DNA of 64,000 bases. It comes from Natronosalvus caseinilyticus (GTDB lineage Archaea > Halobacteriota > Halobacteria > Halobacteriales > Natrialbaceae). Below the pieces are notes generated by a model. The model made no database searches. It had not been told where the DNA came from and was given only the letters and a program-made list of their open reading frames with translations. The translations under genes and the position numbers were made by a program. Numbering within the stretch: the first letter of the stretch is position 1; each line of letters opens with the position of its first letter. Positions 1-64,000 of this stretch are shown one piece after another. Location: the NCBI RefSeq assembly GCF_017357105.1, contig NZ_CP071596.1:124001-188000 (forward strand), written 5' to 3'.

Positions 1-391
1 TGTACGTTCGTTACTGAGACGAGTCTGATAGGCGTTTTCCTCCGCACAGTCCGTGGTAACACTCGACAGTGTGCGCTCGACCGTCGTCGACCCGCCACTC
101 AGAGCGAGACCAGCCACCACGCCAGCCAGGTCCCGCCTATCTACGGCGCGATTGGAACACAGGTCCCATGAGCGTGTCGAAGGCGGCGACGGCTCGCGCA
201 TCGGGCCCTTCTCGAGCGTCGGACCCGTCTCGCCTCTCGGGATGAGGTCCGCTACGATTCGTCTCTCGGAGCGGGGTTCGTCGCGATTCGTCCTGGAGAC
301 GGGGTTCGCCGTGACTTGCCTCTCGAGAGAAGGTTCACTGTAATTCGACTCGAGTGACAACGTTGAAGGATAGACTCACTCTAAACCGGGT
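1..391. other. No supported gene
   Basis: The left edge up to the CDF transporter holds no reading frame I can support. The one open frame (53-343) has Arg/Ser/Thr-rich composition typical of off-frame GC-rich haloarchaeal DNA. The last 40 bases before position 392 presumably hold the promoter of the transporter gene. Confidence 0.5.
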
Positions 392-1297
392 ATGAGCGAG
401 GGCGCACACCGACACCGACGCGACTTCCGGCGCGCAGCATGGGTGAACGTCCTCGGCAACGCCGCCAAAATCGCAGTCGAAGGGGCCGCAGGCCTCGCCT
501 TCGGGAGTTTCTCGCTGCTCGCCGACGCCGCTCACTCCCTGGCCGACCTCGTCGCCAGCGTCGTCGTCCTGGTGTGGGGGACGAGCAGTTACGACGAACC
601 CGACGACACCCACCCCCACGGCCACGACCGGATCGAACCCCTGACGGCGCTGTTCGTCGGCGCGGTCATCGCCCTGCTCGGCCTCTCCTTGCTCAACCAG
701 TCGGTTCGGGGCCTCCTCTATAGCACCGACGTCAGCTTCAGTCCACTCCTGCTCGGCGCACTGGCGTTCGCGATCGCGGACATGTACCTCGTCTACCGGT
801 ACACGCAGGCGATCAACCACGAAATCGGGTCGACCGCACTCGACGCCCTCGCGGTCGACTGCCTGAACGACATTTACACGTCGCTCGCGGCGATGATCGG
901 CGTCCTCGGCGTCGTCTTCGGCGTTCCCGAGCTCGACGCCGTCGCGGGCGGCCTCGTGAGCCTGATCGTCGTCTCCCAGGGCGTGTCCATCGCCCGCGAG
1001 AACGTCGACTACCTCGTCGGCGCCGCCCCCTCGAGCGAGAAGCGCGAGGCCATCTCCCGGACGCTCCGGGACCATCCGGGCGTCCAGGGGATCCACGATC
1101 TCACCGTCTACTACGACGGCACGGTCCTCGAGGTGGAGGTCCACGTCGAGGTCGACGGCGAGATGCCCCTGCGCGATGCCCACGACCTCGAGACGGCGCT
1201 CGTGACGGCCCTGCGCGAACAGGACGACGTCGGGGACGCCCACGTCCACCTCGATCCATCGGGGATCGGCGAGTGGAAGGATCACGTCGAGTCCTGA
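392..1297 (+). CDS. Cation diffusion facilitator (CDF) family transporter
   Basis: The 301-residue product is a typical CDF metal/proton antiporter acting in the cytoplasmic membrane. Members export Zn2+, Mn2+, Fe2+ or Co2+; the substrate cannot be read here. There are about six hydrophobic segments between residues 15 and 190. The CDF signature ADAAHSLADL near residue 48 supplies the metal-site Asp and His, and a second site (AVDCLNDIYTS) lies near residue 155. A His-rich stretch (HPHGHD) follows helix 2. The last 90 residues form the usual cytoplasmic alpha/beta dimerisation domain with HVEV and HVHLD metal-binding-like motifs. The ATG at 392 is the first in frame and gives the normal family length. 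The gene stands alone. Confidence 0.93.
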   Translation: MSEGAHRHRRDFRRAAWVNVLGNAAKIAVEGAAGLAFGSFSLLADAAHSLADLVASVVVLVWGTSSYDEPDDTHPHGHDRIEPLTALFVGAVIALLGLSLLNQSVRGLLYSTDVSFSPLLLGALAFAIADMYLVYRYTQAINHEIGSTALDALAVDCLNDIYTSLAAMIGVLGVVFGVPELDAVAGGLVSLIVVSQGVSIARENVDYLVGAAPSSEKREAISRTLRDHPGVQGIHDLTVYYDGTVLEVEVHVEVDGEMPLRDAHDLETALVTALREQDDVGDAHVHLDPSGIGEWKDHVES

Positions 1298-1477
1298 TCG
1301 GTCGCAATGTTGGATCGTCCCCCTTGGGTCCTGTAATCGCGAGTTTCGTCCATCTCCTCTCGAGAGCGGCGAGAGCGGGCAGCGCTCGAACGTGACCACA
1401 CACTATAGAACGTATAGTAAACCCTTCGCCGTCCGCGTGTCGATAGGTTTCTTAGGGATCGTTCGTGACCTACGAGT

Positions 1478-2746
1478 ATGTACCAGCGGGACTTCATGGA
1501 GGGAACGCGCGGGACCCAGGCCGTCGACTGGGAGGAGCGCATCGACGTCAAACGGATGCGCCGCGAGCGAACGGAGCGCGCCCTCGAGCGCCTCCAGGAG
1601 ACCGAACTCGGCGCCATGCTCCTCGTCTCGGACCCGAACATCCGCTACGTCACCGGCCTGGCGATGACCGGCGGCAGCGGGGCCGACCACTACACCGTCC
1701 TCACGGAGGAAGGCGACGTGATCCACTGGGACACCGCCGATCACGCGAGCAACCAGCGCTTCAACTGCCCGTGGCTGCAGGACATTCGCTACGCCTGCCC
1801 TGGACTCGGCAACGTCCCCCGCGCCTCCGGGCGGGACTCCGCGCGTGACTTCCTCAAAGCGAAGATGGCCGACACCGTGGCGACCGCTCTCGAGGAGTAC
1901 GGCGTGGACGGCGAGGCGCTGGGCATCGACGTCGGGAACGCCGGCCTGGTGAGCGCCTTCGAGGACCGCGGGATCGAGGTCGACACCGAGACCGTCCCGA
2001 ATGTAATGGAGGACGCCCGCAAAGTCAAGACTCGCGACGAGATCGAGTGTCTCCGCCAGGTCGCCGCCATCTGCGAGGCCGGCTTCCAGCGGATCACTGA
2101 AACTGCCCGCCCCGGAGCGAAAGAGACGGACCTCTGGGGGGCCGCTGCGGAGGAACTCTGGAAGCAGGGGGCGTTCGTCGGCGGTGGCTACGTCACCTCC
2201 GGGCCGAACACCTGGCCGAAACACCAGGCGAACACCACCGACCGGATGATCCGGCCTGGGGACCTCGTCTACGCCGACTTCTACAACATCGGCTACCTGG
2301 GCTACCGGTCGTGTTATTACCGCACCTTCAGCATGGGTGAGCCAACCCAGGCCCAGCAGGACGCCTACGAGACCGCCCGCGACAACCTCTACGACGTCCT
2401 CGAGCGCATCGAACCCGGTGCCACGACCGACGAAATCTGCCAGGGCTTCCCGGACATGGAAGGCGAGCACGCCGACTTCTACGACGCCGACGAACACTGG
2501 CAGCTGACGACCAACCACTGGGGCCACGGCCTCGGACTGCAACTGTACGAGGTGCCCTTGATCTGGCGCGGCCTCTCCCCCGACCACCCGATCGAGATTG
2601 AGGAGGGGATGACGATGGCCGTCGAGACTCAGGAGCCCGCGGAGAACCAGGGCGTACGCGTCGAGGAGATGGTCGTCGTCCGCGAGAACGGCGTCGAGAT
2701 CCTGAGCCAGTGGCCCGTCGAGGAGATTACCCGAATCGACTACTGA
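1478..2746 (+). CDS. M24 family (creatinase/Xaa-Pro peptidase/DddP-like) protein with altered metal ligands
   Basis: The 422-residue protein has the two-part creatinase/prolidase architecture: an N-terminal creatinase-like domain (about residues 25-185, including DPNIRYVTGL) and a pita-bread M24 domain (about 190-415). His350 (WGHGLGLQLYE), Glu383 (MAVETQEP) and Glu396 (VEEMVVV) match the metal ligands of the family. The two aspartates normally found before them are not at standard spacing: the region reads YADFYNIGYLGYRSCYYRTF (D267...C279), with Cys where the second Asp is expected. The ending (LSPDHPIEIEEGM, then ILSQWPVEEI) resembles DddP-type M24 proteins (DMSP lyases) more than PepP, so hydrolase, lyase or a degenerate enzyme are all possible. 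The start may be 1478 or the ATG at 1496. Confidence 0.8.
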   Translation: MYQRDFMEGTRGTQAVDWEERIDVKRMRRERTERALERLQETELGAMLLVSDPNIRYVTGLAMTGGSGADHYTVLTEEGDVIHWDTADHASNQRFNCPWLQDIRYACPGLGNVPRASGRDSARDFLKAKMADTVATALEEYGVDGEALGIDVGNAGLVSAFEDRGIEVDTETVPNVMEDARKVKTRDEIECLRQVAAICEAGFQRITETARPGAKETDLWGAAAEELWKQGAFVGGGYVTSGPNTWPKHQANTTDRMIRPGDLVYADFYNIGYLGYRSCYYRTFSMGEPTQAQQDAYETARDNLYDVLERIEPGATTDEICQGFPDMEGEHADFYDADEHWQLTTNHWGHGLGLQLYEVPLIWRGLSPDHPIEIEEGMTMAVETQEPAENQGVRVEEMVVVRENGVEILSQWPVEEITRIDY

Positions 2747-2886
2747 GCGCTCGGTTCGAGGGCGGGTCTCGAGGCTCAAGGCTCGACTCTTCGATCTCGA
2801 GGCCCGAGAGTCGGCGGTCGTGCAGGCAGTGCGAGCGAGAATCGGTCACTCCGACGATTTTTGTCGATCCCGACCGTACCGCGAGT

Positions 2887-3393
2887 ATGGACTTCGACGT
2901 CATCCAGGGCGACATCGCGAACCAGTCCGCAGACGCCCTCGTCAACGCCGCCGGAACCAGCCTCCGGATGGGATCGGGCGTCGCCGGCGCGCTTCGGCGC
3001 GGGGCCGGCCCGGAGATCAACGAGGAGGCGATGGCGAATGGACCGGTCGACCTCGGCGAAGTCGCCGTCACGGACGCCTACGACCTCGAGGCCGAGTACG
3101 TCGTCCACGCGGCGGCGATGCCTCACTACGGCGACGGGAAGGCCACTGCAGAGAGCATTCGCGACGCCACCCGAAACGCCCTCGAACGCGCCGACGACCT
3201 GGGCTGTCGGTCGCTCGTGATCCCCGCCCTCGGCTGTGGCGTCGCCGGCTTCGACCTCGCCGAAGGCGCCGAGATCATCGCCCGAGAGATTCAGGCCTAC
3301 GAACCGAGCACGCTCGAGGACGTGCGATTCATTGCCTACGACGAGGATGAGTTCGAGACGGTTCGACGAGCCGTACGTCGACTCCGGGGCTGA
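2887..3393 (+). CDS. Macro domain (ADP-ribose binding/hydrolase) protein
   Basis: The 168-residue protein is essentially one macro domain of the AF1521/YmdB type, which binds ADP-ribose and often hydrolyses O-acetyl-ADP-ribose or removes mono-ADP-ribose from proteins. Visible motifs are GDIANQSADALVNAA (adenine site and the conserved Asn), the Gly-rich GSGVAGALRR loop, VVHAAAMPHY, and the phosphate loop PALGCGVAGF near residue 115. The open frame extends upstream to 2710, but the ATG at 2887 starts exactly at the domain and gives family length, with an AT-rich stretch about 25 bases before it. It lies just downstream of the M24 gene on the same strand. Confidence 0.92.
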   Translation: MDFDVIQGDIANQSADALVNAAGTSLRMGSGVAGALRRGAGPEINEEAMANGPVDLGEVAVTDAYDLEAEYVVHAAAMPHYGDGKATAESIRDATRNALERADDLGCRSLVIPALGCGVAGFDLAEGAEIIAREIQAYEPSTLEDVRFIAYDEDEFETVRRAVRRLRG

Positions 3394-3468
3394 CTGGAGC
3401 CTGTGCCCCCAGACTGAACCGGAGCCAACGACTCCGTGACCGAGCCGAAGCAACGACGACGGTCCCAA

Positions 3469-3921
3469 CTAGTCGTGAATCGCTCGTTCGTCGAGCCATC
3501 GGTACGTCTCTTCCTCCAGTGAAAGATGACCCGCGACGAACGCGCCGCCCCGCGGATTTGGCTCGAGGCGGTCCCGGTCGACTCGTTGGGTGATACCGAC
3601 GTCGTCGACCAGCCACCCGTAGTAGGCGCCGGCGTCGTCGGTGACGCCGAACACGAGGAGCATGGGATCGCTCGAGCGATCGATCGACGCCGTCGGCGCA
3701 GCGAACACGCGAGCGAGATCGACGACCCGGATCCGCTCGCCGCCAACGGCGATTTCGCCCGCGTTCCAGGGATCCTCGGCGTCGTCGACGACGCCAATGT
3801 CACCGACACCCAGCACCGACGAAACTCGCTCGGATTCGACGCAGTAGCCGTCCGTCTGCAGTTCGAACGGCAGTATCGAAACGCGGTCGGTTGGCTCGCT
3901 CGAGCCACCAGTCTCCATCAT
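3469..3921 (-). CDS. CheW-like domain protein
   Basis: The 150-residue protein matches a CheW-fold domain. It contains the pattern of successive beta strands VSSVLGVGDIGVV, GEIAVGGERIRVVDLARVF and MLLVFGVTDDAGAYYGWLVDDVG. CheW proteins bridge chemoreceptors and the CheA kinase. In haloarchaea, diverged CheW-like proteins also occur outside the chemotaxis cluster. No CheA, CheY or receptor gene is in this window. The next gene on the same strand (3996-4580) is a HalX response regulator, 74 bases upstream, which suggests a shared signalling role, though the link is inference. The start is at one of two adjacent ATG codons (3921 or 3918). Confidence 0.8.
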   Translation of the reverse strand: MMETGGSSEPTDRVSILPFELQTDGYCVESERVSSVLGVGDIGVVDDAEDPWNAGEIAVGGERIRVVDLARVFAAPTASIDRSSDPMLLVFGVTDDAGAYYGWLVDDVGITQRVDRDRLEPNPRGGAFVAGHLSLEEETYRWLDERAIHD

Positions 3922-3995
3922 TCAGTTCAGACGGAGACGACGCTGGAAAATAACTGTTCCGACAACCAATCACGTCGCAGTCGCCCGGTTTTCTA

Positions 3996-4580
3996 CTACT
4001 CGGTTGCAATCGGCTGTCTGGAGATATCTTCACAGAGGCGGCGGTAGACGTCCCGCTCGAGCAGTTCCATCATGGTATCGTCGACGGTCGCCCGTAACAC
4101 CGCCAGGCGGTCCTCGAGAACGGCGTACTCCTGGCTGGCCCGTCGTTCGGCGGCGGTTTTCTGCCCGTCCAGGAGCGCCTTCTTCGACGCGAGTGCGAAG
4201 AATTGCTGGAGCTGGTCGTCGTAGCTCGAGCGCAACAGCAACTGGTCGATCAGCGAAGTGAGTTCGGCCTTCGAAACCGGCTTGACGAGGTAGTCGTCGA
4301 ATCCCAGTCCGATGATGTCGAAGTCCGGTTCGACCGCCGTCACCATGGCTACGCGACAGTCGAGGTCGCGTTGCCGGATGGTCTCGAGGACAGTGTCGCC
4401 CGGGAGACCCGGCATTCGGCGGTCGAGGAGAACGATGTCGACCGTCTCGTCGATGGCGTCGAGGGCGTCCGTGCCGTCGTAGGCAGTCTCGACGGTCACT
4501 TCGTCCTCGAGCCAGGCGCTGTAGAGCGTCGCCAGGTCAGGTTCGTCTTCGACGATCAGGACGTGGGGTTCAGATGGCAT
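3996..4580 (-). CDS. HalX-domain response regulator
   Basis: The 194-residue protein has a CheY-type receiver domain (residues 5-120) followed by a HalX domain. The acidic pocket is EDEP (11-14), the phosphoacceptor is Asp53 in VLLDRRMPG, the switch Thr is in MVTAVEP, and the conserved Lys is Lys100 in DDYLVKP. HalX is a haloarchaeal C-terminal helical domain of about 70 residues. The region here (about 125-190) contains its typical SKKALLDGQK pattern and a predicted coiled coil. HalX proteins lack a recognisable DNA-binding HTH, and their output is poorly known. It lies upstream of the CheW-like gene on the same strand. No cognate histidine kinase is adjacent. Confidence 0.93.
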   Translation of the reverse strand: MPSEPHVLIVEDEPDLATLYSAWLEDEVTVETAYDGTDALDAIDETVDIVLLDRRMPGLPGDTVLETIRQRDLDCRVAMVTAVEPDFDIIGLGFDDYLVKPVSKAELTSLIDQLLLRSSYDDQLQQFFALASKKALLDGQKTAAERRASQEYAVLEDRLAVLRATVDDTMMELLERDVYRRLCEDISRQPIATE

Positions 4581-4714
4581 CGGGATAGTCTCCAGTATCG
4601 GCTGACGATTGACAGACTTCTCACGGAGCCATATGAATATATCGGGCGGTTGGACCTGGAAAACACTGCTGAACCGAATGAACGGTCCGAACGAACCCGA
4701 GAACGATCGGGTCG

Positions 4715-6949
4715 CTACTCGAGTTCCGCCTCGAGCACGGTACGGAGAGCGGCGATGTCTGCCGCCGTTCGCTCGAGGACGGTCGTCTCGTCTCCGCCCT
4801 CCGTCGCGACCGTCATCGACAGCGTCCCGTCGGCGGTTGGCGAACCCAGCTCGACGACGGGCGCGACGCCATCGAACGCCTCGACCACGGCGTCGGGGTC
4901 GGTCGTCTGGACCACCGCCCGTCCGGGGAGTTCGTGAAACAGTCCCGCCTCCAAGTCGTCGGTCGGCAGCGCCACCTCGAGGCCGACGTCGGCGGTCACC
5001 ATCTCCGCGAGCGTCACCGCGAGGCCGCCGTGGCTCACGTCGTGGGTGGCGAGCATCGAGTCGGCGTTCGCGACGGTGGCGAGCGTCTCGAGCCGTTCGG
5101 TGGGCGTCTCGGGGAGGACGGGGAACCGATCGGTGCCCCCGAACTGGGCCAGGAGTTCGGAGCCGCCGAGGGCGAAGGAATCGCGCTCGAGGGCGTCGTC
5201 GCCGACCAGGAGGAGCGACGACTCCTCGGCGCGCGCCTCGAGGCCCGGCGCGTCGTAGCCCGGCTTCGTGCCGACCATCGCGAGCGTCGGCGTCGGCGGG
5301 ATGGGGCCGCTCACCGAGTCGTTGTAGAGGGAGACGTTACCGCCGACGACCGGCACCGAGAGGTCGGCGCACATCTCCGCCAGGCCGTCGACGATGGCCT
5401 TGAAGCCGCCGTAGACGTCCGGCTTCTCGGGGTTGCCGCCGTTGAGACAGTCCACGGCTGCGAGGGGGGTCGCCCCCTTGACGGCGAGGTTGGTCGCGTT
5501 CTCGAGGGCGACCGCGCGTGCGCCGTCTCTCGGGTTCGCACTCGTCCAGTTCGGAGCGGCGCCGGCGGAGATGGCCAGTCCAGATTCGATATCTCTGATC
5601 GCGACGATCGCCGCGTCGTCACCCGGCGGAACGCTCGTCCGGACCCCCACCTCGTGGTCGTACTGGCGGTAGACCCACCGCTTGGAGGCGGTGTTTGGCG
5701 AGCCGACGACGGCGTCGAAGGCGTCCTCGAGGTCGGTATCTGGGAGGTCGGTCTCGGGTTCGGTCGGCTCCTCCCACGGCAGGTCGTTCATCGGCGCGCC
5801 GTCTCCGAGGAACTCGGCGTCGACGTCGACGACGGTCTCTCGCTCTCGCGGTTCGCCTCGCTCACCGCTCGAGTCATCCGAGGCGCGTGGCGCCTCGCTC
5901 CCCTCGTAGGTACAGACGTAGTTGCCGTCCGTGACCTCGCCGATGACCGAACAGCCCAGGTCGAAGCGTTCGGCAATCTCGCGAACGCGTTCGACGTTCT
6001 CGGGAGCGACCTCATAGCACATCCGCTCCTGAGATTCGGCGAGCAAGATTTCGAGGGGCGACATGTTCGGCTCTCGCTGGTGAACCCGCTCGAGGGCGAT
6101 TTCGGCGCCGAGGCCGCCCTTGGCGACGAGTTCGCTCGAGGCACCGCCCAGTCCCGCGGCGCCGAGGTCGCGGGCCGATTCGATCAGCCCCTCGTCGATC
6201 ATGACCTCGTTGGCCTCGATCAGCAGTTTCTCGGCGTAGGGGTCGCCCACCTGGACTGCAGGGCGGTCCTCGGTTTCGGCGTCCTCGGCCAGGTCCTCGC
6301 TCGCGAAACTCGCGCCGCCGAGGCCGTCGCGGCCGGTGGCGTTGCCCACCAGCACGAGTTTGTTGCCAGGTTCCTGGGCGACAGCCGTCACGAGGCGGTC
6401 CTCGGTGAGGAGGCCGACGCAGGCGACGTTCACCAGCGGATTCCCCTCGTAGTCGGGGTGGAAGTCGACGCTGCCGCCGACGGTGGGGACGCCGATGCAG
6501 TTCCCGTAGTGGCTGATTCCCTCGACGACGCCCTCGAGGAGGTACCGGGAGTGCTCGTTCTCGAAGGGGCCGAAGTAGAGGCTGTCGGTGAGCGCGATCG
6601 GGTAGGCGCCCATCGAGAGGGTGTCTCGGACGATGCCACCGACACCCGTGGCGGCGCCGTCGAAGGGGTCGACGTAGGAAGGGTGGTTGTGGCTCTCGAT
6701 GCCGAGGGTGATGTAGACGTCCTGGTCCTCAGTAGTCTCACCAGCGGGCAGCGCGACGACTGCCGCGTCGTCGCCCGGCCCCACGACGACCTGTTCGCCC
6801 TCGCTCTCGAACGCCGACAGCAGCGGTCTCGAGGATCGGTAGGCGCAGTGTTCGCTCCAGAGGTTCTCGAACAGCGCCGCCTCCGCTGGTGTGGGCTCTC
6901 GGCCCAGTTCGGCGACGATCAGTTCGTGGTCCGAATCGGCTTCGCTCAT
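4715..6949 (-). CDS. purL: Phosphoribosylformylglycinamidine synthase subunit PurL
   Basis: This is the 744-residue small-type PurL, which uses ATP to convert FGAR to FGAM in purine synthesis, with PurQ supplying ammonia and PurS as bridge. Diagnostic stretches are [13 protein letters not shown] near residue 30, [23 protein letters not shown] (catalytic His region), SESQERM-type [21 protein letters not shown], and a C-terminal half repeating the AIRS/PurM-like fold ([34 protein letters not shown]). An acidic, low-complexity insert (about 350-400) separates the two halves, as is usual in halophiles. purS and purQ are not in the window. The ATG at 6949 fits family length. Confidence 0.97.
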
Positions 6950-7089
6950 TCACCTAGGTGGTGAAAGTCGGACAGTAAAGGGGTTTCCATATCCACGTTC
7001 GTGCATCGTCTCGAGTCGTTCGATTTTTTATTCGCGTGGGACTGGTTAGAACCAGTATACTTTTGTCGGGCCGTCCTGGTGTCTCTCGT

Positions 7090-7302
7090 ATGAGCACCTC
7101 CGAGACGCAGCAGGCGAACCCATTCGAGAATCCAATGGTCCGCTACGCGCTCGGTCTCTCCGGGGCGGCGATCATCGCCTTCGTCGCCATCGTCTACCTC
7201 GAGGGCCTCGCTCGCTACCTCGCGCTGGGACTCGCCATCCTCGACGCCGTCCTGATGCCGAAGTTCCTCGAGTACGCGCTCGAAGCGGAGGAGACTGCCT
7301 GA
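7090..7302 (+). CDS. Small two-helix membrane protein, haloarchaeal conserved type
   Basis: The 70-residue protein begins with a polar N-terminus followed by two closely spaced hydrophobic segments (about residues 20-38 and 42-62) and ends in an acidic tail. I do not recognise a functional domain. The ATG at 7090 is chosen over the longer frame because it removes a non-haloarchaeal-looking leader and because a TATA-like A/T stretch lies about 25-30 bases upstream. It precedes the HD-domain gene by 48 bases on the same strand and may be cotranscribed with it. Confidence 0.7.
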   Translation: MSTSETQQANPFENPMVRYALGLSGAAIIAFVAIVYLEGLARYLALGLAILDAVLMPKFLEYALEAEETA

Positions 7303-7350
7303 GCGACGGGTGTCCGACGGTTTTTGTACGAGACCGCCGAATGCGATGAC

Positions 7351-8577
7351 ATGAAAACCATCAAGGACAGCGTCCACGACCACATCGTGGTCGACGGCGT
7401 GGCACGAGACCTCCTCGACACGCCCGCCGTCCAGCGCCTCCGGAACATCGCCCAGCTGGGCACCGTCTCGCTCGTTTACCCCTCCGCGAACCACACCCGC
7501 TTCGAGCACAGCCTCGGCGTCTATCACCTCGCCTGCGAGGCCCTCGAGCACCTCGGTATCGGCGGTATCGAGGCCGAGCGAGTCCAGGCCGCCGCCATCC
7601 TCCACGATGTCGGCCACGGCCCGTTCAGCCACAACCTCGAGGAGCTGACCCACCGGAAGACCGGCCGGTACCACGACGACGTCCACGACCTGCTGGCCGC
7701 GGGCGAGATCGGCGACGTCCTCCGCGAGCACGACCTCGATCCCGACGCCGTCGCGGACCTGGTCGCCGGCGACGGCCGCTTCGGGCAGATCGTCTCGGGG
7801 GAACTGGACGTCGACCGCATGGACTACCTCGTGCGCGACGCCCACCACACGGGCGTTCCCTACGGGACGATCGATCACGGCCGGCTGGTCCGTGAACTTC
7901 GCTTCGCCGACGGCGAACTCGTCCTCGCGGAGGGGAACGTCCAGACCGCCGAGAGCCTCCTGGTCGCTCGCGCGCTGATGAATCCGACCGTCTACAGCCA
8001 CAGTGTCGCCCGCATCAGCAAGGCGATGCTCCGCCGCGCGGGCGAACAGTTGCTCGAGGCCGAGGAAACCGACGCCCACACCCTCCAGCGGATGGACGAC
8101 CACGACCTGATCGTCGCGTTGCGCTCGAGCGGCGCGACCGAAGAGTTCTCCCGGCGCCTGGACCACCGCGACCTGTACAAGCGGGCCGTCTGGGCCGAGA
8201 TCGACGACGTGCCGGGCGGGATCATCGAGGCCGACCACGAGTCGATTCGCGAGTTCGAGCGCGAGATCGCCAACATCGCAGGTGTCGATCCCGAGACGGT
8301 CATCGTCGACGTGCCGTCGAGGCCGTCGATGAAGGAGTCCACCACGCGCGTGCTGGTCAACGGCGACGTGCGCCAGCTGGGCCGCCAGTCCCCGCTCGTG
8401 GACGCACTGCGGTCCGCCCAGTACTCCCAGTGGCGACTCGGCGTCTACTCGCCCGACGAGGTGCGCGAGCCCGTCGGCCGGGCGGCCGTCGACGTACTGG
8501 GACTCGATATCGACGGTCCGCTGGTTACCGAAGTCCGTGACGGACTGTACGCGACGCTGGATCAGTTCGTGGACTGA
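7351..8577 (+). CDS. HD-domain phosphohydrolase
   Basis: The 408-residue protein is an HD-superfamily metal-dependent phosphohydrolase of the dGTPase-like/YdhJ type. The motifs are all present near the N-terminus: HTRFEHSLGVYHLA (first His), AILHDVGHGPFSH (HD pair near residue 90) and LDVDRMDYLVRDAHHTG (distal Asp). The first 20 residues (IKDSVHDHIVVDG) are a common lead-in of this family, which includes archaeal and bacterial dNTP triphosphohydrolases and related nucleotide phosphatases. The substrate is not predictable by eye. The ATG at 7351 is favoured because it begins this conserved lead-in. Confidence 0.93.
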   Translation: MKTIKDSVHDHIVVDGVARDLLDTPAVQRLRNIAQLGTVSLVYPSANHTRFEHSLGVYHLACEALEHLGIGGIEAERVQAAAILHDVGHGPFSHNLEELTHRKTGRYHDDVHDLLAAGEIGDVLREHDLDPDAVADLVAGDGRFGQIVSGELDVDRMDYLVRDAHHTGVPYGTIDHGRLVRELRFADGELVLAEGNVQTAESLLVARALMNPTVYSHSVARISKAMLRRAGEQLLEAEETDAHTLQRMDDHDLIVALRSSGATEEFSRRLDHRDLYKRAVWAEIDDVPGGIIEADHESIREFEREIANIAGVDPETVIVDVPSRPSMKESTTRVLVNGDVRQLGRQSPLVDALRSAQYSQWRLGVYSPDEVREPVGRAAVDVLGLDIDGPLVTEVRDGLYATLDQFVD

Positions 8578-8701
8578 GGACGACTCGAGCGCTCGCAAAC
8601 TCGCCTCCGGCCTCGAGTCGAAATCGGAACCGACCCAGACTCGAGTGAGAGACCCTATCGAAACGCGAACCGTTGAAGGCTCCCGGACCGAAACGAGGCG
8701 T

Positions 8702-9724
8702 ATGGAACTCACCGGAACGATCCTTCGGGGAGCGGACCTCGAGCCAGTCGAGGGCCGACTGGTCGTCGGCGACGATGGCCGAATCGAGGCCATCGAGGAG
8801 GTATCGGTCGGGAGCGACGACGTCGTGCTCCCGGCGTTTATCAACGCCCACACGCACGTCGGCGACTCGATCGCGAAGGAAGCCGGCGGCGGGCTCTCTC
8901 TCGAGGAACTCGTCGCGCCACCGGACGGCCTCAAACATCGCCTGCTCCGGGACGCCAGCCGCGAGGAACTCGTCGCGGCCGTCCGAACCTCGCTCGAGTA
9001 CATGGAACGCGGCGGTACGGCGGCCTGCTTCGACTTCCGGGAAGGCGGCGTCGCAGGCGTGGAGATGCTTCGTGAGGCCGCCTCGGGTCAGGCGATCGAC
9101 GCCTACGCGTTCGCCCGCGAATCGCTCGAGGCGATGGAGGCGGGCGACGGCTTTGGGGCCAGCGGGGCCAACGACGACAGCTTCGACCGCGAGCGCGAGG
9201 CGACCCGCGAGGCCGACAAGCCCTTCGCCATCCACGCGGGCGAGGCCGACCCCAGCGACCTCCACCCGGCGATAGACCTCGAGCCGGAGTTCTTGGTCCA
9301 CGTCGTCCATCCCGAGGACGACCACCTCGAGCGAATCGCACGCGAGGAGATTCCCGTCGTGGTCTGTCCGCGCTCGAACCTCGTCACCGGGGTCGGCCTC
9401 CCGCCCGTCGAGGAACTGGTCGAGCGAACGACGCTCGCGCTGGGCACCGACAACGTGATGCTCAACTCGCCGTCGATGTTCCGGGAGATGGAGTTCCTCG
9501 CGAAGTGCTCCGACCTCCCCGCCCGAGAGGTCCTGCGGATGGCAACGGTCAACGGAGCCGCGCTGATGGATCTGGAGTACGGGTCGCTCGAGCCCGGAAA
9601 CGTCGCTCGCGTCCTCGTCGTCGACGGAGACTCATCGAATCTCGACGGCGTCCGCGATCCCGTCCGGGCGGTGGTCCGACGGGCAGGGGTCGACGACGTG
9701 AAACGAGTCGTCTTCGCCGACTGA
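8702..9724 (+). CDS. Amidohydrolase family protein
   Basis: The 340-residue protein is a TIM-barrel amidohydrolase of the cytosine deaminase/chlorohydrolase group. Visible metal-site elements are INAHTHVGD near residue 52, FAIHAGEA near 178, VHVVHPEDD near 200, and the late Asp in LALGTDNVML near 249, followed by the conserved terminal barrel MATVNGAALM. It most likely deaminates or hydrolyses a purine- or triazine-like ring, but the substrate cannot be read. A short N-terminal beta-sandwich (about 1-45) completes the domain layout. The ATG at 8702 is chosen over the longer frame because upstream residues are non-conserved in character. Confidence 0.88.
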   Translation: MELTGTILRGADLEPVEGRLVVGDDGRIEAIEEVSVGSDDVVLPAFINAHTHVGDSIAKEAGGGLSLEELVAPPDGLKHRLLRDASREELVAAVRTSLEYMERGGTAACFDFREGGVAGVEMLREAASGQAIDAYAFARESLEAMEAGDGFGASGANDDSFDREREATREADKPFAIHAGEADPSDLHPAIDLEPEFLVHVVHPEDDHLERIAREEIPVVVCPRSNLVTGVGLPPVEELVERTTLALGTDNVMLNSPSMFREMEFLAKCSDLPAREVLRMATVNGAALMDLEYGSLEPGNVARVLVVDGDSSNLDGVRDPVRAVVRRAGVDDVKRVVFAD

Positions 9725-9787
9725 GGGTTCTGTGAGGATAGCGCGCTGGACCCGCCTCGAGGCTGTCGTCCGTCGGCCGTCGCTCGA

Positions 9788-10150
9788 GTGAGCGGTGGAC
9801 CGATACTGACAGCTCGAAGGAATCTTTTTGACGGGAGACGTGTAACGAAAGCTAAGGTACTTGCTGGATTGCGACAACTCAACGTCTACAGCAAAGTTGC
9901 GACGGGGAGCGCGTGTCTCGGCCTGATCGTCCTTCTCGTCGTCGGCGGCCCGCCCTATCCCTACGAAGCGGTCATGCTGTTCGGTATCGCCGCGCTCACG
10001 GTCGGACTGGCGATGTATCGGAATTCCGGTTCAGACGATGACGACGAGTATGCACCGGACAGCCCATCGACGCGTTCGGATCGGCAGAAAGAACGCGAGA
10101 AGAAGGTTGAAGCGGACAAAGTGCGGGCTATAAACGAAGGAAACCTGTAA
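9788..10150 (+). CDS. Small membrane protein of unknown function
   Basis: The frame contains two hydrophobic helices (ATGSACLGLIVLLVVGG and AVMLFGIAALTVGLAMY) followed by a charged C-terminal tail rich in Asp then Lys/Arg/Glu (RQKEREKKVEADK). I do not recognise the family. The start is uncertain: GTG at 9788 gives 120 residues, and TTG at 9869 would begin just before the first helix. There is no ATG before the second helix. An AT-rich stretch at 9820-9832 could be a promoter, which would favour the shorter form. The codon pattern is like its neighbours. Confidence 0.55.
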   Translation: MSGGPILTARRNLFDGRRVTKAKVLAGLRQLNVYSKVATGSACLGLIVLLVVGGPPYPYEAVMLFGIAALTVGLAMYRNSGSDDDDEYAPDSPSTRSDRQKEREKKVEADKVRAINEGNL

Positions 10151-10263
10151 TGGGTTCGGCGGGGCGCGGGTATCGAACTCGCCTCTCGAGAGGAACTGAT
10201 CGAGAGGGATTCGGTGTGTCACCCGGGAACCGCCCTGCACCTACCGCTGCGGTCCGTTACCAG

Positions 10264-10407
10264 TCACTCGATCGGCATCGCCGTGTTCCGATAGGCGACC
10301 CCGCACGCGGGGCAGGTTCCGGGGTTCGTCGTCGCGGTGACCGTGTCCCCGCACTCGAGGCACTCATAAGTCGATTCGGCCGCTGGGTCGTATGGAGCGT
10401 CCTTCAT
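10264..10407 (-). CDS. Small rubrerythrin-like zinc-ribbon protein
   Basis: The product is 47 residues with a single zinc ribbon made of two CxxC knuckles, ECLECGD near residue 16 and TCPACGV near 32. It resembles the short rubrerythrin-rubredoxin-like domain proteins found across haloarchaea. It could bind Zn2+ or Fe. The frame is open far upstream as a shadow of the neighbouring large gene, but the ATG at 10405-10407 begins directly before the conserved part. An AT-rich segment (CAATATTTG) about 40 bases upstream may hold its promoter. Confidence 0.75.
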   Translation of the reverse strand: MKDAPYDPAAESTYECLECGDTVTATTNPGTCPACGVAYRNTAMPIE

Positions 10408-10513
10408 GGGTAGCCGGCCACGCGACGGTCGGTGGCCACGTGGTGCAATATTTGCCCGACGCCGATGGGCGTGGTGGTTTATTTCTAAACCCCTCTTCGA
10501 CACACCAGGTTTA

Positions 10514-13462
10514 CTATTGAACCTTCGTCGCGTACGAGTCATCGAACAGGATCGAAAAGAGCGTTCGCTCGACCGCCCTGACGTGGTTCGAGAAGGCCGT
10601 CGGAGAGATGTCCAGCGAGTCGGCGACAGCCGAGCCGGTCTGGGCTCGCGGCGTCGCGAAGAATCCGGCGTGGTAGGCCGTCCGAACCACCTCGAGTTGG
10701 CGGTCGGTGAGGGACTCCAGGACCGCGGACTCGAGGCGAGCGCCGGTCGTCGGGGGGCCGGTCCGTTCCCGGCGGGTCGCGAGCCTCGCGTCGAGGTAGG
10801 TCGATCGGACGAGATCGTCGATCGATGCGGTTTCGACGGGGCTCGGCACGTCCACCGAGAGCGTCGTACCGTCGGGATCGGCAGTGAGGCGGCGGACGAC
10901 GCCGCCGTGTTCGGCCAGTCGGGTCGCGAGCGCCAGCTCGGAGAGCGTGAGTCGGACGAGCCCTCCGTCCGCGCTCGCACTCGCGTTGACGACGTGTGCA
11001 TCCTCGACACCGGTCAGGGACGCAGCCCGGTCGACGACCGCCTCGGGCGAGCAGCCGGAGACGGTGACGAACGTCAACACGCCCGATTCCAGGCGCTGAA
11101 TACCGCCTTCGAGGTCGAGCCGACACTCGAGGGTTCGGGCGAGGCGATCGATCGCCGTTCCCGTGTTCTCGACGTCGGTCTCGTAGGTGAGTTCGGCTAC
11201 GCGACCGCCCAGCAGGGCGTGGGTTCGTTCGACCGACCCGATCGCCGAGGCGATGGTCTCGCCGAGTTCCCGGAGCACTTCCCGCGCGGTCTCGTCGAAG
11301 GCGTCGGGTCGGTCCGCGTAGACCGTCAGCGCACCGTAGCTGAACTCGTCGTACGCGAGGGGAACGCTGGCGACGGATTGAAACCCGCGGGTCAGCGCCG
11401 GCGAACGCCACTCGCCAGCCCGCAGATCGCTCGCGACGTTCTCGACGACCGTCGGCGACCGGGTCTCGAGCGTCTGCGAGGTTGGCTCCGACCCCGTCGA
11501 ATCGGCCGCGAGGGTCTCGAGCGCGTCGAGGTATCCCTGGCCGTCGCCGGCCCAGGCGCGGGGCGTGACCTCGTCGGTTCGCGGGTCGAGCGACCCGATC
11601 CAGGCGAACGCGAATCGGTCGGCATCGGTGAGGCGATCGCAGACGGCGCCCTCGATGTCGTCGCGGGTGTCGGCCCGGACGAGGTCCCGCCCAATCTCGC
11701 GGATGATCTCGTTGATTCGATCGAGCGCGCTCAGGCGCTGGTTCTGCCGCTTGAGTTCCCGATCTCGAGCCCTGAGTCGCGAGTCCCGTTCGACCCGGTC
11801 GAAGGCGGCCTCGGCCGTCGCCGCCAGCAGGTCCGCGACCTCGACTGTGACGTCGTCCAGCGCGGCGGGGTCGGTAGTTCCGGCGAGGAAGACGCCGTGG
11901 TCAGCGAGCGGGACGATGACCCCGCTTCGAAGCCCGTCAACGGGTGAATCGGACGGGTCGAGTTCCTCGAAGACGTGCGTCTCGTCCTCGACGAACGCGT
12001 TCGCGAGCGCGTCGTCGGCTCCCAGCGAGATCGCCTCGAGTCGGTCGCGGTCGCCGGCGCCGCTGGAGGCCGCCACCTCGAGCGCGTTCGCCGCCGTGTC
12101 GAAGCGATAGACCGCGGCCGAGGGGAGCGAGAGGACGGCCTCGACGTCGTCGACGACGCGCTGAGCGATCTCGACCTCGGACTCGGCGTACAGGAGGGCG
12201 CGAGCCGTCTCGTGGAGCGACGTGAGCGCGCGCTCGCGCTGCTTGCGAGTGGTGACGTCGCGGCAGCTAAACAGCCGACGGCCGTCCTGAATCGAGACTT
12301 CGCGGACGTTCACGAGGAGCGCGTGTTCGTCGCCGCCCCGGTCGGTCGCCGTACACTCGACGTTCGTGAGGACGCCACGGTCGGCGAGTGCGTCTTCGTC
12401 GTAGAAATCGCCCAGCAGGGCGTCGATCGTTCCCAGTTCGTGGATCTCCGCGGCGGTGTAGCCGAAGATGAAGTGGACGTTCGGACAGACGTACGTGAAG
12501 CGCCCCTCCTCGTCGGTGAGCAACACCGTGTCGGTCATGTGCGCGAGCGTCACCCGGTGGAGTTCCTCCGAGCGTCGGAGTTCGCGGATCGTCTCGACGC
12601 GTTCGGTGACGTCGCGACCGAGGACCACCATCCCCTGATCGCCCGAGTCGATCGGGTGAAACGAGAGCGCGAGCGTTCGTTCCTCGAGGTTCGGACGCGT
12701 TCGTTCCTCGCCGTCCGGAAGGGCTCGTTCCTCGGGGTCCGGACGCGAGAGGGTCACCTCTCGCTCCGCGTACGCGCCCGATCGGGCGGCCTCGAGCCCC
12801 GACTCGAGTGGACTGACCGCCTCAACGGGCCAGTAGCGGCGGTCAACGAACGAGCGGCCGACCGGATCGGCCCCTGCCTCGAGGCGCTCGCGGACGACCG
12901 GGTTGGTGTCGGCGATCGTGCCGTCGGCCTCGAGCACCCAGAGGTACGTTCCGGCGTCCGACGCGTCGCCGCCATCGCCACCCGCTGATCCGTCGGCGAT
13001 GGCGTCGAACTGGCGGGCCCGCCGGTGTGCGTCGGAGTGAATCCGGAGGCCCTCGGGTTTGTCCCGATCCTGGAGGACCGCGTCGAGCATCTCCTGGAGG
13101 AGCGACTCCCGACCATCGAACGGAACGTAGCCACTTGCGCCTGCCGCGAGGTGCCGGCTGGCGAGGCGTTCGTCCCCGTCTCGCGGCACGCTCACCAGGG
13201 GGGTGGTCGGCCAGCGCGCTCGCACGCGCTCGACGAACGAGCGCCCGTCGTCCGGCGTCGTCGCGTCGACGAGGACGACGGCCGGGTCGTCGCCGTCCCA
13301 CGACGCCAGCGGATCGTCCGAATCAGCCGTCGAAACCGCCACAGGCTCGAGTTTCGGAACCGTCGCCTCGAGAGTCGCGCGCACCGCCTCGATCCAGTCT
13401 GGGGCACCGATCAGCAGCGCCGTGTTCGGTGCGGATTCGTCGATACCGGTACCGCGTTCCAT
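10514..13462 (-). CDS. Multi-domain PAS/GAF sensor with bacterio-opsin-activator HTH_10 output
   Basis: The 982-residue protein is a haloarchaeal Bat-like one-component regulator. In order it has a receiver-like domain (about 12-130; VVLVDATTPDDG keeps the Asp), a PAS domain (about 165-290), a second PAS (about 300-400; VLLTDEEGRFTYVCPN), two GAF domains (about 410-550 and 575-740), a BAT-type domain (about 750-905) and a C-terminal HTH_10 (LTDRQLEVVRTAYHAGFF near residue 915). HTH_10 proteins activate genes such as bop in Halobacterium; the target and signal here are unknown. An 8-residue tandem repeat sits inside the first PAS. Neither opsin nor carotenoid genes are in the window. Confidence 0.9.
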   Translation of the reverse strand: MERGTGIDESAPNTALLIGAPDWIEAVRATLEATVPKLEPVAVSTADSDDPLASWDGDDPAVVLVDATTPDDGRSFVERVRARWPTTPLVSVPRDGDERLASRHLAAGASGYVPFDGRESLLQEMLDAVLQDRDKPEGLRIHSDAHRRARQFDAIADGSAGGDGGDASDAGTYLWVLEADGTIADTNPVVRERLEAGADPVGRSFVDRRYWPVEAVSPLESGLEAARSGAYAEREVTLSRPDPEERALPDGEERTRPNLEERTLALSFHPIDSGDQGMVVLGRDVTERVETIRELRRSEELHRVTLAHMTDTVLLTDEEGRFTYVCPNVHFIFGYTAAEIHELGTIDALLGDFYDEDALADRGVLTNVECTATDRGGDEHALLVNVREVSIQDGRRLFSCRDVTTRKQRERALTSLHETARALLYAESEVEIAQRVVDDVEAVLSLPSAAVYRFDTAANALEVAASSGAGDRDRLEAISLGADDALANAFVEDETHVFEELDPSDSPVDGLRSGVIVPLADHGVFLAGTTDPAALDDVTVEVADLLAATAEAAFDRVERDSRLRARDRELKRQNQRLSALDRINEIIREIGRDLVRADTRDDIEGAVCDRLTDADRFAFAWIGSLDPRTDEVTPRAWAGDGQGYLDALETLAADSTGSEPTSQTLETRSPTVVENVASDLRAGEWRSPALTRGFQSVASVPLAYDEFSYGALTVYADRPDAFDETAREVLRELGETIASAIGSVERTHALLGGRVAELTYETDVENTGTAIDRLARTLECRLDLEGGIQRLESGVLTFVTVSGCSPEAVVDRAASLTGVEDAHVVNASASADGGLVRLTLSELALATRLAEHGGVVRRLTADPDGTTLSVDVPSPVETASIDDLVRSTYLDARLATRRERTGPPTTGARLESAVLESLTDRQLEVVRTAYHAGFFATPRAQTGSAVADSLDISPTAFSNHVRAVERTLFSILFDDSYATKVQ
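12675..12746. repeat. 24-bp tandem repeat, three copies, in frame
   Basis: The core CGTTCCTCG recurs at 12678, 12702 and 12726, exactly 24 bases apart. On the coding (minus) strand it gives three diverged copies of an eight-residue unit of the form P-x-x-EER-x-x. It lies in the first PAS region of the Bat-like regulator and looks like a slippage-generated surface insert. Confidence 0.8.
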
Positions 13463-13564
13463 CGGTGGCCATTCTCATCGAGCCACTATAGTAGTCCGCC
13501 TGACGGCCGTTCGGGAGACTGCCTCGAGGGCAGGTTTTATCGGCCGCGGCCTCGCCGTCTCCGT

Positions 13565-14527
13565 ATGGTCACGGATGCGGACACGAATACGGGCACGGAC
13601 ACGGACATCGGAGCCGTCCGCGAGGTCGACGCCGGCGACTGCGACGACCTCTACTACGTCGACACCGGCATGTACGACACGAGCGAGTACGGCGCGGCGT
13701 ACGTCCTCGACGCCGAGCGTCCCGCCGTCGTCGAGACGGGCATCGGGACCAACCACGAGCGCATCCTCGAGGCTCTCGACGCCATCGGAATCGATCGCGC
13801 GGACCTCGAGGCCGTCGTCGTCACCCACATCCACCTGGATCACGCCGGCGGCGCCGGCTTCCTCGCCGAGGCGTGCCCGAACGCCGACGTCTACGTCCAC
13901 CACGTCGGCGCCCCCCACCTGATCGATCCCGAGCGCCTCGTCGCCGGGACGAAAGCCGCCGTCGGCGACCAGTGGGAGTTCTACGTCGACCCCGAACCCG
14001 TCCCCGAAGACCGGGTGATCGAGTTCGAAGACGGCGACGTCATCGACCTCGGGAACTACTCGCTGATCGCCCACGATGCCCCTGGCCACGCCCCCCACCA
14101 GGCCGTCCTCGAGGTTCCCGAGCTGGACGCCGTCTTCACCGGCGACGCCGCCGGCATCTGGGTCCCCTCGCTCGAGACGATTCGCGAGACCTCCCCGCCC
14201 GCACAGTTCTCCCTCGAGGGCTGCCTGGACGACCTCGAGACGATCCGCGAGATCGATCCGTCGGTCCTGCTCTACACCCACTTCGGCCCCCGCGAGGTCG
14301 AGGATCTCGACGCCGCGCTCGAGACCTACGGCGACGTCCTCGAGTCGTGGGTCGATCGGGTGGAACGAACGCGAGCGGAACTCGAGGACGACGAGGCCGT
14401 GGTCGACGCACTCGCCGAGGAGGCCGACGAACGATTCGTCGAGGTCTGGGGCGAGCGAAAGACGCACGCCGAAACCGCGATGAACGCCCGCGGCGTGCTG
14501 GGGTATCTCGACTGGAAGGGTGAGTGA
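13565..14527 (+). CDS. MBL-fold metallo-hydrolase
   Basis: The 320-residue protein has a metallo-beta-lactamase fold with the binuclear metal motif THIHLDHAGG near residue 85, then PGHAPHQ near 173, FTGDAAG near 192 and a late His in YTHFGPRE near 239. The first 20 residues are a Thr/Asp-rich low-complexity leader. It resembles the generic haloarchaeal MBL hydrolases related to glyoxalase II, whose substrates are mostly unknown. The ATG at 13565 is the first that leaves a sensible N-terminus. It is transcribed divergently from the large PAS/GAF regulator (102-base gap), so the two may share regulation. Confidence 0.9.
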   Translation: MVTDADTNTGTDTDIGAVREVDAGDCDDLYYVDTGMYDTSEYGAAYVLDAERPAVVETGIGTNHERILEALDAIGIDRADLEAVVVTHIHLDHAGGAGFLAEACPNADVYVHHVGAPHLIDPERLVAGTKAAVGDQWEFYVDPEPVPEDRVIEFEDGDVIDLGNYSLIAHDAPGHAPHQAVLEVPELDAVFTGDAAGIWVPSLETIRETSPPAQFSLEGCLDDLETIREIDPSVLLYTHFGPREVEDLDAALETYGDVLESWVDRVERTRAELEDDEAVVDALAEEADERFVEVWGERKTHAETAMNARGVLGYLDWKGE

Positions 14528-14560
14528 ATTCGCGTCGAAAAACGGCTCCGGCGACTCCCG

Positions 14561-15457
14561 CTAGCTCGAGTCCGACTCCGCCTCGGTGATCGCGCTCGAG
14601 ACGTCGTCGTGGGAGGCCGCCTGGCTCGATTCGCCGTCCTCGTCCGACGACCTGGACGACGAGGCGAGCGGTGAGGACGGATCGGGCGTCGTCGACTCGT
14701 CGGATTCGGCGTCCTCGTCCGAGGCGTCGTCCGGGACGTCAGGCGATTCGATACCGGCGAGATCCGCGGCGAGCCGGCGATAGGCGACCGCAGCTGGACT
14801 CTCCGGATCGTGCACGACGAGGGGCGTTCCCGCGTACACGCTCTCGCGAACGAGCGGATCGTCCGGGACTGTACCGAGGAGGGCCACGTCGAGTCGGTCG
14901 GCGATCTCGTCGTAGGAGACGTCGCCCGCCGGGCGCGTCCGGGTGACGATCAGCCCGGCCGTCGAGCCACCCGCTCGTTCGGTCAACTCGATGGTCTTCT
15001 TCACGTCGTGAACCGATGCCGGTTCCGGGGTGGAGACGAGAAAGACGGCGTCGGCGAGCCCCAGCGGAAGGACGGTCTCGTGGCTCACGCCCGCGCCGAC
15101 GTCGAGCAGGACGTACTCGAATCGCTCGCGAAGCGTCTCAACGACCTCGCGGAGCCCCTCGGGGCTCGTTTCGGCGTAGTCGTCGAGCCCCGTCCCGCTC
15201 GGGATCGCGACGATGTTCTCGGCGAGGTTGTACGTGGCGTCTTCGATCGACGCGTCGGACGCCAGCACGTCGTGGAGCGTCGTCGACTCGGGGGTCAGGC
15301 TCACGAACCCGGCCAGGTTCGCCATGCCGAGGTCGACGTCGACGATGGCGACGTGTTTGCCAGCCTGGGCGAGGGCCGTCCCGAGGTTCACCGTCGTCGT
15401 CGTCTTCCCGACACCGCCTTTTCCACTCGCGATGGCGTATACCGTCTCTTGAGACAT
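14561..15457 (-). CDS. minD: MinD/ParA-type P-loop ATPase
   Basis: The 298-residue protein is a MinD-like ATPase with the deviant Walker A motif KGGVGKTTTTVNLG at residues 14-27, switch I region VDVDLGMANLAG and Walker B-like YVLLDVGAG. About the last 60 residues form an acidic Ser/Asp/Glu-rich tail. Haloarchaea encode several MinD paralogues. They are not division-site selectors as in bacteria; at least one controls polar placement of motility structures. The gene is preceded on the same strand, about 200 bases upstream, by a membrane-anchored HTH protein. The gene symbol reflects the family only. Confidence 0.9.
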   Translation of the reverse strand: MSQETVYAIASGKGGVGKTTTTVNLGTALAQAGKHVAIVDVDLGMANLAGFVSLTPESTTLHDVLASDASIEDATYNLAENIVAIPSGTGLDDYAETSPEGLREVVETLRERFEYVLLDVGAGVSHETVLPLGLADAVFLVSTPEPASVHDVKKTIELTERAGGSTAGLIVTRTRPAGDVSYDEIADRLDVALLGTVPDDPLVRESVYAGTPLVVHDPESPAAVAYRRLAADLAGIESPDVPDDASDEDAESDESTTPDPSSPLASSSRSSDEDGESSQAASHDDVSSAITEAESDSS

Positions 15458-15654
15458 ACTCGATTACTAGCCGGACAGTGTAGCGGGAGGACCTTAAATC
15501 GTGAGTACACCGCCTCGAGTCGTGTCAGTGCGACTGAGTACGCGCCTCCATCGTCGCGCTCGACGCAGGAAGCAGAAATCAGTGGGCAGGAACTCGAGAC
15601 GATCGACAGGGCTCGAGTGTCGAAAGGATGCGAGCGTCGAGAAGGTCGCGAGCG

Positions 15655-16977
15655 TCAATCGAGTTCGGTCGGATCGATCTCGGGCAGCGTAATGAGGTTC
15701 TCCCGACCGATGCGGAGTTTCTCGATCTCGTCGTCGTCGTCCATCTTCGAGAGCAACTGGGAGACCTTGGCGTTCGACCAGCCGGTCTCCTTGACGATCG
15801 AGGCCTGTTTCATCCGACCGCCGTTGCCCCGCAGGAGTCGAAGCACTCGCTCTTCGTCGCTGAGCAGGTCTGGATCGATCCCGCCCCCGTCGTCGGGTTC
15901 CTCGAGCGGGTCATCCGATGGGGCGGCGACGGGCGGGGTCGTTGGGTCTTGCGTGCTCGGTTCGTCGTCCTCGAGTCGGTCGCGAACGGGGGCCGGGAGC
16001 CAGGCAGGTACCGAGGACGACCCCGAACCCGAACCCGAACTCGAGCGCTGAGTCACGAGGTAGCCACCGACGACGGCGACGGTCAGCAACGCGAGGGCGG
16101 CGCCACCGAGGAGGACGCCCGTCGAGGCCCACGATTCCGGATCCTCGGGTGGCGGTGTCTCGCCGCCGGGTCCGTCGGTCCCCCCGGTGCCATCGTCCGA
16201 AGATTCTCCCCGCAGCAACACGAATTCACGTTTGTCGTCGCCGTCCTCGACGAATTCGACCGGGCCGTCCCAGACGAGTGCCCCATCGTCCCGTCTCGAG
16301 AAATCGTCGGGGAACGACTGAAACCCGTAGTTAGATGGGATAGCGACGACGAGTTGCTGGTCGGTGTTCAGCGCCGGAAACCAGGAGCCGTCTCCGTCCG
16401 GCGTCTCGAACGCGTCACCCACGTGAATCTTACTCCCCTCGGTCGTCGCGAACGACTCCCACGTGAACGAGTAGGCGACGACGCCGACGCGATCGGTCGA
16501 CTGTTCGCCCATCGGACCGCTTCGATTGACCTCTTCGATTCGCGGCTCGTCGTACCCAGCGTCGACGAGTGCCATCTCGCGGCCGGTCGCCTCCGAAGCC
16601 GCGGCCACGTACCGCTCGTACGTCGACGCGTCGTAGCCGGCGTCGCGCTCGCCGTTGGCGACCGAGGCGGCGTACGACTGGAACGCCTCCTCGTCCTCGG
16701 CGTCCTCGAGGAGGAAGCGACTCTCGATCGTCCACCGGGCGTCGCCGCTGTCCGTGACGTTGATCTTGATCACCTGCTGTGGGTCAGCCGGCTGGAGCTG
16801 GCCGCCGTCGCCATCGTCGTCGCTGTCGTCGTCCTGGAGGACGAGCGGCGACTGCTCGAGCGACGACGGTCCGTGAGCCGAGTGGTCGGCGGGCGGGGTC
16901 GCGGCCACGACGCCGACACTGACGGCGGCCACGAGGAGGACCGTGAGGGCAACGACACTCGCGCGGGGAAACCGCAT
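15655..16977 (-). CDS. Membrane-anchored winged-HTH transcriptional regulator
   Basis: The 440-residue protein begins with a signal peptide (SVVALTVLLVAAVSVGVVAA), then has an extracellular domain of about 230 residues with a charged Asp-rich linker, a single membrane helix near residues 278-300 (GVLLGGAALALLTVAVVGGYL), a low-complexity linker, and a C-terminal winged HTH (SDEERVLRLLRGNGGRMK, then VSQLLSKM). This one-pass design, with an outside sensor and inside DNA-binding domain, is common in haloarchaea. The frame extends 16 codons further, but the ATG at 16977 starts the signal sequence. It diverges from the exported protein at 17160 (182-base gap), a plausible target. Confidence 0.85.
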   Translation of the reverse strand: MRFPRASVVALTVLLVAAVSVGVVAATPPADHSAHGPSSLEQSPLVLQDDDSDDDGDGGQLQPADPQQVIKINVTDSGDARWTIESRFLLEDAEDEEAFQSYAASVANGERDAGYDASTYERYVAAASEATGREMALVDAGYDEPRIEEVNRSGPMGEQSTDRVGVVAYSFTWESFATTEGSKIHVGDAFETPDGDGSWFPALNTDQQLVVAIPSNYGFQSFPDDFSRRDDGALVWDGPVEFVEDGDDKREFVLLRGESSDDGTGGTDGPGGETPPPEDPESWASTGVLLGGAALALLTVAVVGGYLVTQRSSSGSGSGSSSVPAWLPAPVRDRLEDDEPSTQDPTTPPVAAPSDDPLEEPDDGGGIDPDLLSDEERVLRLLRGNGGRMKQASIVKETGWSNAKVSQLLSKMDDDDEIEKLRIGRENLITLPEIDPTELD

Positions 16978-17159
16978 ACGTCTCAACGGGTATCTCCCAG
17001 GGCAAAAAACCCTTTCCATCCCCAATAAAACGTTATTTCCGCTTCTAAACCGTCTCCGACGCTCTCGAGGCGTTTCGTAACGCGGTTTTATCTGTCGCTA
17101 CACTACACTGATCCGGAGACGGGCGGGTTTTTGTACCAGGGGTTCTATAGCAGTGGCTA

Positions 17160-18383
17160 ATGCCCAAGGCGTCCCCCGCCCTCCTGGCGTTGTTACTGGT
17201 CTGTGCGCTTCCGGCGGTAACGCTGGTCGCTGCCGCTCCTGCTCCCGAGCCGACGACCGGCACCGAGACGCGATCGACGACCCTGACGCCGCACGACTCG
17301 AGCGGTCCCTTCCTCGAGCTCGAGAACACGGCGAATCGACTCACCGTCCCCGAGGAGAGTAAGCGCACGTATACCTCGCCGACGCAGGATTTCGGAACGG
17401 CTGTCGCGTCGGCCGACGACGAGGTTCGCGCCGACGCCGACCACTTCGCGTTCGAGCAAGCGTTCGACGAGACGACCGATCCGAACGAACGTGCCGACCT
17501 GATCGACGCCTCGCGTGACAGGATGGAAGCGCGCGTAGACGCCCTCGACGAACGCGAACGGCGGGCCGTCCAGGCGTACGCGAACGGCACCATCACCGAA
17601 CAGGAGTTCACGCAGATGGTGTTGCGCAACTACAACGAGGCGAACGCGCTAGAAGCGCAGTACCGCGACCTCCACGAGTACGTCAACCGAGTTCCTGGAT
17701 ATAGGAGCGAAAACATCCGCCCCCTAGCAGGAACCATCGCGACCCACCAGAGCCAGGCCCGCGCCGTGATCGCTGGTGCCTCAACCGCGGACCGGTCACC
17801 GTCAGTGACCATCGAAACGAGCGCCGAAGGGTATCGGCTCTCGCTGGTTTCAGGAGGCCAGTTTTACCAGGAGGTGACTCGCTTCGATCACCGGGACCGA
17901 GACGGTGAGTCCCAGTTAAACTCGCTCACCGACGCGGAGAGCCACGCGGAGGAGCGCTATCCGTGGGTGCATAGCAACATGAACTCCCGCTTTTCCTCCA
18001 CGACGTTCAGCCCCAACCTCTACCTGATCGAACTCTCCCACAGTCACGGCGGCCTGCACAGCTACATCGACGGCGCGACCGAAGCCGTCGCCCGCGAACA
18101 CCAGTCGCTCGGCCTTTCGCGACTGCCGATCGAACACCAGAACACCTGGGAGCGAGACACCGTCGCGATCACCCTGAACCGAACCCCTGGAGACGGGCCC
18201 GCGGAAATCCGCGTGACCAACCTCGAGACCGGCGAACCGGTCGAGGCGACCGTTCGTCTCGATGGCGTCGCCGTCGGACAGACAGGGAGCAACGGACACC
18301 GCTGGCTGGCGACGCCGGCGGGAGACTACGAAATCGAAGTAGAGACGGCAGACGAGACGGTGACGATCGCGCCTGCCACCTGA
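17160..18383 (+). CDS. Exported protein of unknown function with C-terminal carboxypeptidase-regulatory-like region
   Basis: The 407-residue protein starts with a hydrophobic signal sequence (ALLALLLVCALPAVTLVAAA). The next 150 residues are charged and mostly helical (PNERADLIDASRDRMEARVDAL), followed by a central beta-rich region and a C-terminal segment with a small Ig-like or PEGA-like appearance (PAEIRVTNLETGEPVEATVRLDGVAVG). I do not know the family by function. It is divergently transcribed from the membrane-anchored HTH gene, and this arrangement suggests that the regulator controls it. An extracellular or membrane-associated location is inferred. Confidence 0.75.
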   Translation: MPKASPALLALLLVCALPAVTLVAAAPAPEPTTGTETRSTTLTPHDSSGPFLELENTANRLTVPEESKRTYTSPTQDFGTAVASADDEVRADADHFAFEQAFDETTDPNERADLIDASRDRMEARVDALDERERRAVQAYANGTITEQEFTQMVLRNYNEANALEAQYRDLHEYVNRVPGYRSENIRPLAGTIATHQSQARAVIAGASTADRSPSVTIETSAEGYRLSLVSGGQFYQEVTRFDHRDRDGESQLNSLTDAESHAEERYPWVHSNMNSRFSSTTFSPNLYLIELSHSHGGLHSYIDGATEAVAREHQSLGLSRLPIEHQNTWERDTVAITLNRTPGDGPAEIRVTNLETGEPVEATVRLDGVAVGQTGSNGHRWLATPAGDYEIEVETADETVTIAPAT

Positions 18384-18567
18384 TATCCGTCGCGACACCG
18401 TTTGTCCATCCAGTACCTCGAGAGACCTGTCGCGACAGCCCGCCGTCGGTCTTCTACCTCGAGAAACCCGTCCCACAGCAGGTCAGTACCACCGGGAAAC
18501 GACGCGAGCGATGCCACGCAACTCGCCGCCTCGCACATCGATCCCTCGTAGAGCAGTCGGCCGACCA

Positions 18568-18575
18568 TTTATATT
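18568..18575 (+). promoter_or_regulatory. TATA element of the pilin-like gene
   Basis: TTTATATT is centred 27 bases before the GTG at 18599. This spacing implies a leaderless transcript and supports the GTG start. Confidence 0.65.
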
Positions 18576-18598
18576 CGAAGCCGCGGCCAGGATAGGCC

Positions 18599-19123
18599 GT
18601 GTCGACGATTCGACCCGTGACGGACGCTCGATCGGCTTCTCCGGTCGACCTGGAGAGCAACCGCGATCGAGCCGTCAGCCCACTCGTCGGGACGATCTTG
18701 CTCATCGCGATCACGGTCTTGCTGGCGGCAACCGTCGCGACGGCGATGGGGTCGCTCTCACCCGTGCCCAATACACCCACCGCGGCCATCGAGTTCGAGG
18801 TCGACACCGACCGGAACGAACTCGTGTTCGAACACGCAGGCGGCGACGCACTCGACGTCCGCGACCTGACGCTCGAGGTAACCGTCGACGGTGAACCGCT
18901 CGCCCACCAGCCGCCGGTGCCGTTCGTCGGGGCGACGGGGTTTCGTGGCTCTCCCTCGGGGCCGTTCAACGCTGCAACCGATCCGACCTGGACAGTCGGC
19001 GAACGCGCGACGATTCGTCTCGCCGCGACGAACTCGCCGGCGCTCGCGGAGGGGGCCGTCGTTCGTGTTCACCTCTCGAACGACGATGGGACGGTCGCGC
19101 GGGTCGTGGCCGAGGCCTGCTGA
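18599..19123 (+). CDS. Type IV pilin-like protein (archaeal DUF1628-type N-terminus)
   Basis: The 174-residue protein has the archaeal pilin N-terminus: a polar leader ending in [11 protein letters not shown], followed by the hydrophobic helix [20 protein letters not shown]. The prepilin peptidase PibD normally cuts just before the hydrophobic segment. The remainder (about residues 50-174) is a beta-rich domain with no recognised motif. Such proteins form adhesion or surface filaments. The start is GTG at 18599, supported by the TATA element 27 bases upstream. No assembly ATPase or membrane platform gene is nearby, so it would use machinery encoded elsewhere. Confidence 0.85.
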
Positions 19124-19182
19124 TGACCACCGCTCGAGGAGTCAGCAAAAGACCCATAGCCCCAACGGTCATCGAAGCGAGT

Positions 19183-19683
19183 ATGACCGAACCGACTCCG
19201 GCCAGAGACGGGAGCGGCGGGACCGGCGGGGCCGACGAGACCGGCCTCGAGGGGCGGATCGACGTGGACTTCGGCGACGACGGACTCGTACCCGCCATCG
19301 CCCAGGACGCCGACTCCGGGGAAGTGCTGATGCTCGCGTACGTCTCACCGGCGGCGCTCGAGGCGACCCTCGAGACCGGCAGGGCCCACTACTACTCGCG
19401 GAGCCGCGAGGAGCTGTGGGAGAAGGGGGCGACGAGCGGCCACACCCAGTCCGTCGAGGAGGTGCGCGTCGACTGCGACGCCGACGCCCTCCTGTACCTC
19501 GTCGACCAGACCGGGGGCGCCTGTCACACCGGCCACCGATCGTGTTTCTATCGGACGGTCGAGGGCGAACACGTCGGCGAGCGGGTGTTCGATCCGGACG
19601 CGGTCTACGACGGGGACGACAGCGAGGGCGACAGCGAAAACGCCAGCGAAAATGGCATCGAAGACGACAGCGAGGGCGATTGA
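19183..19683 (+). CDS. hisI: Phosphoribosyl-AMP cyclohydrolase
   Basis: The protein performs the third step of histidine synthesis, opening the adenine ring of PR-AMP. It is the single-function HisI, not fused to HisE. Diagnostic stretches are [37 protein letters not shown], the metal-site [14 protein letters not shown] and [13 protein letters not shown], where the three Cys residues form the zinc and active sites. The N-terminal 20 and the C-terminal 25 residues are low-complexity and acidic; the tail is Glu/Asp/Ser-rich and internally repetitive. The ATG at 19183 is chosen over the one at 19123. No other his genes are adjacent. Confidence 0.96.
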
Positions 19684-19689
19684 GGACCG

Positions 19690-20859
19690 ATGCCAGACGC
19701 CGCTCACGATCCGACGACGGACGACGGATCGAACCCGAGAGCCGACGCCGACGCAGCGAGAGAGCGACTCGAGCGCGCCAGCAAGCGTCTCGAGGCCGCG
19801 AAGACGGCGATCGACGAGGCCGGCGGCCGCGAGACCGTCGAGACGGGAGCCGACGCCTACCGAACGGCCGCGAGGCTCCTCGACCGGTACGTCGACCTGG
19901 CGACCGGCACGGGGCGGGAGACGTTCCAGCACTACATCAACCTCGAGGGCGAGTACTCGACGCTCGTCGAGGGGTTACCCGCGGACCTCCCCCACCGCGA
20001 GGCGTTCGAGGCGTCGTTCGAGGCCGTCGACAGGCGTCGACTGCACGAGTCGGACTTCGAGCGAGCGGAAGCGGCGCTCGAACCGGCCGAGCGCTTCGTC
20101 GACCTGCTCGAGGAGTACGCGGCCGCCGAGGAAGAACTGACGCTCGCGAGGAAGGCGGCGATCGACCAGGTCGACGCGCTCGAGGACGAACGCTCGAATC
20201 TGCAGCGACTGCGCTCGCTCGCCGACGCCGACCTCGAGGCCCCGGTGGAGCGCCTTCGAGACCCCATCGATGCCTACAACGAGTCGATCCGGGAGGCCTT
20301 CGAGTCGTTCCTGTACGACCAGTCTGCGCGGACGGTGTTCAACCTGCTCGAGCGCAGCCGACTCCGGCCGTTCGTTGACTTCGAGACGCCGCCGCCGGAG
20401 CTGCGCGAGTACGTCGAGGAAAACGACGCGGGCACCTACTCGGTCCCGGAACTCCTCGAGTACGCGGGGTACTCCCGGTCGAAACTGGATCACTACGTCG
20501 ACGACCCGGACGAACTCAAGCGGCGAATCGCCACACGCCAGACGTACCTCGAGCGGATCGACGCGACGCCGCTGACGCTGTCGTGGCCGCCCGCGGACGC
20601 GACGAGCCTGCGGTACGCGATCCGGGACCGACGACCGCTGGTCGAACGCGTCGGCGGACAGGAACTCGTCGAGTGCCTGCTCGCGGTGCGGGAACGAACG
20701 TTCGACGACGACTACGACCGCCTCCAGACTGCCGCGAGCGCGCTCGACCAGCTCTCGGCGGCCGAACGCGAGCGCCTCCAGAATCGGGACATCGATGCGG
20801 AACTCGAGGGGGTTCGAGACGCACGCGAGGAGCTCGAGGAACTGCTCGCGGACGGGTAG
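19690..20859 (+). CDS. Coiled-coil protein of unknown function
   Basis: The 389-residue protein is highly charged and almost wholly helical. It has long heptad-like Glu/Arg/Leu stretches at residues 15-60, 115-185 and 335-385, and no membrane segment or nucleotide-binding motif. A central segment (about 205-300; PELLEYAGYSRSKLDHYV) looks like a small globular insertion. I recognise it only as a conserved haloarchaeal type. It starts 6 bases after the hisI stop on the same strand, so the two are probably cotranscribed, although a functional link to histidine synthesis is not evident. Confidence 0.75.
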   Translation: MPDAAHDPTTDDGSNPRADADAARERLERASKRLEAAKTAIDEAGGRETVETGADAYRTAARLLDRYVDLATGTGRETFQHYINLEGEYSTLVEGLPADLPHREAFEASFEAVDRRRLHESDFERAEAALEPAERFVDLLEEYAAAEEELTLARKAAIDQVDALEDERSNLQRLRSLADADLEAPVERLRDPIDAYNESIREAFESFLYDQSARTVFNLLERSRLRPFVDFETPPPELREYVEENDAGTYSVPELLEYAGYSRSKLDHYVDDPDELKRRIATRQTYLERIDATPLTLSWPPADATSLRYAIRDRRPLVERVGGQELVECLLAVRERTFDDDYDRLQTAASALDQLSAAERERLQNRDIDAELEGVRDAREELEELLADG

Positions 20860-21021
20860 CCCTCGCAGACAGATAGCCCTCGAAGGCGGCGACCGTCGTG
20901 ACTCGAGAGCAGGGACCGTTATAACTCGAAGTGGCCAACGGTCGTAATCGAACGCGACGACCGGCGCACCGATCCGAGACGCGCACGAGGATTTTTGGCC
21001 GCAACGGTCGACGCTACGGAC

Positions 21022-21426
21022 GTGAGTCGACACCTCCTCGTCGCCATGGACGACTCCGAGCCGGCCAGAGCGGCCCTCGAGTACGCACTCTCGACGTTTC
21101 CCGAGTCAAGAGTGACGGTGATCCACGTCGTCGACAATCTCGAAGCGGGCTACGGCGGCGGACCGACCGCCGAGGCAGCCCGCGACCAGGACGAACCCGC
21201 GTTCTTCGGAGACGTCCGCCAACTCGTCGAAGGCCACGCGGGTGACGTCGCACTCGAAGTGCTCGAGGGGACCCCCGTCGACGCTATCCTCGAGTACGTG
21301 CGCTCGAACGACGTCGACGGCGTCGTCGTCGGAAGTGAGGGCCGTTCCGGCGTCTCGCGGATGCTGCTGGGAAGCGTCGCCGAGGGCGTCGCCCGGCGGG
21401 TCGAGGTTCCGGTGACAATCGTCTGA
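21022..21426 (+). CDS. Universal stress protein (UspA family)
   Basis: The 134-residue single Usp domain contains LLVAMDDSEPARAALEYAL at its start and the ATP-binding loop VVVGSEGRSGVSRMLLGSVAEGVARRV near residue 100, matching the G-2x-G-9x-G-(S/T) pattern of ATP-binding Usp proteins. The role is a general stress response. The exact partner is unknown. The start is GTG at 21022, which begins the first beta strand. The upstream extension to 20995 adds nothing conserved. Confidence 0.93.
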   Translation: MSRHLLVAMDDSEPARAALEYALSTFPESRVTVIHVVDNLEAGYGGGPTAEAARDQDEPAFFGDVRQLVEGHAGDVALEVLEGTPVDAILEYVRSNDVDGVVVGSEGRSGVSRMLLGSVAEGVARRVEVPVTIV

Positions 21427-21582
21427 CTCGAGGCCGGAATCCGATTTGTCGTCCCCCTTCGGGTCGTTCCGATATGGTCGGGTTTCGAGGGAGGGCGAAT
21501 GCTATATATTTTATAGTAATACCGTTCTCGAGCGGCGGGCGAAACCGGCGTTCCTTTTTATCCGCAATCAAAATGACGGGTG

Positions 21583-22059
21583 ATGGACGACCGCGTGGGG
21601 ACGACGCTTCACACCGGCCTGTTACTCGCCGTGACCGGCGCGCTCGCGTGGCTCTCCGGACTCCCCCTCCTCTTTCCGAGCCTGGGCCCCTCGGCGTTCG
21701 TCCTCGCACTCTTCGAACGCAGCGAGGCGACCCGTCCGCGGCGCGTCGTCGGCGGCCACCTCATCGGCGTCGTCGCCGGATTGGTCGCCTATCACGTCGT
21801 CGCCGGCGACTCCGCTATGACCGTGGCCTACGAGCCAGCCTCGCTCGAGGGACTGCGCCTGGCGACCAGCGGCGTACTCGCGACGACGGCCACTGCAGGC
21901 GGCATGCTCGCGACGGACACCCGCCACCCGCCCGCGTGCGCGACCACGCTAATCGTCTCGCTGGGGCTGCTCTCGACGGTCCTCGAGGGAGCGTTTATCG
22001 TGCTCGCGGTGGCGGTGCTGGTCGGGGTTCATCGGTCGATACTGGCTGTCACCAGCTGA
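21583..22059 (+). CDS. HPP-family integral membrane protein
   Basis: The 158-residue protein has four hydrophobic segments. Its first half carries PLLFPSLGPSAFVLALF and its second TRHPPACATTL, the His-Pro-Pro motif that names the HPP family. HPP proteins are four-helix membrane proteins, and some plastid and cyanobacterial members have been linked to nitrite transport. The function here is open. The ATG at 21583 follows an AT-rich promoter-like stretch (CCTTTTTATCC) about 25-30 bases upstream. It converges with the HTH_10 regulator at 22092. Confidence 0.85.
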   Translation: MDDRVGTTLHTGLLLAVTGALAWLSGLPLLFPSLGPSAFVLALFERSEATRPRRVVGGHLIGVVAGLVAYHVVAGDSAMTVAYEPASLEGLRLATSGVLATTATAGGMLATDTRHPPACATTLIVSLGLLSTVLEGAFIVLAVAVLVGVHRSILAVTS

Positions 22060-22091
22060 CGGCTTCCGCGTACTCGAACGCGTCTAGTCGC

Positions 22092-22739
22092 TCACTCGAG
22101 CGCGCTCTCGACGAGGCGCCGCTCGGCCTTCCGCAGGTGTTCGCCGACAGTGCTCGGCGCGCACTCGAGGACGGCCGCGAGGTCCTCGTGGCTCGCCGTT
22201 CGCGGCACGTCGTAGTAACCGTGCTCGAACGCGGCGGCCAGAACCTCACGCTGACGAGCGGTCAACGATCGGCCGCCCGCGAGCCGATCGGCGCGGTACG
22301 GGCCGACCTCGAGGATCGTCGCCTCGAGCGGGTCCGGAAGGTCGGTGAGCGTCGTCGAAAGGTCCGTCTGGGTGCCAACGACTGTCAGCTCGACGCTCCC
22401 GTCCGCCCGGAACGTCGCCGGCAGCAGGACGACGAGGCTCTTTCGGGTGAGTCGCTCTCGAAGCGCGCCGACCGCCGGCGGTGCGCGGAACCTGACGTAG
22501 GCGAACACCGAGCCCGCCTCTGCACCGGCGACGTCCCACTCCAGGACGTCGGACTCGGCCTCGAGGACGGCACGGACGGCCGCCGCGGTGCCGTCGATCG
22601 AGAGCGAGTACGTCGGCGTGTCCGTGTCAGCGACGCCGCCAGCGAGCAGGTGAACCGCGTCGACGTCCTCGTGGGCCGCCAGGGCCGTCACGGGCGTCTC
22701 CGGACCCGACGCAGCGATACGAACGCGAGCGTAGTGCAT
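22092..22739 (-). CDS. Bacterio-opsin-activator-type HTH_10 regulator
   Basis: The 215-residue protein has an N-terminal BAT-like sensor region (about 1-150) and a C-terminal HTH_10 domain beginning LTARQREVLAAAFEHGYYDVPR near residue 162, with the recognition part LECAPSTVGEHLRKAERRL. These are transcription factors. A strong TATA element (22761-22770) lies 26 bases before the ATG at 22739, so the message is probably leaderless. The gene diverges from the cytochrome P450 at 22824, with 84 bases between start codons, and is a candidate regulator of it. That link is inference from position. Confidence 0.9.
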   Translation of the reverse strand: MHYARVRIAASGPETPVTALAAHEDVDAVHLLAGGVADTDTPTYSLSIDGTAAAVRAVLEAESDVLEWDVAGAEAGSVFAYVRFRAPPAVGALRERLTRKSLVVLLPATFRADGSVELTVVGTQTDLSTTLTDLPDPLEATILEVGPYRADRLAGGRSLTARQREVLAAAFEHGYYDVPRTASHEDLAAVLECAPSTVGEHLRKAERRLVESALE

Positions 22740-22760
22740 GAGGGGAAGCGTTCGCCCACT

Positions 22761-22770
22761 ATATATAAAA
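22761..22770 (-). promoter_or_regulatory. TATA element of the HTH_10 regulator in a divergent promoter region
   Basis: The sequence reads TTTTATATAT on the minus strand and is centred 26 bases before the regulator's ATG. It sits within the 84-bp region shared with the P450 gene. Confidence 0.65.
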
Positions 22771-22823
22771 CACCGTGTCCAACCGGCACCAGGGCTACGC
22801 CCCGAGGCGCACCGAACTCGAGT

Positions 22824-24122
22824 ATGAACGAGTCGATACCCGCGCCCGGCGGCCTCCCGCTGCTCGGGAACGCGCTGTCGATCGGTCGAGACCCGTTCGG
22901 GTTCGTCGAGAACGCCGTGGTCAACCACGGTCCGGTCTTTCGCGTCTCCGTGCCGGGGCTCTCGTTCGTCTGTTACGCAGATCCCGCGCTCGTCGAACGG
23001 GTCCTCGTCACCGAGCGCGACCGCTACGAGAAGGACCCTCGTGAACGGAACCTGCTCGGTCCGCTCCTGGGCGACGGCCTCCTGACTGCGCGAGATGGAA
23101 CCTGGGAGCGCGGGCGCGAGCAGGTCCAGCCAGCGTTCTATCCCGGTCGATTGCGGGCGTACGGCGAGGTCATGCTCGAGCGAACCGACGGGTTCGTCCG
23201 GGATTGGTCCGACGGCCAGCGCGTCGACGCATACGAGTGGGCACGAGAGCTCACCCTGTCGATCGTCGGAACGGTCGTCTTCGGCGTCGAGGGCGTCGAG
23301 GAGATGCGGACGATTTCCCGCGGTGCCGACGCCATCACGGGCCGGTTCGAACCCTCGAGCGTGCCCCTCGAGGTCCCGCTCTGGGTGCCGACGCCGGCGA
23401 ATCGTCGCTACCGACGAGCCGTTGACGACCTGGACGGCGTCGTCGCGGATCTGCTCGATCGCCGGCGCGCGTCGCCGGATTCCGGAGCCGATCTCTGTGC
23501 AACGCTACTCGCGGCGGCCGACGATGGCGCGATATCGGACGAACGGGTCCGCGACCACCTCCTCACCATGCTGCTCGCCGGTCACGAGACGACCGCCATC
23601 GCGCTCACGTACGCGATGGCATTGCTGGCGACCCACCCGGACGAACAGGCGCGCGTGCTCGAGGAAGTGCGCGAACCGGAGACCATCGACGCTGGTACTG
23701 CGTTGCCTCGCACGGACCGAGCTATCCAGGAGACGCTTCGGCTCTATCCGCCGACGTACCTCCTCTTCCGGCAGGCCGCCACTGACGACGTGGTCGCCGG
23801 CTACGAGATTCCGGCGGGTACGAGGATCTGCCTGCCCCAGTGGGGCATCCACCGGGACGAACGCCTGTTCGACGCGCCCCGTTCGTTCCGTCCGGATCGG
23901 TGGCTCGACCCCGACGCCTACCCCGACTTCGCGTACTTCCCGTTCGGCGGCGGGCCGCGTGCCTGTATCGGCCGCCGGTTCGCCCTCCTCGAGTTACGAC
24001 TCGCGCTGGCGACGATCCTGCGGACGGTTTCGCTCGAGGCGACGCCCGAAACCGAGTGGTCGCCGACGCCGGCGCTGACGTCTCGTCCAGACGGACCTGT
24101 CCCGGTTCGCGTCCGGCGATAG
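22824..24122 (+). CDS. Cytochrome P450
   Basis: The 432-residue protein has all P450 landmarks: the I-helix oxygen-binding motif AGHETTAIALTYA near residue 253, the K-helix ExxR in QETLRLYPPTYLLFR near 300, the PERF-like FRPDRW near 355, and the heme-ligand loop FGGGPRACIGRRF with Cys381. The family is a heme monooxygenase; the substrate is unknown. Haloarchaeal P450s resemble bacterial CYP102- or CYP174-like forms. There is no signal peptide, so it is cytoplasmic or peripheral. No ferredoxin partner is adjacent. The long open frame upstream of 22824 is a GC artefact. Confidence 0.96.
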   Translation: MNESIPAPGGLPLLGNALSIGRDPFGFVENAVVNHGPVFRVSVPGLSFVCYADPALVERVLVTERDRYEKDPRERNLLGPLLGDGLLTARDGTWERGREQVQPAFYPGRLRAYGEVMLERTDGFVRDWSDGQRVDAYEWARELTLSIVGTVVFGVEGVEEMRTISRGADAITGRFEPSSVPLEVPLWVPTPANRRYRRAVDDLDGVVADLLDRRRASPDSGADLCATLLAAADDGAISDERVRDHLLTMLLAGHETTAIALTYAMALLATHPDEQARVLEEVREPETIDAGTALPRTDRAIQETLRLYPPTYLLFRQAATDDVVAGYEIPAGTRICLPQWGIHRDERLFDAPRSFRPDRWLDPDAYPDFAYFPFGGGPRACIGRRFALLELRLALATILRTVSLEATPETEWSPTPALTSRPDGPVPVRVRR

Positions 24123-24153
24123 CAGGAACGTACCGCGCCGCCACGTTCCCAGG

Positions 24154-25086
24154 TCACCACTCCTCGAGCAGCGGGTACGCCGCGTGCTGGGCCGCCGAGA
24201 GCAGGACTCGATCCTTCTCGTAGCCGTGGGCGATCGACTCGACCATCCCGTCGCTGTCGGTCAGGGGCACCTGGCGGACGGCCGTCCCGCGTTCGTCTAC
24301 CTCGAGGACGAGCAGGGCGTGGGGAAACGAGGAGACGGCCGGAACGGTGAGTTCCCGAACGTCGTCGCTCGATTCGATCGCCGGAAAGTGGAGGTGGCCG
24401 GTGACCACCAGGCCGACGTCGTGGTCGGCGAGCACCTCGAGCAGGGGTTCGGGGTTCGAGAAACCGGGGACGCGCCCCTCGACGGGCAGCTCGTCGCGCC
24501 AGCGCTCGTAGAGTCGGCCGGTCGCGGGGAGGTTGTGGTGGATGGCGACGAGCGTCGCGTCGGCGGGCGTCGTCTCGAGGGTTTCGTCGAGCCACATCAG
24601 CGTCTCGGCGTCGACGCGTCCGTCCCAGGTCTCGGCGGGCGAGTCGGGTTCGGCGGCGTGACTGTCGAGGCCGATCACCTCGAGACCACCCACGCGAACC
24701 CGGAACGGGAGGCCGTCGGGCGTGTAACGCGCCTCGAAGGCCTCGACCGGCAGCGACTCGCGTTCGTCGAAGGTCGTCGGCTCGTCGTGGTTTCCCGGAA
24801 TCGCGACCGTCGGTGGGTCGAACGTCGCGAGTTCGTCGAAGCGGTCGAACTCCGCCCGCGTCCCGTTTCGCGTCAGGTCGCCCGCGAGGAGGACGCCGTC
24901 GACGTCGCGCTCGTTGACCGCCTGAACGGCCGCCCGGAGGTGGCGTTCGGTCCGGTGAAAGACCTTCCACGTGCCCGTCGCGTCGGTCGCCAGGTGTACG
25001 TCCGAACCCACCGCGAGCGTGGTCGGTTCCGAGGTTCGTGGCCGCTCGAGGCGAGCCAGCAGTTGGCCGGCGTGGAGGCGAGCCAT
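24154..25086 (-). CDS. Metallophosphoesterase
   Basis: The 310-residue protein is a calcineurin-like phosphoesterase, near the cyclic-nucleotide CpdA/Icc group. The metal motifs appear in order: SDVHLA (near 30), GDLTRNG (near 68), GNHD (near 96), a HH pair in AIHHNLP (near 183) and GHLHFP (near 235). The substrate could be cAMP, cyclic dinucleotides or another phosphodiester. The ATG at 25086 starts about 25 residues before the first motif. The remainder of the long frame is spurious. It diverges from the PQQ-propeller gene (125-base gap). Confidence 0.9.
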   Translation of the reverse strand: MARLHAGQLLARLERPRTSEPTTLAVGSDVHLATDATGTWKVFHRTERHLRAAVQAVNERDVDGVLLAGDLTRNGTRAEFDRFDELATFDPPTVAIPGNHDEPTTFDERESLPVEAFEARYTPDGLPFRVRVGGLEVIGLDSHAAEPDSPAETWDGRVDAETLMWLDETLETTPADATLVAIHHNLPATGRLYERWRDELPVEGRVPGFSNPEPLLEVLADHDVGLVVTGHLHFPAIESSDDVRELTVPAVSSFPHALLVLEVDERGTAVRQVPLTDSDGMVESIAHGYEKDRVLLSAAQHAAYPLLEEW

Positions 25087-25211
25087 CGTGCTGGCGAACC
25101 ACGAGGAGCGGGATAACGCTTCGCACGGGTATTTCTCACCACTTTCGCGCAGCACTGGGGTCTCAAGCGGCGAACCGCCCCGTTCCGTCGGCCTTATCGT
25201 CCCCGCCTCAC

Positions 25212-26330
25212 ATGCATCGAGCAGTGACCGAGTGGAACCAGTACCGCGGCGACGAGCGCAAGACGGCTCGACTCGAGGTGGACGCGAGCCTCGAGGAACT
25301 CCGTCGAAAGCCCGTCGAGCGCTGGACGGCCGATCTCCGGGATCCGGTCGGCTGTCCGCCCGTCGTCGGCCGGGACGGCGTCTACGTCGGAACGACCGGC
25401 GGAGACCTCTACGCGCTCGATTTCCAGGGCCGACGGCGCTGGGTGTACGAAACGGACGCATCGACGCTCCTGACTCCCGCCGTCGACGGCCAGGTCTACT
25501 GCTGTCTCGAGGACGCGCTGGTCGCGCTCGAGGCCGAAACGGGCGACCCCGGCTGGACGCGCGAGGCGACGGGGCTCTACACGACGCCGCCGACGCTCGC
25601 GGGCGGCCTGTTGCTAGTGGGAGACGCCGAGGGTATCACCGCGATTCGCGCAGAGACGGGCGAAGAAATCTGGACGGCCGACCTCGAGGCCCCGCCGGTC
25701 GGCGCCATCGCCGTCGACGACGAGCGAGCGTACGTCGCAGTCCAGGACGAGTCGGTTGCCGCGATGGACCGCGACTCGGGCGAGGAAGTCTGGCGCGCTC
25801 CGGCCGACGGAGTCGTCGTCGGCGGCCCGACGCTCGCGGACGACCGCGCCTACGTCGCCGACGAGAGCGGGACGGTCCTCGCACTCGACGCGGAGACGGG
25901 CCAGACCTGGTTCACCTACACACTCGACGGCGCGTTCACCTCGGCGCCGACCGTCCTCGAGGGCGCGGACACGCTCTTCGTCGCCGCCGACGACGATACC
26001 CTCCACGTGACCGACACGACGTTCGGCAATCGCAAACTCCGCGGACTCCTGTTCTCGAAACCCGGCCTCCCGCTCGACGACGCGCCCGCCACCGATCCGA
26101 TCGTGGTCGGCGACGTCGTCCTCGTCGGCGACCGCGGGGGCGGCCTCTACGGCGTGGACGCCGACGATCCGGACTTCCGCTGGCACATCCCGCTCGAGGC
26201 GGGAATCGCGAGCACGCCCGCGCCCGCGTTCGAGGTGGACTCGTTCGACGACGAACCCTCGAGCGCCTGTCTGTTCGTCGGGGACGAAGGGGGTCGGCTT
26301 CGCTGTCTCGCGTGGGACGCCGATCGGTGA
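25212..26330 (+). CDS. PQQ-like beta-propeller protein
   Basis: The 372-residue protein consists of repeating blades of about 40 residues of the PQQ/BamB type, with recurring patterns such as VVGRDGVYVGTTGGDLYALD, ETGEEIWTADL, DSGEEVWRAP and ETGQTWFTYTL. There is no signal peptide or lipobox, so it is likely cytoplasmic. Propellers of this type in haloarchaea are usually scaffold or sensor proteins. A catalytic quinoprotein role is unlikely because no dehydrogenase motifs appear. The start at 25212 directly precedes the first blade. Confidence 0.85.
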   Translation: MHRAVTEWNQYRGDERKTARLEVDASLEELRRKPVERWTADLRDPVGCPPVVGRDGVYVGTTGGDLYALDFQGRRRWVYETDASTLLTPAVDGQVYCCLEDALVALEAETGDPGWTREATGLYTTPPTLAGGLLLVGDAEGITAIRAETGEEIWTADLEAPPVGAIAVDDERAYVAVQDESVAAMDRDSGEEVWRAPADGVVVGGPTLADDRAYVADESGTVLALDAETGQTWFTYTLDGAFTSAPTVLEGADTLFVAADDDTLHVTDTTFGNRKLRGLLFSKPGLPLDDAPATDPIVVGDVVLVGDRGGGLYGVDADDPDFRWHIPLEAGIASTPAPAFEVDSFDDEPSSACLFVGDEGGRLRCLAWDADR

Positions 26331-26451
26331 ACCGACAGTACTGCCTCGTACGCCCCTCGGCGCGCCCCTTCCTATAGAAACTCTCGCCTCCCGCTCGAGA
26401 ACGCCCCCTTCACGTCCACCACTTTCACTTACACTCTACTGTTAACGAGGG

Positions 26452-26459
26452 TTTATACC
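26452..26459 (+). promoter_or_regulatory. TATA element of radA
   Basis: TTTATACC is centred 27 bases before the radA ATG at 26482, which implies a leaderless or nearly leaderless mRNA. Confidence 0.65.
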
Positions 26460-26481
26460 CCATCCGGCACAACGACCGGGT

Positions 26482-27513
26482 ATGGCAGACGTAGACCTCG
26501 AGACGCTCCCCGGCGTTGGACCGGCAACCGCAGACAAACTCACCGAAGCCGGCTACGACTCCTACCAGAGTCTGGCCGTCGCCTCCCCCTCCGAACTGTC
26601 GAACACCGCCGACGTCGGCGAGTCCACCGCGGGCGACATCGTCCGCGCGGCCCGCGACGCTGCGGACATCGGTGGCTTCGAAACCGGCTCGACCGTCCTC
26701 GAGCGCCGAAACCAGATCGGTAAACTCACCTGGAACATCGACGAGATCGACGAGCTCCTCGGCGGCGGCATCGAAACCCAGTCCATCACCGAGGTGTACG
26801 GCGAGTTCGGTGCCGGAAAGTCCCAGGTCACCCACCAGATGGCCGTCAACGTCCAGCTTCCCAAGGAGGTCGGCGGCCTCCACGGGAGCGTCATCTTCAT
26901 CGACTCCGAGGACACCTTCCGTCCCGAGCGAATCGACGACATGGTTCGCGGACTCCCCGAGGAGGCCATCGACGCCGCCCTCGAGGACCGCGAGATCGAG
27001 GGATCGGCGGGCGACGAGGAGGCAGTCGACGAACTCATCGCGGACATGCTCGAGAAGATCCACGTCGCGAAGGCGTTCAACTCCAACCACCAGATGCTGC
27101 TGGCCGAGAAAGCCAAAGAGATTGCCGGCGAGCACGAGGACTCGGAGTTCCCCGTTCGCCTGCTCTGCGTCGACTCGCTGACCGCCCACTTCCGGGCGGA
27201 GTACGTCGGCCGTGGCAACCTCGCGAACCGCCAGCAGAAGCTCAACAAGCACCTCCACGACATCGACAAGGTCGGCAACCTCTACAACGCCGCGGTCATC
27301 GTCACGAACCAGGTCACCTCCAATCCCGACGCGTTCTTCGGCGACCCGACGAAACCCATCGGTGGCAACATCCTCGGCCACAAGTCCACCTTCCGAATGT
27401 ACCTCCGCAAGTCCAAGGGCGACAAGCGGATCGTCAAGCTGGTCGACGCCCCCAACCTCGCCGACGGCGAGGCCGTCATGCGCGTCCAGGACGGCGGACT
27501 GAAGCCCGAATAG
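26482..27513 (+). CDS. radA: DNA repair and recombination protein RadA
   Basis: RadA is the archaeal RecA/Rad51 recombinase that forms filaments on single-stranded DNA and drives strand exchange. The 343-residue protein has an N-terminal helix-hairpin-helix domain ([19 protein letters not shown], residues 6-60), Walker [10 protein letters not shown] near residue 110, Walker [16 protein letters not shown] near 225, and the C-terminal ATPase core ending [19 protein letters not shown]. Length and motifs are normal for haloarchaeal RadA, and no intein is present. It stands alone, with its own promoter. Confidence 0.98.
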
Positions 27514-27662
27514 GCCAGTCGTAGGCCAACTCGCACCGCTCTTTTCCTCTCCGGCCCGTTCTTCGAACATTGCGAGCGCTCGCTATCTATGCTCGAACGA
27601 GGTGGCGGCGCTCTCGCTAGCGACGCGTGGCGGTAGCAAAAACGAGCGTCGGTGTCGGTCCG

Positions 27663-28085
27663 TCAGTCGTCCTCGGTCGTCGTCTTCTCGGCCTCGAGTT
27701 CGCCGCGGTAGATCTCAGCCCCGTCCTGGGCAACCTTTTCGGCTAACACCGCGCACTTGATCCGCATCGGCGAGATTTCGACGCCGAGCATGTCGACGAT
27801 GTCGTCGCGGTCCATCTCGAGCAGTTCGTCGATCGTGGTGCCCGGCAGCTCCGTCGAGAGCATGCTCGCCGACGCCTGGCTGATCGCACAGCCGTCGCCG
27901 GAGAAGGCGACCCGTTCGATCGTCTCGCCGTCGTCGGCGAGGACGACGTCCATGCGGATCTCGTCGCCACACATCGGATTCTCGCCGACGTGGGTGAACG
28001 TGGGGTCCTCGAGTTCCCCGTAGTTGCGGGGGCTCTTGTAGTGGTCGAGGATCTGCTGCCGGTACATATCGGAGCCGAGTCCCAT
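27663..28085 (-). CDS. sufU: SufU/NifU-type iron-sulfur scaffold protein
   Basis: The 140-residue protein is a SufU-type partner of the cysteine desulfurase SufS. The three conserved Cys residues are in NPMCGDEIRM (about 40), SGDGCAIS (about 68) and IKCAVLAEKV (about 120). SufU accepts sulfur from SufS or acts as a zinc-dependent sulfur transfer protein. The ATG at 28085 begins the conserved MYRQQILDHYKSPRN region. The longer frame is low-complexity. It lies 553 bases downstream of sufS on the same strand, with only a doubtful ORF between them. Confidence 0.93.
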   Translation of the reverse strand: MGLGSDMYRQQILDHYKSPRNYGELEDPTFTHVGENPMCGDEIRMDVVLADDGETIERVAFSGDGCAISQASASMLSTELPGTTIDELLEMDRDDIVDMLGVEISPMRIKCAVLAEKVAQDGAEIYRGELEAEKTTTEDD

Positions 28086-28468
28086 TTGCCGAGACGTAGG
28101 TCGGTGGCGTGGAAAAGGGTTCCGGGGGCGCTCGGGAGCGAACGGCCCGGAGATGGTTCGCGGGCCGGTGGGGTTTCGGACGAGCGGTCGTGGTCTTGGT
28201 CTTGGTCGCCAACTTGCTCGTTCGTCTCGGGCGGGCGCACACAACACGCGTCGGCGATGGCGAGGAGGCCGACGGTCGAGGCCGCTGCCAGCGACTGGAG
28301 AACCGACAACGCGGTCGGAATCGTTGCCGCGAGCGCAACCGCGTACGCGGACGGAATGATCCCGAGCGTGAGGTCGTGCCTCGAGAGGACCGAACCGCCG
28401 CTTATGGCGGTCTCGAGGGTTGCAACGATGCGATTGCCGACCGGTCGCTCGCGAGTCGTCTCTATCAT
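27743..28468 (-). CDS. Doubtful small membrane protein running into sufU
   Basis: The first 85 codons look protein-like: a charged N-terminus (IETTRERPVGNRIVATLETA) and two hydrophobic stretches (LGIIPSAYAVALAATIPTALSVLQ and LAAASTVGLLAIADA). After about residue 90 the frame becomes Arg/Ser/Pro-rich and continues across sufU in the wrong frame to 27743, which is not credible as protein. The gene may have lost its stop by a frameshift near 28150-28200, or end beyond what I can tell. The ATG at 28468 is preferred over the GTG at 28477. Treat everything downstream of about 28200 as doubtful. Confidence 0.35.
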   Translation of the reverse strand: MIETTRERPVGNRIVATLETAISGGSVLSRHDLTLGIIPSAYAVALAATIPTALSVLQSLAAASTVGLLAIADACCVRPPETNEQVGDQDQDHDRSSETPPAREPSPGRSLPSAPGTLFHATDLRLGKWDSAPICTGSRSSTTTRAPATTGNSRTPRSPTSARIRCVATRSAWTSSSPTTARRSNGSPSPATAVRSARRRRACSRRSCRAPRSTNCSRWTATTSSTCSASKSRRCGSSARC

Positions 28469-28637
28469 CGTACTCACTTCGACGCCCGACCTACCGTCGC
28501 TCGAGGGAAAAGCCGAATCGTTGCATTGTTTCTCGGCGTGTTACTCGTTTCCAGGCGACAAGGCGCCCATACTCGCTCGTCTGAGGGTGACGAACGGCGC
28601 CACTCGCGTGAGAGAACGCTCGAGCCGAAAAACGCGT

Positions 28638-29894
28638 TCAGGCGAACAACTCGCGCGCGCCGTCGATCGCTTCGACGAGCGCGTCGACCTCCTCGCGCGT
28701 GTTGTAGACGTAGAAGGACGCTCGCGCGGAGGCCGCGACGCCGAGTTTGTCGTGCAGCGGCTGGGTGCAGTGGTCGCCCGCGCGGATGGCGACCGCGTGA
28801 TCGTTCATGATCGAGGCCAGGTCGTGGGCGTGGACGGACTCGAGGTTGAAACTCACCAGGCCGCCGCGGTCGGGGCCGGGTTCGGGGCCGTACACCTCGA
28901 TGTCGTCGAACTCGGTCAGCCGGTCGTAGGCGTACCTCGCCAGGTCCTCCTCGTGAGCGCGGACGCGGTCCATACCGATGTCCTCGAGGTAGTCGATCGC
29001 CGCCTCGAGGCCGACGGCTTCGGCGATGGGCGGGGTGCCGGGTTCGAACTTCCAGGGGAGGTCGGCCCAGGTCGAGTCCTCGAAGGTGACCTTTTCGATC
29101 ATTCCGCCGCCGTAGAGGTAGGGCTCGAGGTCCTCGAACAGGTGTTGTTTCCCGTAGAGGACGCCGATCCCGGTGGGGCCGGCCATCTTGTGCCCCGAGA
29201 AGGCGTAGAAGTCGGCGTCGATGGCCTCGACGTCGACGGGCCGGTTCGGAACGGCCTGTGCCCCGTCGATGAACGCGTAGGCGCCGTGGTCGTGAGCGAG
29301 ATTCGCCAGTTCCGAGACGGGGTTGACGGTCCCGAGCGCGTTCGAGACGTGGACCGCCGAGACGATCGCGGTGTCGTCGGTGACGAGGTCACGAGCGTGG
29401 TCCATGTCGAGGCGCCCGTCGTCCGTGATCCGGACGTACTTCACGTCGGCCCCGGTGCGCTTTGCGATCTGCTGCCAGGTGACCAGCGAGGCGTGGTGTT
29501 CCATCTCCGTGAGAACGACCTCGTCGCCGGGGCCGAGCTCGGTCAGTCCCCAGGCGTACGCGAGCAGGTTCTCGCTCTCGGTCGTGTTCTTCGTGAAGAT
29601 GATCTCCTCACGACCCGCCGCTCCGATGAACTCGGCGACCCGGTCGTGGGCCTCCTCGTAGAGAATCGAGGCCTCCTGGCTGAGGTGGTGAATGCCCCGG
29701 TGGACGTTCGCGTTCGATTCACGGTAGTAGTCGCTCATGGCGTCGACGACCTGGTCAGGAGTCTGGGTCGTCGCCGCGTTGTCGAGGTAGACGAGCCGAC
29801 TCCCGTCGAACTCGCGCTCGAGGATGGGGTAGTCCTCGCGGACGGACGCGACGTCGAGGGGGTCGACGCCTTCGCGCTGGTGCTGGTGGCTCAT
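28638..29894 (-). CDS. sufS: Cysteine desulfurase SufS
   Basis: The 418-residue PLP enzyme releases sulfur from cysteine for iron-sulfur cluster assembly. Diagnostic stretches are LDNAATTQTP, NVHRGIHHLSQEA, VLTEMEHHASLVTWQ, the PLP-lysine region FSGHKMAGPTGIGVLYG (Lys near 237), and the group II catalytic-Cys loop RAGDHCTQPLHDKLG near 375. The ATG at 29894 gives normal SufS length. The gene lies upstream of sufU on the same strand, so the two probably form one sulfur-mobilisation unit. SufBCD is not in the window. Confidence 0.97.
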   Translation of the reverse strand: MSHQHQREGVDPLDVASVREDYPILEREFDGSRLVYLDNAATTQTPDQVVDAMSDYYRESNANVHRGIHHLSQEASILYEEAHDRVAEFIGAAGREEIIFTKNTTESENLLAYAWGLTELGPGDEVVLTEMEHHASLVTWQQIAKRTGADVKYVRITDDGRLDMDHARDLVTDDTAIVSAVHVSNALGTVNPVSELANLAHDHGAYAFIDGAQAVPNRPVDVEAIDADFYAFSGHKMAGPTGIGVLYGKQHLFEDLEPYLYGGGMIEKVTFEDSTWADLPWKFEPGTPPIAEAVGLEAAIDYLEDIGMDRVRAHEEDLARYAYDRLTEFDDIEVYGPEPGPDRGGLVSFNLESVHAHDLASIMNDHAVAIRAGDHCTQPLHDKLGVAASARASFYVYNTREEVDALVEAIDGARELFA

Positions 29895-29994
29895 TACGCG
29901 AAGACAGGCGCTGGAGACAAAACACTCCTTCGGTCGGTTGCAGGTTCGCCGCGATCTGAGACGGGGACCGGTACGACTTCGAGCCGGTCCGAGA

Positions 29995-30852
29995 TCAGGC
30001 GTCGACCTCGAGTAAGCGCGCCTCACAGTCGTCGCAGGTGATGGCGTAGACCTCGTAGGAGCGACAGCACGACTCGACGGTTTCGGCGTCGATCGAGATG
30101 GCCCCGCCACAGGCCGGACAGGTCTCGATAAAGGCGCGTAGTCCGCTCGCGAGCTGGCTCCGCTGATCGGCGGGCAGGGTCTCCCACCCCGGCACGCGCT
30201 CGGCGAGCACCTCGAGCCCGGCGAGGTCGGCGACGAGGGCGGCGTCGGACTCCCAGCGGGCGGCGACGTAGCCGTCGACGCGGACGACGACTGGATCGTC
30301 CGGGTGCTCGCCGCTGACTTCGATGGCCTCGGGGTCGGCCTCGAGCAGGGGGCCGAGTTGCTGGGGTCGGTCACCGTCCCGAACCGCGTCCATGCGCTCG
30401 TGCCACTCGTCTCGGACGCCCTCGCGGAGACACAGGTCGTCCTCGTCGGCGCAGGGTTCGACGACGTTCGCCTCGAGCAGCGTCTCCTCCGGGGTGAGGG
30501 TCGTTTCGCGCTCGTGGATCGGGTCGGGTCCGTGGCCCGCCGTGGCGTCGGGTTCGGAGTCGGTCTCGAGCCCATACCCCGCCGGCGCCTTGTCGAACTT
30601 CGCCAGAAGCCAGTCGGGGAAGTACCGTTTCGTCAGCGCGGGCGTGCCAGGCACGAGGTAGCCGCGAACGTAGATCGCGAACGCGGACGCGGCGAACACC
30701 GCGATGCCCGCGAGTGGGACGACCACGCCGACGGCGACCGCGAGGATGCCGGCGATGACGACGTTGACGGCGGTACACGGCGTGCACCGATTCTCGCCCG
30801 TGTACTCGGGCTGGCGCAGTCGGTCGATCGTTCGAGAGAGGCCTGCAGACAT
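29995..30852 (-). CDS. Membrane protein with C-terminal zinc-binding region
   Basis: The 285-residue protein has a CTPC pair near residue 24 followed by two hydrophobic helices (VVIAGILAVAVGVVVPLAG and IAVFAASAFAIYVRGYLV), a charged middle region, and a C-terminal domain with Cys pairs (TCPACGGAI, ESCCRSYEV, TCDDCEAR) that probably bind zinc. I recognise it only as a conserved haloarchaeal type. A GTG at 30861 would add three residues; the ATG at 30852 is used here. It shares the strand of sufS, with about 100 bases between the genes. Confidence 0.75.
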   Translation of the reverse strand: MSAGLSRTIDRLRQPEYTGENRCTPCTAVNVVIAGILAVAVGVVVPLAGIAVFAASAFAIYVRGYLVPGTPALTKRYFPDWLLAKFDKAPAGYGLETDSEPDATAGHGPDPIHERETTLTPEETLLEANVVEPCADEDDLCLREGVRDEWHERMDAVRDGDRPQQLGPLLEADPEAIEVSGEHPDDPVVVRVDGYVAARWESDAALVADLAGLEVLAERVPGWETLPADQRSQLASGLRAFIETCPACGGAISIDAETVESCCRSYEVYAITCDDCEARLLEVDA

Positions 30853-30926
30853 GTTCGTCACGTCGACTGGTGGGATAAAAAATACGTCGGTGGTTCATCA
30901 ATCCACCTACGCGCCCGTTTAGTCGG

Positions 30927-31553
30927 TCACAGGTCAGGATCGAACAACCCCTCGACGTCCCGCCGCTTCGCTCGGCGGCGCTCGACGTGAGCCGAGAGCC
31001 GATCGTACACCAGCGCGCGGTCGGCCGATTCGCGGACGAAGTCCTGGACCAGTGCCAGGAAGCGACTGGTCGCCCGTTCGGCCTCGAGGTCTGCCCGGGC
31101 GAACGCGACCGCGTCCTCGAGGACCGTCTCGTCGTAGCCGAACTCCTCGGCCAGGACGCCCGCCGCCAGGAACGTCGCCTCGAGGTCGAGATCCGCCAGT
31201 TCGAGCGCCGCGCCAGCGTGCTCGAGGGCCGGTGGGCGACGGCGCTCGATCACCTCTGGATCGCTCGCGAGGGTTCGAAGGGAGCGGCGGACGGCAGCCA
31301 CGTCGATCCTCCGATACTCCGCTGGCAGGTCCTCGAGGTACTCGTGGGCGCTCGCGGCCAGCCCCGTCGCCCCCGTCCAGTTTCGGTTCCGGGCGTGGTG
31401 GATCGTCGCGGTGAACTGGATCAACCCGTGGAGCAGGCGCTCGTCGTCGGTACCCGCCTCGAGGTCGAGCCAGTGGGCCTCCCAGGCGTCGTGGGCGGCG
31501 TGGTAGTAACCATCGTTGTAGATGGCGATGCCGGCCCGGAGCGCGTCGCGCAT
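30927..31553 (-). CDS. DUF309 domain protein
   Basis: The 208-residue protein matches the DUF309 pattern in its first 110 residues: a helical unit with the motif NDGYYHAAHDAWEAHWLD followed by LLHGLIQFTATIHHARN. DUF309 is an all-helical domain found in bacteria and archaea whose function is not established. The conserved His/Trp/Glu residues suggest a binding pocket. The C-terminal 90 residues are helical and variable. The ATG at 31553 precedes the motif directly. Confidence 0.85.
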   Translation of the reverse strand: MRDALRAGIAIYNDGYYHAAHDAWEAHWLDLEAGTDDERLLHGLIQFTATIHHARNRNWTGATGLAASAHEYLEDLPAEYRRIDVAAVRRSLRTLASDPEVIERRRPPALEHAGAALELADLDLEATFLAAGVLAEEFGYDETVLEDAVAFARADLEAERATSRFLALVQDFVRESADRALVYDRLSAHVERRRAKRRDVEGLFDPDL

Positions 31554-31987
31554 AGCCGTGGGTATCGGGCCGAGCGCATAAAAAGCCGGATACGTGCCGC
31601 CTCCGGCGGGGCGGACAGGTCAGCGATGCGGGGACGAGCAGCCCACCGTCCGTATCGACTGATCGGCTGTTCTGGTCGACGGCCGCCCCGGGTCGAGCCG
31701 CCTCGAGGCGACCGACGGCCACCGCCGCCGATCGAGCGGTGAGGAAATCGACGAGGACGCACCACAAGAGTATGCGGTCGTTTGCGGATAGTAGGGACCG
31801 CCCAACCGTGCGTCTTGCCTGGCCGACCATCACATCCGCGTCAATCGTCTCGCCCGTGCTCACCGTTTCACTCCCTGCTTCGCGACTCGCTCGCAAACGC
31901 TTGATCAAGAAGTGCCGTCTTAGGCCTCGAACTCGCGTTCCTCACGGGTCGTTCCTCTCCGTTCGGATTTCCGAGACGTTCGTTCCT
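31554..31987. other. No supported gene
   Basis: About 430 bases between the DUF309 gene and the M29 aminopeptidase contain only short Arg/Pro/Ser-rich frames on both strands. The left part must hold the DUF309 promoter (GCATAAAAAG at 31580-31589 is a plausible element, centred about 31 bases before the start). I see no RNA gene or repeat. Confidence 0.5.
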
Positions 31988-33079
31988 TCACGTCTCGCGT
32001 TCCCACCTGAACGTCCCGTTTCGCTGAATAACTTCGCCGTCTACCTCGAGGCGAGACTCCTCGCTCATATCTGTAATCATGTCGGTGTGGACGGCCGACT
32101 CGTTGCCCGTCTGGCCCTCCGGCAGGCAGGCGTCGTAGGCCCGACCAACCGCCAGGTGGACGGTGTCACCCATCTTCTCGTCGAAGAGGATGCTGTCGGT
32201 AAAGCGGTCGATGCCGCGATTCATGCCGATACCGAGTTCGCCCAGGCGCCGGGCACCCTCGTCGGTCTCGAGAATGTCCGTGAGTACGTCCTCGCCCTGG
32301 GCGGCCTCGTGGTCGACCACCTCGCCGGCTTCGAACTCGAGGCGGACGTCCCGAACGGCCTCGCCGTCGATGGTCATCGGGACGTCGAACGTGACGGTGC
32401 CCTCCGTATCGTAGGGCGCGGTGAACACCTCGCCGCTCGGGAGGTTGTGCGAGTCGTAGGCGACGGACGCGGCGCTGTTGACCGCCGTCCGGCCCTCGAT
32501 CGACATGGTGAGGTCCGTTCCCTCCTTGACCAGTCGGACCTCCGACCCGGCGTCCAGGACGTCCTTCATCTTCGCCATCTCCTCGGCCAGGGCCTCCCAG
32601 TCCCGGAGGATGGCGTCGTAGGCGAAGTCCTGGTACTCCTCGTAGGCCATCCCGGCCTGCTGGGCGAGCGAGCGCGTCGGGTGGACCGTCGAGACCCAGC
32701 GGGTGTCGTAGCGCGCCTCGCGGACCCCCGAGCGCGCCGTGCGGTAGGCCTGGCGAGTCTCGCTCGGCACGTCGGCCATCGCCGCGGTGTTTCGTCCGCC
32801 CCCAATGGAGAGCACGACGTCGGCCTCTTCGTAGAGGCGGCGCTCGTACTCGGGATCCTCGTCGAAGTCGCCGTCGTGCGCCTGGAGGTACGCTCGAGTC
32901 ACCTCGCCGGAGCCGTAGGTCGTGAGCAGGTTCGCCCCCCGCTCGCCGAGTTCTTCGGCGACGGCGACCGCGAGGTCGTGTGCCTCGGGGCCGACGGAGA
33001 GTACCACGTCATCGCCCGCCTCGATTCGCGCGCTCCAGTCGACCAGCACCGATGCGTGTTCGCGTACGCGTTCGTCCAT
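31988..33079 (-). CDS. M29-type aminopeptidase
   Basis: The 363-residue protein is an M29 (AmpS/aminopeptidase T) zinc- or cobalt-dependent exopeptidase. The characteristic N-terminal domain starts HASVLVDWSARIEAGDDVVL. The catalytic part contains the metal-ligand stretches PSGEVFTAPY (conserved Glu near 218), LEFEAGEVVDH near 255, LGELGIGMNRGI near 288, FDEKMGDTVHLAVG near 308 and AVHTDMITDM near 340. All standard positions appear to be present. It is presumably cytoplasmic and cleaves N-terminal residues from peptides. It has no operon partner. Confidence 0.92.
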   Translation of the reverse strand: MDERVREHASVLVDWSARIEAGDDVVLSVGPEAHDLAVAVAEELGERGANLLTTYGSGEVTRAYLQAHDGDFDEDPEYERRLYEEADVVLSIGGGRNTAAMADVPSETRQAYRTARSGVREARYDTRWVSTVHPTRSLAQQAGMAYEEYQDFAYDAILRDWEALAEEMAKMKDVLDAGSEVRLVKEGTDLTMSIEGRTAVNSAASVAYDSHNLPSGEVFTAPYDTEGTVTFDVPMTIDGEAVRDVRLEFEAGEVVDHEAAQGEDVLTDILETDEGARRLGELGIGMNRGIDRFTDSILFDEKMGDTVHLAVGRAYDACLPEGQTGNESAVHTDMITDMSEESRLEVDGEVIQRNGTFRWERET

Positions 33080-33228
33080 ATCTCACCTGACTCGAGTCGG
33101 GCACTAAATCCAGCGGTTCGCCTCGCGGCGGTGGCGGTTCGTATCGACACCAGGTGTCCGCTATTGCTATAGAAATTATAGTTTAATCGAATTCATCGCA
33201 GGCTCGAGATCAGCCTCGAGCGCGCCGA

Positions 33229-33954
33229 TCAGACGGGTGTCGACGACGAATTCGAGTCCCTCGAACGGACGAACCCGACGACGGCGTAGACGACGGGGGT
33301 GTCGAGGAGGGCGATCAGCAGTTTGAGGAGGTACTGACCGACGATCAGAGTGGCGATGTCCCCGGGCTCGAGGACGGGACCGACGCCGAGGACCATCGGT
33401 GCGAGCGCGAACGCGACGGAGACGAAGATCACGGTGTCGATGGCCTGGCTGCTCGCCGTCGAGGCGATGTTGCGCAGCCAGAGGGCGTCCCCGTCAGTGT
33501 ACTCGCGGATTTCGTGGAACACCCAGACGTCCCAGTTCTGGCTGACGAGGTACGCGAGCAGGCTCCCGGCGACGATGTTCGTCGACGCGCCGAGGACCGA
33601 TTCGAAGGTGGCCGGATCCACGCTCGTCGGCGCGGCGGGGGCTGCGATGGTCGACCAGACGAGCGCCAGCAGGAGGAAGTTCATCGCGAACGCGACGTTG
33701 ACCACGACCTGGGCGGCCTTCCGTCCGTACAGTTCCGAGTAGCAATCGCTCGCGAGGAAGGTGAGCGCGTATGCGAGCGCGGCACCCGGCAGGAAGAGTT
33801 CGTCGCCCGCGATTGGGAGGTGGAAGGGCAGTTCGAACGCGAGCACCTTCGCCGCCGTCACCTGAGCCGTGACCAGCGCCGTGACGAACACGGCGATGAG
33901 CGAAACCTGGACGGTCGTCGGCCCGGCTCGAGTTTGGGACTGGGACTGAGTCAT
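33229..33954 (-). CDS. YhhQ/VUT-type queuosine-precursor transporter
   Basis: The 241-residue protein has six to seven hydrophobic segments and the VUT/YhhQ pattern (GAALAYALTFLASDCYSELYG near residue 60, LAYLVSQNWDVWVFHEIRE near 140 and LRNIASTASSQAIDTVIFV near 168). Bacterial YhhQ imports preQ0 and preQ1. In Archaea the corresponding base is the precursor of archaeosine, so the same role in tRNA modification is likely. The ATG at 33954 precedes a polar Ser/Gln/Thr-rich leader of about 12 residues, common in halophiles. The longer frame is not supported. Confidence 0.88.
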   Translation of the reverse strand: MTQSQSQTRAGPTTVQVSLIAVFVTALVTAQVTAAKVLAFELPFHLPIAGDELFLPGAALAYALTFLASDCYSELYGRKAAQVVVNVAFAMNFLLLALVWSTIAAPAAPTSVDPATFESVLGASTNIVAGSLLAYLVSQNWDVWVFHEIREYTDGDALWLRNIASTASSQAIDTVIFVSVAFALAPMVLGVGPVLEPGDIATLIVGQYLLKLLIALLDTPVVYAVVGFVRSRDSNSSSTPV

Positions 33955-34191
33955 ACCCACTCCTCGCGAGTACACGGATAAAGTCGTAGCGAAAAGCTTC
34001 CTCGAGTATGACCCAGGGAATACCGGACCCAGAGTTCGCCCATCCCCGGGAATTATTTCGGTCGGTGGCGACGGAACGTTTGTATTCGAGATTCTGGACC
34101 GTCCGCGTTCCGAATCGGTCACAACATACGGATATTCCGGTCGTATCGGGTTTTTTACATCGAGGCCCGAGTGAACGGGACCCACGCAAGT

Positions 34192-34199
34192 CTTATCCG
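34192..34199 (+). promoter_or_regulatory. TATA-like element of the first cspA
   Basis: TCTTATCC is centred 29 bases before the cspA ATG at 34225. The second cspA has a comparable CTTTATGC at the same distance. Confidence 0.5.
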
Positions 34200-34224
34200 T
34201 CTATCGGCGTTGTGTTCAAAAGCA

Positions 34225-34419
34225 ATGGCGAAAGGCAACGTTGATTTCTTCAACGACACAGGCGGCTACGGTTTCATTTCGACGGACGACGCGGACGATG
34301 ACGTCTTCTTCCACATGGAAGACGTCGGCGGTCCGGACCTCGAAGAAGGCACAGACATCGAATTCGACATCGAACAGGCCCCCAAGGGTCCCCGCGCGAC
34401 GAACGTCACCCGCCTGTAA
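34225..34419 (+). CDS. cspA: Cold-shock domain protein CspA
   Basis: The 64-residue protein is one cold-shock domain. It has both RNA-binding motifs in haloarchaeal form: RNP1-like GGYGFIST near residue 14 and RNP2-like DVFFHMED near 27. It binds single-stranded nucleic acid and probably acts as an RNA chaperone. A near-identical second copy lies at 44183-44377. The two proteins share the same length and over 80 percent of residues by eye. The start is supported by the AT-rich element about 29 bases before it. Confidence 0.95.
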   Translation: MAKGNVDFFNDTGGYGFISTDDADDDVFFHMEDVGGPDLEEGTDIEFDIEQAPKGPRATNVTRL

Positions 34420-34719
34420 CACGGCTTTTCGTTCCGACGCCCGGATTTCACATTTTCACCATTTTTGACCGGCGAGCGACGCGTCCGTTGGTGCGCAGGA
34501 ACGCAGTTACGTAGGTCTCAGAGACGCAGTTACGCAGTCGCTGAAGTGACTCGAGCGACCGGTAACCGCCACGTACCGTCGCGTATCGAGTCCGTACGGT
34601 CAGGTACGCGTGATATACCCAAACCGGTGACTGTCGTGGGCTGATCCACGTTCGTCGCCTCGAGGCCCGCTACTCGCGCTCGCGGGGTTCTCGAGCGGCG
34701 ACGAGTCAGAATCACGCTC
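34420..34719. other. No supported gene
   Basis: The 300 bases between cspA and the PGF-CTERM protein hold no credible frame. A short direct repeat with the core ACGCAGTTACG (34502-34512 and 34525-34535) is present. The final 40 bases presumably contain the promoter of the downstream gene. Confidence 0.45.
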
Positions 34720-35829
34720 ATGTCGCACACGCTACCCGATCGCTGGAAAGTCGTATCGCTCGCCGGCCTCACCCTCTTGCTCGCTGGCCTCACCGTCGGC
34801 GCCCTCGTCGGCGCGGGGCAGCTCGCACCTGCCACCGGTTTCGTCGACCCAGGTCCGGAGAACGTCAGCGAACCGGCCGCCGAGGAGCCGGTGCCCGAAC
34901 GCGGGGACCCCTGGTTCGAGGCGGCCGCCGCCGACGGAAGCTGGATCAGTTACGTCAACCCGCGCGACGAGTACCGGACCCCGTATCTCGGGGACGGCTC
35001 CTCGAAAGTCTGCACGACGCTGGTCAACGAGGCAGGCGACCCGATCATGGGCGAAACGGTTCCGAATACGACCGTCACGCTCCAGATGGGCGAGTCCGTC
35101 GCGTGGCACTCCCACGCCGACCCGTTCGTCACCCGGTATCCGCTCACCGACCACTACGAGCGCCCGCTAGACGCCGACCAGTTCGGCGTCTCCGACCTGC
35201 CTCAGGGCGACGCCTACCTCGACAGCCACTGCATCGAGATTCACGGCCTCTCCGAGGAGGGTGACAGCGTCGAGTACGGCGAGGCCGTCGTCGAGGGCGA
35301 GCACGCCGACCGCATCGAGGTCGTCGGCTACATCCAGCAGGAACCCGCCGGCACCGGCTGGGACTCGAGCGTCGACCCCGTCGAGGACGCGGTCTCCTAC
35401 GAGGAAGCCGGCGGTGGCTGGACGTTCACGCCCGACTCCTCCCACGGGCAGGTGACGGTGGTCTTGCAACTCGTCGACGAGACGGCTGGTGACGGTGATG
35501 GCAATGAAAACGGAGAGTCCGATGGAGGATCCGAAAACGAAACGGACGACTCGAGTTCGGATTCGGACGAAAATGATGGGAATGGATCCGATGGCGATGG
35601 CGAGGAGACGAAGGGAGACGGCGACGGTGCCGACGACAACGAAACGGACGACGGGACTGGGGCAGACGACCGCTCGAGCGACGGCCCCGTTCTAGAAGAC
35701 GACCCCGAGGACGACGAGACCGCCGGCGCGAACGACGACGCTCAACCGGGCTTCGGCGCAGGAGTGGCTGGATTCGCGATAACGTCGCTGGTGATCGCGG
35801 CTATTGGACGGCGTCGCATGTCATCGTGA
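34720..35829 (+). CDS. Secreted surface protein with PGF-CTERM anchor
   Basis: The 369-residue protein starts with a signal sequence (VVSLAGLTLLLAGLTVGALVG). A globular domain (about 60-250) contains two cysteines and the stretch TVTLQMGESVAWHSHADPF. A long Asp/Glu/Ser/Gly/Asn linker (about 255-340) follows. The C-terminus is QPGFGAGVAGFAITSLVIAAIGRRR, with a Pro-Gly-Phe motif, a hydrophobic helix and a basic tail. This is a PGF-CTERM signal, processed by archaeosortase and lipid-anchored on the S-layer side. I do not recognise the globular domain's function. NVS/NTT sequons make N-glycosylation likely. Confidence 0.85.
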   Translation: MSHTLPDRWKVVSLAGLTLLLAGLTVGALVGAGQLAPATGFVDPGPENVSEPAAEEPVPERGDPWFEAAAADGSWISYVNPRDEYRTPYLGDGSSKVCTTLVNEAGDPIMGETVPNTTVTLQMGESVAWHSHADPFVTRYPLTDHYERPLDADQFGVSDLPQGDAYLDSHCIEIHGLSEEGDSVEYGEAVVEGEHADRIEVVGYIQQEPAGTGWDSSVDPVEDAVSYEEAGGGWTFTPDSSHGQVTVVLQLVDETAGDGDGNENGESDGGSENETDDSSSDSDENDGNGSDGDGEETKGDGDGADDNETDDGTGADDRSSDGPVLEDDPEDDETAGANDDAQPGFGAGVAGFAITSLVIAAIGRRRMSS

Positions 35830-35979
35830 ATCCACGGTTTCGTCGTGAATTACCAAGCGCCTCGTCGTGAATCGTAAATCCCGATTCGCACCCACTCGAG
35901 TGTGTGCCTGGTGCTGACGGTGGCCGATACCGCCGCAACAGGTTCGTTCAAGTGTGACACGCCCCTGGTACGAAATAGC

Positions 35980-36150
35980 ATGCGCACGTGTCGAACTGAC
36001 GGCGGAACGGCCGACGAACGGGACTGTCGGACGTGTGGAGAGTCCCTCGCTGACACACCGGATCAGCGGGTACTCACCGCCGTCGAGGACGAAGCGGTGG
36101 TCCACCGCCACTTCTGTAGCGACGAGTGCCTCGAACGCTGGCTCGAGTAG
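35980..36150 (+). CDS. Small zinc-finger protein
   Basis: The 56-residue protein has two Cys pairs, DCRTCGESL near residue 17 and [11 protein letters not shown] near 46, forming one short zinc finger of the TRASH/MYM-like CxxC...CxxxC kind. Similar short acidic zinc-finger proteins are widespread in haloarchaea. They may bind nucleic acid or a protein partner; the function here is unknown. The ATG at 35980 is chosen over the upstream extension because it begins just before the Cys residues. It ends 67 bases before engB on the same strand. Confidence 0.7.
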
Positions 36151-36187
36151 CACCGGTGGCGAACCAGCCTCGCTCGCTCTCGTCGCG

Positions 36188-36195
36188 TTTATACC
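36188..36195 (+). promoter_or_regulatory. TATA element of engB
   Basis: TTTATACC is centred 27 bases before the GTG at 36218 and supports that start as leaderless. Confidence 0.55.
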
Positions 36196-36217
36196 CGCCC
36201 CGCCCGATGGCGAGTAC

Positions 36218-36841
36218 GTGAATCCCTTCGAGACGCGACCCGACCGCGACGCCGAGGTCGTCCTGGTCGGCCGGTCGAACGTCGGCAAGTCGACGCTGAT
36301 GCGAGAGCTTACGGGCCACAAATTCGACACCGGCGGCAAGCCCGGCGTCACCCGGACGCCCAACCACTACGACTGGACGGCCGAGGACTTCGTCATCACG
36401 GACCTCCCCGGATTCGGCTTTATGAGCGGCGTCGAAGCGGATCGCCAGGACCAGATCAAGACGGACATCGTCCGATACCTCGAGGCCCACGCCGATTCGA
36501 TCCTCGTCGGCATCCTCGTCGTCGACGGCAAGAGCGTGGTCGACATCATCGACCGTCACTCCGGCGAGGACGAGATTCCCTACGACGTCGAGATGTTTCA
36601 CTTTCTCCGGGAACTCGACGTGCCGACGGTCGTCGCCGTCAACAAGATGGATAAGGTCGACGACCGGGACGAGCGACTCGACGAACTGTGCGACCGACTG
36701 GGGCTCCTTCCGCCGTGGAAGCAGTGGCAGGACACGATCGCCCCGATCACGGCCAAACGGGGGCAGATCGACGCGCTCGAGGAGGCGGTTCGCACGCACC
36801 TGCACGAACAAAAACGGGACGATCTATTCCGATTCTTCTGA
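36218..36841 (+). CDS. engB: GTP-binding protein EngB
   Basis: The 207-residue protein is a TRAFAC-class GTPase of the EngB/YsxC family, implicated in assembly of the large ribosomal subunit. The G motifs appear in order: G1 [10 protein letters not shown] near residue 17, G2 PGVTRTPN near 42, G3 DLPGFGF near 62, G4 NKMDKVDD near 135 and G5-like ITAKRG near 172. The start is GTG at 36218, because the TATA element 27 bases upstream fits and the region before it is not protein-like. Confidence 0.95.
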
Positions 36842-37369
36842 CGACGAGTCCTCGCGCTCGCCGTCGCCGATTGCATCGACGGTGAACGCGAGTTCGGTGT
36901 CCTCTTCGAGCGTCAGCTCCTGTTCCTGGGGCTCGAAGTCGTTTTCGCTGTACTCGTCTGCTTCCACGGTGACGACGTACTCGCCTTCCTCGAGGGTCGC
37001 TTCGGCTACGCCTTCGGAGATGTCGGAATCGTAGATCTGTTGTTTGCCGAACGAACCGTCTGCCGGTTCGATGGTTACGATGACGCCCTCGGAGACCGTC
37101 TGGCCGTCCTCGTTTTCGATGGTGATAGTAACGGCGTACTCTTCGCCGTCGTCGGTCTCGTTGGCCGAATTATCGTCCGATTCGTTTCCACTGCCGTCGG
37201 AGTCGCTGTCGTTGTTGCCGTTGGAGTCGCTGGTGTTGTCGTCGCTGGTATTGTTGTTATCGCCGTTTCCCTCCTGATCATCGTCATCGCTCGTACAGCC
37301 AGCAAGGGGGAGGGCGACTACGGTCGCGAGACCGATACCGACCGTTCGGCGGGATACCTTTCGTGGCAT
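36824..37369 (-). CDS. Tat-exported lipoprotein of unknown function
   Basis: The 181-residue protein has a twin-arginine signal with lipobox: [19 protein letters not shown], with the lipid-anchored Cys near residue 25. This is typical of haloarchaeal lipoproteins. A long Asp/Asn/Ser/Gly-rich linker follows (about 26-75), then one beta-sandwich-like domain (about 78-170; [19 protein letters not shown], then [17 protein letters not shown]) resembling PEGA or carboxypeptidase-regulatory-like domains. The ATG at 37369 precedes the Arg pair. It overlaps the 3' end of engB on the opposite strand by 18 bases. Confidence 0.85.
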
Positions 37370-37431
37370 ATCGAATCGAAACATCAGCAAGTGAATAAGT
37401 CTTTATATTTATCCAGAATACCGGTCCTTCG

Positions 37432-37920
37432 TCACTCGCTTCTGGACGACTGGCCGACCGACTTTTCCATCCGCAAACACTCGAGGACGACGCCACCGGT
37501 CGACTCGTGGTCGACCCACTCGAGCCCCCGCCAGCCGTGGTGTTCGTAGAACTCGACGGCGTTTTTCGACGCGAGCAGCGTCAGACGCTCGAGTCCGGTC
37601 GCGCGGGCCGTTGCTTCGAGGTGGTCGAGGAGCGCTCGTCCCACTCCCGTTCGCGCGTGGTCGGGGTGGACGTAGACGGCCTGGACCTCGTCCACGCCGA
37701 ACTCGAGGTGGCCGAAGCCGACGACCGTGCCGTTTCGCGTGGCAACGACGAAGTGTGCGGTATCCACGTCGACGGGGTAGCCGTCGGGCGACTTGTTGGC
37801 CGCCCAGGCGTCGACCTGCGCTGACTCGTAGGCGGCGACTCCGAGTTCGCGGACGGCGGCGACGTGGACCGACACGAGGGCCTCGCCGTCGGTCGCTCGA
37901 GCAGGGCGGATTTCGACCAT
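37432..37920 (-). CDS. GNAT family N-acetyltransferase
   Basis: The 162-residue protein is a single GNAT domain. It has the acetyl-CoA-binding pattern AVYVHPDHARTGVGRALLDHLEATARATG (residues about 98-126, with the R/Q-x-x-G-x-G/A core), a preceding strand GFGHLEFGVDEVQ, and the closing strand VEFYEHHGWRGL near 137. The acceptor substrate cannot be predicted. The ATG at 37920 gives family length. It stands alone on this strand. Confidence 0.92.
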   Translation of the reverse strand: MVEIRPARATDGEALVSVHVAAVRELGVAAYESAQVDAWAANKSPDGYPVDVDTAHFVVATRNGTVVGFGHLEFGVDEVQAVYVHPDHARTGVGRALLDHLEATARATGLERLTLLASKNAVEFYEHHGWRGLEWVDHESTGGVVLECLRMEKSVGQSSRSE

Positions 37921-38050
37921 ACGGATCGGTACGGGACGAGTGCCACTGTGCCTGTCGATCAGGCAGACTCAACTGTCATCGTCGTCGATACCGTCACCGT
38001 CGGTTCCCCGTCACCGTCGCCGACACTGACATCACCACCGCCCGACGTCC

Positions 38051-39007
38051 TCACACCACCCGGTTCGTGAACGTCTCGCCAGCCTCGAGTCGACGGACGT
38101 TCTCCCGGACCAGGCCGGCGATGTCCCGGTAGTAATCGACGGTGAACGCTGCGGAGTGGGGCGTCACGATCACCTCGTCCATCGCCCAGAGGGGCGAGTC
38201 GGACGGGAGCGGTTCGGTCTCGAACACGTCGAGGGCCGCTCCCGCCACTTTGTTCGCCTCGAGCGCGTCGACGAGCGCCGATTCGTCGACGACTGGGCCG
38301 CGACCGACGTTGACGACGTAGGCGTCCTCGTCCATGGCCTCGAAGACAGCGGCGTCGAGCAGGCCGCGCGTCTCGTCGGTCAGCGGGAGCGTCGAGACGA
38401 CGAAGTCGACACCGGAGACGGCCTCGAGCAAAGCGTCGGTCGTGTATATCTCGTCGAATCCGGGGACGTCTTCGGGGGTGCGACGGACGCCGCGCATCGA
38501 GACGTCCAGGGAGCCGGCGACTTCGGCGACGCCCCGACCGAGAGTGCCGGTGCCGACGACGCAGGCCGTCGTTCCGGGCAAGGTGAACGCCTCGTTCCAG
38601 TCTGGTTGGGTCCACTCCCGGCGCTGCTGGTTGGCCACGTGGCGGTGCAGCCGTCGGGAGAACGCCAGCAGGTAGCCGGCCACCGTCTCGCCGACCGTTC
38701 GGTCGTGGATGCCAGTGCTGTTGGTGAGGACCACGCCTACGCGCTCGAAGTCGTCCATCGGGAAGCGGTCGACGCCCGCCTGAATCGAGTGAACCCACTC
38801 GAGGTCGGTGAACCATTTCCGGTGCTCGAAGGTGACGACGGCATCGCAGTCGACGTCGTCGCGGTTCTCGTCCGCGACGAGCGAGACCGTCACGGGGAGG
38901 TCCTCGAGCGTTTCGATCAGTTCCTCGGGTGGAAACACCGTCGAGACGGACTCGTGGACGCCGAGGTGCTCGAGGTCGATCTCGGGCGCGGCATCGAAAT
39001 CAGCCAT
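38051..39007 (-). CDS. D-2-hydroxyacid dehydrogenase family protein
   Basis: The 318-residue NAD(P)-dependent dehydrogenase has the Rossmann motif VGTGTLGRGVAEVA (near 144), the substrate-domain HSIQAGVDRFP (near 82), the conserved Arg region VGRGPVVDESALVDAL (near 240), the catalytic Glu region DVFETEPLP (near 268) and the closing His stretch VTPHSAAFT (near 290). Members reduce 2-keto acids such as hydroxypyruvate, glyoxylate or 2-ketoisocaproate; the precise substrate is open. The ATG at 39007 fits. The longer frame is not conserved in character. Confidence 0.93.
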   Translation of the reverse strand: MADFDAAPEIDLEHLGVHESVSTVFPPEELIETLEDLPVTVSLVADENRDDVDCDAVVTFEHRKWFTDLEWVHSIQAGVDRFPMDDFERVGVVLTNSTGIHDRTVGETVAGYLLAFSRRLHRHVANQQRREWTQPDWNEAFTLPGTTACVVGTGTLGRGVAEVAGSLDVSMRGVRRTPEDVPGFDEIYTTDALLEAVSGVDFVVSTLPLTDETRGLLDAAVFEAMDEDAYVVNVGRGPVVDESALVDALEANKVAGAALDVFETEPLPSDSPLWAMDEVIVTPHSAAFTVDYYRDIAGLVRENVRRLEAGETFTNRVV

Positions 39008-39158
39008 GACTGGCGGTACGGACGACTGGTAGTTCAACGTTCCTGCAGCGAGTAGGAGTGGGCGGCTCGGGATAGCATCCCTCGTCACACGGGGCTCGGT
39101 GGGGGTAACTCCTCGTCACCGCCGCCCGCTCGTCGATACGAGTCGAGCGGCTTTCGGT

Positions 39159-40544
39159 CTATCGTTTCTCCTGCCAGGCTGCGAGTTCGCGCGCCTCCTC
39201 GACGAGGGCCGTGACGTCGTCGGACTCGAGGATACCGCGCTCGGAAACGAGTTCGTAGACGCACTCGGCGGGTGTCACGTCGAAGGTCGGGTTGGCGACG
39301 TCGATCTCGGCGTCGCCGTCGTAAACGTCGTTCTTCGAGCCGGACTCGAGGGCGACATCCTCGCGCGTCGATACCTTGTCGCTCGCGGCGACGACCGTCA
39401 CGGGGATCCCTTCGTGAGCGGCCGCGAGCGCCAGTCCCCTGGTGCCGGTCTTGTTGACGACGGCGCCATCGGGGCGAATGGTGTCGGCCCCGACGACCAC
39501 CCGGTCGATCGATTCGCGCGAGAGGAGCGACGCCGCGGCGGCGTCGGTGTGCAGCGTCACGGGGCGCTCGTCGGCCAGCGACTCGGCGACGTCGACACCC
39601 TCGAGTCCGGGCCGAGATTCGGCGACGTAGACGCGACTCGCGTCGCTCGCTCGAATCGCCTCGAGCACGGTGCCCGACCGCGAGAGCGTCATCACGGTCT
39701 CGGCCCCATCGAGGCGCTGGCTCGCCCGCGTTGCGGCCTCGTCGTCGGCGGTCACGGCGCGCTCGAGGACGGCGGTGGTCGCCTCGAGGACGGTGGCGGC
39801 GTCCGGGGTCGGGGTTTCGTCCTCGCTCGCCGCGTCACCCTCGTCGCCTTCTCGACTGGCCTCGAGCGCCGTCCCCATCGCCCGATCGACCCGGTTGCGG
39901 AGGACCGCCATCGACGGTCGGGCCTCGAGCAGTCGGTCGGCGAGGGCGGCGAGTTCGTCCCACTCCTCGTCGCGAGCGGGCGTCCGTCCGTCGTTCTCGA
40001 GTGCGTCGTCCGCACGCTCGGCAACGAGCAGTCCCGCCCGGTCTCGCAGGACCTCGAGGCCCCGGATCGAGAGCCACGCAGCGCCGTGGTCGGCGTCAGC
40101 GGTGATCGAACGCACAGTCGGCGCCACTCGCTCGTAGGCCGCCCAGAGGCCGGGAACCGTCTCGAACTCGCCTGTGAGAATCGCCGTCGGGTGTGCCCAC
40201 TCGTGGGCGTCGTGTTCCTCGCTCGGGTCGACCTCGCGGGCGTCGCAGTCGAACAGGTAGGGGTGAACCACCCACTCTCGGCCGATCTCGGCGTCGGTCA
40301 CCTCGAGCGGGCGACCCGATCGAACGAGCGTGCAGGCGTCTTCGAGGCCGGTTTCCTCGGCGATTTCCCGTGTCACCTGCGCGTCGGGGTCGCCCTCCGC
40401 GAAGCCGGAGACGGCGCCCCAGGTTCCAGTGTAGGTACCGACGGCGTCGCTCCGGCGCGCCAGCAGGATCTCGCCGGCGTTTCGGAGAAAGGCGGTGACG
40501 ACGTGACTCGGTTCCGGTCCGTCGTCGTTCGTCGAATCGGTCAT
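39159..40544 (-). CDS. Nudix hydrolase fused to eIF-2B alpha/beta/delta-like domain
   Basis: The 461-residue protein joins two domains. Residues about 12-150 are a Nudix hydrolase with the box GFAEGDPDAQVTREIAEETG (near 48-67). Residues about 195-455 match the eIF-2B alpha/beta/delta superfamily, which in Archaea also includes ribose-1,5-bisphosphate isomerase and methylthioribose-1-phosphate isomerase (VGADTIRPDGAVVNKTGTRGLALAA near 375 and PVTVVAASDKV). The pairing suggests that the Nudix part generates or removes a phosphorylated metabolite related to the isomerase part, possibly in the AMP-recycling pathway. The exact reaction is unknown. Confidence 0.88.
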   Translation of the reverse strand: MTDSTNDDGPEPSHVVTAFLRNAGEILLARRSDAVGTYTGTWGAVSGFAEGDPDAQVTREIAEETGLEDACTLVRSGRPLEVTDAEIGREWVVHPYLFDCDAREVDPSEEHDAHEWAHPTAILTGEFETVPGLWAAYERVAPTVRSITADADHGAAWLSIRGLEVLRDRAGLLVAERADDALENDGRTPARDEEWDELAALADRLLEARPSMAVLRNRVDRAMGTALEASREGDEGDAASEDETPTPDAATVLEATTAVLERAVTADDEAATRASQRLDGAETVMTLSRSGTVLEAIRASDASRVYVAESRPGLEGVDVAESLADERPVTLHTDAAAASLLSRESIDRVVVGADTIRPDGAVVNKTGTRGLALAAAHEGIPVTVVAASDKVSTREDVALESGSKNDVYDGDAEIDVANPTFDVTPAECVYELVSERGILESDDVTALVEEARELAAWQEKR

Positions 40545-40612
40545 GCGAAAAACGAGGCGCGCTCGCGGGGTAGCGTTTTCGGATGCCGGTACCCATGGCC
40601 GTCACCGACCCC

Positions 40613-41182
40613 TCAGTTGCCGTCGCCGTACTCGTACTCCTCGGGATCCTCGACGCCCTCGGTTCGCGAGCCGACCCAGGCACCCAGCGAGAGGCCGTAC
40701 ACCAGGTGACCGGCGTGAAACAGCGCGAGTTCGTCCGACTCGAGTCGAATGTCGAGGATTTCCTTCAGCATGACCTGCGAGCCGAACGCCGACAGCGCCA
40801 TGCCGTACACCGCACCCCAGACGAGGCCACGCTGTTCGGGTTCGATAGCCCGGTCGGCGTCGTACAGCGAGAACAGTGCGCCGAAGAGCGCGCCCGCCTG
40901 GATTCCGTAGACGAAGTGCAAGACGAGGCCGGCGACCGGGTGGTCGCTCGGATCGTCGCCGGTCACGTACCGGGACCAGAAGTTCGCCGACGGCGGCAGC
41001 GAGCGCAGGATCGGCAGGCGGAAGGCGGTCATGATCAGCGTCGCGACGAAGCCGGCCTGGACGCCTCGAGCAACGGCGTCGGCGACGTGATACTCGCGCG
41101 GGCGGTCGTCCGACTCACTCGAGCGACCCTCGGTCTCGGCGATCGAACGCAGGCGTCGGAGGCTGTCGGCGATGGGAGTCAC
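40613..41182 (-). CDS. Membrane protein of unknown function
   Basis: The 189-residue protein has a charged N-terminus of about 35 residues and four hydrophobic segments (GVQAGFVATLIMTAFRL near 40; VAGLVLHFVYGIQAGALFGALF near 85; LVWGAVYGMALSAFG near 120; LFHAGHLVYGLSLGAWVG near 155), with a small acidic C-terminal tail. It resembles uncharacterised haloarchaeal membrane proteins. No functional motif is visible. It diverges from cofE (160 bases between starts). Confidence 0.75.
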   Translation of the reverse strand: MTPIADSLRRLRSIAETEGRSSESDDRPREYHVADAVARGVQAGFVATLIMTAFRLPILRSLPPSANFWSRYVTGDDPSDHPVAGLVLHFVYGIQAGALFGALFSLYDADRAIEPEQRGLVWGAVYGMALSAFGSQVMLKEILDIRLESDELALFHAGHLVYGLSLGAWVGSRTEGVEDPEEYEYGDGN

Positions 41183-41342
41183 GGTGTCGACCGTACCACG
41201 ATCACGGCCTTAACCCCTCGGCGCGCACCTTCCGACACCGGTCACCGGGCGCAGCGCACCGGCTCTCGACGGCGACGGGACGTCGTCGGAGACGGTAGCC
41301 GGTGACGGTGCGTTTTTCACCCTCCTGACCCACCCCTCGAGT

Positions 41343-42113
41343 ATGGAACTCAACGCGGTGCCGGATCTCCCCGAGATCCGCCCCGGCGACGACCTGGCGG
41401 AACTCGTCGCCGACCGGGCCGACCTCGAGGCCGGCGACGTGCTGACGGTGGCGAGCACGGTCGTCTCGAAGGCCGAGGGTCGAGCGGCGGACCTCGCCGA
41501 CTTTCCAGCGGGCCCGCGCGCTCGAGAGATCGCGGCGCGGATAGAGGAAATCGCCGGCGAGGAGAAAGATCCCCGGTTCGCCCAGGCGGTCCTCGAGGAG
41601 AGCACGGAACTCGTGATGGAGGCGCCCTTCCTGCTGACCGAGACGCGCTTCGGTCACGTCTGCGTGAACGCGGGGATCGATCGCTCGAACGTCCCGGATC
41701 ACGACCTGCTCCTGTTGCCGAAGCGACCGGCCGCGAGCGCCGAGCGGATTCGAAACGGGTTGCTCGAGCGCGGGACCGAAGACGTCGCCGTGATCGTCAC
41801 CGACACCTGCGGGCGGCCGTTTCGTCACGGTCAGCGCGGCGTCGCCCTGGGCTGGGACGGCATGCCCGCGAGTCGCGACTGGCGTGGCGAGCACGACCGC
41901 GACGGCCGCGAACTGGGCGTCACCGTTCAGTCCGTCGTCGACGAACTCGCGTCGGCGGCGAACCTCGTGACCGGCGAGGGGGCGGACGGGACGCCAGCGG
42001 TCGTCGTCCACGACTGGGACTTCGGCAACCACGAGGGAAGCGACGCGCTCTTTCGTGACCTCGAGGGGGACTTCGTTCGCCAGGCGTTGCGGGAGTGGAG
42101 GTACGACGGCTGA
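41343..42113 (+). CDS. cofE: Coenzyme F420-0:L-glutamate ligase
   Basis: CofE uses GTP to add gamma-linked L-glutamates to the F420-0 core. The 256-residue protein has the FbiB/CofE signature: DVLTVASTVVSKAEGR near residue 35, VNAGIDRSNVPDHDLLLLP near 113, VIVTDTCGRPFRHGQRGVALGWDG near 150 and ADGTPAVVVHDW near 220. Haloarchaea make F420 with polyglutamate tails. The gene ends in TGATG and overlaps the start of the Mer-type gene, so the two are translationally coupled and link F420 tail synthesis with an F420-dependent enzyme. Confidence 0.96.
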   Translation: MELNAVPDLPEIRPGDDLAELVADRADLEAGDVLTVASTVVSKAEGRAADLADFPAGPRAREIAARIEEIAGEEKDPRFAQAVLEESTELVMEAPFLLTETRFGHVCVNAGIDRSNVPDHDLLLLPKRPAASAERIRNGLLERGTEDVAVIVTDTCGRPFRHGQRGVALGWDGMPASRDWRGEHDRDGRELGVTVQSVVDELASAANLVTGEGADGTPAVVVHDWDFGNHEGSDALFRDLEGDFVRQALREWRYDG

Positions 42114-43192
42114 TGACGGCCGAGAACTCCGCCTCGAGCGAAGCGAGCGACGCGAACGATTCGAGCGATTCGATTGACTCGACCGGCGCGAGCGACGCGA
42201 GCGACTCGAGTCCCACCTGGGGAATCGAGCTCACCCCCGAACACCCGCCGGACCGGATCGCCGACCTCGCGGCCATCGCCGAAACCGAGGGCTTCGACGT
42301 CGCGTTCTCGAGCAGCCACTACTTCAACCGGGATCCGTTCGTGTCGCTCTCGCGGATGGCCGAGCGGACCGACTCGATCGCCCTCGGTCCCGGCGTCGTC
42401 AACCCGTTCCAGGACCATCCGGTGACGCTCGCGGCCCGAATGGCGACGATCGACGAGGTGTCGGGCGGTCGGGCCGTTTACGGCATCGGTGCCGGCGACC
42501 GCTCGGCGCTGTCGAACCTCGGCTTCGAGCACGACCGCCCCCTCCGTCGCGTTCTCGAGGCATTCACCGTGGCACGAGACCTCTGGGCCGGCGAGACCGT
42601 CACCCACGACGGGACGTTCACCGCCCAGGACGCCTCGCTCAACCTCGAGCCGACTGAGATCCCGGTCTACGTCGGTGCCCAGGGCCCTCACATGCTCCGC
42701 ATGAGCGCGAAACACGCCGATGGCGTGCTCGTCAACGCCTCCCACCCGCGCGACCTCGAGTGGGCCGCCAACCAGGTCGAGATCGGCCTCGCGGACCGCC
42801 CCGACGACCGCGGCCCGTTCGAAGCGCTCGCGTTCTCGAGCGTGAGCGTCGCCGACGAGGAGGTCGCGGCGCGGGAGGCCGCCCGTCCGCCGGTCGCGTT
42901 CATCGCCGGCGGCGCCGCACCGCCCGTGATCGAGCGTCACGGGCTCGACGAGGCGGCGGTGGAGACGGTTGGCGGCCACCTCGAGGCCGGCGACCTCTCG
43001 GCGGCGTTCGAGGCCGTCACCCCCGCGATGATCGACGCGTTCGCCGTCGCCGGAACCCCCGAGACGGTGGCCGACCGGTTCGAGGCGATCCTCGAGTTCG
43101 TCGATGGCATCGTCGTCGGGTCGCCGCTGGGGCCGGACCTCGAGGTGGCGGTCGAGCAGGCGGCGTGGGCGCTCGAGCAGGCGCAGGCGTAA
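42113..43192 (+). CDS. mer: F420-dependent methylenetetrahydromethanopterin reductase-type (Mer-like) protein
   Basis: The 359-residue protein belongs to the bacterial-luciferase-like F420-dependent family, closest by motif to Mer: WGIELTPEHPPDRIADLAAIAETEGFDVAFSSSHY at its start, LGPGVVNPFQDHPVTLAARMATIDEVSGGR near 105, GIGAGDRSAL near 130, and PVYVGAQGPHMLRMS near 187. In haloarchaea, which lack methanogenesis, Mer homologues are thought to reduce methylene-tetrahydrofolate. The first 35 residues are a Ser/Asp-rich low-complexity leader not present in methanogen Mer. The ATG at 42113 overlaps the cofE stop codon. Confidence 0.88.
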   Translation: MTAENSASSEASDANDSSDSIDSTGASDASDSSPTWGIELTPEHPPDRIADLAAIAETEGFDVAFSSSHYFNRDPFVSLSRMAERTDSIALGPGVVNPFQDHPVTLAARMATIDEVSGGRAVYGIGAGDRSALSNLGFEHDRPLRRVLEAFTVARDLWAGETVTHDGTFTAQDASLNLEPTEIPVYVGAQGPHMLRMSAKHADGVLVNASHPRDLEWAANQVEIGLADRPDDRGPFEALAFSSVSVADEEVAAREAARPPVAFIAGGAAPPVIERHGLDEAAVETVGGHLEAGDLSAAFEAVTPAMIDAFAVAGTPETVADRFEAILEFVDGIVVGSPLGPDLEVAVEQAAWALEQAQA

Positions 43193-43240
43193 GACGGGCG
43201 ACCGGGCCAGAAACAACTTGGTGACCGGGCCGGAAACGAC

Positions 43241-43435
43241 CTACTCGAGCGAGAAGAGACTACCCAGTCCGCCGAGGGTGAGTACGCCGAAGACGCCCAT
43301 GCTGAAGGCGACCAAGATCGCCCCGATCAGTAAGAGGAGGGGAGCGAGCCCCTCGCCGGTGGCGACGTTCGAGAACAGGTTGATCATTTCGATCAGGTTG
43401 CTGACGATCGGATCGAGGAACGGAACGGAAGCCAT
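43241..43435 (-). CDS. Small membrane protein of unknown function
   Basis: The 64-residue protein has an amphipathic N-terminal segment (VSNLIEMINLFSNVATG) and one clear hydrophobic helix (APLLLLIGAILVAFSMGVFGVLTLGGLG). It converges with the mer-like gene and carries no known motif. The ATG at 43435 is the only sensible start. Similar short one- or two-helix proteins are common in haloarchaea. Confidence 0.6.
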   Translation of the reverse strand: MASVPFLDPIVSNLIEMINLFSNVATGEGLAPLLLLIGAILVAFSMGVFGVLTLGGLGSLFSLE

Positions 43436-43652
43436 GTACGACGATTGTTAGCGATGGTACTTGGCGATATCGGTCTGGTCGATAGTCGACCGGATCTGAG
43501 CGATCGGTGTCGCTCGAGGTACGTCGTCTATCGTCGGCTCTGGCCAGGGTTCGGACTCGAATTCGAACCCGGCTCCAGAACTGCGCTCGTCGGCGTTCCA
43601 GTCACGAGCATCGAGTCGATGGTCTGGGAACGGCGATTCGGCTTCGACAAAC

Positions 43653-43660
43653 AATATAAA
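43653..43660 (+). promoter_or_regulatory. TATA element of the zinc-ribbon protein gene
   Basis: AATATAAA is centred 28 bases before the GTG at 43685 and decides the start of the downstream gene against the longer frame. Confidence 0.65.
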
Positions 43661-43684
43661 CCCCGGGCGTTTGTATCGGTACGC

Positions 43685-44059
43685 GTGACCGAGGACAGCC
43701 GACTCACCGACTACGTCCAGGACGAGGGGTCGTCCGCGGCGGCGGACACCGCGGAAGCGAGGACCGAAGAGGCAGGTGTCGCGGAAACTGATACCGAGGA
43801 GGCAGATGCCGCGAAAGTGGATACTGAGGAAGCGAGTACCGAGGAAAAAGCCGCCGCCATCTCGTTGGACGAAACACCTGCCTCGAGCGCCCAGAACACG
43901 GTCGAGGCGGACGAATCCGACCTGTCGTCGAGCGACCACGACGCCGGCCTCTCGACGTACGCCTGGGGAACCTACACCTGCAATCGCTGTGACTCGAGTG
44001 TCGACCGGGTCTGGCGAGACGACGGAGACCTGGCGTGTCCGTCGTGTAAGGAGTGGTGA
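43685..44059 (+). CDS. Acidic protein with C-terminal zinc ribbon (haloarchaeal conserved)
   Basis: The 124-residue protein begins with a short conserved segment (TEDSRLTDYVQDE), continues with a long Glu/Ala/Asp/Thr-rich region with repeats of the type EEAxxAxxDT, and ends with the conserved block LSTYAWGTYTCNRCDSSVDRVW...LACPSCKEW, a four-Cys zinc ribbon. The acidic middle is repetitive and probably disordered. The start is GTG at 43685, fixed by the TATA element 28 bases upstream. The longer frame upstream contains no conserved sequence. The function is unknown. Confidence 0.75.
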   Translation: MTEDSRLTDYVQDEGSSAAADTAEARTEEAGVAETDTEEADAAKVDTEEASTEEKAAAISLDETPASSAQNTVEADESDLSSSDHDAGLSTYAWGTYTCNRCDSSVDRVWRDDGDLACPSCKEW

Positions 44060-44182
44060 TCGGCGCGGAGATTGTGGCTCTACGGCCCTGCTCGAGGCCG
44101 ATTGTGGTCAAAATCGACGAGAAAACGATCGACCGTCCCCTCCAGAAGCTTTATGCTTCCGTCCTCACTTAGTACGAATGCA

Positions 44183-44377
44183 ATGGCGAAAGGTACGGTC
44201 GCATTCTTCAACGACACTGGCGGATACGGATTCATCGAAACTGACGACGCGGACGACGACGTGTTCTTCCACATGGAAGACGTTGGCGGTCCTGACCTCG
44301 AGGAGGGGCAGGAAGTCGAGTTCGACATCGAGCAGGCCGACAAAGGCCCGCGCGCGACGAATCTCGAGAGACTCTGA
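44183..44377 (+). CDS. cspA: Cold-shock domain protein CspA, second copy
   Basis: The 64-residue cold-shock domain is nearly identical to the copy at 34225-34419. Differences are concentrated in residues 5-19 (TVAFF vs NVDFF, IET vs IST) and in the QEVE/TDIE loop and the last four residues. The RNP motifs GGYGFIET and DVFFHMED are intact. The promoter (CTTTATGC at 44149-44156) is separate. Two paralogues in one 10-kb stretch suggest a local duplication with some divergence. Confidence 0.95.
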   Translation: MAKGTVAFFNDTGGYGFIETDDADDDVFFHMEDVGGPDLEEGQEVEFDIEQADKGPRATNLERL

Positions 44378-44651
44378 GTCAGTCGAGCCAGACGGAGGTA
44401 TCGTTTTCTGATCGTTACGACGTGAGTGCCGACAGCGTCGTCGGTCGGTCGCGGGCAGGTACAACTATTTCCCGCTGGCAATCCGAGAGTCTAGCACTAC
44501 CATCCAGCCGTCCGGGCGTCGTCGACCGCCCCTCGACGGACCCGGCATACCTGAAAGACACAAAACATATGTCGATCAATCGCACAAGGAGCACTATCCA
44601 CTGTGTATCCAGGGTATGCCCGCTACGCTGGCCTCCAGACACGCAGCCACT

Positions 44652-45641
44652 ATGACCGACGCCAATCCTTCATCCCAGCCGGAGACGACGAATCAGCTCG
44701 GAACCATCGATCCACTCCCCATTGCAGCCGTCGCGGACCTCGTCGAGACGGTTCGAGAGAACGTGACGCGCGTGATCATCGGTCACGACGACGAGGTCGA
44801 CCACGTCATCACCACCATCCTCGCTCGCGGTCACGTGCTCCTCGACGACGTCCCCGGCGTCGGCAAGACGATGCTCGCCCGTTCGATCGCGCGCTCGATC
44901 GACTGTAGCTTCCGACGGGTCCAGTTTACGCCCGACCTTCTCCCCTCCGACATCACCGGCGTCAACGTCTTCAACCAGAAGACCCGCGAGTTCGAGTTCC
45001 AGCACGGCCCCGTCTTCGCGAACGTGGTCCTCGGCGACGAAATCAACCGCGCCCCGCCGAAGACTCAGTCGGCCCTGCTCGAGGCCATGGAGGAACGCCA
45101 GGTGACCGTCGACGGCGACACCCGCCCGCTGCCGAACCCGTTCGTCGTCATCGCCACCCAGAACGCCATCGAGCCCAATCGGACCTACGAACTCCCGTTC
45201 GCGGAGGTCGATCGCTTCATGAAGAAACTCTCGCTCGGCTACCCGAACACCGACGAGGAAGCCGAGATGCTCGGTCGCACGGTCGGCCACCACCCCATCG
45301 AGGGGCTCGAGCCAGTCACCGACCTCGAGTCGATCGTCCGCGCGCGCGAGACGGTGGCCAACGTCGCCGTCGAGCCCCCCGTCCGGGAGTACGCGAGCGA
45401 GCTGGCCGGCTACACCCGCGAGCACGCCCATATCGGCGCGAGCCCGCGCGGCACCATCGCCCTCCTGCGAGCGGCCCAGGCCCGTGCCGTACTCGACGAA
45501 CGAGAGTACGTCATCCCGGACGACATCCAGCACGAGGCGCCGTACGTCTTCGCCCACCGAATCAAGACGAGCGCGAACGGCCGCGAGACCGACGGTGCGG
45601 CCGTCGTCGAGGACGCCCTCGAGCACGTCCGCGTGCCATGA
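44652..45641 (+). CDS. MoxR-family AAA+ ATPase
   Basis: The 329-residue ATPase has Walker A DDVPGVGKTMLARS near residue 68, Walker B VVLGDEINRAPPKTQSALLEAMEE near 123, sensor VIATQNAIEPN near 165 and the C-terminal AAA lid. MoxR ATPases work with DUF58 (VWA-related) proteins in assembling or activating membrane or exported complexes. The gene is followed by DUF58 and transglutaminase genes with 4-base overlaps, so all three are translationally coupled. The ATG at 44652 (MTDANPS) is preferred; an in-frame ATG at 44616 is less likely. Confidence 0.94.
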   Translation: MTDANPSSQPETTNQLGTIDPLPIAAVADLVETVRENVTRVIIGHDDEVDHVITTILARGHVLLDDVPGVGKTMLARSIARSIDCSFRRVQFTPDLLPSDITGVNVFNQKTREFEFQHGPVFANVVLGDEINRAPPKTQSALLEAMEERQVTVDGDTRPLPNPFVVIATQNAIEPNRTYELPFAEVDRFMKKLSLGYPNTDEEAEMLGRTVGHHPIEGLEPVTDLESIVRARETVANVAVEPPVREYASELAGYTREHAHIGASPRGTIALLRAAQARAVLDEREYVIPDDIQHEAPYVFAHRIKTSANGRETDGAAVVEDALEHVRVP

Positions 45642-46834
45642 AACTCACGCGACGCGGCTGGGGGACCGTCGCCGTCGTCGGCTTCTGTCTCTGGATGGCG
45701 GCCAGTTTCGGCTCGCGAGCGCTCAACGCGGTGGTCGCGCCGCTGGCGTTCGTCCTCGTCGCCGGCGTGATCACGGCCGCGCGGGTCGACCGCCCGCACA
45801 TTCGCCGGGTTCCCACCGAAGAGGGATATCCGGGCGAGCGACGGACGGTCGAACTCACCGTCGACGTCGAGTCGCCGCTATCGGCCACCGTCCGCGACGA
45901 CCTCCCCGACGGCGTGTCCGCGGTCGACGACGGCAACGTCAGGGAGACGACCCTCGTCGACGGCAACTCGCTCACCTACGAAATCAACCTCGAGGGCCGC
46001 GGTATCCACGAAATCGGCCCAGTTACGGTCGTCGTCAGCGACGTCTTCGGACTCGTCGAGCAACGGTTCGAGTACGACCGGACCGGCGAGGTGCTGGTCT
46101 ATCCCCGGGTCCACGACCTCCGGGGCGGCGCGAAACACGACCTGCAACTGCTTCACGACGCCGTCGGCGCCTACGATCGCGAGGAGTTCGACCACCTCCG
46201 CGAGTACACCCGCGGCGACTCCCTTCGAGACATTCACTGGAAGTCCGCCGCCAAACGAGCCGACGACGAACTCGTCGTCAAGGAGTTCGTCGCCGACGGC
46301 CGCGTCGGCTCGGTCGACCTCGTTGGCGAGTGCATTCCCGGACGCGACGACGACCTCGCCACTGCCGTCGCCAGCGTGGCCACGTATCTGCTCAGGGAGG
46401 ACGTCGCCGTCGGCGTCTCGACCGTGGAGGGCACCCTCGAGGCCGACGCGGGCGAACGTCATCACCTCGAGATGCTGCGACAACTCGCCGTGGTCGGTCC
46501 CGGCGAACTCGACGACCGCGCTCGCCGGGAGGCGGACGTCCTGATCCAGGCGGACGCGTCGGGCGTCCTGGTGCTCGTCGATGGATACGAGATTCCGTTC
46601 GACCGGCTTCGCGGGCGTCACGGGCGTCGCGGCAGTGGGGTCGACGAGGGTTCGACCGGGTCGACGGCGATCGCTGCCGACGGGTCTGGCGGGTCCGGTG
46701 GCTCGAGCGCTGACAGGTCCGGTGGATTCGGCGCCCCCGGTGACTCCGATGGCTCCGGTGGACTACCTGACGCCGATGGCTCCGGTGCCTCCAGCGACGA
46801 CCTCGAGGAGCCTGGCACGGGGGTGTCGCCATGA
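45638..46834 (+). CDS. DUF58 domain protein
   Basis: The 398-residue protein has two hydrophobic N-terminal helices (about 8-28 and 31-48; VAVVGFCLWMAASFGS and VVAPLAFVLVAGVITAAR), a beta-rich region, and the conserved DUF58 core HLREYTRGDSLRDIHWKSAAKRADDELVV near residue 187. The C-terminal 60 residues are a Gly/Ser/Asp-rich repetitive tail. DUF58 proteins are VWA-related partners of MoxR ATPases. It overlaps both neighbours by 4 bases (45638-45641 and 46831-46834). Confidence 0.92.
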   Translation: MKLTRRGWGTVAVVGFCLWMAASFGSRALNAVVAPLAFVLVAGVITAARVDRPHIRRVPTEEGYPGERRTVELTVDVESPLSATVRDDLPDGVSAVDDGNVRETTLVDGNSLTYEINLEGRGIHEIGPVTVVVSDVFGLVEQRFEYDRTGEVLVYPRVHDLRGGAKHDLQLLHDAVGAYDREEFDHLREYTRGDSLRDIHWKSAAKRADDELVVKEFVADGRVGSVDLVGECIPGRDDDLATAVASVATYLLREDVAVGVSTVEGTLEADAGERHHLEMLRQLAVVGPGELDDRARREADVLIQADASGVLVLVDGYEIPFDRLRGRHGRRGSGVDEGSTGSTAIAADGSGGSGGSSADRSGGFGAPGDSDGSGGLPDADGSGASSDDLEEPGTGVSP

Positions 46835-49152
46835 GCACGCGCACTGTTCCGAACTCGATCACCACCTCGCTCGAGGGGTCGACGGCGACGCTCTTTCGGA
46901 CCCTCGCACTGGCGGGCGTGCTCGTCCTCCTCGCGGGCATCGTCTTCACGCTGAGCGAGATCACCCGAACCGTCGGCGGCACGCAGTCGCTGTACCTCCT
47001 CGTGCTCACGATGGTATTCGCGGCGACGATTCTCGCTCACACAATCCGACCACGGACGGCCCTGGCAATCGGTCTGGGCGCGACGGCGATTGGCTTCCTG
47101 TACTACCTCGAGGCCGCCGGCTACGCGCCGGGAGCCGCAGTCGGTCAGGCCGACAAGTTCCTCTCGGACACGATCACGCTCGCGACCGGAATGCCACTGA
47201 TTCAGATGCTCGAGGCGGGCATCTGGACGCTGGGCTTTGCGCCCGCCCCGGTCTTTCTCACGTGGTACCTCGCGATGCGCGAGCGGTACGTCCTGAGCGT
47301 CGTTCCCGGCGGCGTAGCTCTCCTGTTTCTCGTGTTGACGACGGACGCCGGCATCGGCGTGACCCTCGTAGGCGTCGTCGGGGGCATCGCCGCGGTCGGA
47401 TTCGGCGAACTCGACCGACACGAGGGCTCGATCGCTCAGGCCGACGTCCTGGCGATCATGTTCGCGATCATCGTCTTTCTCTCGATGACCATCACGTTCG
47501 TCCCCGGAGGCGCTGCCAGCCCCACGTTCTTGCTAGAGAGCGAACCGGGCACGCTCGACGGCGCGGTCGACGGCGACCCCGATCGGTCGACGATCACCGG
47601 CAGCGTCGACCTCTCGCCGGAGGTCCACTTCACCGTCGTGACCGAGGAGCCCACCTACTGGCGAACGGGGGTGTACGACCGTTACACGGGCGATTCGTGG
47701 ATCAGGAGCGGCCCGGACGCCACCTACGACGACGTCGGCCTCCCCGAACCGGACGGGGCGTACGAGACGGCCAACCACACGATTACCATCGAGCGCCAGC
47801 TCGAGGTGATGCCGGTTCCCACCGGTCCGACCGCACTCGACGGCGACGTGACGGCACACACGCGCGTGTCCGATCACGGCCAGCCGATGCCGGACGGACC
47901 GCTCATCGCTGGCGACACCTACAACGTCGAGAGCGCGGTCCTCGAGGCCGACCCCACCACGCTCAACGAGGCCGGAACGGAGTATCCCGAGCCGATCACG
48001 GAGTACTACCTCCAGATGCCCGAGAGCCACTCGAACGAGTTCGCCACCCGAACAGACGAGATCCTCGCCGAATCCGACGCGGAGACGCCCTACGAGAAGG
48101 CCGCCGCCATCGAGCGGTACTTCCAGGACGGCTACGACTACTCCCTCGAGGTCGACCGCCCCGGCGGCAACGCCGCCGAGGAGTTCCTGCTCGAGATGGA
48201 CGAGGGCTACTGCGTCTACTTCGCGACGACGATGACCCAGATGCTGCGCTCGGAGGGCATCCCCGCCAGGTACGCCACGGGCTACACCACGGGCCAGCAG
48301 GTCGACGACAACGAGTACGTCGTCCGCGGGCTCGACGCCCACGCCTGGGTCGAGGTCTACTTCCCCGACCAGGGCTGGGTCGTCTTCGAGCCGACGCCCT
48401 CCTCGTCCCGGGACGCCACCCACCAGGAGCGACTCGAGCAGGCCCGTGAGGACAACGAATCGGGCATCGATACGGACCAGAGCGAGGACGTTCCCGTCGA
48501 CGGCCCGGAAGAGAACGAGTCAGTGCCCGACCTCGACGGCGACATCGACGATTTGCTCGACCCGAACGACACTAGCGACGATCCGTCGGGGAACGACACG
48601 AACGACACGAACGGCACCAACGATACTCCCAGCGGACCGGGCGGCCCCCAGGACCCACTCCAGCCCGGCAATCCGTCTGGAGATGGTACGGGCGGTACCG
48701 GCGTCGATTCAGCTGGCGGGAACGAGGACGAAGAAGACGACCTGATCCCGCTCACCCCCGGCGACCTCCTCGTCGGCGTCGCACTCATGATCGGCCTCGC
48801 CGCCGGCGGCCATCGGGCCGGCGTCGGCTCGCTCGTGAACCGCGAAGTCAGCCGCTACTGGCACGGCTTCCGCGGCGACCCGACCGAGGACACCGTCCGG
48901 GCCTACGAGCGCCTCGAGCTCGTCCTCGCGCGTCGCTTCCGGCCCCGAAAACGCGGGGAGTCGCCGCGCCAGTACGTCGATTCGCTCGAGCGGGTCGGCC
49001 TGACGGACCCGCGACCGCGACGCGTCCTCGAGTGCTACGAGCGGGCTCGCTACGGCGGTGGCGTCGACGAATCCACGGCCGACGAGGCCGTCTCGCTGGT
49101 CAGGGAACTCGCTCGCGAACGGGCACCGATCGTCGGTCGGCTGTGGCGCTAA
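46831..49152 (+). CDS. Membrane-bound transglutaminase-like protein
   Basis: The 773-residue protein has six to seven N-terminal membrane helices (about 1-230), an extracellular transglutaminase-like domain with a catalytic triad Cys461 (DEGYCVYFA), His504 (LDAHAWVEVY) and Asp513 (FPDQGW), an acidic Asn/Gly/Asp-rich linker (about 550-640), another membrane helix (about 645-670) and a C-terminal DUF4129-like region (VRAYERLELVLARRFRP). It is the third gene of the MoxR-DUF58-transglutaminase set, a frequent membrane complex whose substrate is unknown. Confidence 0.93.
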   Translation: MSTRTVPNSITTSLEGSTATLFRTLALAGVLVLLAGIVFTLSEITRTVGGTQSLYLLVLTMVFAATILAHTIRPRTALAIGLGATAIGFLYYLEAAGYAPGAAVGQADKFLSDTITLATGMPLIQMLEAGIWTLGFAPAPVFLTWYLAMRERYVLSVVPGGVALLFLVLTTDAGIGVTLVGVVGGIAAVGFGELDRHEGSIAQADVLAIMFAIIVFLSMTITFVPGGAASPTFLLESEPGTLDGAVDGDPDRSTITGSVDLSPEVHFTVVTEEPTYWRTGVYDRYTGDSWIRSGPDATYDDVGLPEPDGAYETANHTITIERQLEVMPVPTGPTALDGDVTAHTRVSDHGQPMPDGPLIAGDTYNVESAVLEADPTTLNEAGTEYPEPITEYYLQMPESHSNEFATRTDEILAESDAETPYEKAAAIERYFQDGYDYSLEVDRPGGNAAEEFLLEMDEGYCVYFATTMTQMLRSEGIPARYATGYTTGQQVDDNEYVVRGLDAHAWVEVYFPDQGWVVFEPTPSSSRDATHQERLEQAREDNESGIDTDQSEDVPVDGPEENESVPDLDGDIDDLLDPNDTSDDPSGNDTNDTNGTNDTPSGPGGPQDPLQPGNPSGDGTGGTGVDSAGGNEDEEDDLIPLTPGDLLVGVALMIGLAAGGHRAGVGSLVNREVSRYWHGFRGDPTEDTVRAYERLELVLARRFRPRKRGESPRQYVDSLERVGLTDPRPRRVLECYERARYGGGVDESTADEAVSLVRELARERAPIVGRLWR

Positions 49153-49253
49153 TGGTGGGTCGAGCCTGCAGTGGTGAGCCGAACCGAGACCTCGTATCCG
49201 GTTCGTCCCATCGATCCGATCGATCAACGTCCTGAAACAGTAGTTCGTCGCGA

Positions 49254-49412
49254 TTACCAGAGCTGAACCCGCGGCGTCCCGCACTCCTCACAACAGACCG
49301 CGCTGTTGCCCTTGTACTCCGTTCGAACGAGCGATCCGGCTCGACAGGACGGACAGGGTTCCCCCTCGAGGGCGACCAATAACTGCCGTCCGTCGTCGAT
49401 GCGTGTTGCCAT
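49254..49412 (-). CDS. Small zinc-finger protein (HVO_A0556-like)
   Basis: This short gene encodes 52 residues that I translated from the minus strand: an N-terminal ALEGEPCPSC segment, then TEYKGNSAVCCEECG and the terminal TPRVQLW. The four-Cys pattern (CPxC...CCxxC) makes one zinc ribbon. The VALEGxPCP start and the RVQLW ending resemble a known haloarchaeal zinc-finger microprotein family (HVO_A0556 type). The ATG is at 49410-49412 and the stop at 49254-49256. The role is unknown. It lies between the transglutaminase operon and the MBL gene. Confidence 0.75.
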   Translation of the reverse strand: MATRIDDGRQLLVALEGEPCPSCRAGSLVRTEYKGNSAVCCEECGTPRVQLW

Positions 49413-49522
49413 ATCGTGGGGGTCGCCTCCGTCGAGAGAAACGGTTGGGCTTGCCAGTGCAACGACCTCGCTACCCGCGACGGATCAAAACAGGGTAGCC
49501 CCTCGAGTCCAAACCTCAACCG

Positions 49523-50566
49523 ATGACGTTTCACCGGATTGCCCTCGGAAACACCGTCTTCGAGGGAGCCAATAACGCGTATCTGTTCAACGGCGAGGCG
49601 ACCGTCCTGCTCGATACGGGCGTCGCCGTCCCGGACACTCGGGCCGAACTCGAGGCGGGTCTTCGCGAACTGGAGGTCGAATTTGCGGACGTCGATGCAA
49701 TCGTCCTCACTCACTACCACGCCGACCATATTGGCCTCGCCGGTGAGATCCAGGCCGAGAGCGGGGCGACCGTCCACGCTCACGCCGCCGACGCGCCGCT
49801 GATCGCCCACGACGAGGACGCCTGGGACGACCTCGAGGCCCGCCAGCGACAACTGTTCGCGGACTGGGGCATGCCGAGTGACGCTCGCGAGGAACTCCTC
49901 GGGTTTCTCGACGCCGGCGAGGGAATGGGAATCTACGGTGAGCCAGTCGACGTGACGCCGTTCGAGGACGGCGACCACCTCTCGTTCGGCGACCTGGCGC
50001 TCGAGGTTCGTCACGCACCCGGACACACGGCCGGCCTGAGCTGTTTCGTCCCGGCCGACGCACCCGACGAGGTCTACACCGGCGACGCCCTCCTCCCCGA
50101 GTACACCCCGAACGTCGGCGGCGCGGACGTCCGTCTCGAGGATGCGCTCTCGGCGTACGTGGGGACGCTCGAGACGCTGCTCGAGGCCGATTACTCGCGC
50201 GCCTGGCCGGGTCACCGCGAGCCGATCGACGACCCCGCAGCACGCGCCCGCTACATCCTGACTCACCACGAGGAGCGCGCCTACCGAGTCGCAAACGTGC
50301 TGGCCGACGCCGGCTCCGCAGACGCCTGGACGGTCAGCGCTCGTCTCTTCGGCGACCTCGCGGACATCCACATCCTCCACGGGCCTGGCGAGGCGTACGC
50401 CCACCTCGAGCACCTGCGCGAACACGGCGCCGTGACGGTCGACCACGAAATGGGCGGAGGTGACGGCGATACCGCGAGCGTCCGCTACCGACTCACGGAC
50501 GACGGGCGGTCCCGACTCGAGTCCCTGACCGACGGCCGGTGGCCGCTCTCGGACGCCGTCCGCTAA
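49523..50566 (+). CDS. MBL-fold metallo-hydrolase
   Basis: The 347-residue protein is a metallo-beta-lactamase-fold hydrolase with LTHYHADHIGLAGE near residue 61, HAPGHTAGLSC near 165 and VYTGDALLP near 185, and a late WPGHREPIDDPAARA near 230. The C-terminal 90 residues include a winged-helix-like region (VSARLFGDLADIHILHGPGEAYAHLEHL). It resembles the glyoxalase-II-like hydrolases with an additional C-terminal domain seen in bacteria and archaea (some act on acyl- or glutathione-type thioesters). The substrate is unknown. Confidence 0.9.
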   Translation: MTFHRIALGNTVFEGANNAYLFNGEATVLLDTGVAVPDTRAELEAGLRELEVEFADVDAIVLTHYHADHIGLAGEIQAESGATVHAHAADAPLIAHDEDAWDDLEARQRQLFADWGMPSDAREELLGFLDAGEGMGIYGEPVDVTPFEDGDHLSFGDLALEVRHAPGHTAGLSCFVPADAPDEVYTGDALLPEYTPNVGGADVRLEDALSAYVGTLETLLEADYSRAWPGHREPIDDPAARARYILTHHEERAYRVANVLADAGSADAWTVSARLFGDLADIHILHGPGEAYAHLEHLREHGAVTVDHEMGGGDGDTASVRYRLTDDGRSRLESLTDGRWPLSDAVR

Positions 50567-50714
50567 CCTCACATCCCACCCCGGTCTGGACGAGCGTCCG
50601 ACGCGTGAGTAGGGTCGAACTGATCGCGTCACACCTCGATGGAAACCAGCACGAACTAGCTGGAGCCACCGCTTACCGGGTAGCGGTCGATAAAATGATA
50701 GTCAGTGGCGTTCC

Positions 50715-50882
50715 TTACAGGTCGCGGGGCTGGACCGTCTTCCGGTCGTTGTCTTCGGCACGTCGGGCAGCGTCCTCGAGCAGCTCGGACACTTCCTCGT
50801 CGAGTGCTTCGTAGAAGTCCGAAGCGACGTTCTTGTCATCGAGTGCTTCCTTTACGGCGGCTTTGACGATAAGGTCTGCCAT
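50715..50882 (-). CDS. DUF1931-type small histone-fold protein
   Basis: The 55-residue acidic protein begins LIVKAAVKEALDDKNVASDFYEAL and ends AEDNDRKTVQPRDL, the pattern of the DUF1931 histone-like family. The sequence matches one histone fold (three helices). A TATA element (50909-50916) is centred 30 bases before the ATG at 50882, so a leaderless transcript is expected. It may bind DNA or act as a chromatin-associated factor; this is inference from the fold. It is the last ordinary core gene before the tRNA fragment. Confidence 0.85.
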   Translation of the reverse strand: MADLIVKAAVKEALDDKNVASDFYEALDEEVSELLEDAARRAEDNDRKTVQPRDL

Positions 50883-51470
50883 ACAGAATACCCGTTCCCG
50901 TTTCCCTACTATAAAGGTTCTGTTTGTGAGCGGCGAATTCGGGCTCGAGCGGCCCGATAGACCGTCTTTACGCACACCACCCACCAGAAAGTATATGTCG
51001 AAGGAAGTTCCGGCGGGCGCTGGACCCCCTCGAATCGGCCCAAACTGCCCTCGAACGCGCTCGCGCGCGCTCTCGAGACGACCTATCGGTATCCCAGCCG
51101 AAGAAGGGTGGCCCCGTTCACCGCGTTCGTACGACCTCGGGGTGACCCTGCCGTCGACGGCGGACCGCATCGACAAGGCACAGAGGCGGCAAGACGACGT
51201 TCCAAGCGACAGTCGGAACCCGGGATTGATCGGGAACGATGCGCTGTTCGCGGGTTGGTTCGACCTGGTCGGGAACTCGATGCTCCTATACGCGACGATA
51301 TCGGTTCGCGAAACCGATTCGGAGGTCGGCTGGATCGTCGGCAGTATCATTCAGCTGGCTCAGAATCGAACGACCGACGAATCGCTCATAGCACTGGACA
51401 GCGGCTATCGGGGTCGTTATCTACGAACTGAAGGAGAATTCACTCGTTCGAGAAGTACCAACGCGAGAAG
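50883..51470. other. Mostly unassigned intergenic region before the att site
   Basis: The DUF1931 promoter (TATA 50909-50916) lies at the left end. A weak frame (50995-51477, plus strand, 160 codons) opens at ATG 50995, but its first half is low-complexity and it runs into the tRNA fragment. Its C-terminal half (SMLLYATISVRETDSEVGW) is more protein-like and could be a remnant. I do not call it a gene. Confidence 0.4.
50909..50916 (-). promoter_or_regulatory. TATA element of the DUF1931 gene
   Basis: ACTATAAA on the plus strand (TTTATAGT on the coding strand) is centred 30 bases before the ATG at 50882. Confidence 0.6.
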
Positions 51471-51517
51471 AGCCTAGGCCGGGATTTGAACCCGGGCTCT
51501 CGTCCTTACCAAGGACT
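51471..51517 (-). pseudogene. 3' half of tRNA-Thr(GGT); likely att site of an integrative element
   Basis: Reading the minus strand, this fragment contains an anticodon arm with loop TTGGTAA (anticodon GGT), a five-base variable region, a perfect T arm (CCGGG, TTCAAAT, CCCGG), the seven bases CCTAGGC of the acceptor 3' strand and discriminator T. The 5' acceptor strand (GCCTAGG) and the D arm that should precede it do not occur upstream, and no intron explains this: the sequence that follows at 51518 onward does not contain a 5' half. Such 3'-tRNA copies mark the far end of elements that integrate into tRNA genes. Confidence 0.8.
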
Positions 51518-51840
51518 TCTTCGAGATCGCCTCAAACCGGCAACTTCACGGCCACTATCGCCGGTTCTCGACCTGACTCGTACCTTCTCATCCCGAAATA
51601 ACTACACGGACCTATAAGTAAGCGATGATACACTCTCGGGAGCCACAGGAACACGTACCGGAAGATAACCTACAGAACCAGCCGTAGCCGCTGAAACTAA
51701 TATTACCGACTGGTCTTGGTCAGTTCGAGGCTTGACGAGCACTTGTCGAAAAGCGGGGTACTCCCCAGTACAGGAATGGGTACTGTCTCATGAGCATACA
51801 GCTAAGTAATATATCCCTGGATAAGTAAACCGGTAAACAA
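51518..51840. other. Gene-free left end of the island
   Basis: There is no coding frame. The right end holds a TATA-like element (TAATATAT, 51807-51814) that serves the 499-residue gene. A possible hairpin with arms ACCGGC and GCCGGT (51537-51566) lies next to the att fragment. Confidence 0.5.
51807..51814 (+). promoter_or_regulatory. TATA element of the 499-residue island protein
   Basis: TAATATAT is centred 30 bases before the ATG at 51841. Confidence 0.55.
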
Positions 51841-53340
51841 ATGAAACAGCGAGATGTCGTATTGTTCGCTCTCTACGCTCTTCTTGGGATGCTGGTTTTC
51901 GTTACGCGATTACTGACTCTCCCACTCGAAGTAACAGCATTGATTGCTCTCATCGCGGCTGTAAGTGTCCCTACAGCCCACCGGGTAGAAAACATCTACA
52001 AACGTAGGCGTGATCAGCAAGCCCACCGAAAGCGTATCTCTGAACTGGTGAGCCGTGTAAATGAACGTGCCTCCGAGATTGGTCTTCAAATAGTGGATCA
52101 AGGCGAGATCATCGACACCTTGGTCAAGGATGACGAGGAACCGACGCTCGAAAAGATATATGAGAGTTACATTTACGAGCGTTTCGGAGAGCTACCAGAC
52201 TATCAGCAGGAGATTCTCCTTATCCTTCTCCTTTCGCGCGAGGTTGACTCAAGTAAACGCCCTATCGAGCAAGCACGGTTGAAAACACAGATTGCATCGC
52301 TATTGTCGGATTTCAATCTTGGTTCCCTCGATCCGCGAACCATTGAGTTACTGGGCGCATACGACAAGATTGAGCATAAAGGAATAGAACGGACGGAGGT
52401 TACAGCACTATTCGACCACGAGCCAGAGAATCCCCGTGATTTGGCCTTAGAGTTCGCTACTGACTATGGGACTACTGACCAACTTGCGATTGTCCTGTTC
52501 AATGATCGCGAGCGTTCAACTGAACTCAGGAAAACACTGGGTCGTCTAATCGCCCGTGGGAAGATCGACACTGAGACGGTCAACCGTGAGACCGCTGAAC
52601 GAATCAAAGACGAGATGGAACAGATCGGAGATGATGCCACGAAGTATCTGGTTTTCTCCAGGAGAATGCACTATGATGATGCTTTCGAGGAGGCTATAGA
52701 CCGATTCCCACACTTGCGTATTGGTACGAAATACCCCGAAAATGGGTTTCCTGATGCCGCGGAGTATATGCGGGTCTATATGATCTATCCAGAGCACGAC
52801 TATGGAAGTGCCGATCGCTTCTTAGAGGAAGCACTGAAGCCAATGGTGTCTGAGGAAATCCTCGATGAACACCAAGATGCATTTGTTGCCGTGATGCCGC
52901 TCGAACTTTCGAGGCTATCAATCTATCCTGAACACGAAAACGTTGACGAGCACCTGTCGGGGACCCACGAAGCACTGATGTTCCTGAAAACAGGCGCAAG
53001 CGAGGATCTATCAGAAGTCGTCTCAGACCGCGTTGTGAGTGACGTGGGCATCTCGGAACTACTGGCCGTTCTCCCCTTCAATGTCATTACACCCGACATC
53101 AACGAACATGAGAAGGAACTAATCATAGAGCACTACGACGAACTCCAAGATCGATTTGGTGTATCTGAGCTGTTCGATTGGGCGGATATTAATCCCGAAG
53201 ACTTGGGGAATGCCCTTGCTGAAATCGATAACGATGTAGAAGATGAACGGTGGGAAGAACTTGCTGAGACGATTGTGGAGAGAGCTGAGAAATATTCAAC
53301 CGCGACTTACGGTGAGGAGCCAACCTCTGTCTCTCGATAA
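51841..53340 (+). CDS. Membrane-anchored protein of unknown function
   Basis: The 499-residue protein starts with two hydrophobic stretches (VVLFALYALLGMLVFVTRLL and VTALIALIAAVSVPTA, residues about 6-48), then a basic/charged coiled-coil-like segment (about 52-85), and a long soluble part that is mostly helical and acidic. No nuclease, ATPase or phosphatase motif is visible. Its internal pattern (repeated helices with DIGISELLAVLPFNV-type hydrophobic segments) is compatible with a helical-repeat scaffold. The codon use is AT-richer than the core. I cannot assign a family. Its position at the element's edge makes it an accessory gene. Confidence 0.85.
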   Translation: MKQRDVVLFALYALLGMLVFVTRLLTLPLEVTALIALIAAVSVPTAHRVENIYKRRRDQQAHRKRISELVSRVNERASEIGLQIVDQGEIIDTLVKDDEEPTLEKIYESYIYERFGELPDYQQEILLILLLSREVDSSKRPIEQARLKTQIASLLSDFNLGSLDPRTIELLGAYDKIEHKGIERTEVTALFDHEPENPRDLALEFATDYGTTDQLAIVLFNDRERSTELRKTLGRLIARGKIDTETVNRETAERIKDEMEQIGDDATKYLVFSRRMHYDDAFEEAIDRFPHLRIGTKYPENGFPDAAEYMRVYMIYPEHDYGSADRFLEEALKPMVSEEILDEHQDAFVAVMPLELSRLSIYPEHENVDEHLSGTHEALMFLKTGASEDLSEVVSDRVVSDVGISELLAVLPFNVITPDINEHEKELIIEHYDELQDRFGVSELFDWADINPEDLGNALAEIDNDVEDERWEELAETIVERAEKYSTATYGEEPTSVSR

Positions 53341-53360
53341 GGGCGATACATTGGAACCTC

Positions 53361-53867
53361 CTAACTGACGATAGATTCGCTGTCGGGGATCGGTTCCAGC
53401 GCGGAAACAGGCACCAGATAGTTGTAATGGCCAAACTTCGATTTTGTTCGGTCTCTATCGAGGACCGTCTCTTTCGTCGCCGCCCCTAAGAACGTCACCG
53501 TAGTGCCGTCCAGATGCCCGAGGACATAATAATCAGAGTTGACGCGGCCTTCCTTCACCGGTAAGGCGTACGGCTCCTTCTGGCTCGTCTTAACATCAAC
53601 TGTCCGCTCAACCCCATCAATAGAGACCTCAAAATCCACGCCCTCGTCCGTCCACCCAACGAGTTCAGTATTGATCTGAAGATCAGCATAGATGGCAAAC
53701 GCCATCTCACCCATAAGTCCAACCTCATGCCGGTCCTCAGGATTCACACCCCAGGTCTCCGACTCGTTATCCCAATCCACGTATTCTTCGAACGACTGGT
53801 TTCGCTCCTTCGCGATTTCACGGACCTGTCGAACATATCGGGGAGGTATATCTACAGAGACCGTCAT
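53361..53867 (-). CDS. PD-(D/E)XK nuclease-like protein
   Basis: From the ATG at 53867 the protein has 168 residues. A helical N-terminus (IPPRYVRQVREIAKERNQSF) precedes the nuclease-like core: Glu54 in GLMGEMAFAIY, Asp78 in DEGVDFEV, and Asp91-x-Lys93 in TVDVKTS. This spacing of E, D and DxK after a beta-hairpin is the PD-(D/E)XK superfamily arrangement. Members cleave DNA or RNA. A longer frame (start at 53924) adds 19 residues. It converges with the 499-residue gene, ending 20 bases beyond that gene's stop. It may be a solo restriction or nicking enzyme. Confidence 0.75.
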   Translation of the reverse strand: MTVSVDIPPRYVRQVREIAKERNQSFEEYVDWDNESETWGVNPEDRHEVGLMGEMAFAIYADLQINTELVGWTDEGVDFEVSIDGVERTVDVKTSQKEPYALPVKEGRVNSDYYVLGHLDGTTVTFLGAATKETVLDRDRTKSKFGHYNYLVPVSALEPIPDSESIVS

Positions 53868-54007
53868 CCGTGAATCCCGGCCCCCGTTCGGAAGCTCGTG
53901 AGTTCCTTGAGGACCATATACCAACTCACGCTGAACGTCATATCTGCGAAGAGGTGGTCGGAGACCAAAACCGTGAGGGACGCCCAGTTTCGAGTTCAGA
54001 CGACCGC

Positions 54008-54024
54008 GGCTGTTGGCATGAATC
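54008..54024 (+). repeat. 17-bp direct repeat, left copy
   Basis: GGCTGTTGGCATGAATC is identical to 57682-57698. The two copies flank five genes (54183-57632). The adjacent bases differ on both sides. Confidence 0.8.
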
Positions 54025-54153
54025 GCCTTTTTTAAATGGTTGAAACAACCGGTTGGTGAAGACTGTGTATTGATCGCTACTCTTTAGATTCTGACAACGG
54101 CCAGTAATCACTGGGCTCCGGAAATCGAACCAGTTAGGTAACTCTCCACGAAG

Positions 54154-54161
54154 TATTTATG
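54154..54161 (+). promoter_or_regulatory. TATA element of the small membrane protein gene
   Basis: TATTTATG is centred 25 bases before the ATG at 54183. Confidence 0.55.
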
Positions 54162-54182
54162 ACCGGATCTGAAAACTAAAGT

Positions 54183-54434
54183 ATGACTGATGAGTTCGCC
54201 GGCCCCCGGAAGCTGCGGTACTTTCTATACCTGCTACTGATAGTCGTCTTCGGGGCTGTTTTTTCTACGATACTCGCAGATTTCTACGGGATCACGTTTC
54301 TCGAACCCCTACTGTGGTGGTTCGTAGAGAATCCGATGGTTCTGTTTGAGCTTGCAGGAGTCTTCTCAATCATCGCCCTGATCCTCATTGTGGCAATAAA
54401 GGCGCTGAAACTGGCCGATAACAGCGGTTTCTAA
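54183..54434 (+). CDS. Small two-helix membrane protein
   Basis: The 83-residue protein has two hydrophobic segments (about 14-38, FLYLLLIVVFGAVFSTILADF; and about 52-78, MVLFELAGVFSIIALILIVAIKAL) and no motif I recognise. It is the first gene inside the 17-bp repeats and precedes the MBL gene by 165 bases, so it could be a separate transcription unit. In defence islands, small membrane proteins are often effectors or holins; nothing here proves that. Confidence 0.65.
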   Translation: MTDEFAGPRKLRYFLYLLLIVVFGAVFSTILADFYGITFLEPLLWWFVENPMVLFELAGVFSIIALILIVAIKALKLADNSGF

Positions 54435-54599
54435 TTCGCTGTTGCCACAACCAGAGAGAGTCTTGTGGATAGTGGACGGACTCTCTCGGACAGAACGCCT
54501 GTTGATGTCAACGGCGAACCCAGCTCACAAGATCAGATGACCACTTTCACTCCGGTTGGGCCATTTACTTAGACATTCCCGATAACTATCTTCTAAGAT

Positions 54600-55604
54600 A
54601 TGGTCCGTTACGATCATCTTGATGTCCATTTCCTCAATGTCGGTCACGGCGACTGTACGATCATTCACCACCCGAAGAGCGAGAAGCGCAAGGAGGGAAG
54701 GGTGTCAATCATCGATATTAACGATTGGGATCATCTAAAGCCAGAAGAGACGGATCAGTTTATTGCCGGTCTGAGCTCATACTTACAACAACAGTCCTCA
54801 TCTGGATATTTTGAGAAGCAAATCTCAGAAGAAGAGTACGCAGAAGAGTATCTCGATGATCCAGTGGAGTATTATCAAGAAGCCTTCTCAGGTCTGAAAA
54901 ACAAGGTTTGGCGTTTCATCTCTACTCACCCAGATATGGATCACCTCGCTGGTTTGAAACAGTTTCACGAGGAGATCGGGTTCGATGTTATGTGGGATAC
55001 GCCCCACTCAAAAGAGATGGATACTGGTGATGGATGGTACGAAAAGTTCAATCGAGAAGATTGGTATCGATATGAAGCAATCCGAGGCGGAGAAACGGAT
55101 GTGAACAATATCAACCCCAGAAGAGAATCTCAAAAGAACTTCTGGGAACAGGACAATATACAGATACTACACCCATCGCACTCGTTTGTCGAGGAGATTG
55201 ATGAACAGTCGTCGGGATATAATGATGCCAGCTATGTGCTGAAACTCACTCACGGAAATCAAGCGATGCTGTTACCTGGTGATATAGAAGAAGACGCTTG
55301 GGAAGAGATACTTGACTACTGGGGACCAGACGTGTTGTCAGATGTGAATATCTTAAAAGCATCTCATCACGGCCGGAAGAGCGGTTTCCATCGCGAAGCG
55401 ATCGAAGAAATGGACCCAGATTTAGTTGTGGTTAGTGTCGGCAACAAGGACGAAAGCGATGGATACGGCCTCTATTGGGATGCTTGTGGTGATGACACCA
55501 ATATAATATCCACACGTCAGTATGGGACTGTAAGAGCCGTTTCAACCGGTAGAAGAACAATGGTTAGTTGTGCCGAGCCAGACGGGATCTTTGACTTACC
55601 CTGA
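54600..55604 (+). CDS. ComEC-like MBL-fold hydrolase
   Basis: The 334-residue protein is a metallo-beta-lactamase-fold protein of the ComEC/Rec2 group. It starts LDVHFLNVGHGDCTII (the common FxxVGxGDxxxI opening). The metal motif is THPDMDHLAG with His110, Asp112, Asp114 and His115, followed by LPGDIEEDAWEE near 227 and LKASHHGRKSGFH near 255. The ComEC family includes phosphodiesterase/nuclease-like domains. Here the domain stands alone without a transporter part. It is 2 bases upstream of a membrane protein gene, so the pair is one operon. The AT-rich codon use is clear. Confidence 0.88.
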   Translation: MVRYDHLDVHFLNVGHGDCTIIHHPKSEKRKEGRVSIIDINDWDHLKPEETDQFIAGLSSYLQQQSSSGYFEKQISEEEYAEEYLDDPVEYYQEAFSGLKNKVWRFISTHPDMDHLAGLKQFHEEIGFDVMWDTPHSKEMDTGDGWYEKFNREDWYRYEAIRGGETDVNNINPRRESQKNFWEQDNIQILHPSHSFVEEIDEQSSGYNDASYVLKLTHGNQAMLLPGDIEEDAWEEILDYWGPDVLSDVNILKASHHGRKSGFHREAIEEMDPDLVVVSVGNKDESDGYGLYWDACGDDTNIISTRQYGTVRAVSTGRRTMVSCAEPDGIFDLP

Positions 55605-55606
55605 CT

Positions 55607-56299
55607 ATGGTCCAGAGTCAGTTTTCAGCATACGATTTTATCGCAGATATTACACCAGGAGCTGTAGCCATCGGGCTGTCACTTACTCTGCTTCCAGAGG
55701 GTCATTTCATTCTCGATGAGGCTCAAGAAGTGGGTGTTGCTGCTGGGCTTACGTTTGTTATTTTTGCATATGTGGTTGGACACTTGATCCAGGCCATCGC
55801 AAGTCCGATTGACACCTACTGGGCTAAATATAGAGGATTTGCGTATCCATTTGAGAACGAACTTTCAGGAGAGGATTCAGATTCTTCATCCGATGATGAG
55901 GGCTCTCTTGATCAAGTATCGGTGAATGAAAAGTTCACTTCTGAGGTTGAGTCCCATTTCTCGGGCGAGTTTAGTAATACAGATATCTTTTTTCTCACCC
56001 AAAGTCGTCTCTGGAACGAGGATATTGGTCGTATGCGACGATTCCAAGTTCTCTACACGTTCTTCCGAAGTCTATGGGTAGTTTTCGCGATCGGTACAGT
56101 TCTTCACGTCTTGATACTCGTTGCGAAGTGGTTTGAATATTACAACTCGTTCTTGGGGACAGAGGATTCGATAGTTCTGATTTCAGGACTTACCGTTGCG
56201 GCACTTTTGGCTTACTATCGACGGAAAAAGATGCATAAAAAGATGGCCAAAACGATGGTTATTGATTTCTATGCTAATATCCTTGTAAAAGAAGACTGA
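55607..56299 (+). CDS. Multi-pass membrane protein, operon partner of the MBL protein
   Basis: The 230-residue protein has about four hydrophobic helices: two near the N-terminus (ITPGAVAIGLSLTLLP near 16; GVAAGLTFVIFAYVVGHLI near 43), two in the second half (FFRSLWVVFAIGTVLHVLILVAKWF near 153; IVLISGLTVAALLAYY near 188), and a Ser/Asp/Glu-rich loop at about 88-105. Its basic end carries RRKKMHKKMAKTM. I do not recognise a family. The start is 2 bases after the MBL stop, and an obligate functional pair is plausible. Confidence 0.8.
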   Translation: MVQSQFSAYDFIADITPGAVAIGLSLTLLPEGHFILDEAQEVGVAAGLTFVIFAYVVGHLIQAIASPIDTYWAKYRGFAYPFENELSGEDSDSSSDDEGSLDQVSVNEKFTSEVESHFSGEFSNTDIFFLTQSRLWNEDIGRMRRFQVLYTFFRSLWVVFAIGTVLHVLILVAKWFEYYNSFLGTEDSIVLISGLTVAALLAYYRRKKMHKKMAKTMVIDFYANILVKED

Positions 56300-56453
56300 G
56301 CCAACACTATCGCAGAAAATAATCTGACACTTTCATTGGTTGAACTCATGGGTTTGGTTTGGTACACTGGAGGGAAAGCGGAGAAATCACGTTAGCTAAC
56401 TTCCGCTCACCTATGACCAGAGACTTCATTTCGTCCCAACGAAATATCTCGCT

Positions 56454-56879
56454 ATGGAGATCGGACTCGTGAGCTGTACGAAGAGTAAACGCGAGCAAGC
56501 CGCAGAACCCGCTGACCTCTATATTCCGTCGACGTTCTTCAGTAAGGCGCGTGAGTACGTCGAAGCCAACCACGACCGCTGGTATATCCTTTCCGCGAAA
56601 CACCATCTACTCGATCCGTCTGGGCCACCTATCGAGCCATACGATGAAACACTAACTGGCGCACCAGTCGCCCGGAAGCGGGAGTGGGCCGAAGTAGTAT
56701 ACGTTCAGCTCCAGGAGCAAGGTCTTCTCGACGCCGGCAATCGACTGGTGTTTCACGCGGGACGAGACTACTACAGCGAACTCATCCCGTTGCTGGACGA
56801 CACGCCAGTCGAGGTGGAAACCCCTACTGATGGCCTTCTGTTCGGCGAGACGCTCTCGTGGTACAACGAACACCTCTGA
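56454..56879 (+). CDS. DUF6884-like protein
   Basis: The 141-residue protein begins with LVSCTKSKR and continues with ADLYIPSTFFSKAREYVE, RWYILSAKHHLLDP and the PYDETLTG segment. This is the pattern I associate with the DUF6884 family, short cytosolic proteins of unknown biochemical function often near DNA-modification or nuclease genes. The Cys/Lys at the start and the His pair suggest a catalytic site, but none is established. It lies 42 bases before the GIY-YIG-like gene on the same strand. Confidence 0.7.
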   Translation: MEIGLVSCTKSKREQAAEPADLYIPSTFFSKAREYVEANHDRWYILSAKHHLLDPSGPPIEPYDETLTGAPVARKREWAEVVYVQLQEQGLLDAGNRLVFHAGRDYYSELIPLLDDTPVEVETPTDGLLFGETLSWYNEHL

Positions 56880-56921
56880 AAATCCCGAGCAATTTTATGT
56901 CCCACCTCTGAAGGGAGTGGT

Positions 56922-57632
56922 ATGTCGCGTCGCTCAGATCTCGATAACCTCTATGAGCTCCTCGACCGTCTCGAAGCAAACGTAGGCGGTAAACAACGAC
57001 TCAAGAACTGCACTGGATACATGGATTGGCCGAAGAGAGGCATCTACTTTTTCTTCGCAGACGATGAAAGGCGTGAGTCGACAGACCAGCCCCGGCTCAC
57101 CCGTATCGGCACTCACGCAGTTTCATCCGGCTCCAGCACGTCGTTGTGGAATCGACTCCGGACACATCGTGGAGCGAACAGAGGAACCTACGATGGCGGG
57201 GGAAATCATAGGGGGTCGGTGTTCCGCAAGCGGATCGGCGAAGCTCTGATCGAGCGAGAGGGGTTTCACGACGAATACCCATATTGGGGTAACGGATCCA
57301 GTGCGGATCGAGATCGACGGCTTGCCGAGTTAGAACACGAACGCCGCGTAAGCCAGTACATTCGCGACCTCCCGTTCCTCTGGGTCGACGTCGAAGACGA
57401 GCCCAGCCCGGAGAGTGACCGAGCCTACATCGAGCGGAACGCAATCGCTCTCGTCAGCAACTACCAGAAGGACTCACTCGACCCTCGTGACGACGACTGG
57501 TTGGGACGCGTCAGCCCCCGCCACGAGATTAGCGACTCGGGACTATGGAACATCAACCACGTCGGAGAAGAGTACGACACGGCGTTTCTGGACCGGTTGT
57601 CTGACGCTGTAGAGAAGACATCGGATCCCTGA
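56922..57632 (+). CDS. GIY-YIG-like nuclease-domain protein
   Basis: The 236-residue protein resembles a GIY-YIG domain in its first 100 residues: WPKRGIYFFFAD near 37 (the GIY strand), LTRIGTHAVSSGSSTSLWNRLRTHRG near 56-82 (the YIG-equivalent strand is RIG, followed by the helix with conserved Arg). The rest (about 95-236) is charged, with no recognised domain. GIY-YIG enzymes nick DNA. The downstream Glu normally needed for catalysis could be in FRKRIGEALIERE near 100. It is the last gene inside the 17-bp repeats. Confidence 0.7.
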   Translation: MSRRSDLDNLYELLDRLEANVGGKQRLKNCTGYMDWPKRGIYFFFADDERRESTDQPRLTRIGTHAVSSGSSTSLWNRLRTHRGANRGTYDGGGNHRGSVFRKRIGEALIEREGFHDEYPYWGNGSSADRDRRLAELEHERRVSQYIRDLPFLWVDVEDEPSPESDRAYIERNAIALVSNYQKDSLDPRDDDWLGRVSPRHEISDSGLWNINHVGEEYDTAFLDRLSDAVEKTSDP

Positions 57633-57681
57633 GAAAATGGCGATCTGACGGCTCTCTGGCCGTCGTAGCGTTCTCCCTGGA

Positions 57682-57698
57682 GGCTGTTGGCATGAATC
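57682..57698 (+). repeat. 17-bp direct repeat, right copy
   Basis: GGCTGTTGGCATGAATC is the exact copy of 54008-54024. It lies between the GIY-YIG-like gene and the M48 peptidase gene of the restriction operon, 3.67 kb from the left copy. Confidence 0.8.
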
Positions 57699-57800
57699 CG
57701 CGCGGTGCCGGAATCCACATTCTCGCATCGGATTTGGGCCTGTTGCTTAACCAGCAGGCACTAAACGGCGCCAGGCGACCCAGATGGAACTGAGCGGTAG

Positions 57801-58544
57801 TCAGAGAGTCAGAGAGTTCCCGTTTACCCGGAGCCATTCGCGGCGATCCTCGTAATCCGGAATGAGAGCACCAACCGTGTTCCAGAACGCGCCAGAGTGC
57901 TCATTATGTACTGAATGGGCCAACTCATGAGCGATAACGTAATCTTGGATTCGAACGGGTGCCCGGATCAACCGCCAGTTGAGGCGAACGGTTCCGCTGT
58001 CGTATTCACCCCACCGACCGTCGATCTCTCCGACCCATACTGGCACATCGTCGAGCCCCAACCTCGACTCAAAACGCGACACTCGGTTCGGAAGTTCTTC
58101 CTCCGCACGCTCAACAAACCAGTCAACGACAGCTTGGTGCTTTCGACGAACGCTTACGTCGTCTACATCTCCATCGAACCGGTGGACGCGAAGAGTGAAC
58201 GTCTGCTCGTCAAACGATAACCTCGGTTCGGGGACATCCGCCTCAACGGCCTTCAGCGGATACTGTCGTCCCCGATACTGGAGTTTCTCCCCGCTCATGT
58301 ACTCCTTCGGATACGGCGGTCCTTCTTGCTCTTTGAGTCCGTAGAGTTTCTGAAGCAGCCACTCTTGGCGAGACTCAAGCACGTCCTCAACATCTGCTAC
58401 CGTCGCGGTCATCGGGGCTGTAACGGTCAACTCTAAGGACTTGTCGATTGACAGTCCTATTGTCTCCCGATTTTCGGACCAATCGACCGTGTAGGGCACG
58501 ACCGTTTGGCCGATATGATGTCGACGCTGTAGGCGTTCGCTCAT
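57801..58544 (-). CDS. YgjP/M48-type metallopeptidase (restriction-operon associated)
   Basis: The 247-residue protein is a YgjP-like (DUF45) M48-clan peptidase with zinc motif HELAHSVHNEH at about 206-216 and the upstream GRWGEYDSGTVRLNWRLIRAP characteristic of YgjP. The start at 58544 overlaps the hsdR stop by 4 bases, so it is cotranslated with the restriction subunit. YgjP-type genes often sit beside type I restriction genes. A role in turnover or control of the endonuclease is inferred, with ClpXP-like control of HsdR in E. coli as the only known precedent for proteolytic alleviation. Confidence 0.9.
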   Translation of the reverse strand: MSERLQRRHHIGQTVVPYTVDWSENRETIGLSIDKSLELTVTAPMTATVADVEDVLESRQEWLLQKLYGLKEQEGPPYPKEYMSGEKLQYRGRQYPLKAVEADVPEPRLSFDEQTFTLRVHRFDGDVDDVSVRRKHQAVVDWFVERAEEELPNRVSRFESRLGLDDVPVWVGEIDGRWGEYDSGTVRLNWRLIRAPVRIQDYVIAHELAHSVHNEHSGAFWNTVGALIPDYEDRREWLRVNGNSLTL

Positions 58545-61501
58545 TGGTAATGATTTCGCGCGAGTTCGATGACGCGGTTGGTTAGCTCCCGCCGCTCGTC
58601 ACCCGAGATGTCGATATCAGACCGATACAACTCTCCCGTCACTTCCTTCCGCATCCGGTTCTGCAGCTGCGTCTTCTCCTTCCATTCAACCTTCGTCACG
58701 AACTCCTCAACGGTTCCAACTAAGTCAGCGGTGAGCTCGATGAGCTCTTCCTCCTCAGCATCGTGCTTGTCCAGCACGTCTTCAAGGGCGTGATAGAACG
58801 AGAGATCGGTCTCGTCGCGGAGCCCTTTGTTCCGCGCCTGCTTGTCGCGGGAGCGAATCTCGTCCATCAACGCCCGAAGCTCCTCGATAGTCTCGCGCTC
58901 GTCGTATCGCCCTTCTCGGTACTTTTCAATGAGCTCTTCGAGCCGATCTCTGAGAGAACCGTACTGCACTGGATCTTCGTCGAACCGAACGTTGAGCTCG
59001 TGCTTGATTGCATTTTGCATCTCACTCGCCCGAGCTTCGTCGCTTTTTAAGCCTTCAAGTTTCGCGTCGTACTCGACTTCCTCCATAATCGAGACGGGTT
59101 CATCGTTCAAAACCTCGATGCCCCGTGACGTGATGTGGTCCTGAATCAACTCGCGGACCTTTGCTCCCGCCCCTTCGAGGTTCATCGTCTCATCGCGGTA
59201 CCGCTCCTTCGCCTTTCCATAGATCGTGCTGAGACGCTCAAGATCCTCCCGGTAGGGGTTCGCCATGGGATCCGGGAGGACAACGTCCATCAGTTGCGAA
59301 AACCGCTTAAACGCGTTCTTGAACTCGATTCGGCGGTCGTCCGGTTCAAGCGACTGAACGCACTGTTCGACGTCATCGAGATCGTGGAAAAACGAGACCG
59401 CCTTGCTGTGGGCCGCCTCAAGATCAGGCTGTTTGTCCTCGACCGGCACCATCGCCCGCTCGACATCTTTGGAACTGAACATCGCGAGCGCCTCCTTCAA
59501 TTCGTCCGAGACGCCGTAGTAGTCGATGATAAGCCCGTGGGTCTTCTCCTCGAACGGCCGGTTCACACGAGCGATCGCCTGCAACAGGCTGTGCTCCCGT
59601 AGTGGCTTATCGAGGTACATCACCTGAGCCACCGGCGCGTCGAAGCCTGTCAGGAGCATGTCACAGACGATAAGCAGCACAACCTCGCCGTTCGGATCGA
59701 CGAACGATTCCTTGTACTGGCTCTTCTCGGAGTCGCTGGGAGTCCACTTCTTGATGTGTTCAGGGTCATTGTGCCCCTCAGAGATAATGACTCGTGACTC
59801 CGGCCCGTTCAGGTTGTCAAGGGTTTCTTTGTACCGAATCGCCGCCTCCTTGCTTGTGGTGACGACCATGCCCTTGAACGGCTCAGGCACGTCGTTCTCG
59901 TAGTGTTCGATGATGTCCAGTGCGACTCGGTCGATTCGAGGTTGTGCCTCCGCGAGATCTTGCGTGCGGGCGTATCGCTTCTGGATCTCCGCCTTTTCTT
60001 CGTCCGTCTTGTCCGAGAAGATGCGATCGAATAGGCGATCGAGCGTTTCGCCTTCGAGGTGGATGTCGGCAAGACGTCCCTGATACAGGATCTCGACCGT
60101 CGCGCCATCCTCCAGTGACTGATCGATCGTGTACGTGTCAATGTAGTTCCCGAACGTCCGGCGGGTGTTGCGCTCGTCTTTCTCGATGGGGGTTCCGGTG
60201 AACCCAACGTAGAAGGCGTTCGGGAGCGCCGTCCGCATATTGTTCGCGAACTCCTTGTCCTGCGTCCGGTGGGCCTCGTCGGCCATCACGTAGACGTTCT
60301 CGTTACGGGAGAGCACCGGGAAGTCCTCTTCGTCGTCCGTGGTCTGGAACTTGTGAATCAGCGTCGTGATCGTCTCGCCCGCGTCGTACGAGAGCCGATC
60401 GCGGAGATCCTCGATGCTCTCGGCCTTTTTCGGATTTGGGAAGCCACAGCGTTCGAACGTTGCGTGAATCTGGTCGTTGAGCGCCCGGCGGTCCGTGACT
60501 AAGAGAAGTGTCGGGTCGTCCTCGTTTCGGCGCAGCTTCAGCGCGAGAAAGAGCATCGTGAGCGACTTACCGGAGCCCTGGGTGTGCCAGACGACACCGC
60601 CCTGTGCCTCGCGCCGTCCGCGCTTGTCGATCCGTTCGAGTGCCTTCCGGACCGCTCGGTACTGCTGATACCGAGCGACCATCTTGATTGCGCCGCTCTG
60701 TCGGTTCTCGAACACTGTGAAGTGCCGTAACTGGTCAAGCAGGCGCGAGGGCTCGAACAACGCATAGAGCATCCGGTACTGATCCGGGAGATAGTCATCG
60801 AGGTCGAACAGCTCGATTAGTTCGTCGTCTTCCAGCGGGTAGGCGTCCCGCCAGGGCTTGTACTGGTCTTTCGGTGTTCCGTACGTGCCCATAACCGCCC
60901 CCTCCATCCAGGCCGCGACCGAAAACTGGTTGTACCGGAACAGCTCCTCGGCCCCCTCCGACTCTCCGTCGCGTTCGTTTTGATAGCGGGTGAGCTGATC
61001 AAGCGCCTCCGAACGCGGCTCTGGGATCTGGGGACTCTTGCACTCGACGACGCCGAGCGGGATTCCGTTGACGAACAGCACGATATCGGGCTTGACGACC
61101 TCGACCGGTCCCTCAACCCGGAACTGGTTGAGCGCGAAGAAGTCGTTGTTCTCGGGGTTCTGGTAGTCGATGTACTGGACCGTCTGGTGCTGCTTGCCGT
61201 GTCCGCGGTTCTGTTCGACAGAGATGTGGCGGACGAGCTTCTCGTGGATCTGCTCGTTTTCGTCCATCGTGCTCGTCCCAGCGACCTGTGTGATCTTGTG
61301 GACGGCCTTGTTCAGGTTGTTCTCGTTGAGCCACGGATTCAGGCGCTTAACTGCATCGCAAAGACGCGGTTCGAGTACGGCCGAGGACTTCGTCTCCCGA
61401 GGATCGATCCAAGTGGAGCGTTGCTGGTCGACGACCTCCCAACCGAGTTGCTGGAGTGCGTCAAGGGCGGGACGTTCAGACTCGACGTACTCGTTGGGCA
61501 T
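58541..61501 (-). CDS. hsdR: Type I restriction enzyme R subunit
   Basis: HsdR is the ATP-driven translocase and nuclease of the type I complex. The 986-residue protein has an N-terminal PD-(D/E)XK nuclease with Asp139 (KPDIVLFVNG), Glu153 and Lys155 (VVECKSP), then helicase motifs: Walker A HTQGSGKSL (Lys312), DEAH in VMADEAHRTQ near 413, FTGTPIEKDE near 434, motif V-like VCDMLLTGFDAPV near 640 and QAIARVNRP near 676. The C-terminal third is helical (subunit contacts). It overlaps the M48 gene by 4 bases, and 2 bases separate it from hsdS. Confidence 0.97.
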   Translation of the reverse strand: MPNEYVESERPALDALQQLGWEVVDQQRSTWIDPRETKSSAVLEPRLCDAVKRLNPWLNENNLNKAVHKITQVAGTSTMDENEQIHEKLVRHISVEQNRGHGKQHQTVQYIDYQNPENNDFFALNQFRVEGPVEVVKPDIVLFVNGIPLGVVECKSPQIPEPRSEALDQLTRYQNERDGESEGAEELFRYNQFSVAAWMEGAVMGTYGTPKDQYKPWRDAYPLEDDELIELFDLDDYLPDQYRMLYALFEPSRLLDQLRHFTVFENRQSGAIKMVARYQQYRAVRKALERIDKRGRREAQGGVVWHTQGSGKSLTMLFLALKLRRNEDDPTLLLVTDRRALNDQIHATFERCGFPNPKKAESIEDLRDRLSYDAGETITTLIHKFQTTDDEEDFPVLSRNENVYVMADEAHRTQDKEFANNMRTALPNAFYVGFTGTPIEKDERNTRRTFGNYIDTYTIDQSLEDGATVEILYQGRLADIHLEGETLDRLFDRIFSDKTDEEKAEIQKRYARTQDLAEAQPRIDRVALDIIEHYENDVPEPFKGMVVTTSKEAAIRYKETLDNLNGPESRVIISEGHNDPEHIKKWTPSDSEKSQYKESFVDPNGEVVLLIVCDMLLTGFDAPVAQVMYLDKPLREHSLLQAIARVNRPFEEKTHGLIIDYYGVSDELKEALAMFSSKDVERAMVPVEDKQPDLEAAHSKAVSFFHDLDDVEQCVQSLEPDDRRIEFKNAFKRFSQLMDVVLPDPMANPYREDLERLSTIYGKAKERYRDETMNLEGAGAKVRELIQDHITSRGIEVLNDEPVSIMEEVEYDAKLEGLKSDEARASEMQNAIKHELNVRFDEDPVQYGSLRDRLEELIEKYREGRYDERETIEELRALMDEIRSRDKQARNKGLRDETDLSFYHALEDVLDKHDAEEEELIELTADLVGTVEEFVTKVEWKEKTQLQNRMRKEVTGELYRSDIDISGDERRELTNRVIELARNHYQ

Positions 61502-61503
61502 TG

Positions 61504-62805
61504 TTAGTCTGTGTTGACGCGGACTGTGCCGGTGAGGAGATCCTGCATAAGGCCGCGTTTTAGTTCCTGTAAATCCTCTTTCCTACCTTTTTCCTCATCT
61601 ATTTTTTTCTGTGCACATCCAATGATGTTTGCAATTCGTTCTTGTTCTTCCGCTGGGGGAACAGGTAGTTGGAACGCCTCAAAATCCGCCTTGGTAATAT
61701 GGACTTGACCTGCAGACCCTCCAACCATCGTCTTAAGCAATCTTAGGTGTTGGTTTAGTGAAAATGCGAAGAATCGCTTATCCAACTCTTTCTTAGGACG
61801 AAGATTGTAGATGTGTTGATTAAGATATGCATCATCTCCTGACCAAATGTATGCGCCGAGTGAGGTCTTGATATTTCCCGCCCAGCAGAATAGCAAATCT
61901 CCGACTGTGACATGGTACTTGTCGTCTACCTCGAAGTTTGCGTAATTGGTTTCAGCTTCTGCGCCGGGCCGCAGGTCTTGGATTCTAATAATCTGGGTTC
62001 CCTCTTCTTCCCACTCTTCAGTCTTGAAGGCACGCCCATTGATTGCCTCAAATAACTGGCCACAGGGCTCCATATCCCAATGGTCTGGAATCTGTAATGT
62101 TCGAGGGCCAATCTGGATCTCTTGAGTGGAGCCATTAGATAGTCCTCCAATCAAAAGATCTTGCATTAGACCCTGCTTCAACTCCTTCGCCTCCTCGATA
62201 ATTTTATCCGTCTGTTGGATCTGCTCGTCGACCGTCGAGAGGACATCGGCGATTCGGCGCTGTTTGGGGAGTGGTGGGAGTAAGACCTCTGAATTTTTGA
62301 TTTTTGTGACTGTAAGTCGAGAGATTCCGGTCCCACTCATCTTTGACTGCATTACCTTTTTGAATAGCGGCCAGTTGAGATGATGAGTTAAAAAGTCTGG
62401 GTCAAGACGGTCCCGATCAGTCCGAATTAGTGCGACACTCGATAGTAAACTAAACTCGAAATCGAGCGTGTTTTTCCGCGCAATTCCAGTATTTGCTCCG
62501 TCTTTGACGTAGAGAACATCCCCAAGCTGTGGGTCACAGCGAGAGTAGATTTTCTTATGATCTTCTTCGGAAATGTACCCAATATCATCGAGGCGGAACC
62601 CATTCTCGCGGATGTTTTTGGAGGTTATATAAGGGTACCCCTCATCTACCGTATCTGGTGAATTATGTGTCCCATCCGTTATCTTTTGACAAACCGAATT
62701 TGTCTTGACTACTTCCCATTTTTCCGGAATTCTCACCGTCTTTGGGCCTAAATGAATCTCTTTGTACCCCTCTCGAACCTTTGATTTTTCCACAGCCTCG
62801 CTCAT
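61504..62805 (-). CDS. hsdS: Type I restriction enzyme specificity subunit
   Basis: HsdS determines the DNA sequence recognised by both modification and restriction. The 433-residue protein has the standard two-fold layout: each half is a target recognition domain followed by a helical spacer. The first half opens LGPKTVRIPEKWEV and its spacer reads LPKQRRIADVLSTVDEQIQQ (near 180); the second opens IGPRTLQIPDHWDM (near 231) and its spacer reads PAEEQERIANIIGCAQKKID (near 383). Each spacer ends in a LMQDLL-type stretch. GC is lower than in hsdR and hsdM, which is usual for horizontally exchanged specificity genes. The start overlaps hsdM by 4 bases. Confidence 0.96.
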   Translation of the reverse strand: MSEAVEKSKVREGYKEIHLGPKTVRIPEKWEVVKTNSVCQKITDGTHNSPDTVDEGYPYITSKNIRENGFRLDDIGYISEEDHKKIYSRCDPQLGDVLYVKDGANTGIARKNTLDFEFSLLSSVALIRTDRDRLDPDFLTHHLNWPLFKKVMQSKMSGTGISRLTVTKIKNSEVLLPPLPKQRRIADVLSTVDEQIQQTDKIIEEAKELKQGLMQDLLIGGLSNGSTQEIQIGPRTLQIPDHWDMEPCGQLFEAINGRAFKTEEWEEEGTQIIRIQDLRPGAEAETNYANFEVDDKYHVTVGDLLFCWAGNIKTSLGAYIWSGDDAYLNQHIYNLRPKKELDKRFFAFSLNQHLRLLKTMVGGSAGQVHITKADFEAFQLPVPPAEEQERIANIIGCAQKKIDEEKGRKEDLQELKRGLMQDLLTGTVRVNTD

Positions 62806-64000
62806 ACGTACTCCAATTCCTCCATATACCGCTGCAGTTCTTCGTCGGTCTCCCGGCGCTCCTCGGCCAATTTATCCAACTCCTGTAGCCTCTCGCTTAC
62901 GTCGATCGGTTCCTCGGGTTCGGTCGTATCGACGTATCTCGGCACGTTTAGGTTCCAGTCGTTCTCCTCGATTTCCTCAAGGTCAACAAGCCGACTGTGA
63001 TGGTCCTCTTCGCGCCCAGTCAGGAACGTCTCGGCGAGGTACTCAACGCCCTCGTCGGTAAGCTGGTTCTGATTCGAGAGTTCTTCGAACACCTGTACGT
63101 CTGACTCCCGAAGCTTCTGATCCTCGGCGTAGATGAACTGAACTTTATCCCCTCTCTCCTCGGGCTTGTCCTTGTTCAGTATCAGGATACACCCCGGCGA
63201 CGAGGTGTTGTAAAACAGGTTCTCCGGTAGCGCGATCACGGCCTCGACGAGATCGTCCTCCAGGATCGGCTTACGGATTTTCTTCTCCGATCGCGAGCGG
63301 AACAGCACGCCGTTGTCCATGACGACGCCCGCCTTTCCGGTCTCGTTGAGCGAGGCGATCATGAGCTGAATCCACGTCCAGTCGCCGCGGTTCGACGGCG
63401 GGAGTCCGTACGGGAAGCGGTTGTACGGCTCGTTGTCCTCTACCCAGTCCTTGTTCCATTCCTTCTGATTCCACATCGGGTTCGCGATTACCCGATCGAA
63501 CACTTCCAATTCGTCATGCTCGGTGACGCGCTTGGGGTCTGTAATGGTGTCGCCCTTCTCGATCTTTGCGTCGTACAGCTCATGCAGCAGGACGTTCATC
63601 TGGCCGATCGCCCACGTGTTCAGGTTCCTTTCCTGGCCATACAGCGAGAAGTCGTTCATGTCTCCACCCGACTCGCGGATGTGCTCAGCAGAGTAGATGA
63701 GCATCCCCGCTGACCCACAACAGGGGTCGTAGACGCGATGACCCGGTTTAGGGTTGACGCACTTAACGATGAGACGCACGACCGCTCGCGGTGTATAGAA
63801 CTCGCCGCCCTTCTTGCCGGCGTCGTCGGCGAATTTGTTGATGAGGTACTCGTAGGCCCGCCCGAAAATATCGGGGTCCTTGAGGTCGGCATTCCGGTAG
63901 CGATGTTTGTCGAAGTGTGAGACCAAATCCGAGAGCAGAGCGTCCGGGAGACGCTCTTTGTCGTTGAAATCGACTGTGGTGAGCACGCGGTCGGCGATGG
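62802..64000 (-). CDS. hsdM: Type I restriction enzyme methylase subunit, 5' part missing (window edge)
   Basis: HsdM is the N6-adenine methyltransferase subunit. The visible 394+ residues contain FGRAYEYLINKFAD, the SAM-binding DPCCGSAGML and the catalytic NPPF-type motif as NPMWNQKEW, plus ENLFYNTSSPGCILIL. The N-terminal helical domain is outside the window, and the frame is still open at 64000. A GTG at 63986 is only an internal codon. It is the first visible gene of the operon, followed by hsdS (4-base overlap) and hsdR. The replaced motif residues (M-W for P-F) are a common variant in type I enzymes. Confidence 0.95.
   Translation of the reverse strand, partial: IADRVLTTVDFNDKERLPDALLSDLVSHFDKHRYRNADLKDPDIFGRAYEYLINKFADDAGKKGGEFYTPRAVVRLIVKCVNPKPGHRVYDPCCGSAGMLIYSAEHIRESGGDMNDFSLYGQERNLNTWAIGQMNVLLHELYDAKIEKGDTITDPKRVTEHDELEVFDRVIANPMWNQKEWNKDWVEDNEPYNRFPYGLPPSNRGDWTWIQLMIASLNETGKAGVVMDNGVLFRSRSEKKIRKPILEDDLVEAVIALPENLFYNTSSPGCILILNKDKPEERGDKVQFIYAEDQKLRESDVQVFEELSNQNQLTDEGVEYLAETFLTGREEDHHSRLVDLEEIEENDWNLNVPRYVDTTEPEEPIDVSERLQELDKLAEERRETDEELQRYMEELEYV

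Follow-up and report, generated by a model that had tools for sequence, protein, structure and literature searches.

The tRNA fragment at positions 51471 to 51516 of the window is almost certainly the original 3' end of the host tRNA-Thr(GGT) gene, displaced by the insertion of an integrase-bearing 30.6-kb mobile defence island. The window is the whole stretch of 64,000 nucleotides that was analysed (C1:124001-188000, where C1 is NZ_CP071596.1), from the 4.24-Mb genome of Natronosalvus caseinilyticus (G000). The sequence-only reading had taken the fragment for the boundary of an integrative element, and the pair of attachment sites (att), the recombinase and the comparison with relatives all agree with this assignment. 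The features that define the two ends are the following.

50715..50882, minus strand: conserved host ORF, 55 aa from its ATG, a left-flank marker collinear with the relatives G002 and G007; histone-fold-like by eye only, with no Pfam match for its over-long version
51075..51470, no strand: host DNA that borders the att copy on the left, partly common to G007, up to the att edge
51471..51516, minus strand: displaced 3' part of tRNA-Thr(GGT), tRNA nt 27-72; exact 46-bp repeat, the host-side att copy, left end of the element
51517..64000, no strand: left 12.5 kb of the 30.6-kb integrative element; GC 0.535, free of CTCGAG, identity with the G035 and G231 elements inside the att copy
C1:204678-205928, minus strand: tyrosine recombinase, over-long TTG ORF (PF00589, 3.8e-15), at the right end of the element

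The minus strand at 51471-51516 reads GTCCTTGGTAAGGACGAGAGCCCGGGTTCAAATCCCGGCCTAGGCT and comprises the anticodon arm GTCC-TTGGTAA-GGAC (loop TTGGTAA), the variable region, the T arm and the acceptor 3' strand, while the D arm and the 5' acceptor strand are absent and ARAGORN reports no tRNA in the window. This is the tRNA-Thr(GGT) fragment as it had been described from the letters; its location at 51471-51517 was also right, but the repeat is one base shorter. A search of the host genome with the fragment gave one other perfect match, C1:206032-206077 (46/46 bp, same strand, E 1.9e-17), and the next full-length match is a tRNA-Ala gene at 87%. The perfect match belongs to an intact tRNA-Thr(GGT) (C1:206032-206103, minus strand), of which it forms the 3' part; this gene is the sole intact copy found in the host genome and is located 30.5 kb to the right of the fragment. 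Identity between the two att copies ends at both edges of the 46 bp. An intact gene sharing its 3' sequence had been predicted to the right, together with a nearby tyrosine recombinase, and both are present: 46 bases are shared, and the recombinase adjoins the intact gene. The proposed orientation, with host DNA on the left and the element on the right, is correct.

The integrase ORF lies about 100 bp from the 3' end of the intact tRNA, and its R, K, R, H and Y residues are invariant across the aligned relatives. Alignment of the relatives favours the ATG at codon 18 of the over-long ORF as the start, which would give a protein of 399 aa, because the corresponding ORF of G035 has a stop (TGA) at codon 4. 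The TGA noted inside the relatives' frames thus lies ahead of the probable start codon. Among the viral contigs of IMG/VR no relative of the integrase was found, and a search for repeats at both ends of the element gave nothing convincing as arm-type sites. The interval from the tRNA 3' end to the integrase gene has conserved stretches, e.g., CCTTCTCAGGAGAG and GTCTTGCGATTC (L012:13878-14031, and the same region of L013-L021), which may be arm sites for the integrase or parts of a promoter. One of these loci, L013 (PUOX01000072.1), is filed under a Mollicutes MAG and carries a haloarchaeal integrase (96%) with tRNA-Thr(GGT); it is most likely mis-binned. The host has another integrase of the wider family, 40% identical, at C1:1801154-1802203, near a weak partial tRNA match (C1:1802479-1802547), and this region is perhaps another integrated element.

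The position of the boundary was assessed by comparison with other genomes. The element of G035, which belongs to another genus, opens inside its att copy with 146 bp at 98.6% identity to the G000 element, and in G231, from another family, the first ~690 bp are 79% identical; outside the att copy the DNA of the three genomes is unrelated. Because related elements match just inside the att copy and not outside it, the element boundary is fixed to the base. On the host side, the left flank is 90% identical over 17 kb in G002, where the tRNA-Thr gene lies 1.7 kb from the flank without an insert of the G000 kind; the intervening 1.7-kb segment is unrelated and contains a beta-propeller gene. The congener G007 has the left flank in common to the last base before the att copy, followed by a 14-bp att remnant, AGCCTAGGCCGGGA; past the att edge the two genomes diverge. 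It carries at the same tRNA-Thr(GGT) a different insert of ~26 kb (C1:2096194-2122236 of that genome), with its own, different integrase at the left, fragment-bearing end and the BREX genes PglZ and BrxL near the right end with the intact gene. Host synteny across the insert is seen with both genomes, so that the proposed comparison with relatives gave a positive outcome; among the relatives, none was found with the exact G000 left junction fused to an uninterrupted tRNA, given the 1.7-kb segment of G002 and the insert of G007, and none had the fragment inside core genes. Since a congener carries BREX genes with a different integrase at this site, the tRNA-Thr gene may be a hot spot for the exchange of defence systems.

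The choice of target is consistent within the integrase family. All nine relatives in named genomes (integrase identity 66-97%) adjoin tRNA-Thr(GGT), and so do the close integrase matches among 293 genomes of the order (11/11); the two sets overlap, the second includes the G000 copy, and identity is at least 66%. The distance from integrase to tRNA is ~100-170 bp in most loci, with G298 rearranged. Integrases at ~40-45% identity are found mostly beside tRNA-Gly, tRNA-Glu or tRNA-Arg. Pairs of fragment and intact gene delimit elements of ~10-27 kb in seven other genomes (G035, 27.3 kb; G231, 26.5; G029, 18.1; G061, 13.3; G014, 12.4; G214, 11.4; G250, 9.9). These have the integrase family, the target and the displaced 3' fragment in common with the G000 element, but differ in cargo. 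The G035 and G231 elements also have left-end DNA in common with it. In four members of the group at ~71% identity (G014, G029, G061 and G214) the repeat is longer, starting at tRNA nt 17, and of these four only G214 is depleted in CTCGAG.

At 30.6 kb, the G000 element exceeds these related elements, which would fit a tandem array of at least two elements in one tRNA gene. This is very unlikely, given that there is no third att copy between the two, that a single integrase of the family is present, at the right end, and that the G035 element, whose two ends carry the same genes as those of G000, likewise forms one unit of 27 kb.

The composition changes at the same boundary. GC is 0.665 in the left host flank, 0.535 in the element, which runs past the window to C1:206031 (window coordinate 82031), and 0.664 in the right host flank. 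The left host flank (51.5 kb) has 282 copies of the hexamer CTCGAG, against 51 expected from dinucleotides (a 5.5-fold excess), and the right host flank (5.9 kb) has 33. In the 30.5 kb between the att copies the hexamer does not occur, against 17-20 copies expected from the element's own composition (Poisson probability, ~3e-8). When all 64 palindromic hexamers are ranked, CTCGAG shows the strongest depletion in the element and the strongest excess in the host. The drop in GC had thus been noticed correctly, and the rarity of CTCGAG to the right had been understated. In the group at 90-97% identity, observed over expected counts are 0/17.4 (G000), 0/18.5 (G035) and 1/14.5 (G231), with a pooled probability of ~7e-21. 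Expected counts are from a first-order model for most elements, and those for G000 and G035 are similar under other orders. The smaller G214 and G250 elements also have no CTCGAG (6.6 and 5.3 expected), while no depletion is seen in the G014, G029 and G061 elements, nor in the unrelated G007 insert (51 against 13 expected). In Halobacterium sp. NMX12-1 the motif CTCGAG is methylated (PMC11556058); it is also listed among the predicted restriction-modification motifs of halobacteria (PMC6471742) and is lacking in halovirus Hardycor1 (PMC7911831). The simplest reading, at which these counts hint, is that the sites were lost through restriction in past hosts. Zero CTCGAG against a strong host excess provides a usable marker of foreign DNA.

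The genes of the element within the window are the following.

51841..53340, plus strand: 499-aa protein with an N-terminal hydrophobic stretch; no Pfam match, gene start kept in the G231 element
54600..55604, plus strand: MBL-fold (ComEC-like) hydrolase, candidate defence gene (PADLOC PDC-M48B, 6.5e-19)
55607..56299, plus strand: membrane protein (Csx27-like match, 1.9e-9)
56454..56879, plus strand: DUF6884 protein, 86% in its G035 counterpart
56922..57632, plus strand: PDC-M57B candidate defence protein (1.5e-76), 82% in its G035 counterpart
57801..58544, minus strand: YgjP-like metallopeptidase, follows hsdR
58541..61501, minus strand: HsdR, type I restriction subunit, 95% identity to HsdR of plasmid pHGLR3
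61504..62805, minus strand: HsdS, type I specificity subunit, 60% identity to pHGLR3 HsdS
62802..64000, minus strand, 5' end outside the window at C1:188364: HsdM, type I methyltransferase, 520 aa, 93% identity to pHGLR3 HsdM

From left to right, this order is continued after HsdM by a NucS-C nuclease-like protein, two PDC-S11-like proteins (one with DUF4268), small DUF6908, DUF6166 and SWIM proteins, a 716-aa winged-helix protein, other proteins of no assigned family and the integrase. The genes hsdM, hsdS and hsdR lie together and encode a predicted type I restriction-modification system. Because it carries this operon together with candidate defence genes, the element is best read as a mobile defence island. 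The 716-aa protein has a P-loop-like motif (by eye) and matches plasmids; no match was found in phages, nor a solved-structure relative except to the winged helix, and a role in replication would be only a guess. Conjugation genes (VirB4/VirD4-like, relaxase), as expected of an integrative conjugative element, were not recognised in the element.

The integrase itself raises the possibility of a viral origin. It is 63% identical to the integrases of HF1-like haloviruses, in which a partial tRNA-Thr(GGT), its 3' part, is located directly upstream of the integrase. This attP was named in a 2020 paper on the group, which also reported two HF1-like proviruses at tRNA-Thr (Hafunaviridae; Hdep-prov1 and ELPmg-prov1), the same integration site as in this element (PMC7230728). 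A 27-kb stretch of the HF1-like virus HRTV-8 is likewise free of CTCGAG (0 against 18.1 expected). The element could on these grounds be a decayed HF1-like provirus and not a non-viral island. In contrast with these tailed viruses of ~75 kb, which have structural genes, no terminase, portal, capsid or tail family was recognised among the element ORFs searched, and restriction and candidate defence genes are found instead. The 716-aa protein has matches in plasmids and none in phages, and a non-viral backbone is common to the G035 element, which makes descent from such a provirus most improbable.

That the fragment is a dead tRNA pseudogene from local duplication or deletion, with a coincidental drop in GC, has next to no chance of being right: two tRNA-Thr(GGT) copies or nearby fragments do occur in some haloarchaeal genomes (G018, G009, G036 and G151), but here an exact repeat that stops at the anticodon stem has an intact partner gene next to an integrase, and two other hosts, G035 and G231, have the same DNA just inside the att edge. 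The pseudogene, the stacked pair and the decayed provirus were each set aside on this evidence, in favour of a single island inserted in the tRNA gene.

For such an insertion, the site of strand exchange could be mapped in relatives only, because in G000 the 3' halves of element and host are identical. The intact tRNA gene of G231 differs from that of its congener G157 at tRNA nt 46, 52 and 60, while the displaced fragment has the G157 sequence. With a host-type T arm in the fragment and another in the intact gene, it follows that the host 3' half was displaced and that the element supplied a new one. The repeat of G231 begins at tRNA nt 29, and strand exchange in this genome is apparently confined to nt 29-45, which cover the anticodon arm. 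A comparison of G214 with its congener G152 agrees, although it confines the exchange less narrowly. By analogy, a crossover in the anticodon arm would also be expected in G000.

In the mechanism that we propose, a circular element would bear a copy of the tRNA-Thr 3' half (attP) ~150 bp upstream of its integrase gene, and the integrase would recombine this attP with the chromosomal tRNA-Thr(GGT) in the anticodon arm. The element's copy would then complete the host 5' half, giving the intact gene at the right end (C1:206032-206103), and the host 3' half would be left behind on the other side, as the scar at window 51471-51516. The circular intermediate is inferred, and the element may still be able to excise, may protect its host and may be transferred between cells. 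The case documents the entry of a defence-gene island into a haloarchaeal chromosome with both ends mapped to the base.

The element has an intact tRNA at one end, a displaced 3' fragment in direct orientation at the other, a tyrosine integrase inside near one end and host synteny in relatives, as tRNA-integrated genomic islands do. Islander relies on the same standard signature, in which one end has a regenerated tRNA and the opposite end a fragment (PMC4383910). The islands so recognised have the regenerated tRNA, the displaced fragment and the tyrosine integrase inside, and nothing essential differs here. Since the att and integrase module was already published and the tRNA signature is standard, this is a known kind of element, a tRNA-integrated, defence-carrying element with an HF1-type integrase, of which it is a new example. 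In integrases of the SSV (suicidal) type, the att lies inside the integrase gene, which is split on integration. This is in contrast with the element, whose integrase gene is whole and whose att is ~100 bp outside the ORF. Haloarchaeal integrases of the SNJ2 type are, like that of the element, tyrosine recombinases that use tRNA 3' ends, but their att is a short acceptor-end sequence (13 bp in SNJ2; PMC8371274), while the repeat of the element has 46 bp and reaches into the anticodon arm.

A close parallel in gene order is found in Haloferax gibbonsii pHGLR3 (NZ_CP063208.1), where the att, integrase and hsdMSR-ygjP region spans 14621-22605. It includes the tRNA-Thr 3' part, as in the element (53 nt, 96%), an integrase 69% identical to that of the element, but broken or truncated, and hsdM, hsdS, hsdR and ygjP in the element's order (93, 60, 95 and 89% identity). 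The low value for hsdS against near-identical hsdM and hsdR suggests a swapped specificity subunit. Unlike the element, pHGLR3 is a 65-kb circular plasmid with transfer-like genes, and it places the att and integrase module on a circular replicon. Tentatively, and with somewhat less than even confidence, the element could be assigned to an unnamed non-viral haloarchaeal family that uses the HF1-type integrase and tRNA-Thr att, moves defence cargo between haloarchaeal families and has had every one of its CTCGAG sites removed by selection. If so, viruses and the islands directed against them would be rivals for one chromosomal site, and the integration module is in any event common to the island, HF1-like viruses and a plasmid.

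Follow-up and report, generated by a model that had tools for sequence, protein, structure and literature searches.

A stand-alone ComEC-type MBL gene paired with a Csx27-like membrane protein gene on an integrated element of Natronosalvus caseinilyticus

We analyzed a 64,000-nucleotide stretch of the genome of Natronosalvus caseinilyticus (contig NZ_CP071596.1, positions 124,001 to 188,000; hereafter called the window) and found that a gene for a ComEC-type MBL protein forms a pair with a gene for a Csx27-like membrane protein. This kind of pair is real and widespread. The pair in the window is an archaeal relative of a candidate that already stands in defence-gene catalogues under the name PDC-M48. 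It is not new in kind, and it probably helps cells resist foreign DNA. Our literature searches on the window pair or on PDC-M48 found no experiment, and the eLife 2020 survey of conflict systems does not mention an MBL with Csx27.

Results

The gene pair

The two genes of the pair are as follows.

54600..55604, + strand: gene for the stand-alone ComEC-type MBL, 334 aa; motifs D39, H110-P-D112-M-D114-H115, D228, H256-H257-G258
55607..56299, + strand: gene for the Csx27-like membrane protein, 230 aa; four long helices and a central helical domain

The genes lie on the same strand with a gap of 2 nt, and the local GC content at the pair is 0.47-0.50 versus about 0.66 upstream. A sequence-only reading of this DNA had described two tightly coupled genes in an AT-rich setting, the first encoding the metal motif HPDMDH, and our results agree with this description; the motif occupies residues 110-115 of the MBL protein. 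In Natronococcus both genes are kept as a pair (about 52% and 39-42% identity, 4-nt overlap). Since the two genes are conserved together there, the pair in the window is not a product of chance.

The MBL protein

Pfam gave only a sub-threshold match of the MBL protein to Lactamase_B. In NCBIfam the protein matched the C-terminal MBL part of ComEC/Rec2 (5e-9), and its best match in PADLOC was PDC-M48B (6.5e-19), a model that also matched 19 of 19 MBL relatives. When the profile of these relatives was compared with the PDB, MBL structures of ComEC were obtained (9ic4, 7e-20; 30bt, 2.5e-18) with the motifs aligned. The AlphaFold2 model of the protein (pLDDT 86, pTM 0.88) had the ComEC beta-lactamase-like domain 9ic4 as its best Foldseek match (3.3e-18) and the phosphorylcholine esterase Pce as its second (1e-11). 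Because the NCBIfam, PDB-profile and Foldseek 9ic4 matches agree, we class the product of the first gene as a ComEC-type MBL that stands alone, as the earlier reading had proposed.

The window MBL shares the HxDxDH, D and SHHG motifs with the MBL domain of ComEC/Rec2. Residues D39, H110, D114, H115, D228, H256, H257 and G258 are invariant in the 19 relatives, and D112 is nearly so. In contrast to ComEC/Rec2, only the MBL part of which is matched, the 334-aa window protein has no fused competence channel domain, and its membrane partner is a separate and different protein. ComEC MBL domains act as nucleases. The first protein is probably a soluble ComEC-type MBL phosphodiesterase, and its most likely activity is that of a metal-dependent nuclease.

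The protein was matched more weakly to MBL components of other known systems, namely LmuA of Lamassu and RTasMBL of DRT in PADLOC and those of 6A-MBL and Avs1 (Avs1a) in NCBIfam. The E values of these four ranged from 1e-11 to 2e-3, indicating a related MBL domain, but none of the partners of these systems was found beside the window pair.

The substrate of the MBL need not be DNA, because the second fold match is Pce. The pair might accordingly be an abortive-infection effector with another chemistry, in which the MBL would cleave either the head group of a lipid or a signalling nucleotide, the membrane protein would serve as a pore or depolarising unit, and the infected cell would die or stop. 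Csx28, the other accessory protein of Cas13b, forms a membrane pore (PMC12669027), which would fit such an effector if Csx28 and Csx27 are kin. However, the sequence profiles match ComEC, with just one weak match of the relatives' profile to a cyclic-nucleotide phosphodiesterase (0.0098), and we consider an effector of this type unlikely.

The membrane protein

For the membrane protein nothing significant was found in Pfam. PADLOC matched it end to end with tm_4 (8.8e-10) and with Csx27 (1.9e-9), residues 4-225 being aligned to positions 2-203 of the 206 positions of the Csx27 profile. The NCBIfam equivalog CAS_Csx27 (NF040557) matched it at 1.8e-8, with a score of 34.7 bits, below the curated cutoff of 65. 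Thus, the earlier statement that this protein has no recognised domain holds for Pfam but not for PADLOC and NCBIfam, in both of which it is Csx27-like. The sequence contains hydrophobic helices, and the AlphaFold2 model (pLDDT 84, pTM 0.79) has long helices at residues 8-26, 44-75, 141-175 and 185-229 besides the central helical domain, as expected from its earlier description as a four-helix membrane protein. Judging from full-length profile homology and the four membrane helices of the model, we assign the protein to the Csx27 superfamily.

Cas13b systems use Csx27 as an accessory protein (PMC12669027). The window protein resembles Csx27 of type VI-B in its full-length matches but differs from it in the score below the cutoff and in its partner, which is an MBL and not Cas13b. 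No cas13b gene was present among the neighbours scanned around the pair, and a search for a CRISPR array found no direct repeats of at least 22 bp in 50800-64000.

According to a review (PMC7642515), Makarova et al. 2019 placed Csx27 in predicted operons together with components of natural transformation and proposed that it may act as a channel for ssDNA. Following this prediction for the Csx27 family, the pair could be a device for the uptake or processing of DNA, a split counterpart of ComEC in which the Csx27-like protein would be the ssDNA channel and the MBL nuclease would degrade the other strand. The ComEC type of the MBL is consistent with this proposal. On the other hand, the membrane-protein model gave no clear match to a solved channel or to any other solved fold (Foldseek best E 0.18; VIA-align best Z 6.6, to a helical bundle). 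Moreover, the pair has a sporadic distribution and rides on an integrated element, and among its neighbours in the window we saw no other competence genes. We regard a role in DNA uptake as doubtful. Foldseek and VIA-align likewise did not show a likeness of the membrane protein to Csx28 or to the ComEC channel. The work of Makarova and colleagues from 2019 (Makarova et al. 2019) reportedly covers a wider four-helix family with ComEC-type partners.

Pairing in haloarchaea

A pattern scan of the genome contigs with the membrane protein alone gave no relatives, and the relatives were therefore gathered by whole-genome searches and via the MBL. With the tm_4 model of PADLOC by itself, nearly all of the haloarchaeal relatives go undetected, and the counts given here therefore rest on protein and alignment searches.

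Csx27-like genes were found in 14 of the 125 genomes of the family. An MBL of the window kind lies upstream in six of the 14 loci (the window, L019, L021, L022, L023 and L025), directly or with one small gene between. The Csx27-like genes of the other eight (L020, L024 and L026-L031) have no MBL beside them, and their neighbours include winged-helix regulators, a SocA/Panacea protein, and DUF5677 and DUF4238 proteins. Csx27-like proteins may serve several partners.

When the MBL was used for the search, all seven other haloarchaeal loci carried a Csx27-like gene in the immediate neighbourhood. These loci are the Haloplanus aerogenes plasmid, the Halobacterium DL1 plasmid (G152 being counted as the same), Natronococcus A-GB1, Haloferax denitrificans, Halonotius terrestris, G030 and G132; two of them, Natronococcus (G092) and G030, belong to the 14 found via the membrane protein as well. 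In Halonotius the Csx27-like gene is convergent to the MBL gene. Haloplanus and DL1 each have two MBL genes. The one most closely related to the window MBL stands by itself on the opposite strand; the other is the first of three successive genes, with a gene of about 97 codons in the middle and the Csx27-like gene last. Two divergent MBL genes, one of them leading to the Csx27-like gene, are seen in Haloplanus (L032), Halobacterium DL1 (L033), G132 (L122) and Haloferax denitrificans (L040), and a type I R subunit and a peptidase of the SprT family are also encoded close to the related cluster of Haloplanus. Strict MBL relatives occur in four of 392 Halobacteriota genomes; that is, their distribution is sporadic.

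Pairing across phyla and relation to PDC-M48

The wider set consisted of 79 loci from many phyla and one viral contig, and these were picked for the MBL and not for the partner. The next gene encoded a membrane protein with helices near both ends for 39 of the 77 evaluable MBLs. Among ORFs of similar size at other places in these loci, 52 of 384 (14%) encoded such a protein (Fisher p about 1e-11). Both the fraction and the p-value should be taken as approximate, because the criterion for helices is coarse and related loci do not count as independent observations. The two genes often overlap by 1-11 nt across phyla, and half of the wider MBL relatives have no detectable membrane partner. Some neighbours in other phyla are R-M, bSEFIR, TIR and E1-E2/JAB genes, mixed with many housekeeping genes. 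Homologues that were mostly apart or in housekeeping contexts would have spoken against the module proposed in the earlier reading. We found instead that the pair recurs in haloarchaea and in bacterial phyla, and that in haloarchaea it is sporadic and lies on plasmids or islands.

The window pair has the two-gene layout of PDC-M48, and the membrane partners of related MBLs match PDC-M48A, with E values down to 3.6e-55. Because these partners match PDC-M48A and the MBLs match PDC-M48B, PADLOC-DB 2.0.0 (2023) already lists this type of pair as a phage-defence candidate, and the earlier description of the module as undescribed has to be withdrawn. The window membrane protein itself is not matched by the PDC-M48A models, up to E 1, and is nearer to Csx27; by those models, therefore, the window pair is not a formal member of PDC-M48. 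In a profile comparison, the Csx27-like set containing the window protein joined a partner set that holds strong PDC-M48A matches (97.4%, E 1.3e-11, nearly full length). The Streptomyces-type partner set matched the Csx27-like profile moderately (93.9%). The Bacillota set did not match it (11.7%), so kinship with Csx27 is not established for every membrane partner. PDC-M48 is itself a prediction. PDC candidates come from a guilt-by-embedding study that is cited in PMC12988326 and PMC13092281, and most are without experimental validation.

The integrated element

The AT-rich region with the pair is a 30.6-kb element integrated at tRNA-Thr(GGT). The following features of the window belong to the setting and not to the pair.

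51471..51516, no strand: 46-bp partial copy of tRNA-Thr(GGT) (its 3' part), which forms the left end of the element
56454..57632, + strand: genes for PDC-M57A (DUF6884) and PDC-M57B, directly after the pair; PADLOC 1.7e-29 and 1.5e-76
57801..63986, - strand: YgjP-like peptidase and type I R-M genes HsdR, HsdS and HsdM

The right end of the element is at window coordinate 82031, outside the window, and the whole element occupies C1:175471-206031 of the genome (G000). The same-genus genome G114 is 92% identical to the window DNA up to 51080, and its core DNA matches again from C1:206031, which is window coordinate 82031. An intact tRNA-Thr lies at C1:206032-206103, whereas G114 has a single tRNA copy and no insert. 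A tyrosine integrase gene (PF00589, 3.8e-15) adjoins the right end, beside the intact tRNA. From the 46-bp end repeat, the integrase and the comparison with G114, we conclude that the pair is cargo of the element. The restriction-modification island proposed earlier is thus present, with YgjP, HsdR, HsdS and HsdM adjoining, and is part of this element.

Such a location would also suit a pair without an antiviral role, namely an element-maintenance or toxin-antitoxin pair that holds the integrated element in place, and relatives of the pair are on plasmids. However, relatives are widespread in bacterial genomes, some of them beside known defence genes, and we judge this explanation very improbable.

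Several other genes of the element were noted. PDC-M57A/PDC-M57B is another predicted two-gene candidate defence system. Two PDC-S11-like candidate defence genes (L121:1455-2441 and 2822-3970, both - strand; 2.4e-107 and 1.7e-22) are present, one of which carries DUF4268. A second, longer protein (326 aa) with a Csx27-like start is encoded at L121:13161-14141 (+ strand; window coordinates 77161-78141, outside the window); the match to the Csx27-like profile (96.9%, E 1.7e-10) covers its first 60 residues, and no MBL gene was seen beside it. The left end, 51841-54434, holds three genes (51841-53340, 53361-53924 and 54183-54434). Their products are a 499-aa protein whose N-terminal part has membrane helices, a 187-aa protein encoded on the - strand, and an 83-aa protein with two membrane helices, the gene of which lies just upstream of the pair. 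We considered these three genes and PDC-M57 as parts of the module and rejected them, as they have no counterpart in the Natronococcus locus.

Discussion

We think that the best explanation of the pair is a membrane-associated MBL phosphodiesterase/nuclease module that acts against incoming DNA or through abortive infection, and we lean towards it as somewhat probable. The earlier reading had suggested a possible phage-defence or abortive-infection module. The Csx27-like integral membrane protein would recruit, activate or work with the MBL at the membrane, presumably through physical interaction, and when the cell is infected or DNA enters it, the MBL would cleave nucleic acid at the inner membrane face, giving an anti-virus or anti-plasmid effect.

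We favour this explanation because the MBL is closest in both sequence and fold to the ComEC nuclease domain and its metal motifs are invariant in the relatives, and because its partner resembles an accessory of a defence nuclease. The recurrence of the pair across phyla, often with overlapping genes, and the listing of the bacterial pairs as PDC-M48 argue in the same direction. So do the position of the pair as cargo of a tRNA-integrated element that also carries type I R-M genes and further candidate defence genes, the sporadic occurrence of the MBL, and the R-M, bSEFIR, TIR and E1-E2/JAB genes among its neighbours elsewhere. Against it stand the half of the wider MBL relatives without a detectable membrane partner and the many housekeeping genes among the bacterial neighbours.

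In a broader proposal, a ComEC-MBL defence module would be general to archaea and bacteria, with Csx27 as its membrane half; Cas13b systems would have borrowed Csx27 as an accessory, and the MBL nuclease would destroy entering viral DNA at the membrane. We put this forward as a speculation with a rather low probability.

One gene pair thus unites three things that have been named separately, namely the CRISPR accessory Csx27, the predicted candidate PDC-M48, and the ComEC nuclease domain. The MBL is a concrete partner enzyme with defined metal residues, and it offers a handle on the role of Csx27-type membrane proteins in a tractable archaeon.

Follow-up and report, generated by a model that had tools for sequence, protein, structure and literature searches.

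Two adjacent genes of Natronosalvus caseinilyticus, here called A and B, encode proteins that probably act together in detecting and cleaving DNA that is abnormal and may carry viral modifications; related pairs are met repeatedly in archaea, in bacteria and in phages. The pair is already catalogued as the two-gene PADLOC candidate PDC-M57: the genes are adjacent, and both products match with high scores (A to PDC-M57A, E 1.7e-29 over residues 2-140; B to PDC-M57B, E 1.5e-76 over residues 1-234). No paper naming PDC-M57 was found among open-licence papers. From the evidence below we infer, with good support, a two-part nuclease in which A finds the base and B cuts. More tentatively, the best explanation, albeit unproven, is a modification-dependent, type IV-like two-component nuclease directed against a foreign base, with the 7-deazaguanine type favoured.

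The gene pair lies in a restriction island

The window, i.e. the whole stretch of 64,000 nucleotides that was analysed (contig NZ_CP071596.1, positions 124,001 to 188,000), contains A and B as intact open reading frames (ORFs; Table 1). A first-pass annotation had described two genes on one strand, 42 bases apart, the first DUF6884-like and the second GIY-YIG-like, in a restriction island. Coordinates and gap were confirmed, and so was the setting, with hsdR, hsdS and hsdM occupying 58541-63986 on the opposite strand. The ORFs of the island have a GC content of 0.44-0.58, compared with 0.666 over window bases 1-50000. The island begins at about 50000-52000 of the window, where GC drops from ~0.67 to ~0.5. 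Upstream of A, the MBL-fold ORF and the Csx27/tm_4-like ORF are separated by 2 bases and are likely another defence pair; no type VI-B locus was seen here. Two further ORFs in the island, at 51841-53340 and 53361-53924, were without a convincing family match.

Table 1. Gene pair A-B and neighbouring features (window coordinates)
Feature	Position	Strand	Description
MBL-fold ORF, upstream of A	54600..55604	+	PDC-M48B, E 6.5e-19
Csx27/tm_4-like ORF, upstream of A	55607..56299	+	tm_4, 8.8e-10; Csx27, 1.9e-9
Gene A	56454..56879	+	141 aa; DUF6884 / PDC-M57A, YaaA-like fold, putative base-recognising subunit
A-B gap	56880..56921	+	42 bases; GAAGGGAG directly ahead of B, possible ribosome-binding site (by eye)
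Gene B	56922..57632	+	236 aa; PDC-M57B, GIY-YIG-like fold, RIG replacing YIG
YgjP-like metallopeptidase, downstream	57801..58544	-	PF01863, 2e-43
HsdR, downstream	58541..61501	-	HSDR_N, 9.8e-41
HsdS, downstream	61504..62805	-	Methylase_S, 3.9e-40
HsdM, downstream	62802..63986	-	N6_Mtase, 1.3e-102

Protein A is a DUF6884 protein with a predicted YaaA-like fold

In the Pfam search A matched PF21818 (DUF6884) with an E value of 5.1e-38 and 130.7 bits, far over the curated cut-off of 30, which bears out the DUF6884 label of the first pass. An AF2 model of A (21 sequences, pLDDT 96.6) was aligned by VIA-align with E. coli YaaA (5caj; Z 9.5, rmsd 2.8, 125 residues aligned) and with AF0587 (2q07; Z 9.4), the following row reaching Z 6.0. 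Foldseek alone gave no match to the model at E <= 0.001. The C-terminal half of ArcS from the window's own genome, a protein that contains DUF5591, is aligned with AF0587 at E 5.8e-45, and AF0587 is thus an ArcS relative.

The Pfam authors likewise link DUF6884 with YaaA; they give CxxxK and LSAxxG as its motifs and describe a cleft of positive charge as well as a base flip obtained by modelling (PMC11701544). The CxxxK motif is present in A (C8, K12), and the LSAxxG motif reads LSAKHH, with LSA kept and the final Gly lost. Residues C8, K12, Y23, S47, A48, Y63 and Y106 are invariant in 12 aligned partners of B belonging to several types, and the pocket therefore appears to be common to the partner types.

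Protein B resembles GIY-YIG nucleases

The first-pass annotation had read RIG in place of YIG in the second gene. The motifs of B are 'RGIYFFF' and 'LTRIGTH', and R61 is invariant in 22 aligned relatives, as are G40, G63, R78, H82, E140 and E171, with Y42 nearly so. From the alignment we take Y42, R78, H82 and E171 to be the GIY Tyr, the catalytic Arg, the helix His and the metal-binding Glu, respectively. The alignment check of the catalytic Arg and Glu that had been proposed thus turned out positive, and so did the reading of RIG. Because Arg61 replaces the YIG Tyr, B is classed as GIY-YIG-like and not as a canonical member.

Window B had no Pfam match, so that it is read as GIY-YIG from its fold, register and residues. 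When the 22 relatives were scanned singly against Pfam, sub-threshold matches were obtained with PF01541 GIY-YIG (five relatives), DUF123 (four), a member of the GIY-YIG clan, and GIY_YIG_2 (two); six other families were matched by one relative each. The best E value was 0.0021, and that for PF01541 was 0.046. An NCBIfam scan of B gave only weak, spurious-looking matches, and PDB sequence searches with B, as a single sequence or as a profile, returned no GIY-YIG entry.

The AF2 model of B (25 sequences, pLDDT 89.5, pTM 0.89) found nothing at E <= 0.001 in Foldseek searches of PDB and BFVD, and no GIY-YIG protein was among the rows listed. With VIA-align, nine of 234 chains reached Z 2, and the five entries listed were all GIY-YIG: the UvrC GIY-YIG domain at Z 4.6-4.7 (81-86 residues of the 90-residue domain) and R.Eco29kI at Z 3.6-4.1. 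These scores (Z 3.6-4.7 overall) are low in absolute terms, and it is the uniformity of the entries, not their height, that suggests a GIY-YIG fold for the model. In hhalign comparisons with two mixed GIY-YIG profiles, the GIY motif and the Arg-helix were aligned in register with probabilities of 49 and 59 percent, the best of 100 shuffles giving 3.7 and 2.2. Against UvrC alone the probability was 1.2, not above that of the shuffles, and against stand-alone GIY-YIG alone it was 0.6, with the wrong register. The profile-profile search envisaged in the first pass thus exceeded the shuffles for the two mixed sets among the four profiles and failed with UvrC and stand-alone sequences taken separately. 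The domain assignment itself likewise held in part: fold (at low Z), register and residues agree with it, and Pfam contributed only sub-threshold matches in relatives. By model and alignment, B is probably a nuclease of GIY-YIG-like type in which Arg has taken the place of the second Tyr throughout; its nuclease activity is predicted, and nicking would be expected from the fold.

Recurrence of the pair and exchange of partners

In the phylum sample, 31 of 392 genomes carry B; a laboratory Haloferax volcanii also has a match. For 15 of these 31 genomes a DUF6884 match (E <= 0.01; remnants and fusions counted) was found no more than 500 bp away from B (0.03 expected), and for 18 no more than 4 kb away (0.12 expected); because the 31 genomes are partly related, the Poisson values serve for description only. 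Among the 15 are remnants with stop codons (G061, G314), fragments (G094), fusions (G155, G070) and one weak match (G203, E 0.0032). The remnants in G061 and G314 stand beside an open B, i.e. the partner decays and B persists.

Seven near-copies at 95 percent identity (L043, L048, L067, L068, L069, L090, L097) were dropped, leaving 61 non-redundant B loci. The partner was adjacent on the same strand in 18, adjacent and divergent in eight, fused in five and within 4 kb in three; 27 loci had none, among them several with a fragmentary B or at a contig end. In total, 34 of the 61 loci thus have a partner within 4 kb, or 33 of 60 if L108, which was collected together with A, is excluded. The pairing in other genomes that the first pass had put forward for survey is therefore recurrent, above chance and in some cases a fusion; a universal A-B pair was rejected on account of the 27 loci without a nearby partner.

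Same-strand pairs include one on a Deinococcus plasmid (L044) and others on viral contigs. HsdM occurred within 8 kb of B in four of the 31 genomes (0.39 expected); two of the four belong to one family, and the linkage to type I systems is modest. The settings of B are restriction island, plasmid or virus, not a core locus. No match was found when window B and a viral B were compared with 50,697 phage records, or when window B was searched by blastn, at the DNA level only, against E. coli genomes. As single-protein queries against viral contigs, window A and window B gave no match, unlike alignment-based scans, by which matches were found.

The partner of B varies and is a co-directional DUF6884 protein, a divergent DpdC-like protein, a YaaA-type protein or a fused domain. 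In the fusions, B is preceded by DUF6884 (L092, L108) or by a YaaA-type domain (L096), or is followed by the latter (L077, L080). Fused or adjacent partners scored 53.8 (L077), 43.5 (L030), 40.3 (L080) and 32.1 bits (L096) against YaaA (PF03883; cut-off 29.6). Mapped onto a phylogeny of 53 B proteins, the five partner states require 15 changes, the minimum being 4 and the shuffled mean 26.9. Of the six members of the smallest starred clade containing the window's B, three form same-strand pairs with DUF6884, two have a divergent DpdC-like partner and one has no partner; partners have thus been exchanged within close kin. Two other arrangements were seen. In L075 (6546-8588) B is part of a fusion protein that also has TPR repeats and a HEPN match, and Haloarcula-type plasmids (L045, L047, L048, L066-L069) combine B with ArdC-like, HNH and DUF6610 genes and encode a DUF6884 protein of 280 aa at 1.4-3.1 kb from B.

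On Natrinema and Tolypothrix plasmids, DUF6884 adjoins another kind of protein, built of two GIY-YIG-like units, the spacing being a 14-base overlap and an 8-base gap. One such tandem protein (P0002) scored 29.0 bits against the GIY-YIG cut-off of 22.6; the other (P0001), annotated as GIY-YIG, had no Pfam match at E <= 0.1. Members of this canonical-looking tandem family were found in 21 of 385 genomes. Only two of its 26 loci had a DUF6884-type gene inside the 1.5 kb flanks, which counts against the best explanation; DUF6884 is thus combined with GIY-YIG proteins of two families, rarely so with the second. For these two loci (L226, L230), PADLOC had no model for P0001 and gave weak PDC-S14 matches for P0002.

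Viral copies and a homing-like alternative

In loci L087, L088, L089, L091 and L093 the A-B pair lies between the capsid ORF and the cement-protein gene; the L098 contig ends inside B. At least 80 viral loci with the cement gene were collected, and 76 of the 80 listed had a recognisable capsid-gene end. Among these 76, the two genes were separated by 69-92 bp without an insert in 67, by the A-B pair in three (two of them near-identical contigs), by an HNH gene in five, and one had a broken ORF call. The five HNH carriers (L178, L185, L199, L191, L220) have a 604-612 bp insert ahead of the cement gene, the assignment to HNH_3 coming from a scan of L178 only. At the end of the capsid gene, within its last 15 codon-region bases, all five have four synonymous changes in common, a pattern that would fit a self-protected homing target. 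An altered target common to the A-B phages was looked for and none was found, only L088, L089 and L087 being closely comparable.

Homing genes adjoining conserved phage genes are well known. Because the pair shares its slot with the HNH gene, there is room for a homing-like or phage-competition role, at least in phages: A would bind DNA, B would cut cassette-free relatives, and the pair would spread or exclude rivals, cellular copies being carried or domesticated. As an account of the pair at large this is unlikely, given that the altered capsid target of the HNH carriers is not shared by the A-B phages and that in cells partner type, strand and distance change.

Lesions or modified bases as possible targets

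A role in DNA repair or lesion processing is less probable still. Here A would recognise an abasic site, a ribonucleotide or a damaged base, or would excise the base, and B would incise, resembling a small UvrC- or base-excision-like system. UvrC is among the nearest folds of B, SMUG1 and TDG occur among the weaker VIA-align rows of the A model (Z 4.7-4.8, amid many unrelated rows), and YfjM of B. subtilis, a DUF6884 member, has been reported among proteins binding abasic and RNA-base lesions (PMC11701544). Against such a role speak the patchy spread of B over 31 of 392 genomes and its location in restriction island, plasmid or virus.

The idea of a modified base, raised in the first pass as a DNA-modification-dependent system, gains a more concrete footing through the kinship of DUF6884 with YaaA and DpdC. 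Outside the window's group, haloarchaeal B often has a divergent, longer partner, for which the best-matching PADLOC profile is that of DpdC. DpdC profiles matched all eight aligned long partners (seven divergent, L072 co-directional; best 6.5e-16), PDC-M57A matched four of the eight, and the partner in L040 was also at the DUF6884 cut-off (30.8 vs 30 bits). Window A had no match to DpdC profiles at E <= 1, which counts against the best explanation. DpdC has been placed in DUF6884 (PMC11888242) or in PF03883 (PMC12839542), and is described as hydrolysing dPreQ0 to dADG in DNA (PMC12839542); preQ0 in tRNA is the substrate of ArcS (PMC11298593). DNA containing 7-deazaguanines occurs in haloarchaeal viruses (PMC8651126), and these bases shield virus DNA, haloarchaeal viruses included, from many restriction enzymes (PMC6884629, PMC8651126). 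In laboratory E. coli, dpdA and gat-queC of phage 9g give rise to DNA with dPreQ0 or dG+ (PMC6884629). The viral locus L092 (2845-6905) encodes in a row QueC (PF06508, E 3.8e-53), a DUF6884-B fusion, a SIR2-like protein and a nucleoside deoxyribosyltransferase. This row adjoins phage-like genes, and it is the single case of QueC next to the pair.

A third TGT gene was absent in 15 of the 17 partner-bearing genomes searched (the 18th, G203, was outside the search); the search was made with PF01702, which a divergent DpdA could escape. Each of the 15 has two TGT loci, one full-length and one partial and ArcS-like (ArcS checked for G000). In G000 the two are a full TGT and ArcS, and a third TGT as candidate DpdA is absent. 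The third TGT of G070 is full-length; in G288 (C2:5066-6695) a third, divergent TGT gene adjoins a DUF6884 match and forms a possible archaeal dpd-like cluster. As 15 of 17 genomes are without a third TGT, self-marking is argued against and host dPreQ0 is an unlikely substrate there. A minimal restriction-modification pair, in which A would alter a host base as self-mark and B cut unmarked DNA, is accordingly improbable. In its favour, the CxxxK set is kept in A, and DpdC, to which the divergent partners are similar, is a modification enzyme; but the substrate of DpdC has to be made by a transglycosylase of DpdA type, G288 and G070 being exceptions to this argument.

Proposed mechanism and relation to known systems

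In the favoured modification-dependent nuclease, (i) A would bind DNA, and a flipped-out base would enter the pocket formed by CxxxK, SA and the conserved tyrosines, the favoured target being a virus-borne 7-deazaguanine-type base (preQ0, ADG or G+); (ii) B, with its GIY-YIG-like fold and conserved residues, would cut or nick the DNA where A has docked; and (iii) the host would be spared by keeping such bases out of its own DNA. A 7-deazaguanine is favoured because of the kinship to DpdC and ArcS, the lack of a third TGT, the existence of modified haloviruses and the precedent of GrwAB. The explanation is supported by pairing far above chance, by the five loci in which A and B form one polypeptide, by the enrichment of HsdM near B and by QueC beside the A-B fusion in L092. 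It is weakened by the partnerless loci (27 of 61), by LSAKHH in A, by the phage copies in an HNH-type slot, by QueC being a single case, by the modest type I linkage and by a DpdA possibly missed with PF01702.

Each known system shares some features with the pair and differs in others. The PDC-M57A profile of PDC-M57 is not the best one for DpdC-like or YaaA-type partners of B. DpdC of the Dpd 7-deazaguanine modification system belongs to the superfamily of A and is matched by the divergent partners of B, whereas window A has no DpdC match and G000 no third TGT. GIY-YIG nucleases (the UvrC N-domain, R.Eco29kI, homing enzymes) have the fold predicted, at low Z, for B and share the positions of Tyr42, Arg78, His82 and Glu171, but B has Arg for the second Tyr and no Pfam match. 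YaaA (PF03883) and the DUF5591 part of ArcS share the fold of A, and some partners of B exceed the YaaA cut-off, but YaaA and ArcS are not known to pair with a nuclease. Among open-licence papers, DUF6884 is named in two; GIY-YIG and YaaA occur together in a single, unrelated one, on plant iron-sulfur proteins, and DpdC and GIY-YIG in a single review where both stand apart. GrwAB, a type IV system of two genes, acts against 7-deazaguanine phages and is proposed to recognise phage 7-deazaguanine (PMC12137116). The A-B pair resembles GrwAB and other GmrSD-like type IV systems in having two genes; these systems, however, combine a DUF262 NTPase with an HNH-type DUF1524, whereas the pair has no NTPase.

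A wider view, which we regard as speculative and somewhat doubtful, is that of a widespread, mix-and-match antiviral family. Proteins of the DpdC/YaaA/ArcS type, elsewhere enzymes acting on 7-deazaguanines, would have turned into sensors of these bases in foreign DNA and would have recruited GIY-YIG nucleases on at least two independent occasions (RIG and tandem canonical), in fused, co-directional or divergent arrangement, and archaea might thereby counter haloviruses carrying preQ0 or G+. Cellular answers to virus DNA protected by 7-deazaguanines are little known, GrwAB being one case (PMC12137116). If the reading is true, a DpdC-like sensor combined with a GIY-YIG nuclease would be a second answer, unrelated to GrwAB, and functions would be assigned to DUF6884 and to the candidate PDC-M57.
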